Source: Symbiodinium sp. CCMP2592 (lineage: Eukaryota > Sar > Dinophyceae > Suessiales > Symbiodiniaceae). Taken from it: DNA of 64,000 nucleotides. Location: positions 214,001-278,000 of the forward strand of contig CAJNDT010004713.1 in the NCBI GenBank assembly GCA_905221615.1, written 5' to 3'. Position numbers and translations under genes: made by a program. A model generated the notes under the pieces. That model did not search any database. It had not been told where the DNA came from and saw nothing but the letters and a program-made list of their open reading frames with translations. Shown here piece by piece: positions 1 through 64,000 of the stretch. Positions within the stretch are counted from its first letter, which is position 1; each line of letters begins with the position of its first letter.

Positions 1-566
1 AGCCCAGGTTTCCTAGTGATGAAGGTTAGGGTTTAGGTATTGGGGCATTAGGATACAACCGAATACGTTCGGGTACTGGGGTTTCGAGGTTGAGGGCATC
101 AGAGTTCAGGAGTTCACAGTTCGGTCACCTTGATCACCATATAGAAGCATGACTAAATTACCATAAGTTTAGGGTTTAGGGTTTAGGGTTTTCCAGTGTT
201 CCCCTTATTGTATAACCGTACGATAAATGCCGAAAGCCCTCGTCTAAGAAACTAAGGCCTCACACTACTCTTGACTGTGACGTTCACGTAGGTGTTCCTT
301 GCATTGCGAAGCCGGGCACTGATAATTTTGGTTTAAGACACTGCAGCCCTGTACAATCCACAGAAACTGTCGATGCATCCTGCAATCCCTCGAAATCCTT
401 GATTCCTGAAGTACCCTGACAGGATCCCCTAAAGGAACCCTGAGAGTAACCATCTTAAATGAACCCTGGCAGGAAGCGTTAGAGTCTTAGAGTCAGAGCT
501 TCCTTCAGGATCTAGACTTCTCCCTGACCCTGACCGGCTCGCGCATCATGGCCGGAACAGTTAGTA

Positions 567-619
<53 letters not shown>

Positions 620-2107
620 GTAACCTTTGACCCTTTTGGTGCTTACATAATCCTACCATAATTGAAAAGGTACCCTTTGTTGGGCGAGGGTACTCAGCCC
701 CTAAGAATGACACAGGGGCCTGGCTACTTCAAATGGGTTTCCTTAAAAGGGCCCAGGGTCTTTGAAAGGGTTCTATGAGGGTCCGTACACGATAATTGCA
801 TAATAGACCTAAGGTATAATAGACGTATGGCATAATATGACCCCAAGGCCTTATTCTAGTTATTAAGGCCCATATACCCACATAGTACGTAGGCTTAAGG
901 GTTCATAGCTTCAGGGTTTAGGAGCTCCAGGGTTAAGGGCTTAGGGTTTGGAGTTGGTGTTTGCTATTCTTGGGGGGTCCTCTGAGAGTCCCTTTCAGGG
1001 TTCCTTTGTTTGGAGGACCTAGAGACCCAAGAAGTCCTGAAAGCCACAGGGAAGAGAGCTTGAATCCTATCCGAACCCAGACCTCCAACGCAAGTCCAAA
1101 ACCCCAAACTCCATTTCCTTTGGGCCCTAGACCCTAGAATTTCTTGTGAGCCTCTAAACTTAAAACCCTCACTCATCCCTAGATCATTCCATGTCCACGC
1201 TTCCTAAACCTTAATGTCCAAGCCCGGAGCTGTAACCTCTGAGCCTTAAACTTGCATATCCTACAAGTGCTAGCCGGAAATCCTTATCGAAGCCCTTACA
1301 GGAACCTTCCAGACTTATGAAGCCCTTTTGCTTCTTAGCACCCTTATACAAACACCCTATAAACACCACACCCTGAAAGCCCTTCAATGCAACCCTTTAA
1401 CAGGCACCCCCTTGAAACTATCCAGGGGGTCCGAAACCCAAAGCGAGGTGAAACTCTTTCGACACAAGAGCCGAGCGATGGATCCAACAGGATTTTTTTT
1501 CGGGCGGTTTAGGGTTTAGGGCTTTTAGGGTTTTTTGGGTTTTAGGATTTAGGGGTTTAGCTCTTGGGGCTTTGGGCGGTTGAGGATCAGTCTAGGGTTT
1601 AGTACTTAGGGATTGTTCCTTGGCAGGAAGACTATCATGACTTTTTTGGTTTTCGCTATCTAGGGTGTCGTAACGTTTTGTTGTTTCGGGGCTGTTTATG
1701 CAGGGGGCATCCTCATGCAGATGAATAGTGTCAGAAAGCTGGCGCATGTTTTCGAGTATGTGTGCATGTACATATGCATACAGTGGAGTGCAATGGCGGA
1801 GAAGAATACACGTTGATAGGATGCACTTGTAAAGCTCTGCAATGGTAACTCGGTAGATGCACGGAGGGATCAGAAGAAGTTCGGAGAGCCACCCGAAAGG
1901 TTGCTTTCCAGATTCTCGGCCGCTTTGTTGTGCTTCTGTTCTTCCGTTGAAGCAGCCCAGGTGTACCTGCATAGCGAACTTGAACATGGGCATTGAAAAC
2001 GGTTAGCCATAATCTCCCCTTTAGTCCTTACACGACCAAACCCCAAAGGCCAAAAAAAGCTTCAAAGCAACCGTGAACGGATTTCATACCCCCTTGGGAG
2101 CCCGGAG
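1..2107. other. Repeat-rich noncoding region
   Basis: Holds TTTAGGG-type repeats, an (AG)n tract, a diverged family G hairpin and CCTTTAAAGGAACCC-type motifs. The open frames seen on the minus strand (964-1176, 1592-1993) have no coding character. Confidence 0.7.
565..618. repeat. (AG)n microsatellite
   Basis: About 26 AG units. It abuts AGTAGGTAACC, the start of a diverged family G hairpin. Confidence 0.95.
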
Positions 2108-2161
2108 GACGCCGCCGCAGGGCATGCATTCGTCCGAACCCAGACCTCGATGGCGCTGAAG
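2108..2161 (+). CDS. Candidate exon
   Basis: CCGGAG^G then DAAAGHAFVRTQTSMALK; donor AAG^GCCAAA (GC, phase 0). The frame continues KLLSAA to a stop. The only convincing coding island in the first 10 kb. Confidence 0.42.
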
Positions 2162-2222
2162 GCCAAACTGTTGAGTGCGGCTTGAGGTACAAGCCTGAGT
2201 ACCTACCACCTTACAGGGAACT

Positions 2223-2307
2223 CCAGAAAGTTGGAATATGGTTTCATGGTAGGATACACTATAATTTACCATAGAAGGGTTAGGATTATCATATTCCAAC
2301 TTTCTGG
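2223..2307. repeat. Hairpin B1
   Basis: CCAGAAAGTTGGAATATG ... CATATTCCAACTTTCTGG. Other copies: B2 29764-29860, B3 34657-34741, B4 43014-43098. Confidence 0.9.
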
Positions 2308-3727
2308 CTTTTCCCTTACTCCTTCTTCTCGTAACTACGCGAAATGTAGGCGAATACCACCTTGATGCCTTAGAGCCTCGTAAGTAGGTGAAATATGGGC
2401 CCACGCCCTGTTCGAACTATTCTGGCCCTTCAATCTTAGGTACGGCAGGAGGTCCAAATGGTGGGGAGGTCCGGGCTTTAGGTCTGGTATTTAGGGTCCG
2501 TAATAATTAATTGGAATAGGGTCTTGGGGCCCATTATGCTGTAGTTATAATTTGGGACCCCCGAAAATAGCATTCGTAAGTATTTAGGCCCCTACATTCT
2601 TTAGGGTTCGGGGTTTGAGGCTTGTTGGATTGTTAAGGCGGCCACGTCGGGGTGCGTTGTCCAGAGTGCGATTCGAAATCGGGATGATCTGCGATGCCCT
2701 GCTTCCTTTCGAGGCCATTTAGATTCGAGTCGCCCAAGCCCAAACCATAAAAGCTCATGCCAAAGTCTACCGGAAAAAATCCTGTGTGCTCTCCTCCAAG
2801 AGTCAACCACAGTCCGCGTTAGAATGAATCGGACAACTCTAAGGGTAGTTTGTAAGCCCAAGGATATCCTGCTTATGATGTCCATTGATCCTGCAAAAGC
2901 GGCCAAAACGCCCAGGCTGCAATCATCTTGTAGAGCCTTAACGGAGCCCTTATAATTAACTTACAAAACCATATGATAAGAGCCCCTTACAGAAAGCTTT
3001 ATAAAGACCCATTTCCAAGCCTTCTGGAGCCCCCCAAAAATAGAGGCTTTAAGCAGCCTTGGTACCGCCTGATCGAATCCTTATAACAGCAGAACCGCCT
3101 TTTAGGACCCTTACAAGACTATAGAACACGCCTCCGCCAGACCTCTGCAGCATCGCGGCCCGGCGAATTCTGCCATCAGCGGTAGCCGGGAAAGAGGGAA
3201 GGCTGTTTCGATTTTTTAGGCTGCGGATTTGGGATTTGTTTTATGCAGTTTCTTTAGGGTTCTCTTGGATTTTACAAAAGGTTCTGTCAGGGAGGGGGGG
3301 GTGGGCACAATATTTAGGCACTCAGAATCTGAGTAGGTTTGTGTTTGGTGGAGCGTAAGATATGTGATGTTTAGGTCCCTGGACCCACACTGTACATGCA
3401 TTTCGTTCCGTTTGACTTTTGAGGTTTGGGGTCCAAGTTTGGGCTGCGTGCGTGGAGTCTTAGGGAGTAGGTATGGCCATTGTGGACACAGGATTTCAGG
3501 GTTGAGGATTCAGGGATCATATACAAAAAATTGAGCCTCTTGCAGAGACTAATTCAGAACAGCCTTCCCGGTCAGCTTGAGCTGCGGAATGGTTGCAGAT
3601 GCTCCGAGGTCTCCATGGAGGTTCTTGGTAAACGCAGGCAAGGTCCGAAGCAAACTAGATATGTGAATAATAAGAAGACCTTAGTCATTTGAATTTGAAG
3701 CTTTGGATACGGTACTTCTGTTACTAC

Positions 3728-3806
3728 TATTTGCTTAAGAAACCTCCCTATATTACCCCCATAAGGATCTTTTTTTTTAATTTTTTGGGGGTTCTTAAGC
3801 AAATAG
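3728..3806. repeat. Hairpin L1
   Basis: CTATTTGCTTAAGAAACCTC ... GGGGGTTCTTAAGCAAATAG. Second copy 48183-48280. Confidence 0.9.
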
Positions 3807-4147
3807 TAGGTTATGATAAGGAAACCTTAGGACGAATGTTGGGGCAATTATTTGAGCCTCTGCAGACATTGTCACATCAATCCTGGAAAGTTTCCTCATA
3901 CCGATTGTCAGCAATCTCTATCTTCGCCCACAAGTCTCAAGGATAAAGACCTTTAACTTTATCAGCCAGCCACGCCCTGGGACCTTTCAAGCTGTAGCGT
4001 TTACATCTTAACCCCACAACCTCGAAACCCTCAATTTACCTTGAACCTGAATCCCAAAACGATCAGCCCGAAACCAGCCAATGCCATACATCAGCAACAC
4101 CAAATCGAGACCAGTCTTGCAACCCAAGTCGCCCGAAGCAGACACCA

Positions 4148-4174
4148 AATAGTAGTAGCAGTAGCAGTAGCAGC

Positions 4175-4212
<38 letters not shown>

Positions 4213-4245
4213 CAGTAGCAGTAGTAATAGTAGTAGTAATAGTAG
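4148..4245. repeat. (GTA/GCA)n trinucleotide tract
   Basis: About 30 units of AGT/AGC with few other bases. It creates spurious poly-Val/poly-Leu frames on both strands. Confidence 0.92.
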
Positions 4246-5144
4246 ACACACTAATTAACAACAGTTTAAAAGAATAATGTAGTTGAGTACTTATTTAGGG
4301 GGAGTGTATCATAATCAGGTACTTGGACCCTTCGGGGGACCTAGCGTAGGAATCATCCAAGGACTCCGCAAAGCCTTGAAGGAAGTTAGGGGTCGGGTGT
4401 TCAGGGTTTGGCGGTTCACGGTTGTTGGGTTCCGGGTATAGATATTCAGGGTTTTATGGTTAAAGGGCTTACATGATGGTTTAGACGGGTTAGGGGCCCT
4501 TATAGAGCTCTCCCTGACTGCTAGCACTGGTATGTTACAGCCACTTTATACCAAGCGCTGAGGCTCACCCAAAACTCTATGTTCCCATAGAACACTGTAT
4601 CCACCCCTGCCCTAAAGTGCTTTCAAAACGCTTATCCCTGACATACTCCGAAACTAACCCCACGAAAACCGTAGAACGACCTCACTAGTCCGACAACTGA
4701 ATCGGCTGAGACAGACAGCCGCCACCAGTGCTCCCATGCACCGCAGCGGGTGTCCTGTCTAGAGTTTGGGGTTCAGGGTGTAGGATTTGGAGTATAGGGT
4801 GTCTGAAGCCGTCGTGTATTACCCGGATCTTCAGGATCTTGACTCATAGGTCGAGTCAGAGGCGTCTCGGGGTGTACAGCTTGGCCTCAGGTTCTGAACC
4901 TAGAGAGACCCTCAATCTCCGTTCGTCTTCGAAGAGTAGTGTACCGTTTCGCCCTGAGCCGTAAACCCTACATCCCCGAACCGTAAGCCCTAAACCCAAA
5001 TCCTTGTGCCTACGAGCGCTCAAACCGCAATCCTGAGTCGCCGCTCTCACTGGAAAGGGCTGTGTCTTTCGTTGTGTCGGGATGAGGGCATAGGGTTTAG
5101 GATTTAGGTTTCAGTGTTTGGGGTTTTGGACATTGGGTTTTCTT

Positions 5145-5230
5145 GCCTTTGGTTGGTAGGGAATGGAGGAATGGGGTACAATTATAACTACTATTACTAC
5201 CGTTCTTCCATTCCCTACCAACCAAAGGTA
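5145..5230. repeat. Hairpin E1
   Basis: CCTTTGGTTGGTAGGGAATG ... CATTCCCTACCAACCAAAGG with a CTACTATTACTACC loop. Confidence 0.92.
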
Positions 5231-6734
5231 ACTTTTCGGACTTGCGATGTTGATTCTTGTGTTTAAAGTTCTTGGGAGCCGAAGACCTGGAAACAGGAGT
5301 CCGCATGCATCCCGAAGCCCAAGATTGGGTTTAGGGGTTGAGGGGTTCCTTTACAGGGATCTATAGGGTATTATAGGGTTAAGCGGGTTAGGCCGAGAAA
5401 GCTTGTCAGGAGCTTCGGCTCACACATGGGTTAGTAGAGCGCCCGAACCCGTAAATCGCAAGCCCAAATCCTAATGTTGGGTAGAACAGGGATAATACAG
5501 AACCCGCCAAACCCTATTCCATCTATTAGGGCCCCCACAATATAGTAGCCCAAGATTTAAACCAGACTTTAATATAGGGGTCATAAGAATTGCCTATATT
5601 ATTTTGGGGGTTCCTCATTATGAGCATAGTAGAATATACCTCAAAACCGTATTCTAACTATTCAGGCCCCTGTAGTACTTTCAAGGAAACAAAATTGGTT
5701 TTGGGAGACACCCGCTGAGAAAAATGTGCAGCTTGCGCCCTGGTTCTATGCACTGGTACCTGCGTTCCCAAAGGCGGAGCTGACGAGGAGGTCGGTGGAT
5801 ACTTTAATGTAGGGGCCGAAATAACAGTTTCAGGTTTCCTTTGAAGGGTTTCTTTAAAAAGGGATGCTACGAGGGTCCTATAATAGGGTTCTGTAGTATA
5901 GAGGCTTGAAATAGCCACCAATACTATTTGGAGTGGGCTCCTTGTTGTAAGTATAGCATGATGGGCCTCAAAACCCTGTTCTAATTATTAAGGCCCGTAT
6001 TTTGGGCTTTTAGGAGTTTTACGGCTCAGTTTAGGGTTTTAGGTTTTTTAGGGTTTCGGAACTACACTTTAGGGTTTAGGGTTCTGAGTGGATGGTCTGA
6101 AGGCTTTCTGCATATCGAGTTCTAGGGGCGTTAGTGGCTTTAGGCTTTTGGGTTTTCTTGGAACGTTTCTGCTGGTGTCGTGCGAGACTGCTTCAAGCTC
6201 GTCATAGGGGAGCAATGCTTCAATGCCCTGTCTTTGTTACTGCTCACGCCAGTACGCAATACTTCGTTTGCCCAACTAAGTAGGGGTTCCCATTTTGATT
6301 TACTCAGAGTTGCCATGTCTGAGGAGCATACCTGAAACTCTGAAGAGCTTATGACTGATTTGAGGCAAATGCGCTTAATCAAGGATGATGGGCATCTGGG
6401 TATACATGCCTCCGGTCTGGACTATAATCGATACCGGGCCTCTGGGTATACGCATTCCCAGCCTGTACGAATTATGTGCCAGCAGTAGCTGAGATGGATA
6501 ACAAGGGTTGACAATGTCTCGCCCATTTTTTATCAGCACAGTTTGCGCCTAATGTTGGCAGAACCTTATGTTTCGTGTGGGTTATCTTTTCTCCGAGCCT
6601 CGTCTGCATCATGGGTATTGCGTCTGTTGCGTTGCTTTTCTCGCAAGAGATTTAGTGGCGCCCCCCGCTGCGGTCGGCACGCTATGGAGCGTGCCGGGTG
6701 CTGTCATTAGCGTTCTGCTTTTTGGCCTGAGGGT

Positions 6735-6808
6735 CCAAATACCCAAGAGAATCATCACATACATACTACTAGCTTGATGTGTACCCAGTTCTTGGGTGCT
6801 TGGACCCA
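6735..6808. repeat. Single hairpin
   Basis: GGGTCCAAATACCCAAGA ... TCTTGGGTGCTTGGACCC. One copy only. Confidence 0.82.
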
Positions 6809-7255
6809 TAGGTGTTAGCCTCCTAGCATTACAAGCCTAGTACCTGGCCGACGAATCTCGCGGCCCGGGGTCCCTTCATTCAGCTGCCGTGATGCAAACT
6901 GAGCTTCCTTAGATAGTGTTGGCCGTCCGAAGGCAACTAATCGAGCAAGATTGGCAACTAAATGCACTTAACTTTGGTTACCTCCCATTTTTGCTTTTCG
7001 CTCCATAATAATGCTGCAGACATTTCAAGCCAAAGAGTAGTAGCAAAAGCCACCACGCCAAGAACTAGCACATTTATGAGTCGTGTTTGACTGCCAAGGC
7101 GCATATGTGGAATTTGCATCCCTACCTGTACTTATCTGCGACGGTCTGAAGCCTACACCCTACCTACAAGCCCTAAGCCCCAAATCCCTAAAGTCTAAGC
7201 CACAGCAACTTAGGTAAGTTCTTACAGAGTTTGGAGCTCCGGGCACTGGAGCTCT

Positions 7256-7358
7256 ACTTAGTAGCTGAGTGGATACACTTTAAACTGCTTGGGATATTAT
7301 CAACCACCATAGCCCTGAAAGTGTACACTTTGGGGGGCTTATGAACTCAGCAACTAAG
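7256..7358. repeat. Hairpin K1
   Basis: CTTAGTAGCTGAGTGGATAC ... GTGTACACTTTGGGGGGCTT then ACTCAGCAACTAAG. Confidence 0.85.
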
Positions 7359-7815
7359 ACTACGTCATGGGAGACAAGATCTCATCGCATGAACCTGGCA
7401 TTACAAATTGGTAAACCCCTACGTAAAGCATCAGAAAAGTCCCACACGTTAGACCGTAAACCCTGGGCTTCTAGCCTTCATTGCACCCTGAAGCCCGCAA
7501 TTTCGGAGGCCTGGGTCCCAATCCCAATTCCAAAGCTGATACAAGCGGTTTAGGGTTTGGGGTCGAGGTTCCCGTAAGCCCGGAGAGCCCCGATCCCGAA
7601 GAAGTGCACAGGACAATAGACTTCCTTGAACTAGACCAGACACATGCATACTAAACCCGAAAGTGAGGAGAAAAACGACAGTAAAAAAAACAAACACAGC
7701 TAGGCCTTGAACCTAGAAAAGGATCAAGCCTGTTGCAAGCACCGGCTGCCGCTGACATGGGACCTCACTCCTTATGAAGAGACCCCAAGTACTCCTGGAT
7801 AGATGTTGCAAGGCT

Positions 7816-7924
7816 TTACCTTACTTAACCTACCAAACCCTACTTTGCTGTGGGTTCTTATTATAATCCTTAATTTGGAAGTTATAGGGACCCTACAAAA
7901 GAAGTAGGTTTTGGTAGCTCAAGG
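7816..7924. repeat. Hairpin J1
   Basis: TTACCTTACTTAACCTACCA then AAACCCTACTT ... AAGTAGGTTTTGGTAGCTCA. Second copy 42688-42791. Confidence 0.85.
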
Positions 7925-8059
7925 TAGGGTTTTAAAAGTTTTGCCTTGACCCTGCTGCTCGCAATAGCCGGAAGGCCCTCCAGAGTGTGGTCTTGGAAGA
8001 CGGATCTGCAGCCTAAATCTTAGAAGAACAAAGCTCATACCCCTAAACCCCAAACATAA

Positions 8060-8660
8060 GCAAAAATCAGGATAGGGATATCCCACATATATATATATAT
8101 ACATACATACACATAAATTCCACCTTGCAAAGACTAAACCCCAACGCTAAACCCTGAAAACCCTGAAAACTAAACCCTGAACCCCCCCAAATCGGTCGAA
8201 GTGGGAGCACGAGTACGGTAACTCTGAATCATAAACCCCTGATTACGAGGCTTATAGTAAATACATACCTCATAGAACCCATTAAATGTAACTCAAGTGA
8301 GGGACAGGAGTACTTACCCCCCCAAAACCTCTAATTACGTCGATTTAAGAGGGAGGTTCCAAAAGGACATAAGCATAAGCGTTTCATAGGGATATCCCTA
8401 CCTTATTGAGCTTCTTTGGAAGGTGGAATAAATGTTATACATATATATATATATATGTGGGATATCCCTATCCTTGTTTTTGCTTCTGTGTTTTTTTGGG
8501 GCCCTCAAGAGGGAGATTCAGGAGTCTTACTAGCATAGAGCCGAGGGACCCAAGAGGGAGATCCCTACCTTATTGGGCTGCGTTATAAGGGGGCATATAT
8601 TTATGTGGAATGTCCCTATCTTTATTTGTTGGGGCCCTAGAAGAGGGAGATCCAGGAGTT
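8060..8660. repeat. GGGATATCCC / (TA)n repeat cluster
   Basis: GGGATATCCCACATATATAT at 8073, its reverse form at about 8440-8470, another near 8608, with CCAAGAGGGAGATCCAGGAG copies between (8340-8880). A relative lies at 53298-53370. Confidence 0.72.
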
Positions 8661-9280
8661 GTTTTATTATGAACGTAAGCCATAAACCCCTGGTTTCGTA
8701 GCCCTTCTTGCCATATTATTTTCCTGAACAGGAGTACTTACACCCTAAACCCTTTAATTAATCGATCTAAGAGGCAGATCCAGGAGTACCCTAAAGCTGA
8801 GCTCCTTGTAGCCCTTCATAGCTTCATTTCCTACTTCCTCGCATAGAACCGTTTAAAAGGGACCCAAGAGGGAGATCCAGGACTACTCAGGGCCTCTTTG
8901 ACCTGTGCTCAGATGCGAGGTCCCAGCTTTGGACAGCGCTTTTTGGTACTGCCCAGTACCCCCAAACGGAATGTGTAGGGTTGTGCCTTTTAAGGTTTAT
9001 TTAGGGTTTAGGGTTTAGGCACGTACGGTGTAGGGTTGTGCCTTTTGAGGTTTAGGGTTTGGCGTTTAGAGGTTTGGGGTTTAGAAAAAAGGGGGTAATA
9101 ATGTTGTCATACAGTTTATAGAGGCCTCACGCACTAGGCTGGGCTTCCGTATAGGAACCTTATAGCTTGCAATGGCTTCTGGAGTATGTAATACCTCGAA
9201 GGTACACAATGTATGGTCTAGCGCATATAGGGTTCAGAAATACCGACCTGAATAGACAGAATGGCTTTTGGAGTACAGCA

Positions 9281-9402
9281 TACTTGGAGGTTCATGGGTA
9301 GTTATAAGTAAGTACTAGTATAGTTGTAAGTCCCTAATATGAGTATCAGTATAGTTACCATACTTATGACCCTACTTATAACTACCCATGAACCTCCAAG
9401 TA
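9281..9402. repeat. Hairpin A1 (variant)
   Basis: Inverted ends TACTTGGAGGTTCATGGGTA and its complement at 9383-9402, then GTTATAAGTA inside. Family A shares the TACTTGGAGG end. Confidence 0.85.
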
Positions 9403-10635
9403 TACAATGTCTATAAGGACAATAAGCGGATACCATCGCCCAGATGTTGAGACCTCTCTCTAGGTGATGGTTACACGGTTGCACGGGGTTTTGGGCATGG
9501 AGTAAATTGAGGGACGACGCAGAAGTCAGAGAGCAAGCATTCCAACCCTACACCCCGAAACACTAGAAGAACTCAAATCAGGACTGTTTGTCAGTTTGGG
9601 CCCTCGGAGTCCAAGTACCTACTAATCGTATTGTCCCCCAATTACCAACAACCTACGTTACAACATGCCGCTATCATCCTAAGCCCACCTACTTGATGAT
9701 CGGTTCCATGGGACACATAACGTACATGATTGAAATCCGGACTCCTAAGCCCCAAAGTACGTCTTCCACAGCACGGGACCTTGCGAGCGGTGTTCCCTTC
9801 GCCTGTGCTTGCCGTTTGAGGTTTTGCGATTTTATTGTTGCTGTGAAGTCTTCAGGGTGTACTTTAGGGTTTTCGGGTGTGGGGTTGTACGGGTTCGGGT
9901 TTAGGGCTTTAGCGTTGAGGGTTTTAGAGTTTAGTTTGGGATGTGAAAGGCATGGGGCCTAGGTTTAGGGTTTAGGGTTTAGGGTTTATTTGGTATCCCT
10001 TTGGATCAGAACGGCTCAAGAGCCCCGTGCAGTGTGGTCATCGGGGCCGAAAACCGTTAACAAACATGGGCTCTTGCAGCCGACGGTTATGACCCCAAAT
10101 ACCCTACATACTGGGGTTTAGCGTTTAGCATTTAGGGTATAACTTCGGATCATAGAACCTGCAGTTTCTGGGCGGGTCTCCAACCCAGAGTTGGTTCTAA
10201 GGGTTGTTTTACGGTTTCTGCAGGGTTGGGTGTGGTGTGCACATGCCAATACATACAGGTATACATATGCACATATATTGACAAAAAATCATATACATAC
10301 ATATATATATGCATATTATATACATATACATATGCTTAGATACATATACATATACGTATACATATACAACAATATACAGATGTATATGTGCAAACATAAC
10401 AGCAGAGTTGTCGATGTTTTTTAAATCCAGGATTCACGATGGGTCTGTGGGTTTCCAAACCCCATACAACAAGCCCCGAAAACCGATAGCAGTAGGTAAA
10501 ATCCTGTAAAACCCTGTCGACCCAAAATTCCGCCAGAAGCGATGTAACTCCGCACACCCCATCGTATAGCCCAACAGCAGACGGCTTAGTGGCAGGGTCC
10601 AGGGAACCCTTCACTAGCATCCGTTTTCCTTGCAG

Positions 10636-10699
10636 CTGGTTCACCTGCGAGGCTTGCAGATCGGGATTCCAGCCACAATCCCCCTCTTGTACACAGAGG
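10636..10699 (+). CDS. Candidate exon
   Basis: A pyrimidine-rich TTTTCCTTGCAG precedes LVHLRGLQIGIPATIPLLYT and E; donor GAGG^GTCCAT. The acceptor is not followed by G, which breaks the local rule. Hairpin U starts at the donor. Confidence 0.4.
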
Positions 10700-10797
10700 G
10701 TCCATATATACTACCATTATGGAATTAGCTCCCAAAAGACCATCCCTATTATGGTGTCGGGGCGGCTTAATTCCATAATGGTAGTATATATGGATCT
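10692..10797. repeat. Hairpin U at a candidate donor
   Basis: CACAGAGGGTCCATATATAC, TACCATTATGGAATTA ... TAATTCCATAATGGTA and GTATATATGGATCTTTCTGTG. Confidence 0.92.
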
Positions 10798-10892
10798 TTC
10801 TGTGCGGTAGGCGGTAGGGTAGCTTTTTGAGTTCCGGCCCGTAAGGTAAGGGACAAGCAGCACCAGGCACGTGCTTTGTTTGACTTTAAAAG

Positions 10893-11008
10893 CCAAAGTA
10901 AACCCTAAACCCCAAACCCCAAACCCTAAACCCTAAACCCCAAACCCTAAACCCTAAACCCCAAACCCCAAACCCTAAACCCCAAACCCTAAACCCTAAA
11001 CCCTAAAC
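10893..11008. repeat. Interstitial telomere-type tract (CCCTAAA/CCCCAAA)
   Basis: About 110 bases of nearly pure CCCTAAA and CCCCAAA units, the longest in the window. Shorter tracts in either orientation lie at about 175, 1510, 9960, 11510-11670, 13260-13400, 16695-16810, 22095-22145, 22870-22945, 28080, 37258, 43285 and 50770. Confidence 0.9.
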
Positions 11009-11114
11009 CGTGTGTTCTTCCAGTTGTAAGGAACCCTCAACCCAGGCCCCCAAGCCCGATCTCCAGAAGGATCCTATAAACCCCAAACTCAATGCTTCCG
11101 ATTCAACCCGGCCC

Positions 11115-11205
11115 TACTTGGAGGATCATACTTATAATTAATTACCTATAACCCCAATTAAGGTACTTATAACCTTACATACTAAGTCCCAGGATCCTCC
11201 AAGTA
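11115..11205. repeat. Hairpin A2
   Basis: TACTTGGAGGATCAT ... AGGATCCTCCAAGTA with CTTATAA arms. Confidence 0.82.
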
Positions 11206-11784
11206 TAAGTTCTTGAGCAGAGAGCATAGGTTTTCCGGGGAGTCCCAAGCTGCAGTCCTGTTGAGCACCAGCCGCAGTCACGAAAGCAAGCATCCGACAG
11301 GAGCCATGGCCTAAACGATCGAGAGGTGAAAGTCGTTTCGGAAGTACCCTAAGGGTCCATGTGCGGATGTCGCGATCCAAAGTAGGTATTACTGGAGTCT
11401 CAAGCAAACCATCCTCGCTGAAAGCTCAAAAGCTTTTGTAAGAGTGGAACAGCAGGATCGTGATCGCAGGGAGCCCTACATACTGCGGCCCAAGTATTCG
11501 AATCGCCAAACCCTGAACCCTAAAACACCCTAAACCCTTAAACCCAAATCCCTCCCTAAACTCTAAACCCCGTAAACCCTCAACCCTAATCCCTAAACCC
11601 TGAAACCCAAACCCTACACCCCTAAACCCGAATCCCTAACTCCCTAAACTCTAAACCCCGTAAACCTCTTAGGCACGCCAGGATTCCGTTTTAGGCCCTG
11701 GTGCAGATCTCATCTGAGCCCGAAGGGCCAGTTTTCACAGTGCGGAAAGCACAGCACAAAGAAGAAAAAAAAGGGAACCACTGG

Positions 11785-11975
11785 GGTTTATAGGGGTTAG
11801 GGCCTTAGGGTTCAGGGTTTAGGGTAGTTATATGGGCGAGGGCCTTAGGGACTAGGGTTATAGGGGTTAGGGCCTTCGGGTTTAGGGTATATCGGGGTGA
11901 GGGCCTTAGGGATTAGGGTTATAGGGGTTAGGGCCTTCGGGTTTAGGGTATATCGGGGTGAGGGCCTTAAAGTTT
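11785..11975. repeat. Tandem repeat of about 68 bp with TTTAGGG core
   Basis: Units contain ATAGGGGTTAGGGCCTT(A/C)GGG and GGGTGAGGGCCTTAGGGA. Two and a half close copies follow one diverged copy. Confidence 0.75.
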
Positions 11976-12450
11976 AGGCTGAAAGGAGTCCTTAGTTAGT
12001 ACTTGACTTCCTCCTGCCAGGATGGCGGAGTTGCCTTTGTTTGTAAAGGTTGTGCGTATCAGCCGTTCCGGGGTCCTTGCCCTAGGGATCCAAGGACTCA
12101 TATATTCCGGCTTTTGAAATTTTGGGCCCAAAGACCATACTATACTCGGCTTTTGCCGACGAGTTTGGGTCTATGTTTGGGGCCCTTCTTTTCTGAAGGC
12201 TCCGCATAGCACAGGCTAAGTTGTTTATTGTGGACTCTGATTTCCTCAAGCTGCCCGAACCTCCATACCAAAAACGCAACTATTAGGACGAACAAGAAGC
12301 AACAATCAGTCCCCTTGAAGTCTGTAGAAGCCTGAAAGGAACCCCTAACTAACACGCGCCTGAAGCCTTGAGACCCTTCTCGAACCATTATTTTAAACCT
12401 CAAGGCAACCTAAAGAAGCTTAAAGCCCAAAAGCCAACAACCATGAGGGC

Positions 12451-12527
12451 TTCTACTATTTCGGGGGTTCCTTATCATAACTATAGTATAATGGGCCCCA
12501 AAACCCTATTCCAATTATGAAGGCCCC
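12451..12527. repeat. Family H element abutting a candidate exon
   Basis: GGGGGTTCCTTATCATAACT, ATAGTATAATGGGCCCCAAA and CCAATTATGAAGGCCCC. About nine others: 2487-2590, 5577-5671, 5925-5995, 13470-13557, 16812-16905, 27445-27537, 32098-32189, 38158-38225, 55117-55193. Confidence 0.8.
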
Positions 12528-12608
12528 ATGAACTTCTTTGCCGAGGCAGCCGCGCGGGTCGCCGGCTTCGCTCCCGACTGCGCGGACGTGTCGGTCGGGG
12601 TGCTCGGC
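12523..12608 (+). CDS. Candidate exon between two hairpins
   Basis: ATGAAG^GC (the AAGGCCC end of a family H element), then PMNFFAEAAARVAGFAPDCA and DVSVGVLG; possible donor GGC^GTCCAT. Hairpin D1 starts within 10 bases of the end. Strongly GC-rich. Unrecognised. Confidence 0.5.
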
Positions 12609-12614
12609 GTCCAT

Positions 12615-12718
12615 ATGGGTGGTTGTCAGAATTGTGGCCCCTGTTTGGGGTACCCTAAATATCAGGTGCCGTATTATAATAAGGACCCCAAAAAGGACCC
12701 TAATTGACAGCCACCTAT
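12615..12718. repeat. Hairpin D1
   Basis: ATGGGTGGTTGTCAGAATTG ... CTAATTGACAGCCACCTAT; starts at the end of the 12523 candidate exon. Confidence 0.88.
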
Positions 12719-14927
12719 GGCCGAGAGGGTCAACCTAAACTTGCCTACACAAGTAACCTAGCTTCCTTATGTACCTGGTTGAGAACATTTGTTTTTATGT
12801 TCTTTCTAGAGGCAGGACAGGGGTTTACGGTGGGTTTCGCCAAGCGGTCTTGCCCATGATCCTGGTTATGGTTTCCATGTCCTTAGGAAGCCAGGATTTG
12901 CATGGGTTAGTTACCTCAAAGGCTTTAGACTTTTTCCTGTAGAAGCCCGCTTAGCCGTTTTCGTATAAAGGGTTACCACAGCTGTTTTAGTGTTGTATAC
13001 GGGATATCATAGGGGTGTCTTACGGGGTTTCGAGTTTTAGCTCCTTCATGTATGATTCCGCAACAAACCACGGAGTACATCTCTAGAGCTAGGGAGCCAT
13101 ATATTGAACCTGAGTGCAGACCGGGGTTGTCGATGCAGATTTCGATTCACCTAAACCCAAAACGCTGACGTCCCAGAGAAGGCGCTTGGAATGCAGCTCC
13201 CTTATACTATTTGTTGTTGTTTTTTTGGGGGGGTCCTTATTATGATTGAGGTAAAATATATAACCCTAAACCTTAAACCCTTAAAACCCTAAACCCTAAA
13301 CCTTAAACCCTTAAACCCCGAAGGCCCAAAGAACCTGCGTGCCGGAGCCTTCTCAAAGTCCCCAGAATTGCTTCTGACTTGAATTGGGGTTTAGGGTTTA
13401 GGGTTTAGGGTTCCAACAGGACAGGCCGTGCAGAAGTCACAACTTTCCGTCCTCAGGTCCACCGAAAGTGTTAATGATTACCTATTCTATGTTGGTGTTC
13501 CTTATCATAGTTATAGTAGAATATACCCCCAAAACCCTATTCGAATTATTTTTTGCCCTTGTATTACTGGATGAAGATGCCATCCAGCTTTGCATCAATG
13601 TTGAAGAGGCTTCTTCGCAAGGAAATCGGTGCTGTGTAGTGGCAAGTGCGTCCGGTGCACCCGTGGTTAAACCAGACTGTCCGGGGAGGAGGTTTGGATC
13701 AACGTGCCTTCCACTTTGTCAGAAGAACTCTGAGAGCTGGAGCCGTCGACCCTGGCTTCCTCGACCCTGCAAAGTCCATGTAGGAACTCAGCTTCCACGG
13801 CTGAGACCCACATGCCTTTCGAGACGACACTCCCAAAAAGCCAAAAGCATTAAAACCGTAAAACACCCTTGCACCCTAAACCCTAAAACACTGTAGAGCC
13901 TCTAAGCATCTACCCTCAGCAACATCATGGCCGACAGCCCCCACGACCCTTGACTGAAGCCATGAACCCTGCCAAGAGACAGGTTTCAAGCCTTCGTAAG
14001 ATTTCCCCGGCACGAAGCAATATTATCCTCTAAGCCTTATCCTCCTTGTACAATTATCGTAAACATACCGTTCAAACCTCGTCCGTATTATTACGGCACA
14101 TGAAGGACTCATCAAAGTCAGAAGCGGCTGTTCGGTACGGATAGCAACGCATACACGCAGTCCTTTAGCTCTAAAGCGTCTCCACCCATGAAATCTACCG
14201 GGGGCAGGTATGACTATAGGGCCTAGTTCCAATCATTCTTAACACTAAAGCCTCCAATCCCTAGAGCCCAAACCGCCCCGAGCCGGTAGCACTTGGGAGG
14301 GAAGCGTTTTGTTGATTTGAGAGCTCCTTCTTTGCCAAAACAAACCTTAAACCATGCCATTATGCTTTTGGGCTCGTTAATATCGGGTCCGTAAAAAGGG
14401 ACAGGGTTTAGGGGTGGAGGATGTCAAGCTCATGTTTGGAAGATGTCCGCTGCTCCAGGTCATTGTTTACTTCTCCTGTGGCGTCGTTGTCGCAGCAGGG
14501 GCCCTTAGTTTATGGAGAAGTGGTCTGCATTGTTTGCAGCGTATGGTTTAGAGTTAGGGTTTTGTTATCTTGTGTTTTGTTCGGGTTCCAGCTTGAACTT
14601 CGGGGTTTCATGCCGAGCTGTCTGTCCCATTCTTGTTCTTATCCTCCTGGAGTTGAGAGACTAGTGTTGTGTTACTTTTCGACAGGCTTTGTTGTGGTGG
14701 AGCAAGAGTGTCGGTGCTTAGGTTTGAGGACAGCAGGCAGCTGAGTGGTCAAATGCTGCGATGTTTGCAGGGCAGGCTAGTCCGAGTGCTGGTGCTAGTG
14801 CCAGTTGGCCGAAAGAGTACCGCCAATAACCCCTGAATCCCCAAACCAAAGCCCTGAAGCCTTAATCACTGTGAGCCACATGCTGACAACCTTAAATCTA
14901 CATGGAATCCCGAAAGACGGCCCCCAG

Positions 14928-15012
14928 GCGCTGCCGGCGCTCTTCTTCTTTGTTTGCCACTACCGGGGCAGCCTTGAGCTGGCCTACCGACACCATCACA
15001 GGCTTCTGCCTG
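14928..15012 (+). CDS. Candidate exon
   Basis: CCCCCAG^G then ALPALFFFVCHYRGSLELAY and RHHHRLLPA. GC-rich and in one open frame; the 3' edge is uncertain. Hairpin V follows. Unrecognised. Confidence 0.42.
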
Positions 15013-15027
15013 CTGTGCGGGACCCTA

Positions 15028-15099
15028 ATCTTGTCCCTACGGATTGCCCGAAATAGTGGTAATCCCCTACCTAAACAGGGAAGATCATAGGGACAAGAT
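15028..15099. repeat. Hairpin V
   Basis: ATCTTGTCCCTA ... TAGGGACAAGAT around a 45-base interior. Confidence 0.82.
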
Positions 15100-15137
15100 G
15101 AGGTCTACACTATCCGGGGTTTGGGCTCAGCAGCTGA

Positions 15138-15222
15138 GTAGGTAACCTTTAACCCTTTTGGGGGTTTATATATTCTTAACATGATTGAGGAGGTTAACCT
15201 TTTTGAGGCGTACTCAGCCCCT
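15138..15222. repeat. Hairpin G, diverged
   Basis: GAGTAGGTAACCTTTAACCC ... GAGGTTAACCTTTTTGAGGC. A similar diverged copy spans about 634-706. Confidence 0.7.
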
Positions 15223-15519
15223 AAATGCTTGGGTGTCCTAGTTGTTTGGTGTTCCTTTTGCTTGGGTTTCCTGCGTGTTTTGGGGGATTCCTCTAAGGGT
15301 CGTAGAAGAGCTCCTTTTAAATTCCGGGAGCGATCGTGTGAAATGCCGACAAGTCCCAATCTCGTATAAACCATACACATCCCTAATCATAGCACCCCAG
15401 AAACCCTATACACACCCGATAAAACCCTAAACGACCCTGCAGAACACCTTCTTAGCATGCTGCAAAAATCTTGCCACACCATTAAAGTAAAACACTGTTT
15501 AGGTTTTAGGGATAGAAAG

Positions 15520-15599
15520 GAACACGAGTGCAGTCTCTGGCCAGCTTGACGCCGAGCACTTCGGCTGCACAGCTGAGCATCACCACCTCGTGGTCCCCG
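15520..15599 (+). CDS. Candidate exon
   Basis: GAAAG^G (phase 2) then NTSAVSGQLDAEHFGCTAEH and HHLVVP; donor CCCG^GCGTGC (GC). Unrecognised, though His-rich and clearly coding-like against the flanks. Confidence 0.45.
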
Positions 15600-15675
15600 G
15601 CGTGCTTTGGCTCCGTGCTTGCTTCATATCGGAGCCTTTACTATTTTGGAGATTCTTTACTACAATTATAGGAAA

Positions 15676-15780
15676 TACCCTTATTCCCTTTTTTCTAGTC
15701 CCAGGTTCCCTATCAAGTTACCCAATACCGAAAAGAGAGCCCTTTTTGTTCCTAGGTTACTTGGCATCCTAGCTCTAGAT
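15676..15780. repeat. Family M element
   Basis: ACCCTTATTCCCTTTTTTCT, AGTTACCCAATACCGAAAAG and GTTACTTGGCATCCTAG. Others: 17198-17304 (altered) and 58253-58352. Confidence 0.8.
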
Positions 15781-16689
15781 TCTGGGTGAAAGCTTCAATC
15801 CCCTGAAGGTTTCTGTTGTGATTCAGGTCGCATCCTGGAGGACCCTTGCATCGGACCACCCTAGACCCCAAACCCTAAATCCTCTGCAGTTCGAAAAGGG
15901 CCCATGAAAAAAAAATGAGCTTAAATCCTACCTTACAGAGGACCTTTGATTGCAAGCCAAATCCTATCCTTATAAAGGAACCCCGTGATTGAAAGCCAGG
16001 TCTGACACGCGGAGCCTTCAGGACGGTTTGTTCGGGCTTCGCTGCGGGTTGCTTAAAGGCTGGTTCAAAAGGGGTTGTAAGGGTTCCCCAAAGGTTGCTA
16101 GAGGATTTTCAGGGTTCCTTACATGGTACAGAAGGGGAATGGAGTTTGAGTGTGTTTTGTGGAGTTCCTTTCAACCAGATGGGTGTTTAATGGTTGCTTT
16201 ACAGGTTTTGGGGTTTAGTTGAACATCGGTGGATTGTACGTGGAGCCCTTGGCTCTCCGACGATACTATAAGGGGATGTAAGTGGCGCGCTTCAAGGTCC
16301 TGCAGCAATGCTGCGCGGGTTTACTGAAAATTCCTTCCAGGGTTCCTTTTTGAAAGCTCCTGTTGAGTTTTTTGAGGTGTTGCTTGGCTGTCGCGACCTT
16401 CAGCAGCTTGGCGGTGTTTCTTGAAGGATTCCATGAACGGATCACTGTGAAGGTTTGCATCGTCAATCGTGATGGCCAAGGGTTTGGGGGGGGGTCCCTA
16501 AACCCCTAAACCTTAAACCCCTTAAACCCCTAAGCCCTAAACCCCTAATGCCTAAACCCTTTACGCCCCGAAACCTTAAGCACCTAATGCCCAAACCCAG
16601 CCTCGTTCTTCTGTGAGGACCTGCATGGCGAAGCGAGCTGCTGGCTTAGCCGCTTGGTCGCCGCGGAGGAGAAGGCAATTTGTCTGCAG

Positions 16690-16812
16690 AGTAATGGCCT
16701 AGGGTTTAGGGGTTTTAGGGTTTAGGGTTGTAGGGGTTTAGGGTTGTAGGGTTTCGGGGTTTAGGGTTGTAGGGTTTTAGGGTTTAGGGTTTAAGGGGTT
16801 TAGGGTTTGGGC
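16690..16812. repeat. Interstitial telomere-type tract (TTTAGGG variants)
   Basis: Repeats of GGGTTTAGGG(G)TTTTAGGG and GGGTTGTAGGG, degenerate, followed directly by a family H hairpin. Confidence 0.85.
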
Positions 16813-18076
16813 CCCAAAATAATTACCAATACTAGTGTGGCGTTTCCTTATTTTGATATTTTATAATTTTGCCCCGAAACCATATTCTAATTGTTAAGGC
16901 CCGTATATATTGGAGTAGGCTACCGTGAACCTTTCGGTGGTACTATAACCCCTGTATAATCCCAACGTGCCGAGGGTACTGGACAAGTCAGGCAAGCTTT
17001 TAGAAGGGTTTCAGTGGCATCGTGTGGGTATAACTTCAAGTTGAGGTAAGAATTCGGGGCTTGTGGGACTTTGGGGTTTACAGGATTCAGGAAAGCTCAG
17101 CGGCTTTGGGGAAATCCGCGGAAGTAGAAGTCGGGTTTGGGGGGACTCCAGAGTTCGACATCGAGGATTGAGGGTTTTGTAATATCCCCCAGAGTAGGCC
17201 CTTATTCCCTTTTTCCAGGGTTTAGGTTCCCTTATGACCCCCTTTAAACCAAAAAGGGCATCCTTTTTATTCCTAGGCTACTCTTAGATCTAGTTGGGTA
17301 TCTAGGGGTTTAGGGCTTAGGGCGTAGTATCATTAAGGGTTAAGGGGTTTAGGGTTTCGTATCCTTAAGGGTTGAGGATTTCTATTATCCTCAATCGGGG
17401 ATGGTTCAAGGGGGAGACGGGGTCTGAGTGGGCAGAGGCTGTGAGGTCTTTCTCGGGGATCTCGGCTTGTCGCGGTTCGTTTTGAAAGCTGAGGGCTACT
17501 CGGATTGGTTTACCGTGGTTGTTTATGAGGCTGTATTTCATAGGGTTTGTGCATGCGCAAGGCTTGCGGTTGGACTGTCATTGGCAAACACAGGCTCTCT
17601 TTTTGAAGCGTGATGGGCCCACCTTTTCTTCTGTCCCCATGCTGTGCCGCGGTCCTGGCACGGGCGTCGCTTTCCTGCACCTCCCATGGCGCTGGCGACT
17701 TTCAGAGGTCGCGGGCACAGCCCTTCCAAGCAGCACAAGGTGGCGGCAGGAAGACAAGGTCCTACTACGGAGGAGGCTGAGGGGCTCGTGGCAAGAGCTA
17801 GCCAAGGCAAGCGACTGGTTAATCCTTTGCATAGGCGTGGAAGCCACCGCAACTACAGGAACCTCCTAAGAACTTGTGGTCGATCCTCCGCACGAGTGAT
17901 TACAGCCCTCAATGCGGCAACCCTATAGAACCCCTCTAGATATGTCACAGAGCCCTTACTTAATACCGAGCTGACCTGATAGAACTCTAACCAACACTAT
18001 GGCAAGCTGATGGTCTCGTCTATGTACTACATAAGATAACCCTACACCTTAAACCCATGCGCTATTCCCTTGGCAG

Positions 18077-18130
18077 GTGGCCATCAAGCGCTTCGCCTTC
18101 CTTTGCCAAGTCTTCGTGGTTGCGCGCAGG
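18077..18130 (+). CDS. Candidate exon of an unrecognised, probably membrane protein
   Basis: CTTGGCAG^GTG then VAIKRFAFLCQVFVVARR. The preceding TTCCCTTGGCAG is a good acceptor. The 3' edge is unclear (a GC donor at 18131 or 18122). First of a run of phase-compatible hydrophobic exons to 20.5 kb. Confidence 0.5.
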
Positions 18131-18568
18131 GCTCAGTTTACACGGTTCCGGTTGAGGGTATAGGGTCTAAGGGTCTGGGTCAGGGTTTAGGGGTTTACAC
18201 ACACCGATGATAGTGTTTACGTCACATCTTGTCACTTCTTGGGTTTTAACTAAGAAGCTTGTACTTGTGCTGTGATGGAGTGTTTTTCGGGAGGGATCTC
18301 AGTTGAGTCCTCCAATACCTAGTGCCGTAAACTTATTGGGTTCTGAACGGGCAGTAGTGTGCATGTACTTGATGACGGGTGTCAAAGTTCCAGGGGCCTG
18401 GGCTAGTTTCATTGGTTTGGGGACAAGGGTTTAAGGGTTGGACTGTTCGTAGGCTCCTCGGCATGGTTAGGGGCTGTGCTAGAGACGGTTAGAATTTAGG
18501 GTTTTGGGTGTCGAGGCCCCTTCCAAACCGATAGCTGGAAAACTGAGTAGTGTGACGAGCATCTTCAG

Positions 18569-18624
18569 GGAAAAGTGCAGGTTCACTACCGTCCGCGGTT
18601 CATGGCCTTTTTGCTTCAAATCCT
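18569..18624 (+). CDS. Candidate exon, same run
   Basis: CTTCAG^G then GKVQVHYRPRFMAFLLQI plus CT; donor CT^GAGCAG (GA, phase 2), which joins the exon at 19103 in frame as ...LLQIL-LNISL. No recognised family. Confidence 0.5.
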
Positions 18625-19102
18625 GAGCAGCCCCAAACCCTCAGATGGACGCTCAGCAATAAGTTAATCCAAAACCCTAAAAGGGCTAAAGGGTCCACAA
18701 CGCAACTTTAGATGTTGGCGGTGTCAAAGTATATACTGCATCAGCCCTACGGTTGACCTAACGCTCTTAACCCCTGGTAGCAACTTAACGCGCCAGGTCA
18801 AAACCCTTAAAATCTCCACAAATACTCAACTTGGGTTTAGGGTTTGGGGTTCGGGCTTTAGTGCGAAGCCTAGTCAGTAAACCCTAGACCAAGTTTCAGA
18901 AAAGAGACCATATCCCCAGCCTCCGAACCTCAAGCAAGCCTCGAAATCCACTCCAGGCTGATGTTGTCGGTAGCCAACCTTGAAAAATGGTAGGCAAGAT
19001 ATCGGCTAAGTCCTGCAAAGTGTGGTACAGTACACGAAGCCCTAAAGCCAAACCCTTGGACCCCTAACCAAAACCCCGAAACCCAAACGCTTTAAACCTC
19101 AG

Positions 19103-19166
19103 GCTCAACATCTCGCTTACGCCGTTGGCCAACGTTTTGGCCCACGGCCGTTATGACCTTGGCCAG
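19103..19166 (+). CDS. Candidate exon, same run
   Basis: CCTCAG^G (phase 2) then LNISLTPLANVLAHGRYDLG and Q; donor CAG^GCACGG (GC, phase 0). 21 clean codons with amphipathic character. Unrecognised. Confidence 0.55.
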
Positions 19167-19497
19167 GCACGGCGTTGGTCGGGTTTTCGAAGTGCCTATA
19201 AGTGTGCTGTGGTAGCAAGGTTGTCGCCGTTTGAAGAGGGTTTGACTGGCTTGATAGGGTTTTAGTAGGGTTGCATACGGCCTTGGAAATGGTCTGGAGG
19301 GAGTGTGTAAGGGGTTCTGCCGTATTGTTAGCTTAGATTGCCAAGACCGGTCCTTCCAGCGCGTTGGGCTCCTTATAGGTTCTTGTTAGGGAACTGACTA
19401 TTTGATTGATCATACCAAGGAAACCCTTTCATTTACTATGGATCCGTAGTATGGTAACTAAGTGCCCTAACCAGTACTCAGTCTCATGATCTCGCAG

Positions 19498-19569
19498 GCG
19501 TTTGGAGGTTTGACTTCGCCGGGCAGTTCAGAAGACAATGCTCCGTCTGTCATATCAGACGGAAGCAGG
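19498..19569 (+). CDS. Candidate exon, same run
   Basis: CTCGCAG^G then AFGGLTSPGSSEDNAPSVIS and DGSR, a polar Ser-rich loop. Starts in phase 0, matching the end of the exon before it. The 3' edge is uncertain. Confidence 0.45.
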
Positions 19570-19852
19570 GTTTCGGCATCTAGAGCTCAAATGGTGAGCC
19601 CCGCGTGTCAAGTTTTTTTCCGGCAGAGGGTCCAGTACATGCAATTGTGATGTGCATGCTGTCGACTGTCTGTATCAAAAATCCTTGTAGGTGTATGTTT
19701 TATTTATTTGTTTGTATTACATGTGCGTGTGTATATATGTCGATGTATATATATATATATATATGTAGCTGTAGGTGTAGATATATACATATATATATAT
19801 AGGCCGAAAGTTGATATTTTAAAGCCACACTCCCACTTTGGCCAGTCTCCAG

Positions 19853-19936
19853 GAAATTGTCCTGTTCAAGCTGCTGGGCGACTTCGCCAAGACCTCGGCG
19901 ATGCTTGCACTACAGCAGCTTTCCACCCTTTATAAG
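19853..19936 (+). CDS. Candidate exon, same run
   Basis: TCTCCAG^G then EIVLFKLLGDFAKTSAMLAL and QQLSTLYK (28 codons, strongly helical); donor AAG^GAATAT (GA, phase 0). One of the most convincing orphan exons here. Function unknown. Confidence 0.58.
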
Positions 19937-20447
19937 GAATATACCATAGTTCCCATAGTTTAGACTCCTTAGGGTCATGCAGGATTTTGTCCATCAGCAG
20001 TAGTAATACAGTAGTAGCAGTCATACAAGCTCGTAGTAATACTTACCAACAGTACCCTAAGTATTGCTTCAAACCCAAACCCTACAGCCGAAACCCCATG
20101 CTAAACCCGTACCAGTGGAGTCGGAACACTGCTAGTCAAGAAGTTCAGCCATGTCAACCGTGAGGCATAGTAGAAGAAGAAGCCCACAACCTTACTCCAG
20201 TGATTCCGGCGGGCCCCCTTCACGCAAAAAGCCCTTACTTCCAGTAATCCCTCATGGAATCCTTAAAAGGAGCCCTACAATTCCAATGATTCGGGGCCCT
20301 ATCAATAAAAAAAAGCCCTTACTTCTATCAATCCCTCATGGAATCCTTAAAAGGAGCCCGAAACCCTAAACCCTACGGAGCCCTACAAAAGAAGAAACAA
20401 ACTCTGCTTCTCATCGCCGGCCGCTTTCCTCGCTCCAAAGTCCCCAG

Positions 20448-20485
20448 GTCGGTCGCGTGCTCTTCTTTCTGCTGCCTTCACCAAG
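20448..20485 (+). CDS. Candidate exon, same run
   Basis: TCCCCAG^G then VGRVLFFLLPSP plus AG; donor AAG^GCCCCG (GC, phase 2). Hydrophobic and in phase with the exon at 19853. A family W element (GTCTCCTTAGGA) starts about 7 bases after the donor. Confidence 0.45.
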
Positions 20486-20490
20486 GCCCC

Positions 20491-20637
20491 GAGTCTCCTT
20501 AGGAATTCTTTTTATTTTTGTTCATAGGAAACCCAAGATGATATTAAGAATAGTGTTTTTTTATTATGGCTCTCTGTATTTTTGTTCATAGATAGCCCAA
20601 GAGAATGTTAAGAATAGTGTTTATTATGGTTCTAAAG
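20491..20637. repeat. Family W elements (introner-like), two in tandem
   Basis: GTCTCCTTAGGAATTCTTTT, TTTTTGTTCATAGGAAACCC, AAGA...TTAAGAATAGTG and TTATTATGG; a second copy follows, ending TTTATTATGGTTCTAAAG. The element begins GT and full copies end TTCTAG. Confidence 0.8.
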
Positions 20638-21871
20638 GGGGTCTAGAGGCCCCGGCTCGATTCCTCTGCAGATCTGGCTGGAACTTAGGGCTTAGCATCC
20701 TAATGTAAGATACTACAGCATACTATTACTAAGTACTATAGGATTGTAGCATACTGAAATGTACGACATGGTACCCTATAACAGAATTTCACGATATACT
20801 ACGGCGTTCGCAGATCCCCAGCGAGCCCAAGGAACCCTTTGATTAGGGAAAAGGTCTCAAATCTGAAGGCCCTTATGGCTTAAGGAAGCCCTAAACCCGA
20901 AACCACAATCGTGGTATTTATGAAGATGAGTTAAGGAATGGACTTTAAATATCAAGGCCCCTTTATGGTGGAAGGTAGACTCCTTAACAAAACTTCGTGG
21001 CCGCTCTCGATCTGTAGCTTAAAGACTCCAGGGTTGCAGAAGGCTTTTTGGGTTTATAGGGGTTTCACGGGTTCAGTGTTTAGTGTTTTACGGCTCAGGG
21101 TTCAGCCTCAAACCCAACCCTTTAGCGCCGAGGCTCCCATGTGCTTCTTCTTAGGTTTGGTAGGTATTTTCATGGTTGGCTGCCAAGGGTTCTTTATGAA
21201 GCCTGCTTGTGACGGTTGTATCGGGGTGTTATACCGGAGTGTTGAGAAGTCGAACCGTGGGTTCCAGACATTTTTGGCTCTCTGTGAATTCGGGGCTTGG
21301 TTGGCCTTTAGAGCTTGAGAGGTTTAGGGTTTTACGGTTCCCAAGTGCTCTGAGCCATGTCTGTCCTCTGCATTTTCAGGGCACGAGACAACGTAGAAAA
21401 CCTCCTTCAGCGGGACGCCCTTACAACACTGAATCTCCAAGCCCGGGCTCCAAGCCGTCTTTTCAAAGATCGTTTAGGCTGCTTAGGACTTAGATCTTCC
21501 CGCTGAGGGCATTCGGTGTTTGGGTGTAGTTTTCGCTGCGGGCTCCGGACCTTTTTTTCTTAGCCCCAAACGCGTCTAAACCCTAAACGCGTCTAAAATA
21601 GAATTTAGCAGGCGCTTGCAGCTTCACCTATGGCTGAATTGGGCTGTCGGGGCCCAACTTGAGCGGGGGGCGGGGGGGGCATTGTTTCGGGCATTCTTAT
21701 GGCTTCTATTCGGGTTGTATCAGGGTTCTTTAAGGGTTTTCCTTGAGGCCCATACATACACGGGCTCCTTTTCTTGGTGTCTTAAACTTGTCTTCTAATT
21801 CCAAACTCCTGCCCGGTAGCACCAGGGCCTGAACAAGTACCAATAGTCTTCCTGAGGGTTCCTTACAAAAT

Positions 21872-21955
21872 GGGAGTCTCCGAAAATTAGGGGTACCTGG
21901 TTTGGTGGTCCTTATAATAGGGATCCTACTAGTTAGGGTACCATAGTAGGGTCAT
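21872..21955. repeat. Hairpin C1, right end lost
   Basis: GGGAGTCTCCGAAAATTAGG, then GGATCCTACTAGTTAGGGTA; the CGGAAACTCCC end is missing. Confidence 0.7.
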
Positions 21956-22144
21956 ACACCCCCGAAACCCTAGTCTATGCATTGAGGCACCTATTTTAAG
22001 CCCACAAGCACAGCGACCCTTTGAGAGCCCGGTGAAGAAATCCTACACGACCCTAATTCGACCTACTTCCAGCTGCGGGACCAGACACTCACAGGTTTAG
22101 GGGTTTAGGGTCAAGGGTTTAGGGTCTAGGGCTTTAGGGTTTAG

Positions 22145-22244
22145 GGTGGTTGTCAAAGTTATGGTCCCTTTTTGGTCCTTATTATAATACGACACCTATT
22201 ATTCAGGGTACCCAAAACGGGACCTTAATTTTGACAGCTACCCA
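22145..22244. repeat. Hairpin D2
   Basis: GGTGGTTGTCAAAGTTATGG ... TTAATTTTGACAGCTACCC. Confidence 0.85.
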
Positions 22245-22619
22245 GGTATCAGCTCCACTCGTGGAGTATGCAGGACCCTTCAGGGTTTAGAAGTTTAGGT
22301 TGTTCATTTTTTTGGCAAGCGTTATCCCTGCATGAACCGTACGTGGCCCGTATTACCCCGTCATGCTGGCCTACCAATTCAGGGGCTGACTAAATCAAAC
22401 CCCCGGATCCCGATGCACCAAGCCCAAATATGCTGAACAAAAACATGGAAGCAGCTGCTAAAAGATTCCGTAAGCAACTATAAACCTAGGCTGCGGATAT
22501 GGACAACGCCTTAAATCGAGTCAAGCCACCGTTTAGGAACACATGTCTTGTTGTAGCTATACGATTTTGTATGTCTGAGTTTATGTTTTTACCTACTTCT
22601 ATATTTACACTTGGAGCTG

Positions 22620-22765
22620 GAACTGCTGCTTCTGCTGCTGCTGCCACTCCTTTGCTTCGACATGACACTACTACTACTACTACCACCACTACTACTACTA
22701 CCACTACTACTGCTACTGCTACTGCTACTACCACTACGACGACGACGACTACTACTATTACTGCC
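22620..22765. repeat. (CTA/CTG/CGA)n trinucleotide tract
   Basis: An imperfect ACT/GCT/ACG repeat of about 140 bases. Open in several frames only because of its triplet nature. Confidence 0.88.
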
Positions 22766-23329
22766 GAGGTGGCTTTGCTACGGCTTCCGGCCTGGATAGT
22801 CCTGGTTTGCCATGCTGCGAGCAAGGACCCTGGGATCCTCAATAAACCGGACACGGTTTGGGGTTGAGGGTTTAGTTTGGGTTCTAGGGTTTGGGGTTTA
22901 GGCTTCTGGGATTTAGGGTTTAGGGGCTTAGGGTTTAGGGCTTTTTTTAGGGTTTAGGAGGAACTTCACGAAACAGTAAAAAGCAACAGTTGTGGGCTGA
23001 GGTTTCGGAGTTGGGTCGAGGGGGATAAAGGGACATTTGAACAAGTTCTCAGGGATACCTACAAGGAGATACACAGCTTCTCCGTCGGATTTCTTCATCC
23101 AGAGCGGGGAGGGCAAGTAGTTCTGAAGGCATTCTGAGAGATTTGTAATACAGCTTTTCGGCCCAGATACTGCGCTGCAAAAGGCACTCGGGATGTGTTG
23201 AGCCTGCAACCCAGCGGTGGCATTAGATCCCAAGCATGGCTCTTCGCCGCAACGAGACTATCTACCTTCCTTTCGATTTCTGTACCTACCTCTTGTCGCA
23301 ATATATGTCAGAGAACATCCCAAAAACAT

Positions 23330-23560
23330 CCACATGAATGCATTCATGCACGCACATACACGCACATACGTATGTACAAATACACCGATATACTGGCACG
23401 TACACAGATACATACATGCATCAATGCATGCATCAATACATGCATCAATACATGCATGCATGCATGTAGACAGACACATACATACGTATAGACATACTTT
23501 CACACCTACATGCATATAAAATAACATATATATATATATATATATATGTAAACTTAAATA
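23330..23560. repeat. ACATACATGCATGC-type tetranucleotide and (TA)n region
   Basis: CATA/CATG/CACG tetramers, then (AT)n at 23525-23548. Open frames here are repeat artefacts. Similar tracts lie at 10250-10390, 19680-19800, 46530-46720 and 60715-60785. Confidence 0.85.
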
Positions 23561-23784
23561 CATACACGCTTACTGATACAACACTATGTTTCGTTACACT
23601 ACGGTAATGCCTACCTAAGTGCATACTCCCAGACATGGGGGCTCGTTCTTTAAGCCTGACACCAGCTGCGAACACCATTAACCCGAACTCTCAGCCCCAA
23701 ATCGTCAAAAACAACCAAAGCCAAAAGCTTCGGAGCAGACAAAGCAGAAGTGGGATCCTTGCTGTAAGGAACTCAGAACAGGAA

Positions 23785-23915
23785 GCTTCAATCCTCAGTG
23801 GTCTTACAAAAAAAGACCTAATCCTCTTCAATCCTCAGTAGTCTTTGGGCCAAAAACAGAGGACGTAATCCTCTTCAATCCTCGGTTGTGGACCAAAAAC
23901 AGGACCCAATCCTCA
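23785..23915. repeat. Tandem AATCCTCAGT-type repeat
   Basis: CCTCTTCAATCCTC(A/G)G recurs with ACCAAAAACAGGACCTAAT-like spacers, about four times. Confidence 0.65.
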
Positions 23916-24570
23916 GCGACGCCGTGCTTCTGGTGATTTGGTTCCCATTCGCCTGCCCGGCTTCGTTGTTGTGGCTCCAACACCCCCGAAAGGGGTGGTG
24001 GGGGTGGGGGGGTCCTTAAAGGAATCTGTAGGGTTTAGGGTTTAGGAGGGAGGGGAGGGGAGAAGGGGTCGGAATAACTCCATGATGATAGTTCGAGATA
24101 TTCCCCTGTAGTCCTTTCACAACTGTACTATACTGCTCTACAACCTCACGAAACCGCATTCCACTTTCTAAGGTGGGATCCTGCGAAGTTTTATATATTC
24201 CCTGAGACTCTAAGTGCTTAAGCAGTATGCCTGTGTTGGGTCTTGGCATTGAGAGAATTACAGACTGGGTTCAGGTCTTAGATACCTGTAGTCTTGTCTA
24301 CTCTAGAGTCTAGATACGGCATGAGGTGTTGGCCCAAGCACAGAACAGCCAACCCCTGAACCCCCTCGGCCGTAAACCCCAAATCCCAAAAAAAGCTTAA
24401 ACACCTTTGAAGGAAACCTAAGAGGAAGCCCTGAAGTGATCTGTAAGGGATCCCTCAAAGGAACCTTTAAAGGATCCATGAAAGGAGCCCTTCAAGGGAA
24501 CCCTCAAGGGACCCCTGTGAAAGGAACCCCGACGGGAGCGCCCGTAAAGCCGCTCCAGAGACCTTTGCAG

Positions 24571-24621
24571 GTGGTGACGGCAGCTCTTTGCGGCAGCTGG
24601 CTGCAAGTGGTGGCCATCCAG
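24571..24621 (+). CDS. Candidate exon
   Basis: CTTTGCAG^GTGGTG ... ATCCAG^GTGATG: 51 bases with clean acceptor and GT donor. Phase 0 gives VVTAALCGSWLQVVAIQ, a possible membrane segment; a second frame (GGDGSSLRQLAASGGHPG) is also open. Telomere-type repeats start right after the donor. Confidence 0.45.
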
Positions 24622-25267
24622 GTGATGGGTTTAGGGTTTAGGGCTTTTAGGGTTTAGGATGGTTTAGGGCTTGGGGCTTTGTAGTTTCGGATTTATACGG
24701 CTTGGGGCTTAGGGTCTAGAGGTTCTTGGCTCCCATATCTACCATCCAAAGCCCTGCAAAGCAAGATGTACAACCCGTAGATGTAGGGCTGATGATTTCA
24801 GGTATCTGGTTTAGGTGTTGTTTTGATTCGGACCCAACTTCAAACTTAGCCTTTGTTCTTGGAGTTGGAGTAGGATTAACTACTGGACCCAGACTGTGCC
24901 CCGAACTGTTGATAACATGTTTCATGGATGGGGTCCTACGAAGCTTTGTGGGAAGCCAAGACCACACAGGTGCTTGTATGTTTTCGCGGCATGCAGTTTC
25001 ACGCATGTGCCGCAATTCATTCGAGTATGGGCGTGTCCCTCAACATAGTTTCAAACACAGGACTTCCTCTCTGGAAGGTACCTAGCTCCCAACCCTAAAA
25101 CCCCAGTACCCCAAACTATCCCAAACTCCAGAACCCCAGACGCTACTAAACCCTGAAACATCCAAAACACTAGAACCCCAAAACCCCAAAGCCCTAGAAT
25201 CCTAAAGCCCCTGCTTTACTTCGAGACTTCGGGGACTTGTAAGTCGGTTGGAAGGCGCATATTTTTT

Positions 25268-25345
25268 GGAAACCCCACTTAGGGTACTTATAACTCTACT
25301 TATGACCTACTTACTAAGTCCCCTGGGCCTCTAAGTAAGGCTACC
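25268..25345. repeat. Hairpin A, right half only (A16)
   Basis: TACTTATAACTCTACTTATG then ACTAAGTCCCCTGGGCCTCT; the left arm is missing. Confidence 0.7.
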
Positions 25346-25361
25346 GCCGCCTTGTCTCCAG

Positions 25362-25403
25362 GCTGTTGAAGAGCCCGCCAAGCGTGGAACCGACCCGGCC
25401 TTG
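25362..25403 (+). CDS. Candidate exon
   Basis: TCTCCAG^G then AVEEPAKRGTDPAL; donor TTG^GAATGC (GA, phase 0). The frame stays open beyond, through GLGFGMPW. Follows a half copy of hairpin A. Phase-compatible with 24571 and 25856. Confidence 0.38.
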
Positions 25404-25855
25404 GAATGCTATGGACTGGGTTTCGGAATGCCATGGCTTAGTACTCTTTTTCGGAGGTGTTGCTTAAAGGAACCGGGACCATTATGAAATGAGAGTTTAT
25501 AGGGTTTCTTCAAAGCCCAGAAGCCTGAATCATTGGAGCACAATATGACTATGTAGAGACTACGACCATGGGGTCTACAAGGGAACTATATTCCTAGTTA
25601 TTGCGATTCCTTGTTCGAGATCGCAGGCAAAAGTAGCCAAGATACCTGCCGGGAGCTGAAGAGGTAGCTACGGCTGATCCTATACTTGTTGCATACCAGA
25701 CTGATCCAGCTAGTTGTAGCAATTCCCACCATTTCCTGTCGTTGACCGCGCGTCAACCCCCCGCCGAAGACACCTGGTTCCTGCCCCTGTTACCTTACGT
25801 CCAGGGTAATTAATAGGTCTTGACTATCCATAGCCTTCATGGTCCAAAAATTCAG

Positions 25856-25900
25856 GCTGCACAAATGAATGTCGCTGTGTACCTGGGCTTCCTCAGCGGC
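25856..25900 (+). CDS. Candidate exon of a membrane protein
   Basis: ATTCAG^G then AAQMNVAVYLGFLSG; donor GGC^GTGGCT (GT, phase 0). It joins the exon at 26375 to give a continuous hydrophobic stretch (YLGFLSG-VIFAAAFSIVW), likely one transmembrane helix. If unspliced the frame runs to TGA at 25937-25939. Confidence 0.5.
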
Positions 25901-26374
25901 GTGGCTTGGCCGGCACGTGGGCCGCGGCGCAAACGATGAAGGATTTAGGTACTTGTACTGACCAATGCAGCTCATCTGCTTAGCAAAACCCACAAGATCC
26001 CAATCATCGAAGCTTACGAATCTCGAACCCTCGGAGTTTAGGGAATCGGGGGTTTAAGGTTTCGGGTTTAGTTCTCAGGGTTTAGGGTTTAGGGTTTTGG
26101 ATTTGCATATCATAAATCCCCGAGAACCGGGCACCCATACGGCACCTCACCTGAACCCAGAACCCACCCGCAAGCCTCAAGCTAAGGCTCTAAACCATGT
26201 GGAAAAGCCTGAACACATGAAAAACGGAAGCAACGAAAATTCCCTTCACTCAAGGAAGCACCTGAAGCCCTTGACAGAAAAACAGCAAGCATGAAGAGAG
26301 GAGAGCGTTTAGGGTTTAGTGTACGGTGCATGCCATCGTCCCGAAGTTTTTAACGAAGACTCGAAACTTCCCAG

Positions 26375-26461
26375 GTAATTTTCGCGGCTGCCTTCTCAAT
26401 CGTCTGGGGCCCCGACCATCCTTTCGGGGAGCTTGCGGAGTGTCAGTTGTGGATTCCGAAA
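26375..26461 (+). CDS. Candidate exon of a membrane protein
   Basis: TTCCCAG^G then VIFAAAFSIVWGPDHPFGEL and AECQLWIPK (29 codons); donor AAA^GCTCCG (GC, phase 0). Hydrophobic start then a polar loop. Unrecognised; perhaps the same gene as 25856. Confidence 0.58.
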
Positions 26462-26538
26462 GCTCCGCGCTTGAGGCCTTAACCCCGGCTCCTGAAGCCT
26501 AAAGCTGATTGGGGCTTCGGGGTACGGGTTTCAGAAAT

Positions 26539-26643
26539 TGGGAGTTTCCGAAAATTGGGGGGTACCTTATTTTCGGGTCCTTATAATAAGGATCCTACCA
26601 TTTAGGGTACTATATTAGGGTCCCCTATTTTCGGAAACTCCCA
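26539..26643. repeat. Hairpin C2
   Basis: TTGGGAGTTTCCGAAAATTG ... TATTTTCGGAAACTCCCAA. Confidence 0.9.
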
Positions 26644-26852
26644 AATATCAGATCTAGGGCTTGGGTTCCAGGCCCTAAACCCTACGTACCAAATCCTGAC
26701 CCCCTGAACTCTGCAGAGTTGTGGCTCCGGCCTAGGGCGCTTTGTTTATGAGGGGCCTTAGAGAACTAGAATAGGGTTCTGGTATATATTTTACTATAAC
26801 ACAGTAAGGAGCCCCCCAGATGGTATAGGTAATTATGAGGGCCCTTTATTTC

Positions 26853-26964
26853 TACTTCGAGGCCCAGGGGACTTAGTAAGTAGGTTGTAAGTAGAGTTAT
26901 AAGTACCCTAAATGCAGTTGCCCCAATAATAACCCGATTACTAAGTCCCCCGGGCCTCTAAGTA
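26853..26964. repeat. Hairpin A3
   Basis: TACTTCGAGGCCCAGGGGAC ... GTCCCCCGGGCCTCTAAGTA. Hairpin N1 begins about 10 bases later, nested side by side. Confidence 0.88.
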
Positions 26965-26975
26965 CGGTTGATTAT

Positions 26976-27071
26976 GTAAATCCTGCATTACCTTAAGGAC
27001 CCTAAAGTATGGGAGTTTTGGTATGTTCCCTATTATGGGCTATGCAGGATGTATATCATCAACCGTACCAT
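26976..27071. repeat. Hairpin N1
   Basis: ACGGTTGATTATGTAAATCC and TGCAGGATGTATATCATCAA-CCGT. Second copy 46234-46336 in NAT10-like intron 5. Confidence 0.82.
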
Positions 27072-27293
27072 ACTTGAACCCTAAACCCTAAACCCCCTAC
27101 AGATCCCTTAAAGGAGCCCCTTAAAGGTACCCTTATAGATCCCTTTAAAGGAACCCTAGGACCATACCACCAAACCCCGATTCTATTTGTTCAGGCCCGT
27201 GTAAGACCAGGCCATGAGCACCTGAGCTCCTCCTTTTGAGGGCTCCTTCCGGGCTTTTAATATCGAAGCTTAAACCTAGTAGTCGAGTAGGTA

Positions 27294-27391
27294 ACCTTTA
27301 ACCTTTTTTGGGTAGTATAGTCCCCCATATAATCCGTATATAACCCAAAAGGTTAACCTTTAGTTCCCCATGATTCCCGACAGGTAGGTAA
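27294..27391. repeat. Hairpin G1
   Basis: GAGTAGGTAACCTTTAACCT, then AAAAGGTTAACCTTTAGTTC and CCGACAGGTAGG. Confidence 0.85.
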
Positions 27392-27444
27392 ATAGTTACC
27401 TATAATATTCTTAGGGTTTTATTATGATTATACCGTAAAAGAGG

Positions 27445-27537
27445 CCTTAATGATTACCTATGCTATTGGGGGGGGGGGGTCCTTACTATAACTATAGTAT
27501 AATGGGCCTTAAAGCCCTATTCTAACTTTAAGGGCCC
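27445..27537. repeat. Family H element
   Basis: TACCTATGCTATTGGGGGGG, TATAGTATAATGGGCCTTAA and TTCTAACTTTAAGGGCCC. Internal ends pair as GGGGCC-type arms only weakly; the family is defined by shared sequence. Confidence 0.75.
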
Positions 27538-28080
27538 TATACTAAGGGATCTTTACTCGTGTTGGGGTTTAGGGGCTTAGGGTTTAATACGGGGGCTTAA
27601 AGAATGAGTAATATAGGGCCCAGTATACTAGAATCATAACAAGGAGCTCCCAAAACAATATGGGTAATTTTTAAGGCCCCCTATGTCGATATCATTTTCT
27701 AAGGGTTCCCTTTATAGTTAGAACCCACCCGAAAACCAAATTATTCAAGTGCTCGGGCCTCCCTATTACTCCGGACTGGCTTTGGTTTGTCTTTGCCCTG
27801 GGTACGGTTGAGACAAACGTCCAGGGCTTAACCTAAACGCCTACCAGAATTGCGCTTGCTTTCGCGAATGAAAATGTGCTCCCCTCGCTGGCTTTGGCCT
27901 GTTTTGGGCTTCCATCATGTTTGTCGGATATATAAGGTTCTATACAGGCCACATCGTGAAGTAATCCAAAGTAGGTCAGATACTATGTTTCGAGTTCACA
28001 AGACCTCAAAGTAGGGCTTGTTCGCGTACTGTTCCGCGAAAAAAGTACAGGTTCACAAACTGCGTGCCTTGGCTTCGTGT

Positions 28081-28341
28081 TTATGGTTTAGGGTTTAGGG
28101 TTGGGGCAGGTAGGACTTCTTTCTTCTGAATTGATGACAGGCTCTGTAAGCAACGAAATCTAAGCACTTTCTCCACTAAGGCTGCCAAAGATGCGTCTTG
28201 AGCCACAAGCGCCGCGCAAGCAGTAGAAAGTGAGTCGATGAGCTGCAAAAACGAGCGCATCATGTTTGTCCCAAAAGCCTCGCCGGTTTTGGAAATTCGG
28301 GGTCTGGTACCCAACCAGTCGTCTTTTGGCTTAAGCATCAA
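28081..28341 (-). CDS. Possible minus-strand exon
   Basis: The minus strand reads MMRSFLQLIDSLSTACAALV then AQDASLAALVEKVLRFRCLQ, helical and protein-like. The opposite frame is also open and plausible, and edges cannot be set, so strand is uncertain. Confidence 0.28.
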   Translation of the reverse strand: MMLKPKDDWLGTRPRISKTGEAFGTNMMRSFLQLIDSLSTACAALVAQDASLAALVEKVLRFRCLQSLSSIQKKEVLPAPTLNPKP

Positions 28342-28680
28342 ACTTTATAATCAGATGTTTACGCGGATTTGGCTATGTGGGGTAAGCTCTGTTCATTTCT
28401 ACCCCCCTCAGAGCCTTTCTTATTGTAGAACCCTATAGAAGCAAGTCCTGAGGATAATCTGGGCCTACTCACCCTGCATACCCTGAGAAAAGGGATCCTG
28501 AAAGGCACCCTACTTTGGAAAACTATCCCGATGTTTCTGGTCCGACATTGCTCCCAAAAGCTCTGATTCTTAAGCGCGAAGTGCTTCCTCGGATCAGGAC
28601 AAGACAGGCATGGCCATTGAAACTTAAACCCCTACACGCTAAAACCCTAAACCCTACAAAGGCATTCTGATAGCAACCCT

Positions 28681-28808
28681 TACTTGGAGGCCGAAGCGGG
28701 GGACTTAGTAAGTCAGTTATAAGTAGGGTTATGATTGGGGTAACTCCAATTAGGGTACGTATGACCGTACTTATAACCTACTTACGAAGTCCCCTGGGCC
28801 TCTAAGTA
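28681..28808. repeat. Hairpin A4
   Basis: TACTTGGAGGCCGAAGCGGG ... CCCCTGGGCCTCTAAGTA with ACTTAGTAAGT arms. Confidence 0.88.
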
Positions 28809-29269
28809 AGTTCCCCTCTCAGAGGAGCTTCAAGTGGACCAGCGTCTTGCACACCCGAGACCGTGCACTCCTACTTGTATCGACCTAAGCTCATGTTAGG
28901 GGCCTTAGTCCTAAGAAATGCTATTCCTCAGAGCTGTTGTAGTAAAGTAAACTATAGCTACTGCAATATACCCCCGCCCAAAGAAAATGTTCGAAAAGCA
29001 CTTTCGGATTGTTCATCTACCAAGACCCTCCAATTGATAGAGAGTGTTGTGTTTAGGGGTTTAGAGATGTCCAGCAGAGTTCGGTAAAGGGTATCCGGGG
29101 GTCTAAGCAATCTTTAGCAGCCTTACTTACGCTCAAACCAGAAAGCCAAAACCCCCGAGCCAAACCCCAAGCCCACAACCCTAAACCCCTAACCCTCAAA
29201 CACCAAACCCCCTAAACCCTCAAACCCTAAACCGTAAACCCCCCACCATCTCTGCGGAGCTTGCATCAG

Positions 29270-29314
29270 GTACCAGCCGGGCAAGGTGACGTTCCAGAGT
29301 GACACCTTCGAAAG
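29270..29314 (+). CDS. Candidate exon
   Basis: GCATCAG^G then YQPGKVTFQSDTFE plus AG; donor AAAG^GCCTAT (GC, phase 2). It joins the exon at 30018 in frame (AG+G = Arg). The frame is also open upstream (LCGACIR). Confidence 0.52.
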
Positions 29315-29763
29315 GCCTATTAGGGAGACCCTCAAAATAACTTTTAAGGGATCCGTCTAGGGTTCCTTTTTGGGCTCCTTTGGAGGGGACACTCTCTTCA
29401 CCCTACTTATGGCTCTGTTAAACGCGACCTTATTGAGAGGCTTTCGTATTTCAAGGGATCCCCCTTTTGGTGGGGTAAGGGTGCGATAGAAGCCTGGACA
29501 AGTATACCAATATTCTTCCTTGGGGCTCCTTATTTAATGCATGCTATAAAGGAGCCCAATACCCATTCTCATCATTGAGGCCCCTATTTCTGCCTGGGGG
29601 CTTCGGGCTTCGGGTTCCCGGAAAGCCCAGTTTGCCGGAATAGTGCATTGGTTTCTTGAACCCATGGATAGACTCTACCTCACTCTATACAACGGTCCCA
29701 TGTGTTCCTTAGAGATCCTGTAGATTATAGTTGAACCCTTCGTGGACTCTCTCTACAGTAGAA

Positions 29764-29860
29764 GCCAGAAAGTCGGAACATCATTATCCTCATGCCCTTA
29801 AGGTAGACTATAAGGGATCCTAGCACTATTCCTCCTAAAGCCATGTTCCAACTTTCTGGC
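29764..29860. repeat. Hairpin B2
   Basis: CCAGAAAGTCGGAACATCAT ... CCATGTTCCAACTTTCTGG. Directly followed by hairpin D3. Confidence 0.88.
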
Positions 29861-29869
29861 TTCTACTAT

Positions 29870-29972
29870 ATGGGTGGTTGTCAATATTAGGGACCCTTTT
29901 TGGGTCCTTTTTATAGTACGGCACCGAATATTTAGGGTACCCAAAAAGGGACCATAATTTTGACAACCACGC
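29870..29972. repeat. Hairpin D3
   Basis: ATGGGTGGTTGTCAATATTA ... ATAATTTTGACAACCACGCAT; interior GGTACCCAAAAAGGGACC. Confidence 0.88.
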
Positions 29973-30017
29973 ATTTTGATTGACTGGTTCATCCATGGTC
30001 CGCCCGCTTCTCACCAG

Positions 30018-30063
30018 GCCCCAGCTCCTGGCCCTGTGTGAGAAGATGGTGCACTCCGGACAG
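30018..30063 (+). CDS. Candidate exon, joins 29270
   Basis: TCACCAG^G then PQLLALCEKMVHSGQ; donor CAG^GAGGCC (GA, phase 0). GC-rich island between hairpin D3 and telomere-type repeats. Unrecognised. Confidence 0.52.
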
Positions 30064-30293
30064 GAGGCCCCTGGGCTTGGGAAGGGAGTTAGGGGCTTAG
30101 TAGGTTTTAAGGGTGGGGTCTAGGGGTTTAGGGTTTAGAGGTTTAGGGTTTCATGGTTTAGGGCTCAAGGGTTTACCTTCTACAGGCCTTTTGAGCAGTA
30201 CTGTGTTCTGTCAACCTGGGTAACAACCTTAAGGGGCTTGCAAGTGGGGTATAACTGCAGCTATTCTTAGGATATACATACCCCGAACCTCCA

Positions 30294-30430
30294 GGTACCG
30301 TTTTCAAACTGACGACGACTGTCCAGTGCCCTTGCACTGGGTGTATAACCCGTAAGCGTTGTTTCCCTAAGCTCTGCAAGCCCTGCAGCCAAAGGCCGGA
30401 CATCCACAACATACCCTTACAGCTCCAAGA
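30294..30430 (+). CDS. Possible cysteine-rich exon
   Basis: An open + frame holds TTTVQCPCTGCITRKRCFPK then LCKPCSQRPDIHNIP, eight Cys in 34 residues. It starts after a CCAG (CTCCAG^GTACCG). It could be a small zinc-binding piece or chance; the minus strand is also open here. Confidence 0.28.
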
Positions 30431-31125
30431 TAAGTATGTCGTACTATACCACCACTGCTTTTGGTAATGAAGTCCCTTTACCCAAACCCCAGGAAACCCG
30501 CCAACAAAGGTCATCAGCCGTTAAAGAAGTCTCTGAAAGAACCCTATGCAGGCTACCAAGTCAGACAATTATGTTTGACCATACTATACTGGACTATGCT
30601 ATGCTATACCAATCTCCAAGAAAACGCTTCAATCCGAACACCCTCAGCACCCTTGAGCTCCTAACAACACGAAGATGCCCTGTAAGGTTTAGGGCAGACT
30701 CTTCAATGAGCTGGTACTGAGCTTTGTATTTACCTGGAAAGGGGCTCCGCCGGTTTGCGAATTGTGGAAGATGCACTTATCATCCAAGCAACAGCACCCA
30801 TACCTTTGAAATCTGTCAAGGTTTTCCTGTGTGGTTTGAGGCATGGGGTGGGGTCGGTTAGTCAGGTTCCAAAAAGGCCTGTAGGGCTTGCACTGTTAGG
30901 TGATGGATGATTCACGGCTGTTGGTTACCCCTGAACCCTTAACCCTTAAGTTACCTCGACAAAGACCAGGAGCATGATTTCGTCTGGTCTTCAGCAGAGT
31001 ATGAGCCCCTAGGGCTTTAGACGCACTAAACCGTAAGGCCCTAAGGCTTCAAAGCACGAAACAGGAGTCAGTAGTCAACCCTAGAGAATTCTAGGGGCCG
31101 GAATATTCGATTGCATAATCAGAAT

Positions 31126-31240
31126 AGGGTTCCTTTAAAGGGATCTATAAGGGCTATTATTAGGATTTAGTTATTCGATTAGGGTTCCTTTAAAGGGGTC
31201 TATAAGGGCTATTATAGGGGTTTAGTTATTCGATGATATC
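31126..31240. repeat. Two-copy tandem repeat
   Basis: TAGGGTTCCTTTAAAGGG, TCTATAAGGGCTATTAT and TTTAGTTATTCGAT occur twice about 55 bases apart. Confidence 0.7.
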
Positions 31241-32540
31241 ATTCCTGAGAGTTCCGTACTATAATGTACAACAGAGTATACCCAACAATCTCGATCTACT
31301 TGTTGATGCTCCTGTTCACAGCCTCAGATACACCCTCCTGTCAGCTTTAACAGCAGCCAACCTTGGGTACGCCCCCCACTCAGTAATAGTTGAATACTAC
31401 TCATAATATAGATACATTCGGACCTTAATAGTAGCCCTATTATAGACTCTTAATGTATGGGGGCAGTACCTAAAGCCAACCTAAACTCGAAACCCTGAAC
31501 CCCAAACCCTGAGTCCGAAACCCCTAGACCTAGACCCTACACCCTAAACCCCATCCTTGAACTGCCAACGATCCTCGAATTGGACCAAGGCACTGTCTAA
31601 AGGGCCGAAGTCGGGGCCCCTTTCCCGGGATCCGTCGGGGACGAGGCATAGAATATAGAACTTCAGGGGTTCTACGATGGGGTATCACAAGGGCTCTAGT
31701 TATATATAGTCGGGTTTCATCGGGATTTGCATCGCTTGCTATGCCGCTTTTGTAGAGTTGTATGGGTTATCGCAGGTGTAGGGTTGTTGCAACAGGACAG
31801 GGCTCTGCGGCTGTGCTGTAGAGTGATATGGGTAATCGCAATGTCTGAGGCTCTAAAGTCATGAAATTTGTATTAATAACATTAGGGCTTACGGTCTAAC
31901 GGATAGCCCTAAACCCTAAACTCTAAACCTCTGACCACCCAGAGTCCGTTGTAGGGCTGATTTGTTTGGTAGGGTGTTCAACACTTAGAGTTTAGTTTCA
32001 GTTTTCGCAGAGTTCTCCAGTAAACCTTGATACTTGTAAGGTCCCTTGACGCAACCCGGGGAGTTGGGGCTTAGAGGCGCGTAACATAGCGGCCAGAATT
32101 ATTAAGTATACTGTTTTGGAGGTTCCTTATCATAACTATAGTATAACCTATCCCCAAATCCTAATCTAAGTATTTAGGCCCCTATATTACACCACATACC
32201 CTGAGCCAGAGCCGGGTTTGGTAGGTTTCTGCTGGTTTGGGGCGTACAGGGGTCCTGAGTTTCGGGGGGCCCTGCAGCGGTCGTTAGTTGAGTTTCGTGA
32301 GGTGCGATGCAGGTACCGCTGCATAAACTAGATTCCCGAGTAGTATCCTTTTGCTCTTGTTAGCTTGGGATCTCCTTATTAAGACCGAATGGCAAGAAAA
32401 ACAAGTGTGCCCCCATGATAAGAGGGATAGTTAGGAATCTAGTAGTAGAATGTAGGAGCAGGATTTAGGATTTGAATTGCGGCTGCATTTGGAGCAGATG
32501 GTTTTTGCATGCCGCAGGAACGCAACCGCCAGGACCCCCT

Positions 32541-32778
32541 TACTTGGAGGGTCGGGGTACTTAGTAAGTAGTTATTTTAGGGACTTATAAGTACCATAAC
32601 CCCAATTAGGGTCCCTTTTAGGGTACTCATATAAGTCTACTTACTACCTACTTACTAAGTCCCTGAACCCCTAAACCCTAAACCCTACAGTGCCCATATA
32701 GAGCCCTTTAATGGAACCCTTGTGATCCCCTTTAAAAGAGCCCCCTACTTACTAAGTCCCCTAAAGACCCTCCAAGTA
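32541..32778. repeat. Hairpin A5, interrupted
   Basis: TACTTGGAGGGTCGGGGTAC starts the left arm; the right arm reaches ACTTACTAAGTCCC at about 32660, is broken by CCCTAAA-type sequence to 32740, then ACTTACTAAGTCCC repeats and ends CCTCCAAGTA. Confidence 0.75.
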
Positions 32779-33497
32779 GGCCTTAGGCAACCTCAGCAGA
32801 GGCCCCTCGGGCTCGGTCTTGGAAGGCTGTTGGTAGGTCGAGGTAAGGCCTGTTAATTTTCACAAAAGCAACAATAACAACAACAATAGTAGTAATAGTA
32901 AGTAAGAGCAATAATAGCAAGATTATCATCCTGATGATGATAATTTTTATTAATGAGAATATTAGTAACATCCAAACAAATAACAGTACTAGTAAGAATA
33001 AACCATCATACCAATAATATTGATAATCCTACATGAAAAGCCGCTCCTTGAAAAGGGGTCTATAAGGGATCTATAAGAGGGGTCCATGATATAGGGGCCT
33101 TAATAGTTAGAATAGGGGTTTTAAAGATCATTAAGACCCTAAACCGCAAGATCCTGGGAAGCCCAAAGCCCGAAAGACCTCCTCAAGCTTCGACGCTGAA
33201 ACAGCGAGGAGAGGGTTTAGGGGTTTAGTGTTTTATATGGTTTTCGGGGTTTAGGGTTTTATATGGTTTTAGGGGCTTTAGGGGCTTTAGGGCTTTGGAG
33301 TTTCATGGAGTTGCTGCTTTATTCCATGTCGGCGTTTTGAAATATGTTGCAGCATATTAAAAAGGAGTATATATGCTAGTATCTTGAAATATGTTATAGC
33401 ATATTAAACTACGTATATATGTTCGTAAACTGAATCAGTTAGTGAATTGATAGAGTAGAGTGCATTGTATTGAAGTACAACATATTGTAACACTGAG

Positions 33498-33561
33498 GCG
33501 TTCGGCCTCGAACAAAGAGAACTCGCAAATCCGGGCTGACAGCCCAGGGCGACTTGCGCAG
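33498..33561 (+). CDS. Candidate exon, frame unclear
   Basis: CACTGAG^G to GCAG^GCCTGG (GC donor), 64 bases. With the phase-2 start the product is RSASNKENSQIRADSPGRLA and Q; the other frames are also largely open. Just upstream of hairpin A15. Confidence 0.32.
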
Positions 33562-33599
33562 GCCTGGGTTCCAAGTGAAAGGGATCCTAGAAGGGATCC

Positions 33600-33717
33600 T
33601 ACTTGGAGGTTCATGGGTGGTTTTAAGTAGGGTGATCAGTAGGGTAACTAGTTGTAGTTCTTGCCCATATTAAGGAGCCCTGAACCCTACTTACAACTAC
33701 CCCTGAACCTCCAAGTA
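33600..33717. repeat. Hairpin A15 (variant like A1)
   Basis: TACTTGGAGGTTCATGGGTG ... CCCCTGAACCTCCAAGTA. Confidence 0.85.
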
Positions 33718-34656
33718 TACGACTGGTGTAGGCAAAATGACATCGAACTTTGGTTCAGGTGAAGTGTACCTTGGTAGATTATACATTGTGAATAATGCGT
33801 GCAACTGTTTATGTATGTAATTACGTATATATGTATGGCTGTATGTGTGTATGTATGCATGGTGTAGATTTTGAGGTTTAGGGCTACGGGTAAGGTTTTG
33901 GGGTATTTTGAGTCTGAAGACACATAGCTGATTATCTGCAACGGATCCATTACCACTACTACCACTACTACTAAGCTACTCCTTATCAGTACTACCACCA
34001 GACTATTCCTTCTTCTAATAATCATATCATTACTACGACGACGACGAATGCGACGACGACCACCCCAACCTTCCAAGTCACGCGAGGGGCGCGTGGCCAC
34101 GGCACGCTGCGGCTCGCGGCAGCAGCAAACTCAGAGATGGGTTTGGCGGCTCAGGGCTGCAGATTCTTTAGTTTAGAAATTAGGGCTTCAGAGGGTTCAA
34201 AGGGCTTGAAACAGGGTTTTGGGCTTAGTTTTTGGAGGGTTTAGGGCTGTGCAGATTCTTCAGGAATCATGGCTTTAGTGGATTCAGGGTTTAGGGTTTC
34301 CAACGGTTTTGGGCTTAGATTTTGGAGAGTTTTGGGTTGCGGGGTCGCAGCGATGCGGCTCGCTTGGGTTTCTTCCTTTATGCATTATGGTATGATTTGC
34401 AGGGATTTCTATCAAAACCCTCAACACCCCAAACCCTAAACCGTATTATTGGCATAGGTCCTCATATTTCTTAAAACAGATTATCCCAAGCCCGGAACCC
34501 TAACATTGGAACAAACCCTCATATTTCCTGAAAGAGATTGCAAGTCTTTGGCCTAAACCCCTTAAACCCCTAAAGCCCCAAAACCCCGAACTCCTAAACC
34601 CCAAAACCCCTAAACCCTATACCCCCAAACCCTCCCTAAACCCCTTAAAGTAAAAC

Positions 34657-34741
34657 CCAGAAAGTCGGAATATGATTATCCTAAACCCTTTATGGTAAAT
34701 TATAAGGTATCCTACCCTGAAACCATATTCCAACTTTCTGG
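34657..34741. repeat. Hairpin B3
   Basis: CCAGAAAGTCGGAATATGAT ... CCATATTCCAACTTTCTGG; internal sequence almost identical to B4. Confidence 0.9.
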
Positions 34742-34789
34742 AGTTCCCTGTAAGCCCCTAAACCCCCAAAAACCACAGTTGGCGCCGAG

Positions 34790-34838
34790 GCCTGGCAGCT
34801 TCCGGGGTGACAGAGTGAGCACGGCGGCCACCACGAAG
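34790..34838 (+). CDS. Candidate exon, possibly same gene as 35316
   Basis: GCCGAG^G then PGSFRGDRVSTAATTK, donor AAG^GCAGAG (GC, phase 0). GC-rich against AT-rich hairpins on both sides (B3 and F1). Unrecognised. Confidence 0.45.
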
Positions 34839-34853
34839 GCAGAGCCGAGATTC

Positions 34854-34962
34854 CCAGAGACGCCAATAGATCCCTTAATTAAGGAATATTCCTTAAATCA
34901 TATTAGGGATCCTACTATAATTTAAGGAATATTCTTTAATTAAGGGATATTGGAGTTTCTGG
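34854..34962. repeat. Hairpin F1
   Basis: CCCAGAGACGCCAATAGATC, TTAATTAAGGAATATTCCTT and ATATTGGAGTTTCTGGG. Confidence 0.85.
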
Positions 34963-35236
34963 GTTCTTTGCACCAAGCCAGCTAGGGCCAGGGAAAAAAA
35001 CAATATGGTGGTATAATATGTTAATATGGGGTCATATAGATTTTTACGGAAAAGCCAGCTACGGCAAAATACATTTGGGGCAGATAATATGGGTCGTTTG
35101 GGGTTTAAAGAAAAGGGTGATCGAGGGCTTAGGGCAAGAATATGGGGGCCTTGAGAATGAGAACCGGTTCCTTTCAAAAGATTCCTGAACAGGATCCATG
35201 AATGGTTTGGGTTACTAGAACTAGTGCTGTAATATG

Positions 35237-35302
35237 GGGGTTTCTGAAAATAGGGGAGCCTAATGTTGTACCCTAAATAGTGGGATCTTTATAATTAGGA
35301 GG
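35237..35302. repeat. Hairpin C6, half copy before the 35316 exon
   Basis: GGGGGTTTCTGAAAATAGGG then ACCCTAAATAGTGGGATCTT; no right arm. Confidence 0.65.
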
Positions 35303-35315
35303 AGCGGCCTCAGAG

Positions 35316-35799
35316 GGTGCCTGAAAAGGAGGAGTGCATCGGAGTTCGCCTGACGGACTTGGACGCCACGTCCCAGCAGGAGCTCCTGTCTGTCTACCAT
35401 CGGTTCTTAATGTGCGACATGCCTCCCTTGCAGCCGGGAGACAGTCGGAAGTCCATGACGGGCGGCAAGATGGCCTGCTTGGTCGAGCAATTTGTTCAGG
35501 GTGTCATGGAGGATTACCACCAGCAGCGTGAGCGCTACTTCGCCCTGCCCAAGAGTCAGCGGTCTTCGGACAGGTACACGGTGCGGGACTACCTGACTGG
35601 GCAACTGACCGTGCCGGAACCGGTGGAGTGCACCTCCATTGAGTTGCTGCTGGCAACGGAGGAGATCAACGTGATGCCTCTGGGACTGCCGGGGCCGAAG
35701 CCGTTCAAGACCCTGACGGCCGGAAGAGTGGCCAAGAAGCCCGCGGCCAAGAAGCCCGTGGACAAGCAGAGTGCAGTACAAGCGGCTGGCTTCTTGTAG
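35316..35799 (+). CDS. Terminal exon of unrecognised protein
   Basis: After CAGAG^G (35316) the frame is open for 160 codons to TAG at 35797-35799. The protein is polar: VPEKEECIGVRLTDL, then CDMPPLQPGD, MACLVEQFVQGVMEDYHQQR, RYTVRDYLTG, and a lysine-rich tail AKKPAAKKPVDK near the end. GC content and codon pattern clearly differ from the flanks, and the opposite strand frame looks like a shadow. No family is recognised; the basic tail would suit a nucleic-acid-binding or nuclear protein, which is only a guess. Upstream sits a half copy of hairpin C, downstream a 57-bp minisatellite. An upstream exon (34790-34838) may belong to it, but the phases need another exon between. Confidence 0.75.
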
Positions 35800-35848
35800 C
35801 TCGGCTGCAGTACATGGCTTCTTCTTTAGTTTTACTTGGCTTCCTAGC

Positions 35849-36070
35849 CACGAACACGCCGCTCTTGGCCACACCCACCGCTCTTAGCCACACCTCTCTC
35901 CTAGCCACGAGCACGCCGCTCTTGGCCACACCCACCGCTCTTAGCCACACCTCTCTCCTAGCCACGAGCACGCCGCTCTTGGCCACACCCACCGCTCTTA
36001 GCCACACCTCTCTCCACGAACACGCCGCTCTTGAGCCACACCCACCGCTCTTAGCCACACCTCTCCCCTA
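35849..36070 (+). repeat. 57-bp minisatellite, about 3.5-4 copies
   Basis: The unit begins CTAGCCACGAGCACGCCGCT and recurs every 57 bases (19 codons). The repeat stays open as LLATSTPLLATPTALSHTS, but it follows the stop codon of the exon ending at 35799, so it is more likely 3' UTR or spacer than protein. Confidence 0.85.
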
Positions 36071-36980
36071 GCCACCCCCCAAAAAGGTAAACCCCCATAT
36101 GGGGGCGGGGGCCTTCAGAACGAGAATAGGGTTTTTTTCAAAGGGTTCTGGAAGGTAGACTGTCAGGCTAGAAGAATTATCAGAAGGGCTTCTGTGTGAT
36201 GTCGGGTCTTACAGGATGTTAGAAGTGGGGTCTGTAGCGATTTAGGACAAAGTGTGGTCTTACATACCCTGTAATCGAGGAATATATAGAGAGCCCAAAG
36301 CCTGTGGCGGACAATGTTTCCACGGTGGACCGCAAACTTACGTTGTCAGCATGTGCGTTTCTTCTAAGACTGCTTCTCCTTTAAGGGATGCCCAAGCGTT
36401 CCCCTGTTCTGGGTTTTGGGGTTTCAAGTTTCAGGGTCAGAGGGCTGAGCGTCGGTTCCAGGGTTTACAGGGTCGCGGGTTTTAGGGGATGGAGGCACGG
36501 GTAAGGGCCCAGTCAAGGGTTCGGAGCTTGAGGATGTGGCAGGCTGTAAGTTTTTTGGGTTTGCATAGAGCTTGATGTAATTACGGCGTTTTTAGGCTGA
36601 GTCGAGATCAAGTGCGGCACTCCGCACAACACGTCCTTGCAAAGGACATCAACTCCTAGATGAGTGGTCTTTGTTGCGTTGGACTGGTGGCCTGCGATGC
36701 TTGTTTTCCGGCTGCGCAAGCCCTAAACCCGAAACCCTAAACGGGAGTCAGCTACAGCCCAAGACCCGAGAAGCCGAGAGCCCTGAAAAATTAATCCGAA
36801 AACCTGAGGCCGTAAACCCAACAGCCCCAGACCCCAATCAGACAGAAAAGCAGCAGAGCCTTCAAAACGTCAGAACTCAGAACATTTACAGGAACCCTTT
36901 GAATGCCCAAAACCCTATATACTCCCCCCAGGACCCTAAAGCTCCAAATCCTTAAGCTGCTAAACCCCTAAACCCCACAA

Positions 36981-37140
36981 TGCCTTATAGTACCCTATAG
37001 ATCCCTTTACAGGAACCCCTAAACCCCCAGTACCCTATACATCCCTTTACAGGAACCCCTAAACCCCCAGTACCCTATAGATCCCTTTACAGGAACCCCT
37101 AAACCCCCAGTACCCTATAGATCCCTTGAAAGGATCCCCA
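36981..37140. repeat. 40-bp tandem repeat, 4 copies
   Basis: The unit TACCCTATAGATCCCTTTAC continues AGGAACCCCTAAACCCCCAG. Copies are nearly identical; the last diverges. The unit combines a CCCTAAA-type motif with the common CCCTTTAnAGGAACCC motif. Confidence 0.85.
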
Positions 37141-37168
37141 AAAAAAACCCAAAAGCGCTTCCAACCAG

Positions 37169-37254
37169 GCTCCCGCTACAGCGGACTCTCGGGGGAACGG
37201 TTCGCTCGGCTGTTGCTCCCCACCGTGGACGGGCCACTCAACTGCGTCAGCTAA
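37169..37254 (+). CDS. Candidate exon, possibly terminal
   Basis: AACCAG^GC then SRYSGLSGERFARLLLPTVD and GPLNCVS, followed by TAA at 37252-37254; a GC donor at 37250 would avoid the stop. It sits right after a 40-bp tandem repeat. Unrecognised. Confidence 0.42.
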
Positions 37255-37311
37255 TATTGGGTTTAGGGCTTATAGGGTTTAGGGTTTGTAGGGTTTAGGG
37301 TTTATGGCCTA

Positions 37312-37492
37312 ATTTTTGTGTTCATTTTCGGAACCCAAGAGAATATTAAGGATATTATTATTTTCGATCAGGAAAAAGCCAAGAGAATATATTCAAACAT
37401 GTTGTTGTTGTTGTTGTTGTTGTGGCTCTGAGGGGGGGTGCATCAGCTCCCAGGAGAATATGTTTTAAACTAGTGTTGTAATTGTGGTTCTG
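37312..37492. repeat. Family W, degenerate run
   Basis: TGTTCATTTTCGGAACCCAA, GAGAATATTAAGGATATTAT, a (TTG)n stretch at 37401-37424 and two GTGG(C/T)TCTGAG ends. Confidence 0.65.
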
Positions 37493-37685
37493 AGTGGGGT
37501 ATAGTCAACTGGGTTAGTGTTTGGGATTCTGACGGTTTAGACGGTGTTACGGTGTAGGGCTTGGGAATGTGAGGATTCAGGAGTTGGTGTTGGAAGTTGG
37601 GGTAAAGGATGGTTTTGCGTTGAGAGCTGTGGGGGGGGGGGTGCTTTTGGGGTTTAGCGAGCTGAGACGTTTCGTACAAGCATAT

Positions 37686-37764
37686 ATGGGTGGTTATCAA
37701 TATTAGGGTCCCTTTTGGGGGTCCCCATTATAGTACGGCACCTAATATTTAGGGTACCCAAAAG
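37686..37764. repeat. Hairpin D4, truncated against K2
   Basis: ATGGGTGGTTATCAATATTA to AGGGTACCCAAAAG; the right arm is missing where K2 begins. Confidence 0.8.
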
Positions 37765-37769
37765 CACTG

Positions 37770-37870
37770 ACTTAGTAGCTGCATGGAAAATTGTACACTT
37801 TCTGGGAGAGCATTATCCACTATAAACTGAAAGTGTACACCTTTGGGGGCTTATGAACTCAGCAACTAAG
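37770..37870. repeat. Hairpin K2
   Basis: ACTTAGTAGCTGCATGGAAA ... GTGTACACCTTTGGGGGCTT then CTCAGCAACTAAG. It interrupts or abuts D4. Confidence 0.85.
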
Positions 37871-38452
37871 CTTACTTGTGAGGTCAGAGCTAGCGGGTCT
37901 GTTTCGTAGGAATTTCTCATGTGGTTTCGTAGGGCTCTTGAGTGCAATCCGTCATGCGTCACCTGCACCAAGACGTACTTCGTGCAAACAGCTGCCGACT
38001 GAAGTCTGTGAAGACAAAAAATGCAACTCTTTGGAAAAGGTAGTGCTTGATGTTGGTACCACATCCATAGTTCTTCTTATTCACCAGGTTTTAATACAAG
38101 GTGTCTGATATCAGTTTCTATAAGGGTCAGTGCTTCTTCAGTTGGTCTATGTCTTTGCTTTGGGGGCTTTATTATAACTACAGCATAATGGGCCCCACAA
38201 CCCCATTCTAATTATTGAGGCCCCTAAATATTTCCGGCTTAAGTATGCTTAGACTATGCTTAGAGTCTTGGCTTGCTACTGGAGGGGACCGGAGCCCAAT
38301 CATCGCTAGCAAGAAGAAGCACATGAGGATGGTAGTTCCAGGGAAGAGATCTGAAGTATGTACTGGTTGCATACTTATTTTATGGTAGTATACCTATTAT
38401 GAGGACCCAACAGCAGTGACCCTAATCCTCAGACACCGCCAATGCAGCCCAG

Positions 38453-38583
38453 GAGAATCGCAGAGGCTGCCGACATTGCCGTCGGTGCCCCTTACTGCCC
38501 GTCACTTGCGGCATCGATTGAATCCGGCGTGAGGTGGCTAAACTTTTGGGTTTGGGTTCGCGTTTTCGCGTTTGCTCTACAAG
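38453..38583 (+). CDS. Candidate exon
   Basis: GCCCAG^G then RIAEAADIAVGAPYCPSLAA and SIESGVRW. The frame stays open to a textbook GT donor, CAAG^GTAAGT at 38584, but the last third may be degenerate repeat and the exon may end near 38530. Confidence 0.42.
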
Positions 38584-38733
38584 GTAAGTAAAAAAGACCC
38601 AGACTCGTGTTTCCAGGCTTTGGGGCATAGATTTCGCGCGGCGCACGTAAGGCACTTCAGCTGTTTCGAGCCCTGAGGTTCTCGAGCTTTGCCGTGACAG
38701 GGCCCAGTTGAGGATTGAGACTGCAACAGATTT

Positions 38734-38836
38734 GGGAGTTTCCGAAAATTAGGGGTACCTTATTCTGGGGGTCCTTATAATCAGGCTCCTATTATTTAGG
38801 GTGCTCTGTTTGGGTCCCCTATTTTTGGAAACTCCC
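38734..38836. repeat. Hairpin C3
   Basis: GGGAGTTTCCGAAAATTAGG ... CTATTTTTGGAAACTCCC. Confidence 0.9.
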
Positions 38837-39859
38837 ATTTAGGGTTTGCAGCTCAGGGTTCCAAAGGCATCAACCTGAAACCCCAAGCCCTAAACTTGTT
38901 CGTGCCTTCGGGCTTGCGGTTCAGGGTCATCCAGGGTCCCAGCCTTGATCTTGTTTTGGATCGAAGGGAGCCATCAGAGTGAAAGATCTACACTGCACGG
39001 GCACATCCCGGAGGAAGTTGGTTGCAAGCGTTCAGGCGTAAATCGATGCCATCACAGTCGCATAGAAGCTTGAAGTCTGAGTGGCTGCGATAGACATAAC
39101 AGTAGCAGCTAGTGCCTTGCTCCGTGGGTTACTTCATTCTAGGGTGAGGTGGTCTCGTGGTCTGAGGCATATCTAGGTCAGAAACAGCCACACGTGATAG
39201 CAGTCTACGGGTCGGGAGTTCACTCCGAGTTACAAAGTCCTTGTTCCCAGCTTATCCTGTTTTGCCAGGATAGTGTGAACCAGCGGAATCTCGCACGGCG
39301 CCCAATGCATGTCTGCGATGATGGGGCTCTGGAGGTTCAAGCCTTTTCCTGTTGCCTTGCTCACAACTTCCTCGAAGGGTTTGTAGCTGTGTGAGGTGTA
39401 GGGTTCAGTTCCGCTGTCACTCGCAACTAAAAGCATTGGCATTCGAGATCTAGATGTCCAGTTTTTCACTCGGTATGGGTTTCGGATATTTGTAACTGCC
39501 CCTGCTGCTTAGTATGGACACCTAATTATAATTATAAGTAAGTCCTGCCAGGCGTTTTCGTGCCTCCATTTGACCTGAGGCTGGCAACGTTTCACGGCCG
39601 GAGATGAATTGAGTCTGCGTGCCTTTGTGAGCTTAAGTGCGTGGGTGTGTCCCAAAACGGGGACATGGTGAGTAGGGTTTAGGGTTTAGCGAGTAGGGTT
39701 TCGGGTTTGGGGTATGGTAGAGTTGTAGTTTCGAGTAATGCCATTTAGTAAGGGCACACGTAGCCTCAACTATCTCACTGTGTATTAATCATGTCTAATC
39801 ATTTGCGTGAAAACCCGCCAGCCCCAAACCCTCTAAGACCTCAGAGGTGCCGTCTAGAC

Positions 39860-39960
39860 CCCAGACCTTCCAATACATCCCTTAATTAAGGAACCTACCT
39901 TAAACCATAGTAGGGTCCCTACTATGATCTAAGGTAATTTAGGGATATTGGAAGGTCTGG
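39860..39960. repeat. Hairpin F2
   Basis: CCCAGACCTTCCAATACATC ... GGGATATTGGAAGGTCTGG. Confidence 0.88.
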
Positions 39961-40287
39961 GAGGCTTGCAAGAGTCCCTCTACAACTTTTTCAGAGCCTA
40001 GTGAACTCCTATTCATAGAGCCTTTTGCAGCCATGATTTCGCGAGCCGTATACAACCCCATAGTAAACACTCCTGTGAGATCATGGTGTAAGGTTGAGGC
40101 TTCCGCTTAATGATTGGATCACTTCGGGGGCGAGCCGTGGATCTTCAGAGGTTTAGGTTTGGGACCTAATTTCACGGCTTAGAGTCTTAGGTTTCATTGT
40201 TGAAGATGTAGGTTGCAATACTGGGGGGGGGGCCTGTTCAGGTTAGTAGAGGTTCCGGAAGCAGAGTGCAGCTGCTGAGGTTGAGCC

Positions 40288-40410
40288 CCAGACCTTCGGG
40301 AGGATCCAAAAAGTAGCTCCCAAAAATGGGGGGTTCCTATAAAGTACCCTTAGTAGTATAGGGCCCCAAATTAGGGGATCTACTTTTTGGATCCTCCCGA
40401 GGGTCTGGGG
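40288..40410. repeat. Hairpin O1
   Basis: CCCCAGACCTTCGGGAGGAT, CCAAAAAGTAGC ... CTACTTTTTGGATCCTCCCG then AGGGTCTGGGG. Confidence 0.9.
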
Positions 40411-40610
40411 GCCTTGTGATGCCCGAGGTACGGCCTACTCCAACGCACCCTGAACCTTAAGCCCCCAAAACCCTCCACCCTAAAGACGCACCCAGAAGGC
40501 CTGCTGTAAACGAAGCCGGATCGATGGGTTTAAGATTAAGATCAGAGGCGCTTCCGGTTTAGGGGGAAATTCTTGCCGGGCCGATCGTGGAAGCAGCCTG
40601 AGCACCTGTA

Positions 40611-40713
40611 GAGTAGGTAACCTTTAACCGCTTTGGGGTTGTATAGTCCCTATATAACCCCTACATGACCAAAAAAGTTAACCTTCAGTTCCCCATGATA
40701 CCCGACAGGTAGG
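40611..40713. repeat. Hairpin G2
   Basis: GAGTAGGTAACCTTTAACCG ... AAAGTTAACCTTCAGTTCCC then CCGACAGGTAGG. Confidence 0.85.
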
Positions 40714-40763
40714 CTTTGTGTCGTGATCCCACACTTTTGCCCCTCAACCTAGATGCTGTAGCC

Positions 40764-40897
40764 TACTTGGAGGGTCGGGGACTTAGTAAGTGGGTAGTAA
40801 GTAGACTTATAAGTACCCTAAAAGGGACCCTAATTGGGTTATGGTACTTATAAGTCCCTAAAAGAACCAGTTACTAAGTTCTCCGACCCTCCAAGTA
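40764..40897. repeat. Hairpin A6
   Basis: TACTTGGAGGGTCGGGGACT ... CTCCGACCCTCCAAGTA. Candidate exon-free; sits before hairpin C4. Confidence 0.88.
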
Positions 40898-41005
40898 GAA
40901 TGCTACAGAAGGTAGGGCCCCGGAGACACAAGCGAAATTGTCGGATCCATATAAGCAAGAACCCAGACTGGAGTACATTTAACACCAAGAAACCCCAGAA
41001 GTGTA

Positions 41006-41108
41006 TGGGAGTTGCCGAAAATACAGGACCCTTATATGGTACCCTAAATAGTAGGCTCCTTATTACAAGGACCCCAGAATAGTGTACCCCCAATTTTCGG
41101 AAACTCCC
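41006..41108. repeat. Hairpin C4
   Basis: GGGAGTTGCCGAAAATACAG ... CAATTTTCGGAAACTCCC. Confidence 0.88.
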
Positions 41109-41463
41109 GTATGAAGCTTTACAGCATCTCCAGACTCAAAGCCTCCTAAACCTCAGCCTTTTGTGAGCTGCTTTCGGAGACCCTAAAGCCTAAAATCAGT
41201 AGCCAAAGAAGCGAGCGAAAATAAACTGTCTGATGTGGTGGGATCTCCTGACTGGATTGGCTTAGGGTCGCCATTTAAGGAAATGGAATGGCTGCTTCCA
41301 TTGGCTGCAGGCATGTCTCACTGCGTCCCCATGGCTGCCGGCCCTCCACTCCATTCAGACCTGGTGATATCTGGGGTCTTATCCTTCTCTCTCAGAAGTT
41401 GTGAAGGCATCATAAGCTCCGAAACAGATGTTAGGAAGCTTCTTGTTCATGAGCTCGGTTGAG

Positions 41464-41520
41464 GCGGCCATGGCAAGGCAAGCCTTAGCTTCGTTGCTAC
41501 AGACCCCTAATTCCAGAGTT
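41464..41520 (+). CDS. Candidate exon
   Basis: GGTTGAG^G then AAMARQALASLLQTPNSRV; donor GTT^GCGCCT (GC, phase 0). 19 clean codons. Hairpins F3 and G3 follow directly. Confidence 0.45.
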
Positions 41521-41540
41521 GCGCCTGGCAGACGGAGGAA

Positions 41541-41649
41541 CCCAGAGAGCCCAATACCTCTTAATGAAGGAATATGGCTTAAATTATATAGGGCTTCATA
41601 TTATGATTTAAGCCATATTCCTTAATTAAGAGGTATTGGGCTCTCTGGG
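41541..41649. repeat. Hairpin F3
   Basis: CCCAGAGAGCCCAATACCTC ... GAGGTATTGGGCTCTCTGGG, a perfect 20-base inverted end. Confidence 0.93.
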
Positions 41650-41662
41650 AATCAGTGGCAGT

Positions 41663-41769
41663 AGAGTAGGTAACCTTTAGCCTTTTTTGGGGTAGTATAG
41701 CCCCTATATAGTCCCTATGTAAGCAAAATAGGTTAACCTTTAGTTCCCCATGATTCCCCTGGCAAGTAG
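41663..41769. repeat. Hairpin G3
   Basis: GAGTAGGTAACCTTTAGCCT ... AGGTTAACCTTTAGTTCCCC; 13 bases after F3. Confidence 0.85.
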
Positions 41770-42497
41770 GAATCAGCAAGGCTAAAGGTCGAAACTTACT
41801 TTCGGTAGGTTTGACGATCGCGAGGCCAGGCTTAGCTCAGGGTCAGGATTTAGGGTTTAGGGTTTGAGGTCGAGTTTAAAGATCAGGCTAGAGACTTCTA
41901 GTGGCCTAACAGCATGAAGACTCGCTTACCATATGTAATGTAGGAAGATGTTAGAAGCCCCAGGTACTTCGGTCTCGACAGTCCGGCCCCCTTTCCAAGC
42001 CCTGCACCCTAGGGCATAAAAGCACAAAGTCCTCAAGCTGTTCAATGGCTCGTGTTTAGCGTAGCCTGAACCCTCAAACCGAAACCCTGACCCCGAAAGA
42101 CACGACGGCCTGGTGACCGCGGGGGGCCACCCACAACCGCACGAAAACGTGGATCTCCGTTTTCCAAAAAGACAGGCAGTCTAGGTGCTTGAAGGCATGT
42201 CCATGTGTTTTCCGCGTTTTGCAGGTGGCTTCGCATTGTCAGGTCCAGCTCAAGGCCATTTCTGTTCCTTCAAGCACTCTTTGCTTGCGGTTTAGGTCAG
42301 GCCTGCAAGTGTAGCTTTCTCGTGAACCCCTAAAGCCCCCAACACTATCACTGCAACATGGATCCCTTGACGCTGACCTAAGCCGGCGACGTATGTGCTT
42401 GGGGTTTTGGTTGCAGCCTTTCAACCTGTGTTTGTCCAGGGCGTTCAGCGTGTTTACCGTTGCCATGGGCAGGTCTCCTGAACAATACTCCTTGTCT

Positions 42498-42635
42498 TAC
42501 CTTTGGTTAGTAGGGAAACGAGGAATGGGGTACAAGTATAACTACTATTACTACCATATTACTACCATATTACTATCACATTACTACCATATTAACTACT
42601 ATTACTACCATTCTTCCATTCCCTACCAAAGGTAA
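42498..42635. repeat. Hairpin E2 with enlarged loop
   Basis: TTACCTTTGGTTAGTAGGGA ... CATTCCCTACCAAAGGTAA; the loop's TACTACCAT unit has expanded to about six copies (42541-42608). Confidence 0.9.
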
Positions 42636-42687
42636 GTTGTTTCCACGGGGAGACAACGTGACCAAGGACATGAAGCTATTGTACTAG

Positions 42688-42791
42688 CTTAACCTACCAA
42701 AACCTACTTTTTTGTAGGGTCCCTATAAATTCCATATTAGGGTTTATAACAAGAACCTACAAAAAAGTAGGGTTTGGTAGTTTAAGGTAGC
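42688..42791. repeat. Hairpin J2
   Basis: AGCTTAACCTACCAAAACCT ... AGGGTTTGGTAGTTTAAGGT with TTTTTTGTAGGGTCCC arms. Confidence 0.88.
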
Positions 42792-43013
42792 TCACGTCTT
42801 CAAGTCTACGCATCATGTCTGTTTTGAATTCTACACTCAAGAAAGCGAAGCTGTACTGCACCAGTTGGATCCCCGACGTATGCCCCAAGCCTTACGTGCC
42901 TTAAGCCTTACACCCTGAATCCTTTGGATGCCCACGGTTGCACTTACACTCAAAGCATCCCAGAGCAGGTGTGGCTGCAGACCTTGGGATCCAGATCACC
43001 CATTAAAGTAAAA

Positions 43014-43098
43014 GCCAGAAAGTTGGAATATGATTATCCTAAACCCTTTATGGTAAATTATAAGGTATCCTACCCTGAAACCATATTCCAACTTTCTG
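43014..43098. repeat. Hairpin B4, upstream of NAT10-like exon 1
   Basis: GCCAGAAAGTTGGAATATGA ... ACCATATTCCAACTTTCTG; shares a long interior with B3 with very few differences, so recently active. Confidence 0.9.
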
Positions 43099-43203
43099 CA
43101 GTTCCCTTTAACCCAAAGCCAATAGACTCAGACCCCGAAGTAGGCGGGCGCCGTAGACTCGGAGTTGTAGAAAAAGCTGGCCGTCCGGCATCGCCGCACA
43201 GCC

Positions 43204-43239
43204 ATGCGGAAGAAGGTCGACGGCCGGATACGGACGCTG
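43204..43239 (+). CDS. NAT10-like gene, exon 1 (start codon)
   Basis: Encodes MRKKVDGRIRTL, the invariant amino end of the family. The donor is CTG^GCCGCG (GC type, phase 0). An AG at 43199-43200, just before the ATG, could accept a trans-spliced leader as is usual in dinoflagellates; that is inference. Hairpin B4 ends about 105 bases upstream. Confidence 0.85.
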
Positions 43240-46200
43240 GCCGCGATCTTAACGAAAACCTGCAGGGATTGAGGGCCTGGGGATTTTAGGGTTTGGGGTT
43301 TAGGGTACCGGGTTCGGGGTTTAGGGCTTGGGGAAAACATCCAGGAGTTGAGGGCCTGGGCTTTGGTTTCTGGCTGAGGGTTCAGGGCCTTTAGAGTTTA
43401 GGTTAGAAGCTGCCCCTACCCTGTAGTAGTGGTATAATAGGAATATAAGAGGGCCCTAATATAATCCTATATAATCCTTATAGTCACTATTACAGGGTGG
43501 GGGCAGCTTCTAGAGTTTAGGGTTCAGGGCTCATTGTTTGGGGTCTTGGGTTTAGGGCCGTTTAGGGTTTGGAAGTCGCGATTGAGGGTTAGGCTTGTAG
43601 AGATACGACTGGAGTCCAAGATTTGTCGTGCATCAGCGCTAAAGGCTACTGGCCGGAAATTTCCTACCCTACTGGGCGAGAGACGTCGTTTCCGTCGCAA
43701 ATCCAGGGTTGAATGTCAGAATTTCTGAATTCACAACAGCTGCCATGAAGCCTTAATCCCCCTCTCTAGATCCCCAAAAACCAAAGTACGAGAGATTGAT
43801 ATACTTCTTCGGCCCCAGCGTAGGTACTGCTTGTTTAGGATTGTTTGAAGCCTTTCCATCAGGCTGACAGCCGCCCAGAAATCCCACATACTGAGCATCT
43901 GAGATTTCTTGGGCTCATATCAGCATGACCCCCTTGCAAACGAGGGGGGAATCTTCCTTGAGCCTAAGAACTCCGCAGCTAGCTTGCGGATCCCATTTAA
44001 GGATCCCTTCAAGGAAACCTTCCTACTGTAACCGTTCGACAAGCACCGTACAAGGCGAGTGTTGGGTTGCTCGTTGCCTTGGTCCTACCATACTTTCCTT
44101 GGGTTTTTCTTTTGTTCACATAAAACCCAAGAGAGTATTAAACCTAGTATTTTTATTATGGTTCTAGTCTAAGGGTGCATAGACTAAGCCACAGAGTAAC
44201 TTGGGCTCTATAGTCTCCTTAGGAAGGTTTTTTCATTTTTAGTCGTACAAAAGCCAAGAGAAGATTAGAAATAGTTTATTATGGTTCTAGGGGAGTATAG
44301 GGCTTTGCATCTTAGAAAAGCAGTCTTTGAGTTCTATGGACACCTGAAGAATTGCAGATATTCAAGCCTTCGATTATACCTTGATTACAGTGTTTTATCC
44401 CGAAGCCGCATGGTGTGTCCTAAGGCTCCCTTATTTTATACCCCGTACAGGTACAACGAATCCTTCGGTTTAGTTCCGTCCCGGCAGGACTAAGGCTGTA
44501 CTTGGCCGGCTTCGGCTTCTGGTTTGGGTCCCATGATCCTAGTCTCGCACCCTTATACATCCCAATTGAAAGAGCAGAGCTTATCCTGAAAGTGCCATTT
44601 GTGTAAGCCTGAGGTCGAAAATGGCATCAAGACGCACACGCGCAGCATGTTCGTCATCGCCGCTTGGCACAAGCGGGGTCGTACTCCCAGAGAGCCCAAT
44701 AACCCTTAATTAAGGAATATGGCTTAAATCATACTATGAACCCCTATATAATATAAGCCATGTTCCTTAATTAAGGAGTATTGGGCTCTCTGGGCTTCTC
44801 TTTCGCCATCCCAAGCACAGGAAACCCTGAAGCCTTGGATTCGTCTGAATCGGAAGTCCACTTAGGTGGGCGACCGCGGCCGCGACCAGGCGGGGGGAAT
44901 TGTTCTAAAGATCCGTCTAGAAAAGCAGTGCTCGGAAGTGGGTTTGATTTGGTGTAGCATAGACCCTACGAAAGAGTAACCTTGTGAAGCAACAAAACTG
45001 CACTGCCGGGTTTAGGTGGTTCGGTAGGTTCTTCGAAAGCAGCAAAGAGATAATCTTGTTTCAAGGGACTCCAAGCACAGCTCAGAGGTGGTCAACCTGC
45101 ACTTCATGATGCACAAGATCTCCAATACCAAGCCATCAGTTTTGTGGCCGCGGCCCTATGAAAAAGGACTTTGCCGGGACGTGTGTTCCGTTTTAAGATA
45201 TTCTACGTACATCTGCATACATACCTGTGTCTATATGTCTCTCCCCGGGTGTTTATCTGTCTGTTTGTCAGTCTGTCTACTCGTACCTGTCGGGTCGCAT
45301 GCTTCGGGGTGCATGCGGCGCGTGGTTTGTCGCTGCTTGGAGATGCGCGCTGGCATAGTATCAAGTGATATTTCCGTCGATTGTTACTTCGCGGCTGGTG
45401 TCTACATTCGTGAAGAATGGGATCAAAAGCTGGACTCCGAAAGTAGAAAAGCCATGCTGCATTCCTGTCTTCACCACCTTTAGTATTCCCGCAAACCCTA
45501 AACCTGAGCCCTAAACCCTGAACCCTTAGATGTTGGTGATGTCTTGGTTTTTTTCCTTGGAATTCACACAGACCGAGTCTTCAGATGGACTGTGGTCTGC
45601 TCGTTGCTGATAGTGTATCAGTATTATCACCAGTATTGTTAGTCTTCTTATTACTGTATATCTATATACATATATAGATTTGAAAGAAAGCCTTGGATAG
45701 TTTTGGGGATGGCGGCTGCAGGGTTTGTGGTGAACAAGCGTTTTGGGCTTCGGTGTTGCATGTTCCTTGACTACCCGGTAGCTCGGTTGCTCTAAGTTGG
45801 GTCTCCTCTGGGCCCTTAACAAAGCGTGGCATTTTTCTAGCAAATACCCACAGCTCCAAGCACTAAACCCCAAGCCCTAGACCATAACTCTAAGGCGACC
45901 CCGAGAAAACACAGAACCGCAGGTGCTACAAGTAGTATCGAACACTGTTTGTTAGGGTTCTGGTCAATGTACTGAATGCTTACATTAAAGCTTCTCGCGA
46001 CCCTCATAGACCCATTTTCCAACTAATGTAGGAGCCTGATTCAGAAACCCTGGGCCTATAACCCCAAAACAATCGGATCCATGTAAGGAACCCTAATAAA
46101 GGCTCAAGGTTTCTTAATCATTTTCCTACGTTATGAAGGTGCTACAAGAAGGAGCTCGGCTTCAGCACCCACCGGAAAAAGCGTATGAAGCAGGCGGAGC

Positions 46201-49200
46201 TCTTCAAAGATGCTTCTGTCAAGCTCTGTCCTCCTAGGATTGGTGATTAAAATCCTGCAGCATCCTAATGACCGAGACTGGGAATTATGGTATACTCCGT
46301 ATGATGGGTAATGCAGGATTCATATCATCAACAGTAAGGTCCCAGTTCTAAGTGGAGATCATGGTCGAGCATATAGCCTGTTTGGTTTCTCGGTACTGCG
46401 AATGTAGTTCCTTCTGTGGTTATGTATTCATGTATTGGCGCCTGTGCATTTACATGTAGATGTGTATGCAGGTCTATGTTTTGTTTCGTGTTTTTACAAA
46501 CAGAGTAGAACAGTAACGGATAGCGACTAAATGTATGCATGCAAACGCACACACTTAAACATAGGTATATTTGCATACATATTATACACTTAGCTACATA
46601 CGTACATTTATACATGTCCACATATGTGCATTCCCCCGCACATGTGTACATGCACACCTGAATATACACATGTATATGTACGTGTATATATGTATGTACG
46701 TACGTACGTGTGTATTGTAAAGACGCTGTTGGGAAGATTGAGTTGGTTGGGTTCCGGTTCTTCACGTAAGTGTGGATGGACTTCAGAGGTTACAAGCATG
46801 CCGATCCATGCAACGAATGCAAACCGATCAAGTTTTGAAAAGGCTTAGCGCCCTCTTGGAGCTGTTGCGGCTGTTTCATCACTTTGCGATGTCGTTCGGT
46901 CCCAAGGCGCGTCTTGGAAGGTTGGTGGCACACGTCACGGCAGCGCCACTCGGGCTAACCCTCCCAGACGAGGGCGGGTTGCCCCAAGAAGCGCTGGAGA
47001 TCCTTCAGGCCCTTGACAGATTGAAGAGCGGGCTCTTCCAGGCAGACAGCCAAGCCACGGAGCAAGGGACGATCTCGGAGGGCACATTCAGTCAGCTTGT
47101 CCATCTCTTCGCACAGTTTCGTCGCGTCATGAACAACAACATTGGCGACCGCGCAGTTCTTCCAAAGGAGGACAGGAAGGCAGTGGGCCGTTACATCCAA
47201 AGGGAGCTCCTCCCCATCATCGCACTGGCCCCTCTCCCCAACCGCATGTACACCAAACCTTGTGGTTATGCGGGGGACTATCTGACGATAAAGATGATGT
47301 ACGACCACCGCAATCCGGAGTTCCATGGCGAAGGCAACCTGGGCCCCATCCTACATGAACTCTTTATCAAGGTCCCAGCTTTTCAGGCTGTCTGCAATCG
47401 CCGTGGGCTCCTGGCAAACGAGGTCGCCGAAACCATCGCTGCCGCGGCGTCCGAAGGCAGGGCTGCACAGATCACGAGCCTGGCCTGCGGCCCTGCCCAA
47501 GAGACCCTCAGCTGTCACCTCAAGATCTAGAGTGGGGTTTAGGATGTAGGTCCCACGGGATGAGGTCAAGCTTGGTCACGGGCAACAGTTCATAACAGGC
47601 TTGGGCTTTTCACCAGATGCTGGAAGTGCAGGATGCTAAGAAGTTTCAGAACCACGGCAGAATCAAGGCCCTCTGAGGACTTTTGAGCTTCCAAAATATG
47701 AAGTCATTTCAGTCAGGGACAGCCACTGACGTATTGCAATGGCCCAACAGCCAGTGGTCACTAGTCTTCCGTGACGAAGAAGCTGTTGACTATAGTCTCC
47801 TTAGGGAGTATTTTTCATATAAAGAACCGAATAAAGGGGGGTACAGAAGAAGCTGTTGAAGTGAGGATCTTCGACATCTACGAGACCTTACCAGATCCCG
47901 CCTCGCTCCAAACGTCGCTTTTGGACATCGACAAGCAACTCGCTCCGGAAGTGCCCAAGGTAAGTAACCTTATTTTTTTGGGGGGGGGACTATCATCCCT
48001 AAGTAATTCCAAGAAAGGTCCGGAAGTTCCCACATAACCCTTTTTTGGTGAGTTTACTACAATCCCTACATATTCCCCACCAAAAATATCCGGATGTTCC
48101 TATCAAGGTCAAAGCCTGAAGCTCCAGTTCCTAAGCCCCAAGCCCTGAAGCCTCAACCCTTTAAATACCCTACACTACTATGTGCTTAAGAACCCCCCAA
48201 AAAATAAAAAAAATGTATTCCTTATGGTGGTAATATAGGGATTATTATTTTTAGTTTTTGGTGGTTTCTTAAGCAAATAGTAGCTACACTACCCTATAGA
48301 TCCCCTTTAGAGGATCCCCAAAACCCCGAAACCTCTCAACCCAATGAAACCCCCAAACCATACACCACTAAACCTTCGGCCCACCAGTCCGGGTCCAATC
48401 CTCTCACAAGTATTCCTCTCATTACGACTATTGATCGCATTTATCGTCACTGCTACAACGTTTCTTAAAATATTACTGCTTGTAAGGGCCACTCTGAGGG
48501 TTCGAATAGTATTATTCGCACTATCATCATTGCTAAAACGTCCTTTTATTTTTACGAACTGTAAGCGCCCATTTCCGGGTTCGAACAAAGACACCTACCC
48601 CAATCCCTAAACCAAACACCCGATCCCTAAACCCCGAACCCTTCAAAAGGAACCCCGTAGACCTAAAAGTAGATCCCTTAATCGGTGTTCCTAGAAAGTA
48701 CCCTTAGCAGTATAGGGCCCCAAATTTTCCAGATCCTCCCGGGGGTCTAGGTTAGGGACCCCCGTAGACCTTCGAACGAGACTGAGGCGTGCCCTGGAGC
48801 TGATCGCCGCCGCAGCGGAGGAGCGCCGTCTCACGGAACACCTCCGGCTTCGGAAGGACCGGGCTTCCTGCAGTTCCTGGGGGGCTTCTTTGGGGTTTGA
48901 GGGTTTAGTCACGGCTTTAAGGGTTTAGTTTCGAGTTTTGGGTGATTTTGATGGGTTTCTGGGACGGTGATTCCTGGAGTCTAGGGTTTCTTGGGGTTTA
49001 AGTGTTTTTGGGTTTGCGGTTTGGGGGCTTTTGGGCTTGAGTTTAGCATTTGGGGTTTGTTCAAAGTTTTGGGTTTGGGGTTTCGGATTCTTGCCAGGGT
49101 TCTTCATCGCCGACTTTACGGGTTCGGCACTTAGAGGCCCAGGGGACTTAGCAAGTAGGTTGTAGGTAGAGTTATAAGTTCCGTAAATGGAGTCACCCAA

Positions 49201-52200
49201 GTTTAACCCTGCAAATTTCACGCCGACTTATAAGTCACCTGGGCCTCCAACTAGGGGTACTGAGAAAGGTGGTTGAGGGGTCCGATCGTTTTAGCAGGGT
49301 TCTAAACGAGCTTGTTGCTGGGCTTGATTTTCTGAAGAAGCGGTTGGGTTAGGATTGGATATTATGGCCAGTGGTTTTACTAAACCCTAAACCCCTAAAC
49401 CCTAAACCCCAAACCCAATTTCAAGGTATGCCAGCAGTTCAGTATCCCCACGGCTTTACTTCCTCTCAGCTCCCAGACTAGACCTTCATCCCAAACCCTG
49501 ACCCCTCGACTCTACCGCGTAAACCAGATACCCCAAAACCCCAAAACTTAGAAGCCCCATAAACCCTAAACCCTTAAGCGCTACATCCTGAAACACCCCT
49601 ACAGCACGGTGTCAGAGGCAAACTTGATCCACCTGGCCCTGGGCCGTCGCAGCGTGGACGTACAAGAGCAGGATACGGCGCGGGGTTGAGGGTTGCGGAT
49701 ATATGTGTGGCTATAGCGCAATAGGGTTCTCAAACTTCGGGCTGCGGGGTTATAGGATTGTCACTGTAGGGTTGTATAGCGCTTGCTGTGGGGTTGTAGG
49801 GTTTCGGGTTGTTGGGTTGGCCTATACGGAGCTCACACATCTTGTAGCCAAAAGCGAGTCAGGCTTGTTGCTCCGCTCTCTCCCCGATGTGAGAGTGCAG
49901 TAGTTCATTCGGCTTTAGGTCCCAGTAAGTTTCAAGTCTTCGGGATGATATCAGGACCTGGTCTATACGATTGGCCTCATCGACTACTTCGACGATGAAG
50001 CTTGGTCGAACCTCGAGAACTAGCTTCTTTCTGCACCGGCAGGATCCAATAGTGTAACTTCAGCTGACAGTGTCGCCTTGTGCTACCACCAACATCAGCC
50101 TAGTGTTGTCTGTAAGCAAGATGCCGGAGCATTTTCCGTTTCACTCGGTCCGTTTCACTACGGTACCGTCCCAGGCGTTGCGCATGTTCTGGGTCTCATG
50201 TTTGCCTGAGGGGTTGCATCTGTAGGACAGCGACCCGAGTTGGGAACGATTGACTGCTGAACTTACTGTAGCGCGGCCGAAGCCCGGACACGCACGCTCC
50301 CGACGGATTCTACACACATTTTTTAGTATAATATAGAGCACTGACTTAATATAATATCATAAACTTTTCTATACATTATTGCGAACATAGCGGCCCTAAC
50401 ATCCTCTCATGTAAGTACGCTGTACTACGTAAGAACTCAGCGCCCCTTTGAGTCCTTTGGGATCCCCACAGCCGGCAATATATTAACCTAGTATAATACA
50501 CTATACGGTTCCATACTATACTGTAATCTACTATATTATAATATACTGTATTTTAACATACTATAATGAACTAGAGTATACTATACGATTCCCTACTATA
50601 CTCGAATATAAAATTAATGTATCTACCAGCCCGGGGCCCCAGGACATGGTTGTGAAGCTCCTCTCTCTGGCGCACGACATGCTCCGGCCGGGTGGGCGAG
50701 TGATCGTGGGAAATTTCCACACAAGCAATCCGGACAAGGTGGGAAAATTTTTGGGGGTCTGGGGTTTTGAGGGTTTAGGGTTTAGGGTTCAGTTTAGGGG
50801 TTTTGGGTTTAGGGTTTAGGCAATCCGGACAAGGTGGGAAAATTTCCGGCAGCTTCGGGTTGTGATACTCTCCATGGGCCCACAGGTCCATGTGCCTATA
50901 CAGCATGCTGTTTCCCTAACGTTGCTATGTCGGAACCTATGTGAGGCCTCAGCAAAAATTGAGTTCGTACGCTAAGAGCGCATGGAGTTTCATGGATTGC
51001 GGGGGTCAAAAGCATCGTAAGCGGCGCCGTGCTTGATGAGGGCTGCCGGAGGTTCGAGGCATGAAGCTAGTATTACTATACTACTATAGTACTACTATAC
51101 TACTATACTATACTACTATTATTACTACTATACTACTATACTATACTACTGTTATTGCTATACTATCTAGTACCATACTACTATACTATACAAGGCAAAG
51201 GAGTGCACGGTTCAATTCTTCGAAACGACCTCAGAAGAAGGCGGCCGGTAAAGAGGCCATGGCAACAAAGAGCGATGGTAAAGTACACATGGGAGTTTCC
51301 GAGAATCAGGGGTACCATATTTTTAGGGTACTTACACTGAGGATCCCACTGTTTAGGGTACTATAGTAGGATCCCTTATATTTCGGAAACCCCCACCTGA
51401 CCGGGGGAGACATGTGAGACTTGAGTTACCTGACGGGACTGTTTCGATTGGAGTGGGGAACGTGTGGTTCGCCTTTGCTGTCTGATTTTCTGCAAGCCTT
51501 TGAACCTCACATGTTGCTTTAAAAGGTCGCAGGCGTTGTCATCGCAGCAAAAATTGCGCCAAAGCCGTGGAAACACATCATGTCCGCCGCAGGCATTTAT
51601 GGACTATGTCATGGAATGGCCGCTCATACATCGCGATGAGACCAAGATGCATGCCCTGTTCAAAGCCTCGAAGTTTGGGAAGCCGTGTGACCAGATTCAC
51701 TTCGAGGCGGCTGGTGTGAACCTCTTCGCCGAGTGCTCCAGGAGCTAAGCCAAAAGTGGCCCCATGCGGCACGGGTTTGCGAAGTCTTGCCCTCGTTGCC
51801 CAGTTATGACAATTATACTGAGCCGTAGTAGCTGTGTCCATTTACCCACGAGGGAGACGGGTCATCTTCCACATCTTGTTAAACTGGACAACACGGTACT
51901 TGCTGCGTCCACCTGAGCGTACTGCAAGCTACTGTGGAGGACTGCCCCGATTTTCCATGGTTTGGAAGGGCAGGCCCGGGAGGGCAAGGCTCGGCAATGC
52001 AAGGAAATCTAGGGGTCGGAGTAGTTGGTAATGCTGTCCCCTTTTACAAGATTGGAGTTAGAGAGTCATAGCTTTTCTAACATGAAGGCCCCTGTATTTG
52101 ATGCGTGCCCTAGTTACTTGGTTGATGTGAGGTTTTGTCATGCTTCCATTTAAGTTGGAAACTGGATGTCCGGATTGCCCTGCATGCAAAAATCCTAGAG

Positions 52201-55200
52201 GGAATACCAGCGCTGTATTCATCCTCTTTACAGTTTCCAACTTATGGGGGTTATTGAGAAAGTTGATGCTCCCACAGTAGGCGTCGATGTAAATCGACAT
52301 GCTCGCAAGTCCCGTTTATGAGTCCGCTCGCGCTCTTCCAGCAGTTCCAGCGGCTGTGCTGAATCACCCACAGAGTTCTGAGTACCTCAGTTCTGCTTCG
52401 GCTGAGGCTTTAGAGCTAAGGTTTCACAAGACTCTACATACCAGATACAGAACACCATGTAGCGATGAAGCTACTCAGGACCTCAGGGGCAGCACACAAC
52501 TGAGTGGACGGTATACGGGTTGAATAGCTCGTTGCTTTGGGATGGCGACAGGCGTCGCCAGCCAGACGCAACGAAAGCTTGTGCTTGCGGTGCACCTAGA
52601 AAGATTGTGGTTGTCAGAAAAGACACATGCAGGCTACGCAATGTCACGTGGACTAATATTCCACGCCCATAGCATTCCCAAAGACTTCTCCTGCGATGTT
52701 CATCCCTGCAGGTTCAGGTTATGGTTGAAAGCAGTGCTGCCGGTTGCGGTGTTGTTCTGCGCAGCAAACAGACTACTGCTTGGTGTGCAGTCGAGAAACT
52801 GAGCTTCTATGGCAGGACTGCTTGTGCTAGCTTCTAGGGCGTCGTCTAGGGTTTATAGTAGTTCCGCACGACATAGTAAGAACTAGTGCTGCGATTTAGG
52901 CTCCTTGGTACAGACAGATTATGCCATACCCCACAAACCTGTTCCAGTTGTTCGGGCTGCTATCTTTTCTGCAACTGTCAACTCCACACACCTCCAGGTG
53001 AAGAAGATGAGCCCTAAACCCCTGAGCGTATGAAGAAGATGAACCCTAAACCGTAAACCCTTGAACCCTTGAACCCTAAACCTTCGAAACTCCACACACC
53101 TCCGGGTGAAAAAACGATGAACCCGAAACCGTAAGCCCTTGAACCCTTGAACCCTGAAGCCTCGAGGTGAAGAAGATGCAACAGCGAGGGCAGTTGGATA
53201 CGAATGTGGAAGATCCGCTCCTCGGCCCTGAGTTTGTGATTCGAGGTAGGGGTGCCTCAAGTTAGGGACCCAACAAGCACGTAGGCATAAGGATCTTATA
53301 GGGATATCCCTACCGTATTGGGCTTCATTCTAAGGGGGTTTATATGGGATATCCCTATCCTATGTTTTTGCTTATGTGCTTTTTTGGGTGCCTTAAGTCA
53401 CAGATGTAGAAGGCGGTCTTATAAGCACTCTGCAAGGGATGTAGAAAACCGGGTGAGCCTACTTACTAAGTCCCTTGGGCCTCTAAGTGGGCTCACTAGG
53501 GATCTTGGTGCCTGCGTCTCGCGGGTGTCCTTTCGGAAGTTTGAGATACTGGCAATGATGGGTCGGACTTGTTTATACACACCGGATGGAACCCAGCAGC
53601 AAGCCCGAACCGCAACTGCGTGAGCAAAATCTCTTGGTTTCTAGGGCCTGAGCAATTGGCAGTGGCCTGCACCCCCCTTACAGTCCTTGTACAAGGACAC
53701 CAAAATGTAGATCCAACCCCTGAACCTTGAGCCCTACCCGTATCAACCATGAACCTTAAAAGAAAAAATCTGTTCTAAGTGTTGATGCTTTCGGTACAAA
53801 TCAAATTCCTACCGATTCCTGAACCCTCCAGCCGATCTCAGCTAAAACCCGGAAAGGCCAATGGAAACCCAAACCCTGTATCCCGTGTAGAACCTGGTGC
53901 TGCCTCGTATACATCAAACAGCTGTAACAAAATGTTAGAAGGCCTCATAAGCCGAAAATCGTTCGTTTCTGATTTCTAACCATCACGATTGGGTCTTGAG
54001 CTACCACAAGGCCCTCGAAGAAGCTGGGACAATTGGGAATGCTCTTCCGTAGCAAGAGATCCCAACCAAAAAAAGCGAAACCTACCCATGGGTTACTTCA
54101 GGACATTCGCACAGACATGTCTTAAACCTTCAGTCGTAAGGCATACGGTCGCAGTCCTAAACATTGAGCCCTCGTAGTTGGGAGCTAGCACAAGCGCAGT
54201 TCGCAGGTTCGACCTCTTCATTTCATCGACGAACATCCGGTACTGCCTGCCTTGCATGTGGGAGCTGCTTTAAAATTTTCGGTCCAAACAACACGAGCAC
54301 CTAAACCCTAAGCGCACACACACACACACTTCAGCTGTAGCTGTTCTCGATGGAGTTCCATTAAGGACCATACTTTAGAACAAGTCGTCGCTCGAGACAT
54401 TTCCGCATCGTATCGGATGTTTGGGTGATCAGGCACATCTTTTCCTGTTGTCTACTCCGCAGGAAGACGTATTGTGGGGTTGTGTTACTTAGACGCCCAA
54501 GGGACTTAGCAAGTAGGTTATAAGCAGGATTATAAGTAATTACCCTAAATGGAACTGCCCCAATAATAACCCTACTTATAACCTACTTACTAAGTCCCCC
54601 GGGCCTCTAAGTAGTGCCGTCAAAGCTTTCGGCTCCCGCTTAATCCGGGCAGAGGCAGTTTGCATGAGAAACCTTCAATGACAGTCTGGTGCTCAGTAGG
54701 GAACGGGGGCATGGATCCCGATAGTAGTCCCAGTATAATCCCCAAGAGTAGTCCCCATAGTCCATCCCCTCATTCCCTACTAAGAGCAAAAACAGTAAAG
54801 GACCCCTTATAGATCCCGTTATAGGATCCCTTATAGGATTCCCCTTAAAGGAACCCTAAGGCCATTCCCCCTAAACCCTAAACTTTTTAAGGATCCCATA
54901 CCATTCCCTACTAAGAACCAGACAGATGATCGCCGGATGAGTTCTCAAATGCAGGGGGTCTCTGCTCTAGGACTTTACTTGGCGTTCTTCTGGTTGGCTC
55001 TTTAGACTTTAACTTTTTGGGTTTCTATATGAATTATAATAAGGAGGCTAAAAGTGTAACTTTTAGGAGGGGTTCAGAAGTGAGCCAAGTTTAGGGGCCT
55101 AAAAAATGACCTGTACTCTTCGTTGGGGGCTCCTCAATATCATTATGGTATAATATAACCCCAAAACCTATTCTAAATGCTAAGGCCCCTGTAGCTCGGG

Positions 55201-57519
55201 GTTTAAAATTTTATGATAGAATGTCATGCTAAATAGGCTCGCCGATGGCCTTATGGCCCTTATGTATCTACTGTGGCATCTCGTTATTGAGGGCTCTGCT
55301 TCAGGCTGCCACAATCTTTGTAAGACCACCAATCGCGGAGTCTTTGTCGGGAAGTTGCTCATCCTCCTTCGTCACAGTACCGGGACTTTAGGACCTTCCT
55401 CCGCCAAGCTCTGTGCTCGGGTGGCGAAGAGCTGAAGGTTGGGTAAATGGCGCGAAGATCCCAAAAGAAGCTCAATCCCGAAACACTAGCCTCCAAGCCC
55501 AATGCCAAAAAGCCTAGAATCAAAACCTCTGAAGCGTCATAAACCACCTACAATCTTACATTGCCTGCGGCGAGAAGGATCCAAGTGATGAAACCCTAGG
55601 GCTGGAAGACTTGCACTATTTTGAGAGAACCAGGGTTCTTTGCATGAGAAGATCGGAAGTTTGTAGGAACACCACTCGAAAAGCCCTTTTCCTTTTCCTT
55701 GCTGCACCAGTGTTATACCGTAAGCCGTAAAAGCCCCTGGTTCGCAAGTAATACATCATGTGTACTTATTTTTCTTTGTTTGGAGGGTTGGGGGGGTTGG
55801 CGGTTGGGCTTGCATTTCTTAAACTACAGCACAACGGAATCCTTGTTAGAGGGGCCGCTGTGGAACTCCCAACGCACCCTAAAGTCAAGCAAGGAGTTGC
55901 GAATCTTGGTGAAGCCAGGCTACTACAAAGAGACAGAGCAGGTGCTGGGCAAGACCTTCGGAATGTGCTGTCCTCATCGACAGGGTCCTACATCTCTCCC
56001 TAGACCGTCATGTGAAACCGGAATCTCATGAAAAGAGCCATGGGGTCTCTGTCGGCTCGCCAAGAGATCCTAACTTTCCATGAACATAATAATCTTTGTG
56101 GGACCTAGAATATGTCAGTCTTGAGATGAAATCATTCAGTGTCGCATCACTTATGTTGGGGGTTTGTTGGCATTAGGGTTTGGGCATCGGGTCGAGGTTT
56201 TGGGGCGCAAAGTAGGCGTCAGCTCGTTCATCTTTGGGTCGCTTGCAAGCCCTCAAAATCCCTCCAAACAATCTCGATCCGATCCCATCCCGTACAGCAG
56301 GTTGCATTCAAGAAACCCGTACGGAGTGCTTGAAGGAATCGGATCAAAGCAACAGCCCAGAAAGCCTCGCAGGGCCCAGGGCCGTGCAAAGCCTTTACAC
56401 AAGCCGCAAGCCTGAAAGGAGCCCTCAAAACCCTAAGGAACAAGCAACCGAAGCAATTCCTTACCAACCCCTTGAAACAACCTCTAGAAATTACAGCCCG
56501 AGATCATCCGTCAAAACCGCTACAGATCGCTTAAAAGGAGCCCTGAGACCCCACACCTTCACCTCTTAAAACCCATGGCCCATAACTAAAAGAAACCAAA
56601 ACCCTCAACCCTGAACGCCCCAAGGCAAGAGCCATCCTTCAGAAGGAGCCCGAAAGCCAAATCTGAACAACAACAGCAACAACAACCTAGACCCTGAACC
56701 CCTAGTAGAGCCCTTGTACTACCGTTAAGTCGGCCCCACAGCAATCATCTCACAGGTGCATCCTTCAGGACTTCGAGGCCTTGACTCCCAATCTGCTCTG
56801 CCGTGTGGTAGAGACGGCTTCTTGGCACGAGACAACAAGGGAAGTTCAGGGTTTGGAGGTATATTAATACCATAATTATAATAGGGAACCACCAAAAACA
56901 AGGGGTTCAGGGTTTGGAGGCATATTGTACCATAATTATAATAGGGAACCACCGAAAATAGTATTGGTAAGAAGGGTTTGGGGTTTGGAGCTTACTTACC
57001 TTTAGTTAGCAGGGAATGGAGGCATGGGGTACCATTATAACTACTATTTCTACCATTCTTCCATTCCCTACTAACCAAAGGTAAGCTTAGGGTTTAAGGG
57101 CACAGGCTCTGAGGGTGTTGGGATCCTCTAAGCTTCTTCCGGCTCCTTAACTTTAGGGCTTCCTCTGACGGTCCCTTTAGGCTTTGGGTAAGCTTTAGTG
57201 TGTTACTTTAAGGGTTCGTTTCTTGGCTCCCTTAGTTTAAAGGGGGGATTTGAAAGACCTTAGGGTTTAGCGAGGCTCAGCACTAAAGCTTCCTGTACCT
57301 GAGGCTTGAGTTCGAAATAATTGAATTGAATCCCGAAGAGCGAAGCCTCACTTATGAAGCCCGAGGACCCGAAACCCTAAACCCATAACTCTCAAGCCTG
57401 AACCTCGAAAGTTAGATCTTCAAGTCACCAAGCCTTTCTAACCCCTAAACCCCTAACCCTGGAAATTCATGAGCTCTTTACAAATCCATCAGAAGCCCGA
57501 GGTGGAGGGTGGAGGCATC
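43204..57519 (+). CDS. KRE33/NAT10-type RNA cytidine acetyltransferase, 5' part of gene (10 exons, continues)
   Basis: Enzymes of this family (NAT10 in animals, Kre33 in yeast, TmcA in bacteria) make N4-acetylcytidine in 18S rRNA and tRNA and act in the nucleolus in small-subunit assembly. Ten exons joined in phase encode the conserved N-terminal domain: MRKKVDGRIRTL, VENGIKTHTRSMFVI, VGDRGRDQ, VVNLHFMMHK...PSVLW, CYKKELGFSTHRKKRMKQ, VKKMQQRGQLDTNVEDP, FDLFISSTNIRY, CYYKETEQVLGKTFGM, CILQDFEALTPNLL and VEGGG. Exons 1-9 total 414 nt, 138 codons. The start is the ATG that begins the family's MRKKVD block. Every acceptor is AG^G; donors are GC except exon 8 (GT) and exon 10 (GT in this model). 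The helicase-like ATPase and GNAT domains must lie beyond the window or in unfound exons. A complete methyltransferase gene sits in intron 5. Identity is very likely; some edges may be off by a few bases. Confidence 0.88.
43405..43511. repeat. Hairpin Q, in NAT10-like intron 1
   Basis: AGAAGCTGCCCCTACCCTGT ... ACAGGGTGGGGGCAGCTTCT, long near-perfect ends. One copy only. Confidence 0.9.
44088..44166. repeat. Family W element, in NAT10-like intron 1
   Basis: TTTTGTTCACATAAAACCCA, AGAGAGTATTAAACCTAGTA and TTTTTATTATGGTTCTAG. Confidence 0.8.
44209..44290. repeat. Family W element with GT...AG ends
   Basis: Starts GTCTCCTTAGGAAGG, holds AAAGCCAAGAGAAGATTAGA, and ends TTATTATGGTTCTAG^GGG. The ends look like a GT donor and an AG^G acceptor. 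Confidence 0.82.
44614..44658 (+). CDS. NAT10-like gene, exon 2
   Basis: Encodes VENGIKTHTRSMFVI, matching the family block ENGVKxxHRSLFVIV. The acceptor is CCTGAG^GTC and the donor ATC^GCCGCT (GC), both phase 0. Most of the 207-base intron that follows is hairpin F4. Confidence 0.87.
44686..44794. repeat. Hairpin F4, fills NAT10-like intron 2
   Basis: CCCAGAGAGCCCAATAACCC ... GGAGTATTGGGCTCTCTGGG. It accounts for 109 of the intron's 207 bases. Confidence 0.93.
44866..44889 (+). CDS. NAT10-like gene, exon 3: 24-nt micro-exon
   Basis: The 24 bases encode exactly VGDRGRDQ, the invariant loop that follows FVI in this family. The acceptor is CTTAG^GTG and the donor CAG^GCGGGG (GC), phase 0 at both ends. 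Without this micro-exon the motif would be missing from the protein. Confidence 0.88.
45088..45146 (+). CDS. NAT10-like gene, exon 4
   Basis: Encodes VVNLHFMMHKISNTKPSVL plus TG of a Trp codon; the family has VVNLHYMLSK...ARPSVLWCYKK. The acceptor is CAGAG^GTG (phase 0). The donor is TTGTG^GCCGCG (GC, phase 2), and the Trp codon is completed by exon 5. The frame stays open past the donor, but the translation then leaves the family. Confidence 0.87.
46139..46193 (+). CDS. NAT10-like gene, exon 5
   Basis: Starts ATGAAG^G; the G completes the Trp codon, followed by CYKKELGFSTHRKKRMKQ, matching the family's CYKKELGFSSHRKKRMRQ almost residue for residue. The donor is CAG^GCGGAG (GC, phase 0). The next exon of this gene is 6,973 bases away; the methyltransferase gene fills much of the gap. 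Confidence 0.9.
46234..46336. repeat. Hairpin N2, in NAT10-like intron 5
   Basis: TTGGTGATTAAAATCCTGCA ... TGCAGGATTCATATCATCAA. About 40 bases after exon 5. Confidence 0.82.
46772..47502 (+). CDS. Methyltransferase exon 1
   Basis: One long open block with codon-like, GC-rich sequence, unlike the flanks. It carries MYTKPCGYAGDY, then NRRGLLANEV, and ends in the SAM-binding ITSLACGPAQ plus GA of a Glu codon. The donor is CAAGA^GACCCT (GA type, phase 2), chosen because exon 2 then gives GPAQE-IFDIYETL. Reading on gives a stop 24-26 bases later. The true 5' edge may be an AG^G acceptor, e.g. before 46788. Confidence 0.88.
46772..51748 (+). CDS. PhcB-like SAM-dependent methyltransferase (hydroxypalmitate methyl ester biosynthesis type), 7 exons
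   Basis: The bacterial homologues are predicted S-adenosylmethionine methyltransferases; PhcB of Ralstonia makes a 3-hydroxy-fatty-acid methyl ester signal. The substrate here is unknown. Seven exons join in phase to 1,239 nt (412 codons plus TAA), about the bacterial length. In order: a helical N-terminal part; the signature CGYAGDY (about residues 164-170); the SAM motif SLACGPAQE-IFDIYETL (236-252); LLDID (263-267); ANLIHLALGR; DLVYTIGLIDYFDD; LRPGGRVIVGNF; and the end FMDYVMEWPLIHR...GVNLFAEC. Acceptors of exons 2-7 are AG^G; donors are GA, GC, GA, GA, GC, GT. Exon 1 is one 731-nt block while the rest is in pieces. The whole gene lies in intron 5 of the NAT10-like gene on the same strand. 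Bacterial ancestry is inferred from the family. The start codon is the first in-frame ATG and is uncertain. Confidence 0.87.
47776..47859. repeat. 14-bp direct duplication flanking a small insert in methyltransferase intron 1
   Basis: GAAGAAGCTGTTGA occurs at 47776-47789 and again at 47846-47859, exactly 70 bases apart and 6 bases before the exon 2 acceptor. The insert starts CTATAGTCTCCTTAGG, the head of family W (also at about 20491 and 44207). This looks like a target-site duplication. Confidence 0.8.
47866..47952 (+). CDS. Methyltransferase exon 2
   Basis: Starts GTGAG^G (completes Glu), then IFDIYETLPDPASLQTSLLD and the DID acidic end of the second SAM strand. The chosen donor is GAAGT^GCCCAA (GC, phase 2), which joins exon 3 in frame. 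A better-looking donor AAG^GTAAGT lies 7 bases on (47960) but is in the wrong phase for exon 3 as drawn. Confidence 0.75.
47945..48103. repeat. Three near-direct copies of the exon 2 end in methyltransferase intron 2
   Basis: CCGGAAGTGCCCA at 47945 (exon 2 end) is followed by CCGGAAGTTCCCA at 48020 and CCGGATGTTCCTA at 48090. The two spacers (75 and 70 bases from copy start to copy start) are hairpin-like (TTTTTGGTGAG ... CACCAAAAA in the second). This resembles two nested insertions with duplicated target. Confidence 0.65.
48183..48280. repeat. Hairpin L2, in methyltransferase intron 2
   Basis: TGCTTAAGAACCCCCCAAAA ... GGTGGTTTCTTAAGCAAATA. Confidence 0.88.
48653..48772. repeat. Hairpin O2 with CCCCGTAGACCT at both ends
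   Basis: Related to O1 (AGTACCCTTAGCAGTATAGG, GATCCTCCCGGGGGTCTAGG). CCCGTAGACCT occurs on both sides (48654 and 48762), an apparent target duplication about 15 bases before methyltransferase exon 3. Confidence 0.75.
48787..48856 (+). CDS. Methyltransferase exon 3
   Basis: Starts ACTGAG^G, then RALELIAAAAEERRLTEHL and RLRK, the helix and strand expected between DID and the NLIHL block. The donor is AAG^GACCGG (GA, phase 0). Assigned by position, length and phase rather than a strong motif. Hairpin O2 ends about 20 bases upstream. Confidence 0.65.
49129..49253. repeat. Hairpin A7, in methyltransferase intron 3
   Basis: ACTTAGAGGCCCAGGGGACT ... AGTCACCTGGGCCTCCAACT; more diverged on the right. 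Confidence 0.82.
49618..49671 (+). CDS. Methyltransferase exon 4
   Basis: Encodes ANLIHLALGRRSVDVQEQ, matching the family block NLVYLAxGR...Q-DLVY. The acceptor is CAGAG^GCA and the donor CAG^GATACG (GA, phase 0). Confidence 0.82.
49955..49999 (+). CDS. Methyltransferase exon 5
   Basis: Encodes DLVYTIGLIDYFDDE, one of the most conserved blocks of the family. The acceptor is ATCAG^GAC and the donor GAA^GCTTGG (GC, phase 0); GAT^GAAGCT (GA) is an alternative. Confidence 0.88.
50643..50738 (+). CDS. Methyltransferase exon 6
   Basis: Encodes 32 residues, DMVVKLLSLAHDMLRPGGRV then IVGNFHTSNPDK, the LRPGG turn and strand of class I methyltransferases. The acceptor is CCCCAG^GAC and the donor AAG^GTGGGA (GT, phase 0). 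The last 13 coding bases plus donor are repeated 95 bases downstream (see the duplication entry). Confidence 0.9.
50726..50845. repeat. 25-bp exact duplication flanking a telomere-like insert at the exon 6 donor
   Basis: The 25 bases 50726-50750 (CAATCCGGACAAG plus the donor GTGGGAAAATTT) recur unchanged at 50821-50845. The 70 bases between are degenerate TTTAGGG repeats. Confidence 0.88.
51061..51190. repeat. (TACTAC/TATAC)n tract in methyltransferase intron 6
   Basis: TACTACTATA and ACTATACTAC units fill most of 51070-51187. A related ACTATA-rich stretch covers 50465-50600 in intron 5. Confidence 0.85.
51291..51394. repeat. Hairpin C5, in methyltransferase intron 6
   Basis: GGGAGTTTCCGAGAATCAGG ... 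ATATTTCGGAAACCCCCA. Confidence 0.88.
51593..51748 (+). CDS. Methyltransferase exon 7 (terminal)
   Basis: Starts CCGCAG^GCA and encodes AFMDYVMEWPLIHRDETKMH through GVNLFAECSRS to TAA at 51746-51748, the carboxyl end typical of the bacterial family (F-M-x-x-V-x-E-W-x-L-I-H-R, then N-L-F-A-E-C). Confidence 0.9.
   Translation, partial: AFMDYVMEWPLIHRDETKMHALFKASKFGKPCDQIHFEAAGVNLFAECSRS
51749..53166. other. Rest of NAT10-like intron 5 after the methyltransferase
   Basis: Contains hairpin R and two modest open frames (52299-52523, 52542-52802) that look mildly protein-like but match nothing and show no clear splice edges, then CCCTTGAACCCTAAACC tandem repeats at 53035-53160. Confidence 0.5.
52151..52245. 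repeat. Hairpin R, in NAT10-like intron 5
   Basis: TAAGTTGGAAACTG ... CAGTTTCCAACTTA. One copy only. Confidence 0.85.
53167..53216 (+). CDS. NAT10-like gene, exon 6
   Basis: Encodes VKKMQQRGQLDTNVED plus CC of a Pro codon, matching the linker before DPFELF in the family (K-K-x-x-x-R-G-x-L-D). The acceptor is CTCGAG^GTG and the donor GATCC^GCTCCT (GC, phase 2). The exon lies just after a tandem run of CCTTGAACCC-type repeats. Confidence 0.8.
53459..53489. repeat. Hairpin A8, solo right end
   Basis: CTACTTACTAAGTCCCTTGG then GCCTCTAAGTGGG; no left arm. In NAT10-like intron 6. Confidence 0.65.
54207..54244 (+). CDS. NAT10-like gene, exon 7
   Basis: The leading G completes the Pro codon of exon 6. 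The exon then encodes FDLFISSTNIRY plus T of a Cys codon; the family has FELFIAATNIRYCYY. The acceptor is CGCAG^GTTC and the donor TACT^GCCTGC (GC, phase 1). Confidence 0.86.
54486..54613. repeat. Hairpin A9, in NAT10-like intron 7
   Basis: TACTTAGACGCCCAAGGGAC ... CCCCCGGGCCTCTAAGTA. Confidence 0.88.
54691..54787. repeat. Hairpin E3, in NAT10-like intron 7
   Basis: TAGTAGGGAACGGGGGCATG-type left arm (CTCAGTAGGGAACG) and CCCCTCATTCCCTACTAAG; loop rich in TAGTCCC. Confidence 0.72.
55919..55964 (+). CDS. NAT10-like gene, exon 8
   Basis: Starts GCCAG^GC, completing Cys, then YYKETEQVLGKTFG and AT of a Met codon; the family has CYYKETEKILGNTFGMC. The donor is GGAAT^GTGCTG, the clearest GT donor in this gene (phase 2). 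The frame stays open past the donor into CCPHRQG, which does not fit the family. Confidence 0.88.
56756..56816 (+). CDS. NAT10-like gene, exon 9
   Basis: Starts TCACAG^G, completing Met, then CILQDFEALTPNLLCRVVET; the family has CVLQDFEALTPNLLARTVET. The donor is ACG^GCTTCT (GC, phase 0). This is the most conserved block found and confirms the chain through exons 7-9. Confidence 0.92.
56853..56957. repeat. Two-copy tandem repeat
   Basis: GGTTCAGGGTTTGGAGG, then ATATT..TACCATAATTATAA and TAGGGAACCACC, occurs twice about 60 bases apart. Confidence 0.75.
56994..57084. repeat. Hairpin E4, in NAT10-like intron 9
   Basis: TTACCTTTAGTTAGCAGGGA ... CCCTACTAACCAAAGGTAA. Confidence 0.9.
57502..57519 (+). 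CDS. NAT10-like gene, exon 10
   Basis: Encodes VEGGGI after the acceptor CCCGAG^GTG, continuing ...VVET from exon 9 into the family's TVEGGGLVV. The donor is not certain: ATC^GTCGGC (GT, phase 0) or GGAG^GCATCG (GC, phase 1). Confidence 0.7.
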
Positions 57520-57629
57520 GTCGGCACCTTAGACAGCATCGTCACTTTGGGCTCGGGGCCTGCAGAGTGTAGGGTTTAGAAGAGTTGTGTTACTAGAAGA
57601 GTTGTGTTACTACCTTAGGCTTCTATAAT

Positions 57630-57725
57630 ATTCGAAGGGTCCGAGGACTTGGTAAGTAAGCTACAATCTACAACTCGGATTATATGACCGGGGTCCTAGG
57701 TTCTAAGTCCCATGAGCCTCCGAGA
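57630..57725. repeat. Hairpin A10, diverged
   Basis: TTCGAAGGGTCCGAGGACTT, GGTAAGTAAGCTACAATCTA and AGTCCCATGAGCCTCCGAG; arms still pair partly. Confidence 0.6.
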
Positions 57726-58158
57726 AGTCGAGGGTGTGTGGTTGAGGAGCTCAGCTGATGGGCGGTAGGCGGGACTTGGTGGTTTACAGGAGAATTGGGG
57801 TGAGCGCATATTCGGCTCCATAGAAATGCTGGCAGCAGCTTGCGAGAGTATACTAGGGCCTTTGCTGTGGGAATACTTTTCTGATACTGGACTACAAAAG
57901 TTCATCTGCGTAAACACTATGGCTCGGACACGCCATTACGTTTCAACGCCTTAAGCAGCGAATAGCCGAGGAATGGGCATGTAGAGGTTCCTTTCGATGT
58001 TCAAGCTATTGGGCCTTATCGGGCGATACCTTTCCAAAGTCCTAGTATGAATTTCAGGCTGTTCCTTTGTTTGAGGGGTTTAGAGGGTCGTTTTGTAGTT
58101 TTGAACCTTCACAGGCCCTTTTTGCAGTTCGACGTTTTAGAGCTCGTGTCAGTTGGAG

Positions 58159-58172
58159 GTCGTTCTGCTAAG
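58159..58172 (+). CDS. Possible NAT10-like exon 11 (14 nt)
   Basis: Between TTGGAG^G and AAG^GCGGCC (GC donor) lie 14 bases encoding VVLL plus AG of an Arg or Ser codon. This would continue VEGGGI with the expected VVxLL(K/R). It fits by phase and by the AG^G rule, but a 14-base match can arise by chance. Confidence 0.35.
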
Positions 58173-58252
58173 GCGGCCCTTTTCTTTAGTCTGACTGCTT
58201 CGAAGTCGTTGGCTTGTACGTACTGTTTGGTTACACAGTAGCTAGGATGCCC

Positions 58253-58352
58253 AGTAGTACCCTTATTCCCTTTTTGTAGTCCTAGGTTCCTTATAAAGTT
58301 ACCCAATACCAAAAAGAGAGGCCTTTTAATTCTTAGGTTACTGGGTATCCTA
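58253..58352. repeat. Family M element
   Basis: GTACCCTTATTCCCTTTTTG, AAGTTACCCAATACCAAAAA and GGTTACTGGGTATCCTAGG; ends pair as CTAGGATGCCCAGTA / TACTGGGTATCCTAG. Confidence 0.85.
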
Positions 58353-58469
58353 GGTAGGCTTTCCAGTTTCAGCGCTGCCAAAAAGCAAACGCGTCGGCCA
58401 GCAAGAGTAACTGCAGTCGACGGTGCTGGCGTAGCACAGGGGCCCCTAGTAATTAGTACTGACCAATAG

Positions 58470-58583
58470 TACTTGGAGGATCATGGGACTTAGTAAGTAA
58501 GGTTATAAGTACCTTAATTGGGGTTATAAGTATAGTTACTCTAATTATAACCCTAGTTACTAAGTCCCATGATCCTTTAAGTA
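58470..58583. repeat. Hairpin A11
   Basis: TACTTGGAGGATCATGGGAC ... GTCCCATGATCCTTTAAGTA. Confidence 0.9.
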
Positions 58584-59702
58584 GTCCTCAAAGTCCGGCC
58601 CTAAATATACTTATGCTATAGTCAAGGCCACCTGTATTAGACCACATTTCAAAATGCGACGCTTAGCTTTGCCCTGGACTCTAGACAATTAGGCTCTTCG
58701 GCCTTTAGAAGACAACAGATCTCTCACATCGCTTTGCTGAGGTGTTGTTGCTGTCTGCCTGGCTGTGTTTCAGCTTTCAGTCGGGTGCACGGGATGCGCT
58801 GTATCACATTCAATGCAGGCTGATTGAAGTTCGGCGCCGGGTGGTGGAATGGAGTCTCTGTATTTACTACTGTTGAACTAGCAGTGTTCGGACGATGTGC
58901 TGGTAAATCGAATTACAAGAGCGCCTGTTGATGGCGAGTGTGAATGAGGGAGGAAATGACAGGGGCATATGCTTAACCCCAAGGCTCTAAGCCGAGAAGC
59001 CGTGCACCATAAGCCTTGCAATCCCTGAATTGCTGCCACGTCCATTCTGGATACTTTGTTTCGTAACATGGCAGAAGCTGCAAGAGCGACAGTGGTCACT
59101 GCGAGCATGGTTGTGTTAGAAGGTTAGCAGCGACCACATTCCGCGTAGCAAAAGATTTCAAAGATAGTACCCGCTCTCTTGCATGTTTCAGCAATAGTAG
59201 CCTTACTCATAATCAGTTACACGCCTAAGTCATTTCAGCATCACCTGAAATGGGTGGGCGAACGTCAAAACCCCAACCGGCAAACTCAAGCCTATATATG
59301 CACCCTTTGTAAACTTTGATCCCTAATGCCTTGCCCCTCACCTCAAACCCCGTCTCCTACGACCTTCAACTATGCCCATGTCCGAATGTAAGCCTTGCGG
59401 GACCTCAATCCGAAGCCGTCTTTCCGGTGCCTTCTTTTGGGTCTCCTATATCAGTTTCGCGAATAGCTTACATTTACAAGATACAGCGTAAAGCTCCGGT
59501 TGGGGGCTTTAGGGTTTACGGTGTTGGGTTGGCTTGGGCTTTACGGCTTGGGAGGTTCGGGACAAGATCCGACATGCCGCGCCTTTCTCGATGCCGTTGG
59601 TTCGGAGCTGCTGTGTCTGTAGGTTTAGGCTTAAGGGTTGTATGACTATGACACCCAGGGTAAACATACTCAGAATCTCGGGGCGGGGCTTAATCAGAGG
59701 AG

Positions 59703-59732
59703 GCCTTCCGCGTTTGGCGATGTGCACGCGAG
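59703..59732 (+). CDS. Possible short exon
   Basis: GAG^G to GAG^GTCTGT (GT donor). One frame gives PSAFGDVHA plus AG; DVHAR would recall the MDVHxR block of NAT10, but the residues before it do not match. Kept only as a candidate. Confidence 0.22.
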
Positions 59733-60711
59733 GTCTGTGCAGGAGCCATGTTCAACAACAGTTTGATAAGCGAAATGAGTCCAGACACTAGTTAGACGTC
59801 CTAGAAAATGCGTGTTAAGTGATGAGGACCAAGCGCTGCCAATTTTAAACCATGTTAAACCCATTCGGGGTTATGGTCCATGAGCATTGCAAAGCCGCTC
59901 GGAGCTCTAGCACCGTGGGGATCCCCGTTTCTGTAAATGTTAGATTGGGTCACTTCTTGCATAGGACCGCAGGCGTTGCATCTCGAAGACCAAAGACGCC
60001 TTGCCACTACACCCTATCGTTTGCACTTAAACCTAAGCCCTCAGCTCGCGCAACGTCAGCCCCAAAGGGACCTCATAGGCTGTAGGCAGTCGTCTTTCAA
60101 CTCTGCAAGTACTGTTTGGGCACTGGAACCTTTCAGGCAGGTACCACCCACACATCACCCGGAAGGCTAGAAATAGCCTATACTCCCTGCATTGTTGCCG
60201 CTTTTTGTAGCACGATATTCTCACAGGACCAGCAAGAAGAGCCTAGAACCGTAAAGACCCTCTGAAACCTCTGAACTAGACCCCAAACGCTGCAAATTCC
60301 CTGGAGGATGTTCCGGCGCGAGCCTCAACCTCCCACATTCATCCACTCCCCCGAAGAAGGCAGCGGTGGACTGGGGAAGGTTGTGAATGTTTTTGTAAAA
60401 ATTGTTTTTTATAAAAACAAAAAACTGTTTGTAAATACAATTAATTCCCTTGAAGCGTTGCTGCGGGTCGCATAAAAGGATTCGACAATGTTTTTTGAAG
60501 GGGGGTCTAGAGTTTGGTGTAACAGCTTTGCTGCCGGGATTATATTGGGCTTAGGTTTCCCACCTACCCCCATATTCTTGAATCGAAGTAGCTAACTAAA
60601 TTGCTGTCAAACATATAAACCGCCTATGAAGGACCTTCCCCAAGTTCCTGGTGCTCTAGACTTCAAGCCCTGCGCTGGAGGGTTCAGGTTTTAGGTTTGA
60701 AGGTTCAGGAT

Positions 60712-60748
<37 letters not shown>

Positions 60749-60947
60749 TACATATATACATACATATAAATATACACACATATATTCTTCTATAGATTAG
60801 ATTTAGGGGAATATATGGCTTTGAAGAGCAGAGGGTTAGCCTCCTGAAACGCAGCATAGACTCCGGACACCGTATGCCCTGATTTTGGGGCGTCCCTATG
60901 AACACCGAACAATGGCAAAGTGAGCGCCCTGAATACTGAGTCAACAG

Positions 60948-61062
60948 TACTTAAAGGATCATGGGACTTAGCAACTAGGGTTATAATTAGAGTAACTATA
61001 CTTATAACCCCCAATTAAGGTACTTATAACCTTACTTACTAAGTCCCATGATCCTCCAAGTA
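60948..61062. repeat. Hairpin A12
   Basis: TACTTAAAGGATCATGGGAC ... GTCCCATGATCCTCCAAGTA; close to A11. Confidence 0.9.
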
Positions 61063-61181
61063 TGGGTTCATTTGGAGGCTTTGCTAGGTTGCTCCCCTGG
61101 CCACCGTAGGGTGGGTCTAGCTAGCCAAGGTGCTTGAAGGAAGGGAGGCTAACCGTTGAAGGGGGATTGTTCCTTGGGCAG

Positions 61182-61246
61182 GCCGATCGGAAAGCCACAA
61201 GAAGCTTCTTGATGACGTCAAGAGCTTCATGGCAGGCCTCCTGCGG
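61182..61246 (+). CDS. Candidate exon
   Basis: TGGGCAG^GC then RSESHKKLLDDVKSFMAGLL plus CG; possible donor CGG^TGTAAA/CG^GTGTAA. Helical and coding-like; the minus strand is also open (HEALDVIKKLLVAFR). Unrecognised. Confidence 0.42.
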
Positions 61247-61466
61247 TGTAAAGTGCTGGGCTCCTGTTATGCCAGAGGTTTTATAGGACCCTGGGGTGTT
61301 AAGACTTAACACCCCCAACACCCTAGCCCCCGAAATCCTGAGACCCTGAACCTTACACCCCTAAGCACTGAATCCTGAACCCTGAACCCCGAAACAATAA
61401 ACCCTTCAACCCGAAACCCAAGCTGACACATTCCCGGTGAGTTGGGATCAAAGCTTCGTGTAACAC

Positions 61467-61592
61467 TACTTAGAGGCCCCTCCGCGGACTTCGTAAGTCG
61501 GTTATAAGTAGGGTTATTAGTGGGGTAACTCCATTTAGGCTACTGATAACCCTACTTATAACCTACTTACTAAGTCCCCTGGGCCTCTAAAG
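61467..61592. repeat. Hairpin A13
   Basis: TACTTAGAGGCCCCTCCGCG ... AGTCCCCTGGGCCTCTAAAG. Confidence 0.85.
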
Positions 61593-61665
61593 AAGTCCCA
61601 GAGCCCTGAAGCCATGACCTCGTCTCTAAGTGGCGGCCGAAACCCTGGGGATCATCTGGCATCAT

Positions 61666-61761
61666 CACATCGGTGGGTGGGTGGGGTGGGTGGGGTGGGT
61701 GGGGGGGTGGGGGGGTTGGGGGGGTGGGGGGTTGGGGGGGTGGGGTGGGTGGGGGGGTGGG
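61666..61761. repeat. G-rich GGTGGGTGGG tract
   Basis: About 95 bases of only G and T on the + strand, with more than fifteen runs of three or more G. Likely able to form G-quadruplexes. Confidence 0.92.
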
Positions 61762-63046
61762 CTAGGACCACAACTCCCACGGTTCTGGGTACTTGCGATG
61801 ACTCAATATTTTGCCCATCAGCAGTATCACTGCTTGCGGAACTCGCGGCTTGGGATTCAGGGTGTAGCGAATCATAGAGTTTGCTCCGTGCCCGGAAAGT
61901 GCTAAAAAACCGTTACAGTCCCTTACTGGTGACACGATAATGTACGGCAAAACCCTGCTAACATGATTAGAACTCTTCTATTCTTGAATAAAACCAACAT
62001 GTCCGATCGGCTTGAAAACCTTGCCAGGTTACGCGCCACACCCCGTCTTCAACTTGAGTGGCCTCCGGGCACTGAATTTTGCTTCTCAAGAGCTCTTTCT
62101 GCGGAGATCCTCCAAGAGCGAGGCTACAGTAGGCACTTCCAAAACAGATGCTGGTATTTCTCCTATCACGGTCCTCAACCCTTCATGCTTCAACCGGCAA
62201 GGTTCCTCAAAGACAGACGTCCCTACAGGTTCATGTTTCGAAGACCACGAGGCCACGGTCATAAACCCTAACCCGAAGGACCCTACACTTCCAAAGGACC
62301 CGATTTCTCAGGATCCAAGGGAGCCACTACGCTGCAACTGCCTCCGAAGGGTTCAGAACCCAATACTTAGTTCCCGATCGTTAGCTAAGACTGACCCTAA
62401 ACCCTAGCAAAGGTTTGGTGGCCACTTTCACCCAGAATGCTGCGAAAGTACAGGATTGCGGAGGCCGTATCGAGATGTCCCTTGGAGCGGTTCAGGCTTT
62501 AAGTTTACCTCTGGGGGTTTAGGATTTGGTTTCATGTGTGTGGGTCAGGTTCAGTTCTTGTTGGCATCTTTCGGCGTGACTGGGAGTATCAAGTTGTCTA
62601 GAAGGGGTGCGCCTTCCACATTGTCCAGAAACTGAAACTAGAGTCTGCGAAAATTGGGATCCCTATTTTTTTGATGAGGCGGTTCCTTCTGCTCAGCTTC
62701 GTGCTATTTGCGGGGCTCATATCCTACCAAATGCCCGAGCCTGGGTTCGGTGTAGGCTCTTTCTCTGAAAAACCTTCAGCCCTAAATAAACACTACGCTG
62801 AAGCAGCTAATTCTAGAAGCTTGAGAAGAGCCCTATAAGCACCAAAACCCTGGAGCTTGACGGTCCGCTAGGCGCTCGGATGTTCTTCGAAGACTCCCCA
62901 AGAACTCGTCTTGCTAAGCTTTGAGGCCCAGTGAGCATCTGTAAGGACTTTGCGCTAGAACCCGTAAAGGAGCCCTTGTTTATGGGGTCCTGACAGAAGC
63001 CTTATGCAAGGAACTCTGACAAGCAAGCACCCCGAAAGCTTCGAAG

Positions 63047-63115
63047 GTTGAAACTGTCCGATGAGAGCTCGGTTTCCCTTCACTGGCACGATCCTCCGGA
63101 TTCTGGGCCAAGAAG
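63047..63115 (+). CDS. Candidate exon
   Basis: CGAAG^G then LKLSDESSVSLHWHDPPDSG and PR plus AG; donor AAG^GAGAAT (GA, phase 2). The frame stays open beyond. Phase-compatible with 61182 and 63830. Confidence 0.4.
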
Positions 63116-63829
63116 GAGAATTGAACGATTCTTTTCTGGTTTTGTGACGTTGTTGATAAAGGGCGTTGGGAGGCATTCAAGGAGTTCTGAAAAGGTTTCA
63201 GGCGTAGGATTTAGGTTCGTGGCTCTGAGAGTGTAGTGGGCTCACCGGAGGTTCCAGTACCCCACATGGGAGTTTGGGATGGTAGATCCTGAAGCCTTCG
63301 ATCCTTCGAAAGCGACTACATCTACCCTGCCACAAGCCCCAAACAAAATATTCCATCTGGGGTGAACAATCCCTTACCCGAAAACGAAATGCAATAGGCA
63401 TCCTAGCACTGGGGCCGTTAAAGAAATGGTTTGTATGAATCAAACATCTACAACGTCGAAACTGATGAGCTTCGCGAGTGGCTTCAACTATGCACTCGAC
63501 CCTGAGCCTCAAACTTCAATCCCGAACTGTAACCGTACCTACGCACTTACCTATTCCTCAAGCTCGTAGAAAAGACGAAAGAAATATGGGGGACACCAGA
63601 AAGCAATTCGTTGTATGAGCCATCGAGATCTACCGGAGGCCGAAGACTTCGGTCGCTTGGTTCTGGTGCTGCTGGGCTTTACTCAGCCTCTTGGCTATCC
63701 TTCGGGCTGAAGAGGGCTATGCAGATTACAACACGGATCCAAAGTCTCGTACCCGCTCTAAAACTGGGTACAGCCTTCAGAGTTCAGGGTTGGGTGTAGT
63801 GTAGTGCTCAACTCTGCTCCCAAGCGCAG

Positions 63830-63890
63830 GCATAGCAAGATGAAGATGATCCAGAGCATCATGACGCATTTGCGCGAAGAGGGATTCCAG
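63830..63890 (+). CDS. Candidate exon
   Basis: GCGCAG^G then HSKMKMIQSIMTHLREEGFQ; donor CAG^GTGCCG (GT, phase 0). The frame continues VPRFLREL. Basic and helical. Hairpin A14 follows and runs off the window. Confidence 0.5.
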
Positions 63891-63928
63891 GTGCCGAGAT
63901 TCTTGAGGGAGCTTCACAACTCGAGGTT

Positions 63929-64000
63929 GCTTGGAGGCCCAGGGGACTTAGTAAGTAGGTTATGAGTACGGTTATAAGTACCCTAAATGGAGATACCCCA
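63929..64000. repeat. Hairpin A14, cut by window end
   Basis: GCTTGGAGGCCCAGGGGACT then AGTAAGTAGG; only the left arm and loop are in the window. Confidence 0.8.

Follow-up and report, generated by a model that had tools for sequence, protein, structure and literature searches.

The window that we analysed, a stretch of DNA of 64,000 nucleotides (64 kb), contains one gene inside another. All seven exons of a putative methyltransferase lie between exons 5 and 6 of a NAT10-like gene and on the same strand, as confirmed by spliced alignments of both genes. The methyltransferase frame is open to its stop codon, and the NAT10-like frame is intact to residue 145 within the window. We put the probability at about 80% that the same-strand nesting is real and belongs to a dinoflagellate-like nuclear genome, with NAT10 being cis-spliced and the methyltransferase having a separate mRNA.

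The host gene is predicted to encode an RNA cytidine acetyltransferase with a TmcA_N domain. Spliced alignment to human NAT10 gave ten exons, all on the plus strand and collinear with the order of the protein (score of 333, versus 34–53 for 12 shuffled proteins and 49 on the opposite strand). Exon 1 (43204–43239) carries the ATG start (MRKKVDGRIRTL); the alignment begins at 43207 and was extended by hand to the ATG. (An alignment from 43500 had placed exon 1 at 44492–44521, but this was a weak match and was superseded by 43207 in a run reaching further upstream.) Both tblastn and spliced alignment identified exons 2 (44614–44658), 3 (44866–44889), 4 (45088–45146), 7 (54207–54244), and 8 (55919–55964, donor GT). 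Exon 5 (46139–46193, donor GC), which is the last before the methyltransferase, was found with tblastn against the window (E = 7e-6) and with spliced alignment; exon 6 (53167–53216, donor GC), which is the first after it, was found with spliced alignment. Exon 9 (56756–56816) was found by tblastn against the window (E = 2e-5) and by spliced alignment. Finally, exon 10 (57502–57523, VEGGGIV) had its last base, for phase, and its GC donor placed by hand. The joined exons matched the Pfam domain TmcA_N (PF08351) with E = 1.1e-44 (152.8 bits, cut-off 22.7), and the joined product is identical to human NAT10 in 98 of 145 columns (residues 3–147). When exons 5 and 6 alone were joined, they had 7 PDB matches at E up to 10, all of them to NAT10/Kre33. 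The preliminary description had placed these two exons and the intron between them (intron 5, 46194–53166; 6,973 nt, GC-AG) exactly where spliced alignment puts them. Human residue 75 is the last covered by exon 5 and residue 76 the first covered by exon 6, so intron 5 is in phase 0. The nesting would stand even without the short exon 6, since exons 7–10 are likewise downstream of the methyltransferase.

The seven exons of the guest gene (46808–51748, plus strand) join into an open frame of 393 codons plus a stop. They are exon 1 (46808–47502, donor GA), exon 2 (47866–47934, donor GC), exon 3 (48787–48856, donor GA), exon 4 (49618–49671, donor GA), exon 5 (49955–49996, donor GA), exon 6 (50643–50738, donor GT), and exon 7 (51593–51748), which terminates with TAA. 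The 5' end is provisional: we count from the first in-frame ATG at 46808, whereas an earlier reading began at 46772, and the sequence alone cannot fix it. The end of exon 3 (48856) and the start of exon 4 (49618) were placed by hand, using the AG/G rule (an acceptor AG followed by G), the frame, and a by-eye ungapped match to the protein of one bacterial relative (L005). Exon 3 was recovered automatically with just one of three bacterial references (L003), and with different junctions (48846 and 49605); with the other two, the aligner placed the end of exon 2 at 48002 and the start of exon 4 at 49616. Paraburkholderia and Rhizobium references gave yet other pieces around exons 3 and 4.

Judging from its product, the guest is a complete, bacterial-type class I SAM methyltransferase gene that is distinct from the host gene. 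It is related to bacterial class I SAM methyltransferases with the motifs K-P-x-G-Y-(A/S)-G and V-Y-x-x-G-L-x-D-Y, from Nitrospirae, Gemmatimonadetes, Saprospiraceae, and Myxococcota MAGs and from Mycolicibacterium, Sorangium, and Paraburkholderia. By blastp, it is 40–47% identical to eight bacterial relatives over 270–331 columns and 30% identical to a Paraburkholderia plasmid protein. In a first pattern scan of genome contigs, none of 15 matched stretches was confirmed as encoding a relative; in an alignment-based scan, which retained the best 80, at least 566 of 593 pattern-matched stretches encoded one. Among viral contigs, relatives were found in 3 of 30 matched stretches. A first, incompletely joined model had no significant match in PDB, NCBIfam, or Pfam. 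A better-joined intermediate model of 397 residues improved the E-value of the best Pfam methyltransferase match (0.087 before, 1.4e-5 after) and that of the best plasmid match (4e-20 before, 3e-25 after), although the Pfam scores of this model were below the curated cut-offs (26.1 bits versus 30 for Methyltransf_12 and 23.8 versus 27 for Methyltransf_25). Unlike its bacterial relatives, the gene is broken by six spliceosomal introns. Also, several of the relatives have an N-terminal extension (by eye, a putative cyclic-nucleotide-binding-like domain) that was not found upstream of the methyltransferase here: with four bacterial references, the upstream scores were 37–46, as compared to 34–49 for five shuffles each.

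The splice sites of both genes fit dinoflagellate nuclear gene structure, with GC and GA donors beside GT and with AG/G acceptors. AG/G acceptors are typical of dinoflagellates. All 15 of the inferred acceptors were AG/G, against a background of 29% of AGs being followed by G in 43–58 kb, but one of them (49618) was placed by that rule and the aligner gave a small bonus to such acceptors. Across both genes, the 16 donors (two placed by hand) comprise 10 GC, 4 GA, and 2 GT, and all three types have been published for dinoflagellates (PMC11453091). The methyltransferase introns have 4 GA, 1 GC, and 1 GT donors and the NAT10 introns have 9 GC and 1 GT (post-hoc Fisher test, P = 0.008, n = 16 including the two hand-placed donors).

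We propose that the NAT10 pre-mRNA would undergo ordinary cis-splicing of the GC-AG intron 5, joining exon 5 to exon 6. The methyltransferase mRNA would be made separately, with its transcription either reading through on the plus strand or having a start of its own. Spliced-leader trans-splicing at a site upstream of 46808 might create its 5' end, and polyadenylation past 51748 would create its 3' end. Unidirectional gene arrays in dinoflagellates are described as presumably being transcribed as a unit, with a spliced leader added (PMC11071213). However, according to a review, polycistronic expression is apparently rare in dinoflagellates (PMC11453091), an argument against the read-through version.

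The preliminary description had suggested looking for a spliced-leader 5' end near 46772, but no AG upstream of the methyltransferase stands out as an acceptor. It had also counted 13 splice sites that the host intron must skip. The thirteenth of these would be a spliced-leader acceptor, which is so far hypothetical. A genomic relic of the DinoSL is not obligatory. A search for its final 15 nt that tolerated as many as 3 mismatches gave 3 weak matches in 64 kb (2.68 were expected by chance) and none within 43–58 kb, so we rejected the relic as a mark of retroposition. In Polarella glacialis, the share of transcripts with a recovered DinoSL was just 13.54% and 50.39% (PMC7245778).

The methyltransferase probably entered a pre-existing intron of NAT10, because intron 5 without 46771–51748 would be about 2 kb, which slightly exceeds the size range of the other eight complete NAT10-like introns (198–1,674 nt). 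Insertion of a gene, as suggested earlier, is still plausible, but neither a spliced-leader relic nor a flanking direct repeat of at least 16 nt marks the event. Specifically, 46194–53166 contains 15 families of direct repeats of at least 16 nt, and none pairs the flanks of the methyltransferase, as a target-site duplication would.

An alternative view of expression is that making one product precludes making the other: the NAT10 transcript would be truncated when the methyltransferase undergoes spliced-leader trans-splicing and polyadenylation, and cis-splicing of intron 5 would destroy the methyltransferase. We consider this unlikely. If it were true, then RNA processing alone would choose which enzyme is made, and the contrast in donor types could let the spliceosome distinguish the host from the guest.

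Another possibility, at similarly low odds, is that the nesting is an assembly artefact in which a methyltransferase contig was misplaced within the NAT10 gene. The locus was seen in a single assembly, and there are repeats (telomere-like tracts and a palindromic element) within the interval and beside exon 6. On the other hand, an artefact would require two wrong joins within one intron and in the correct orientation. The window contains no N, the exons are collinear, and the NAT10 exons for residues 1–145 are neither duplicated nor lost by tblastn and spliced alignment. Furthermore, nesting is on record from this group (PMC7245778). Thus, the earlier suspicion of an artefact found no support.

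It is comparably improbable that the host gene is a NAT10 copy that has been truncated or has decayed, leaving no working host transcript that spans the methyltransferase. The product in the window covers the first 145 residues, as compared to a human chain of 1,025 residues. The next conserved segment (LLRTMNSLKQLYT...) was not found in 57400–64000, and nothing beyond residue 145 was found in 57524–64000 by spliced alignment of human residues 139–330 or by scans with five peptides. (The sole weak match as far as 64000, at 59803–59880, scored 45, versus 32 for the reversed protein, and was rejected as a later exon.) The helicase and acetyltransferase domains were not seen by tblastn with residues 1–919, but the window may stop short of them, and intron 10 may simply exceed 6.4 kb. 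Against decay, the ten exons are in frame, with consensus splice sites and the identity to human NAT10 given above.

Least probable is that NAT10 is trans-spliced from two pre-mRNAs (exons 1–5 and exons 6 onward) with an independent methyltransferase between them, as the preliminary description had considered: dinoflagellates do use spliced-leader trans-splicing (PMC7245778, PMC11071213), but no sequence feature demands it here, the exons form one collinear set that is in phase over intron 5, this intron has a GC donor, an AG/G acceptor, and phase 0 like other NAT10 introns, and a dinoflagellate intron of 26,372 bp is known (PMC11453091).

As for other genes in 57.4–64 kb, a Pfam scan of 7 of the 38 plus-strand open stretches of at least 45 aa listed there, plus one stretch upstream, gave no accepted match. 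The sole Pfam match among the stretches scanned around this region (E = 0.037) was below the cut-off and at chance level. An exon-like piece of 31 aa had no PDB matches at E up to 10.

At the sequence level, the NAT10/methyltransferase locus offers a clean case of a gene nested on the strand of its host. It lies in a type of genome where genes are thought to follow one another in long unidirectional arrays and to have a spliced leader added. There, a gene within a host intron could do without its own promoter, and this might partly account for the frequent nesting in Polarella. There is also a practical implication: annotation that ignores introns under 10 kb could overlook the guest or split NAT10 into two false genes.

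Nested genes in human and Drosophila also sit in introns, as the methyltransferase does, and these genomes are not known to have general spliced-leader trans-splicing. About 6% of Drosophila genes are reported to be intronic (PMC3786989). Among human nested genes, about 63% are reported to lie on the opposite strand, which leaves about 37% on the strand of the host (PMC3192792). So, contrary to the preliminary description, same-strand nesting is not especially awkward.

Gene nesting as such is already known in numbers from a dinoflagellate, and the methyltransferase in a NAT10 intron is a further case. Nested genes make up 8.4% and 6.5% of the genes in two Polarella glacialis genomes, the one species behind the dinoflagellate frequency, where the account of nesting leaves the strand unstated (PMC7245778). 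Its authors report that full-length transcripts confirm the nesting (PMC7245778). In the EvidenceModeler step for those genomes, genes within introns were permitted only above 10 kb (PMC7245778), so cases like this one could be under-counted. The word "nested" is absent from the main text of both the 15-genome Symbiodiniaceae paper (PMC8045281) and a dinoflagellate review (PMC11453091). P. glacialis shares with our locus protein-coding genes in the introns of multi-exon hosts, non-GT donors, and mostly unidirectional genes (PMC7245778). In the example described there, an alanine-tRNA ligase gene holds 15 nested genes, many of them light-harvesting, distributed over three of its introns (PMC7245778), whereas here a 7-kb intron holds one seven-exon methyltransferase of apparently bacterial type.

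Spliced alignments bore out the claim of the preliminary description that a whole methyltransferase gene is nested, in the same orientation, within the intron that separates exons 5 and 6 of a NAT10-like gene. We assign the guest to the class I SAM methyltransferases and model it at 46808-51748, counted from the first in-frame ATG. The host exons that it had placed at 46139-46193 and 53167-53216 (both + strand) were reproduced to the base. We used a spliced aligner written for this analysis, which allowed GT, GC, or GA donors and AG acceptors, with human NAT10 (identical to PDB 9j3c_A over 919 residues) as the reference. Several NAT10 pieces were already visible in protein order by plain tblastn against the window, and spliced alignment identified ten exons, with a score of 333; 12 shuffled proteins scored 34-53, and the opposite strand 49. 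The joined product of 145 residues matches TmcA_N (E = 1.1e-44) and is identical to human NAT10 at 98 of 145 columns. Exons 5 and 6 alone gave 7 matches in PDB at E up to 10, all of them NAT10/Kre33. The first run placed exon 1 weakly at 44492-44521; a run reaching further upstream put it at 43207 (+), which we extended to a start codon at 43204 (MRKKVDGRIRTL).

Neither spliced alignment nor peptide scans found a later NAT10 exon in 57524-64000. If the gene continues, its intron 10 spans at least 6.4 kb. With most of NAT10 absent from the window, the host may be either truncated or a full gene whose intron 10 is long. An exon-like piece at 63830-63925 (+), with AG/G before it and GT after it, encodes HSKMKMIQSIMTHLREEGFQVPRFLRELHNS, which by eye is not NAT10-like and has no match in PDB or Pfam. 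If NAT10 extends past the window, this piece may belong to a second nested gene. Upstream, an open frame resembling a terminal exon (35299-35796, +, 166 amino acids) has no Pfam match and is probably part of another gene; by eye, a tandem array follows near 35.85-36.08 kb. Palindromic MITE-like elements (ends like TTAGAGGCCCAGGGGACTTAG...CTAAGTCCCCTGGGCCTCTAA) occur in several copies in introns and spacers, at 49131-49250 (repeat search) and 54490-54610, 61470-61600, and 63930-64000 (by eye).

For the guest, spliced alignment with three bacterial relatives gave seven exons (we chose by hand where exon 3 ends and where exon 4 begins) and a protein of 393 residues, with TAA at 51748. A first, incompletely joined model had no significant match in PDB, NCBIfam, or Pfam. 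Tblastn found bacterial relatives on plasmids (best E of 4e-20, or 3e-25 with the better model). In an alignment-based scan of prokaryotic genome contigs, at least 566 of 593 matched stretches encode relatives, the best 80 of which have 29-51% identity. By blastp, the protein is 40-47% identical to eight bacterial relatives over 270-331 columns. The frame is open across the catalytic region at this identity, which speaks for a functional gene and not a decaying copy. A bacterial origin is a natural guess, and the relatives come from a prokaryote-only collection, which is silent on horizontal transfer. One relative, from Paraburkholderia, adjoins an ATP-binding protein and response regulators, an arrangement (L001:2063-5942) that may resemble the phcB-phcS-phcR quorum-sensing operons.

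The two genes differ in their splice donors. The 16 donors (46194-57524) comprise 10 GC, 4 GA, and 2 GT: 9 GC and 1 GT in NAT10, vs. 4 GA, 1 GC, and 1 GT in the methyltransferase (Fisher P = 0.008, a post hoc comparison of few sites, in which two donors, those after NAT10 exon 10 and methyltransferase exon 3, were placed by hand). The acceptors, 15 in all (one placed by hand), are without exception AG/G, vs. 29% AGG among the AGs of the region. A review gives a range of 25-74% for GC/GA-AG in Symbiodiniaceae (PMC11453091). Taken together with how the genes are oriented and the type of repeats present, the splice sites suggest a dinoflagellate genome, perhaps from the Suessiales.

Two exon junctions are duplicated next to telomere-like sequence. 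The 26 nt at 50725-50750 (GCAATCCGGACAAGGTGGGAAAATTT), which cross from methyltransferase exon 6 into intron 6, recur exactly 95 nt downstream (50820-50845), with a TTTAGGG-rich tract between the copies. This tract is an insertion with a long direct flanking duplication, in which the donor site was copied too. The second junction is at NAT10-like exon 6: directly 5' of it, 52980-53166 holds two tandem 70-nt copies (80% alike) and shorter repeats, which include near-copies of the exon's start (GGTGAAGAAGATG) alongside CCCTAAA-type repeats.

Intron 5 (46194-53166) is 6,973 nt long, vs. 198-1,674 nt for the other eight complete introns of the host. Without 46771-51748 it would be about 2 kb, slightly longer than any of these. 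It is therefore simplest to suppose that the methyltransferase gene entered an ordinary intron. We infer this history, and the expression of both genes, from sequence. One primary RNA might read through both genes and be processed in either of two ways: joining exon 5 to exon 6 by cis-splicing would remove the methyltransferase, while trans-splicing of a spliced leader in front of it and polyadenylation behind it would yield its mRNA. No AG upstream of the methyltransferase is conspicuous as a trans-splice acceptor. A separate transcription start for the methyltransferase would fit the sequence equally well. An assembly error is improbable as the source of the nesting, as it would require two joins that preserved the order of ten exons and left no N, and the window contains none.

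Nesting is reported as common in the dinoflagellate Polarella glacialis: introns contain 4898 (8.4%) and 3359 (6.5%) of the genes in its two genomes, with up to 18 and 24 per host, and the authors describe confirmation by full-length transcripts; their EvidenceModeler step permitted genes inside introns only where introns exceeded 10 kb (PMC7245778). These frequencies are hard to generalise because the word "nested" is absent from the main texts of a 15-genome Symbiodiniaceae paper (PMC8045281) and a review (PMC11453091). Of the P. glacialis transcripts, only 13.54% and 50.39% yielded the dinoflagellate spliced leader (PMC7245778). Dinoflagellate genes are described as forming long unidirectional arrays, presumed to be single transcription units matured by spliced-leader addition (PMC11071213); polycistronic expression is apparently rare, according to the review (PMC11453091). 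To call same-strand nesting awkward, as had been done from the sequence alone, was too strong, because that orientation is expected for a guest where arrays are unidirectional, and because, even among human nested genes, about 37% are reported on the same strand as the host vs. about 63% on the opposite strand (PMC3192792).
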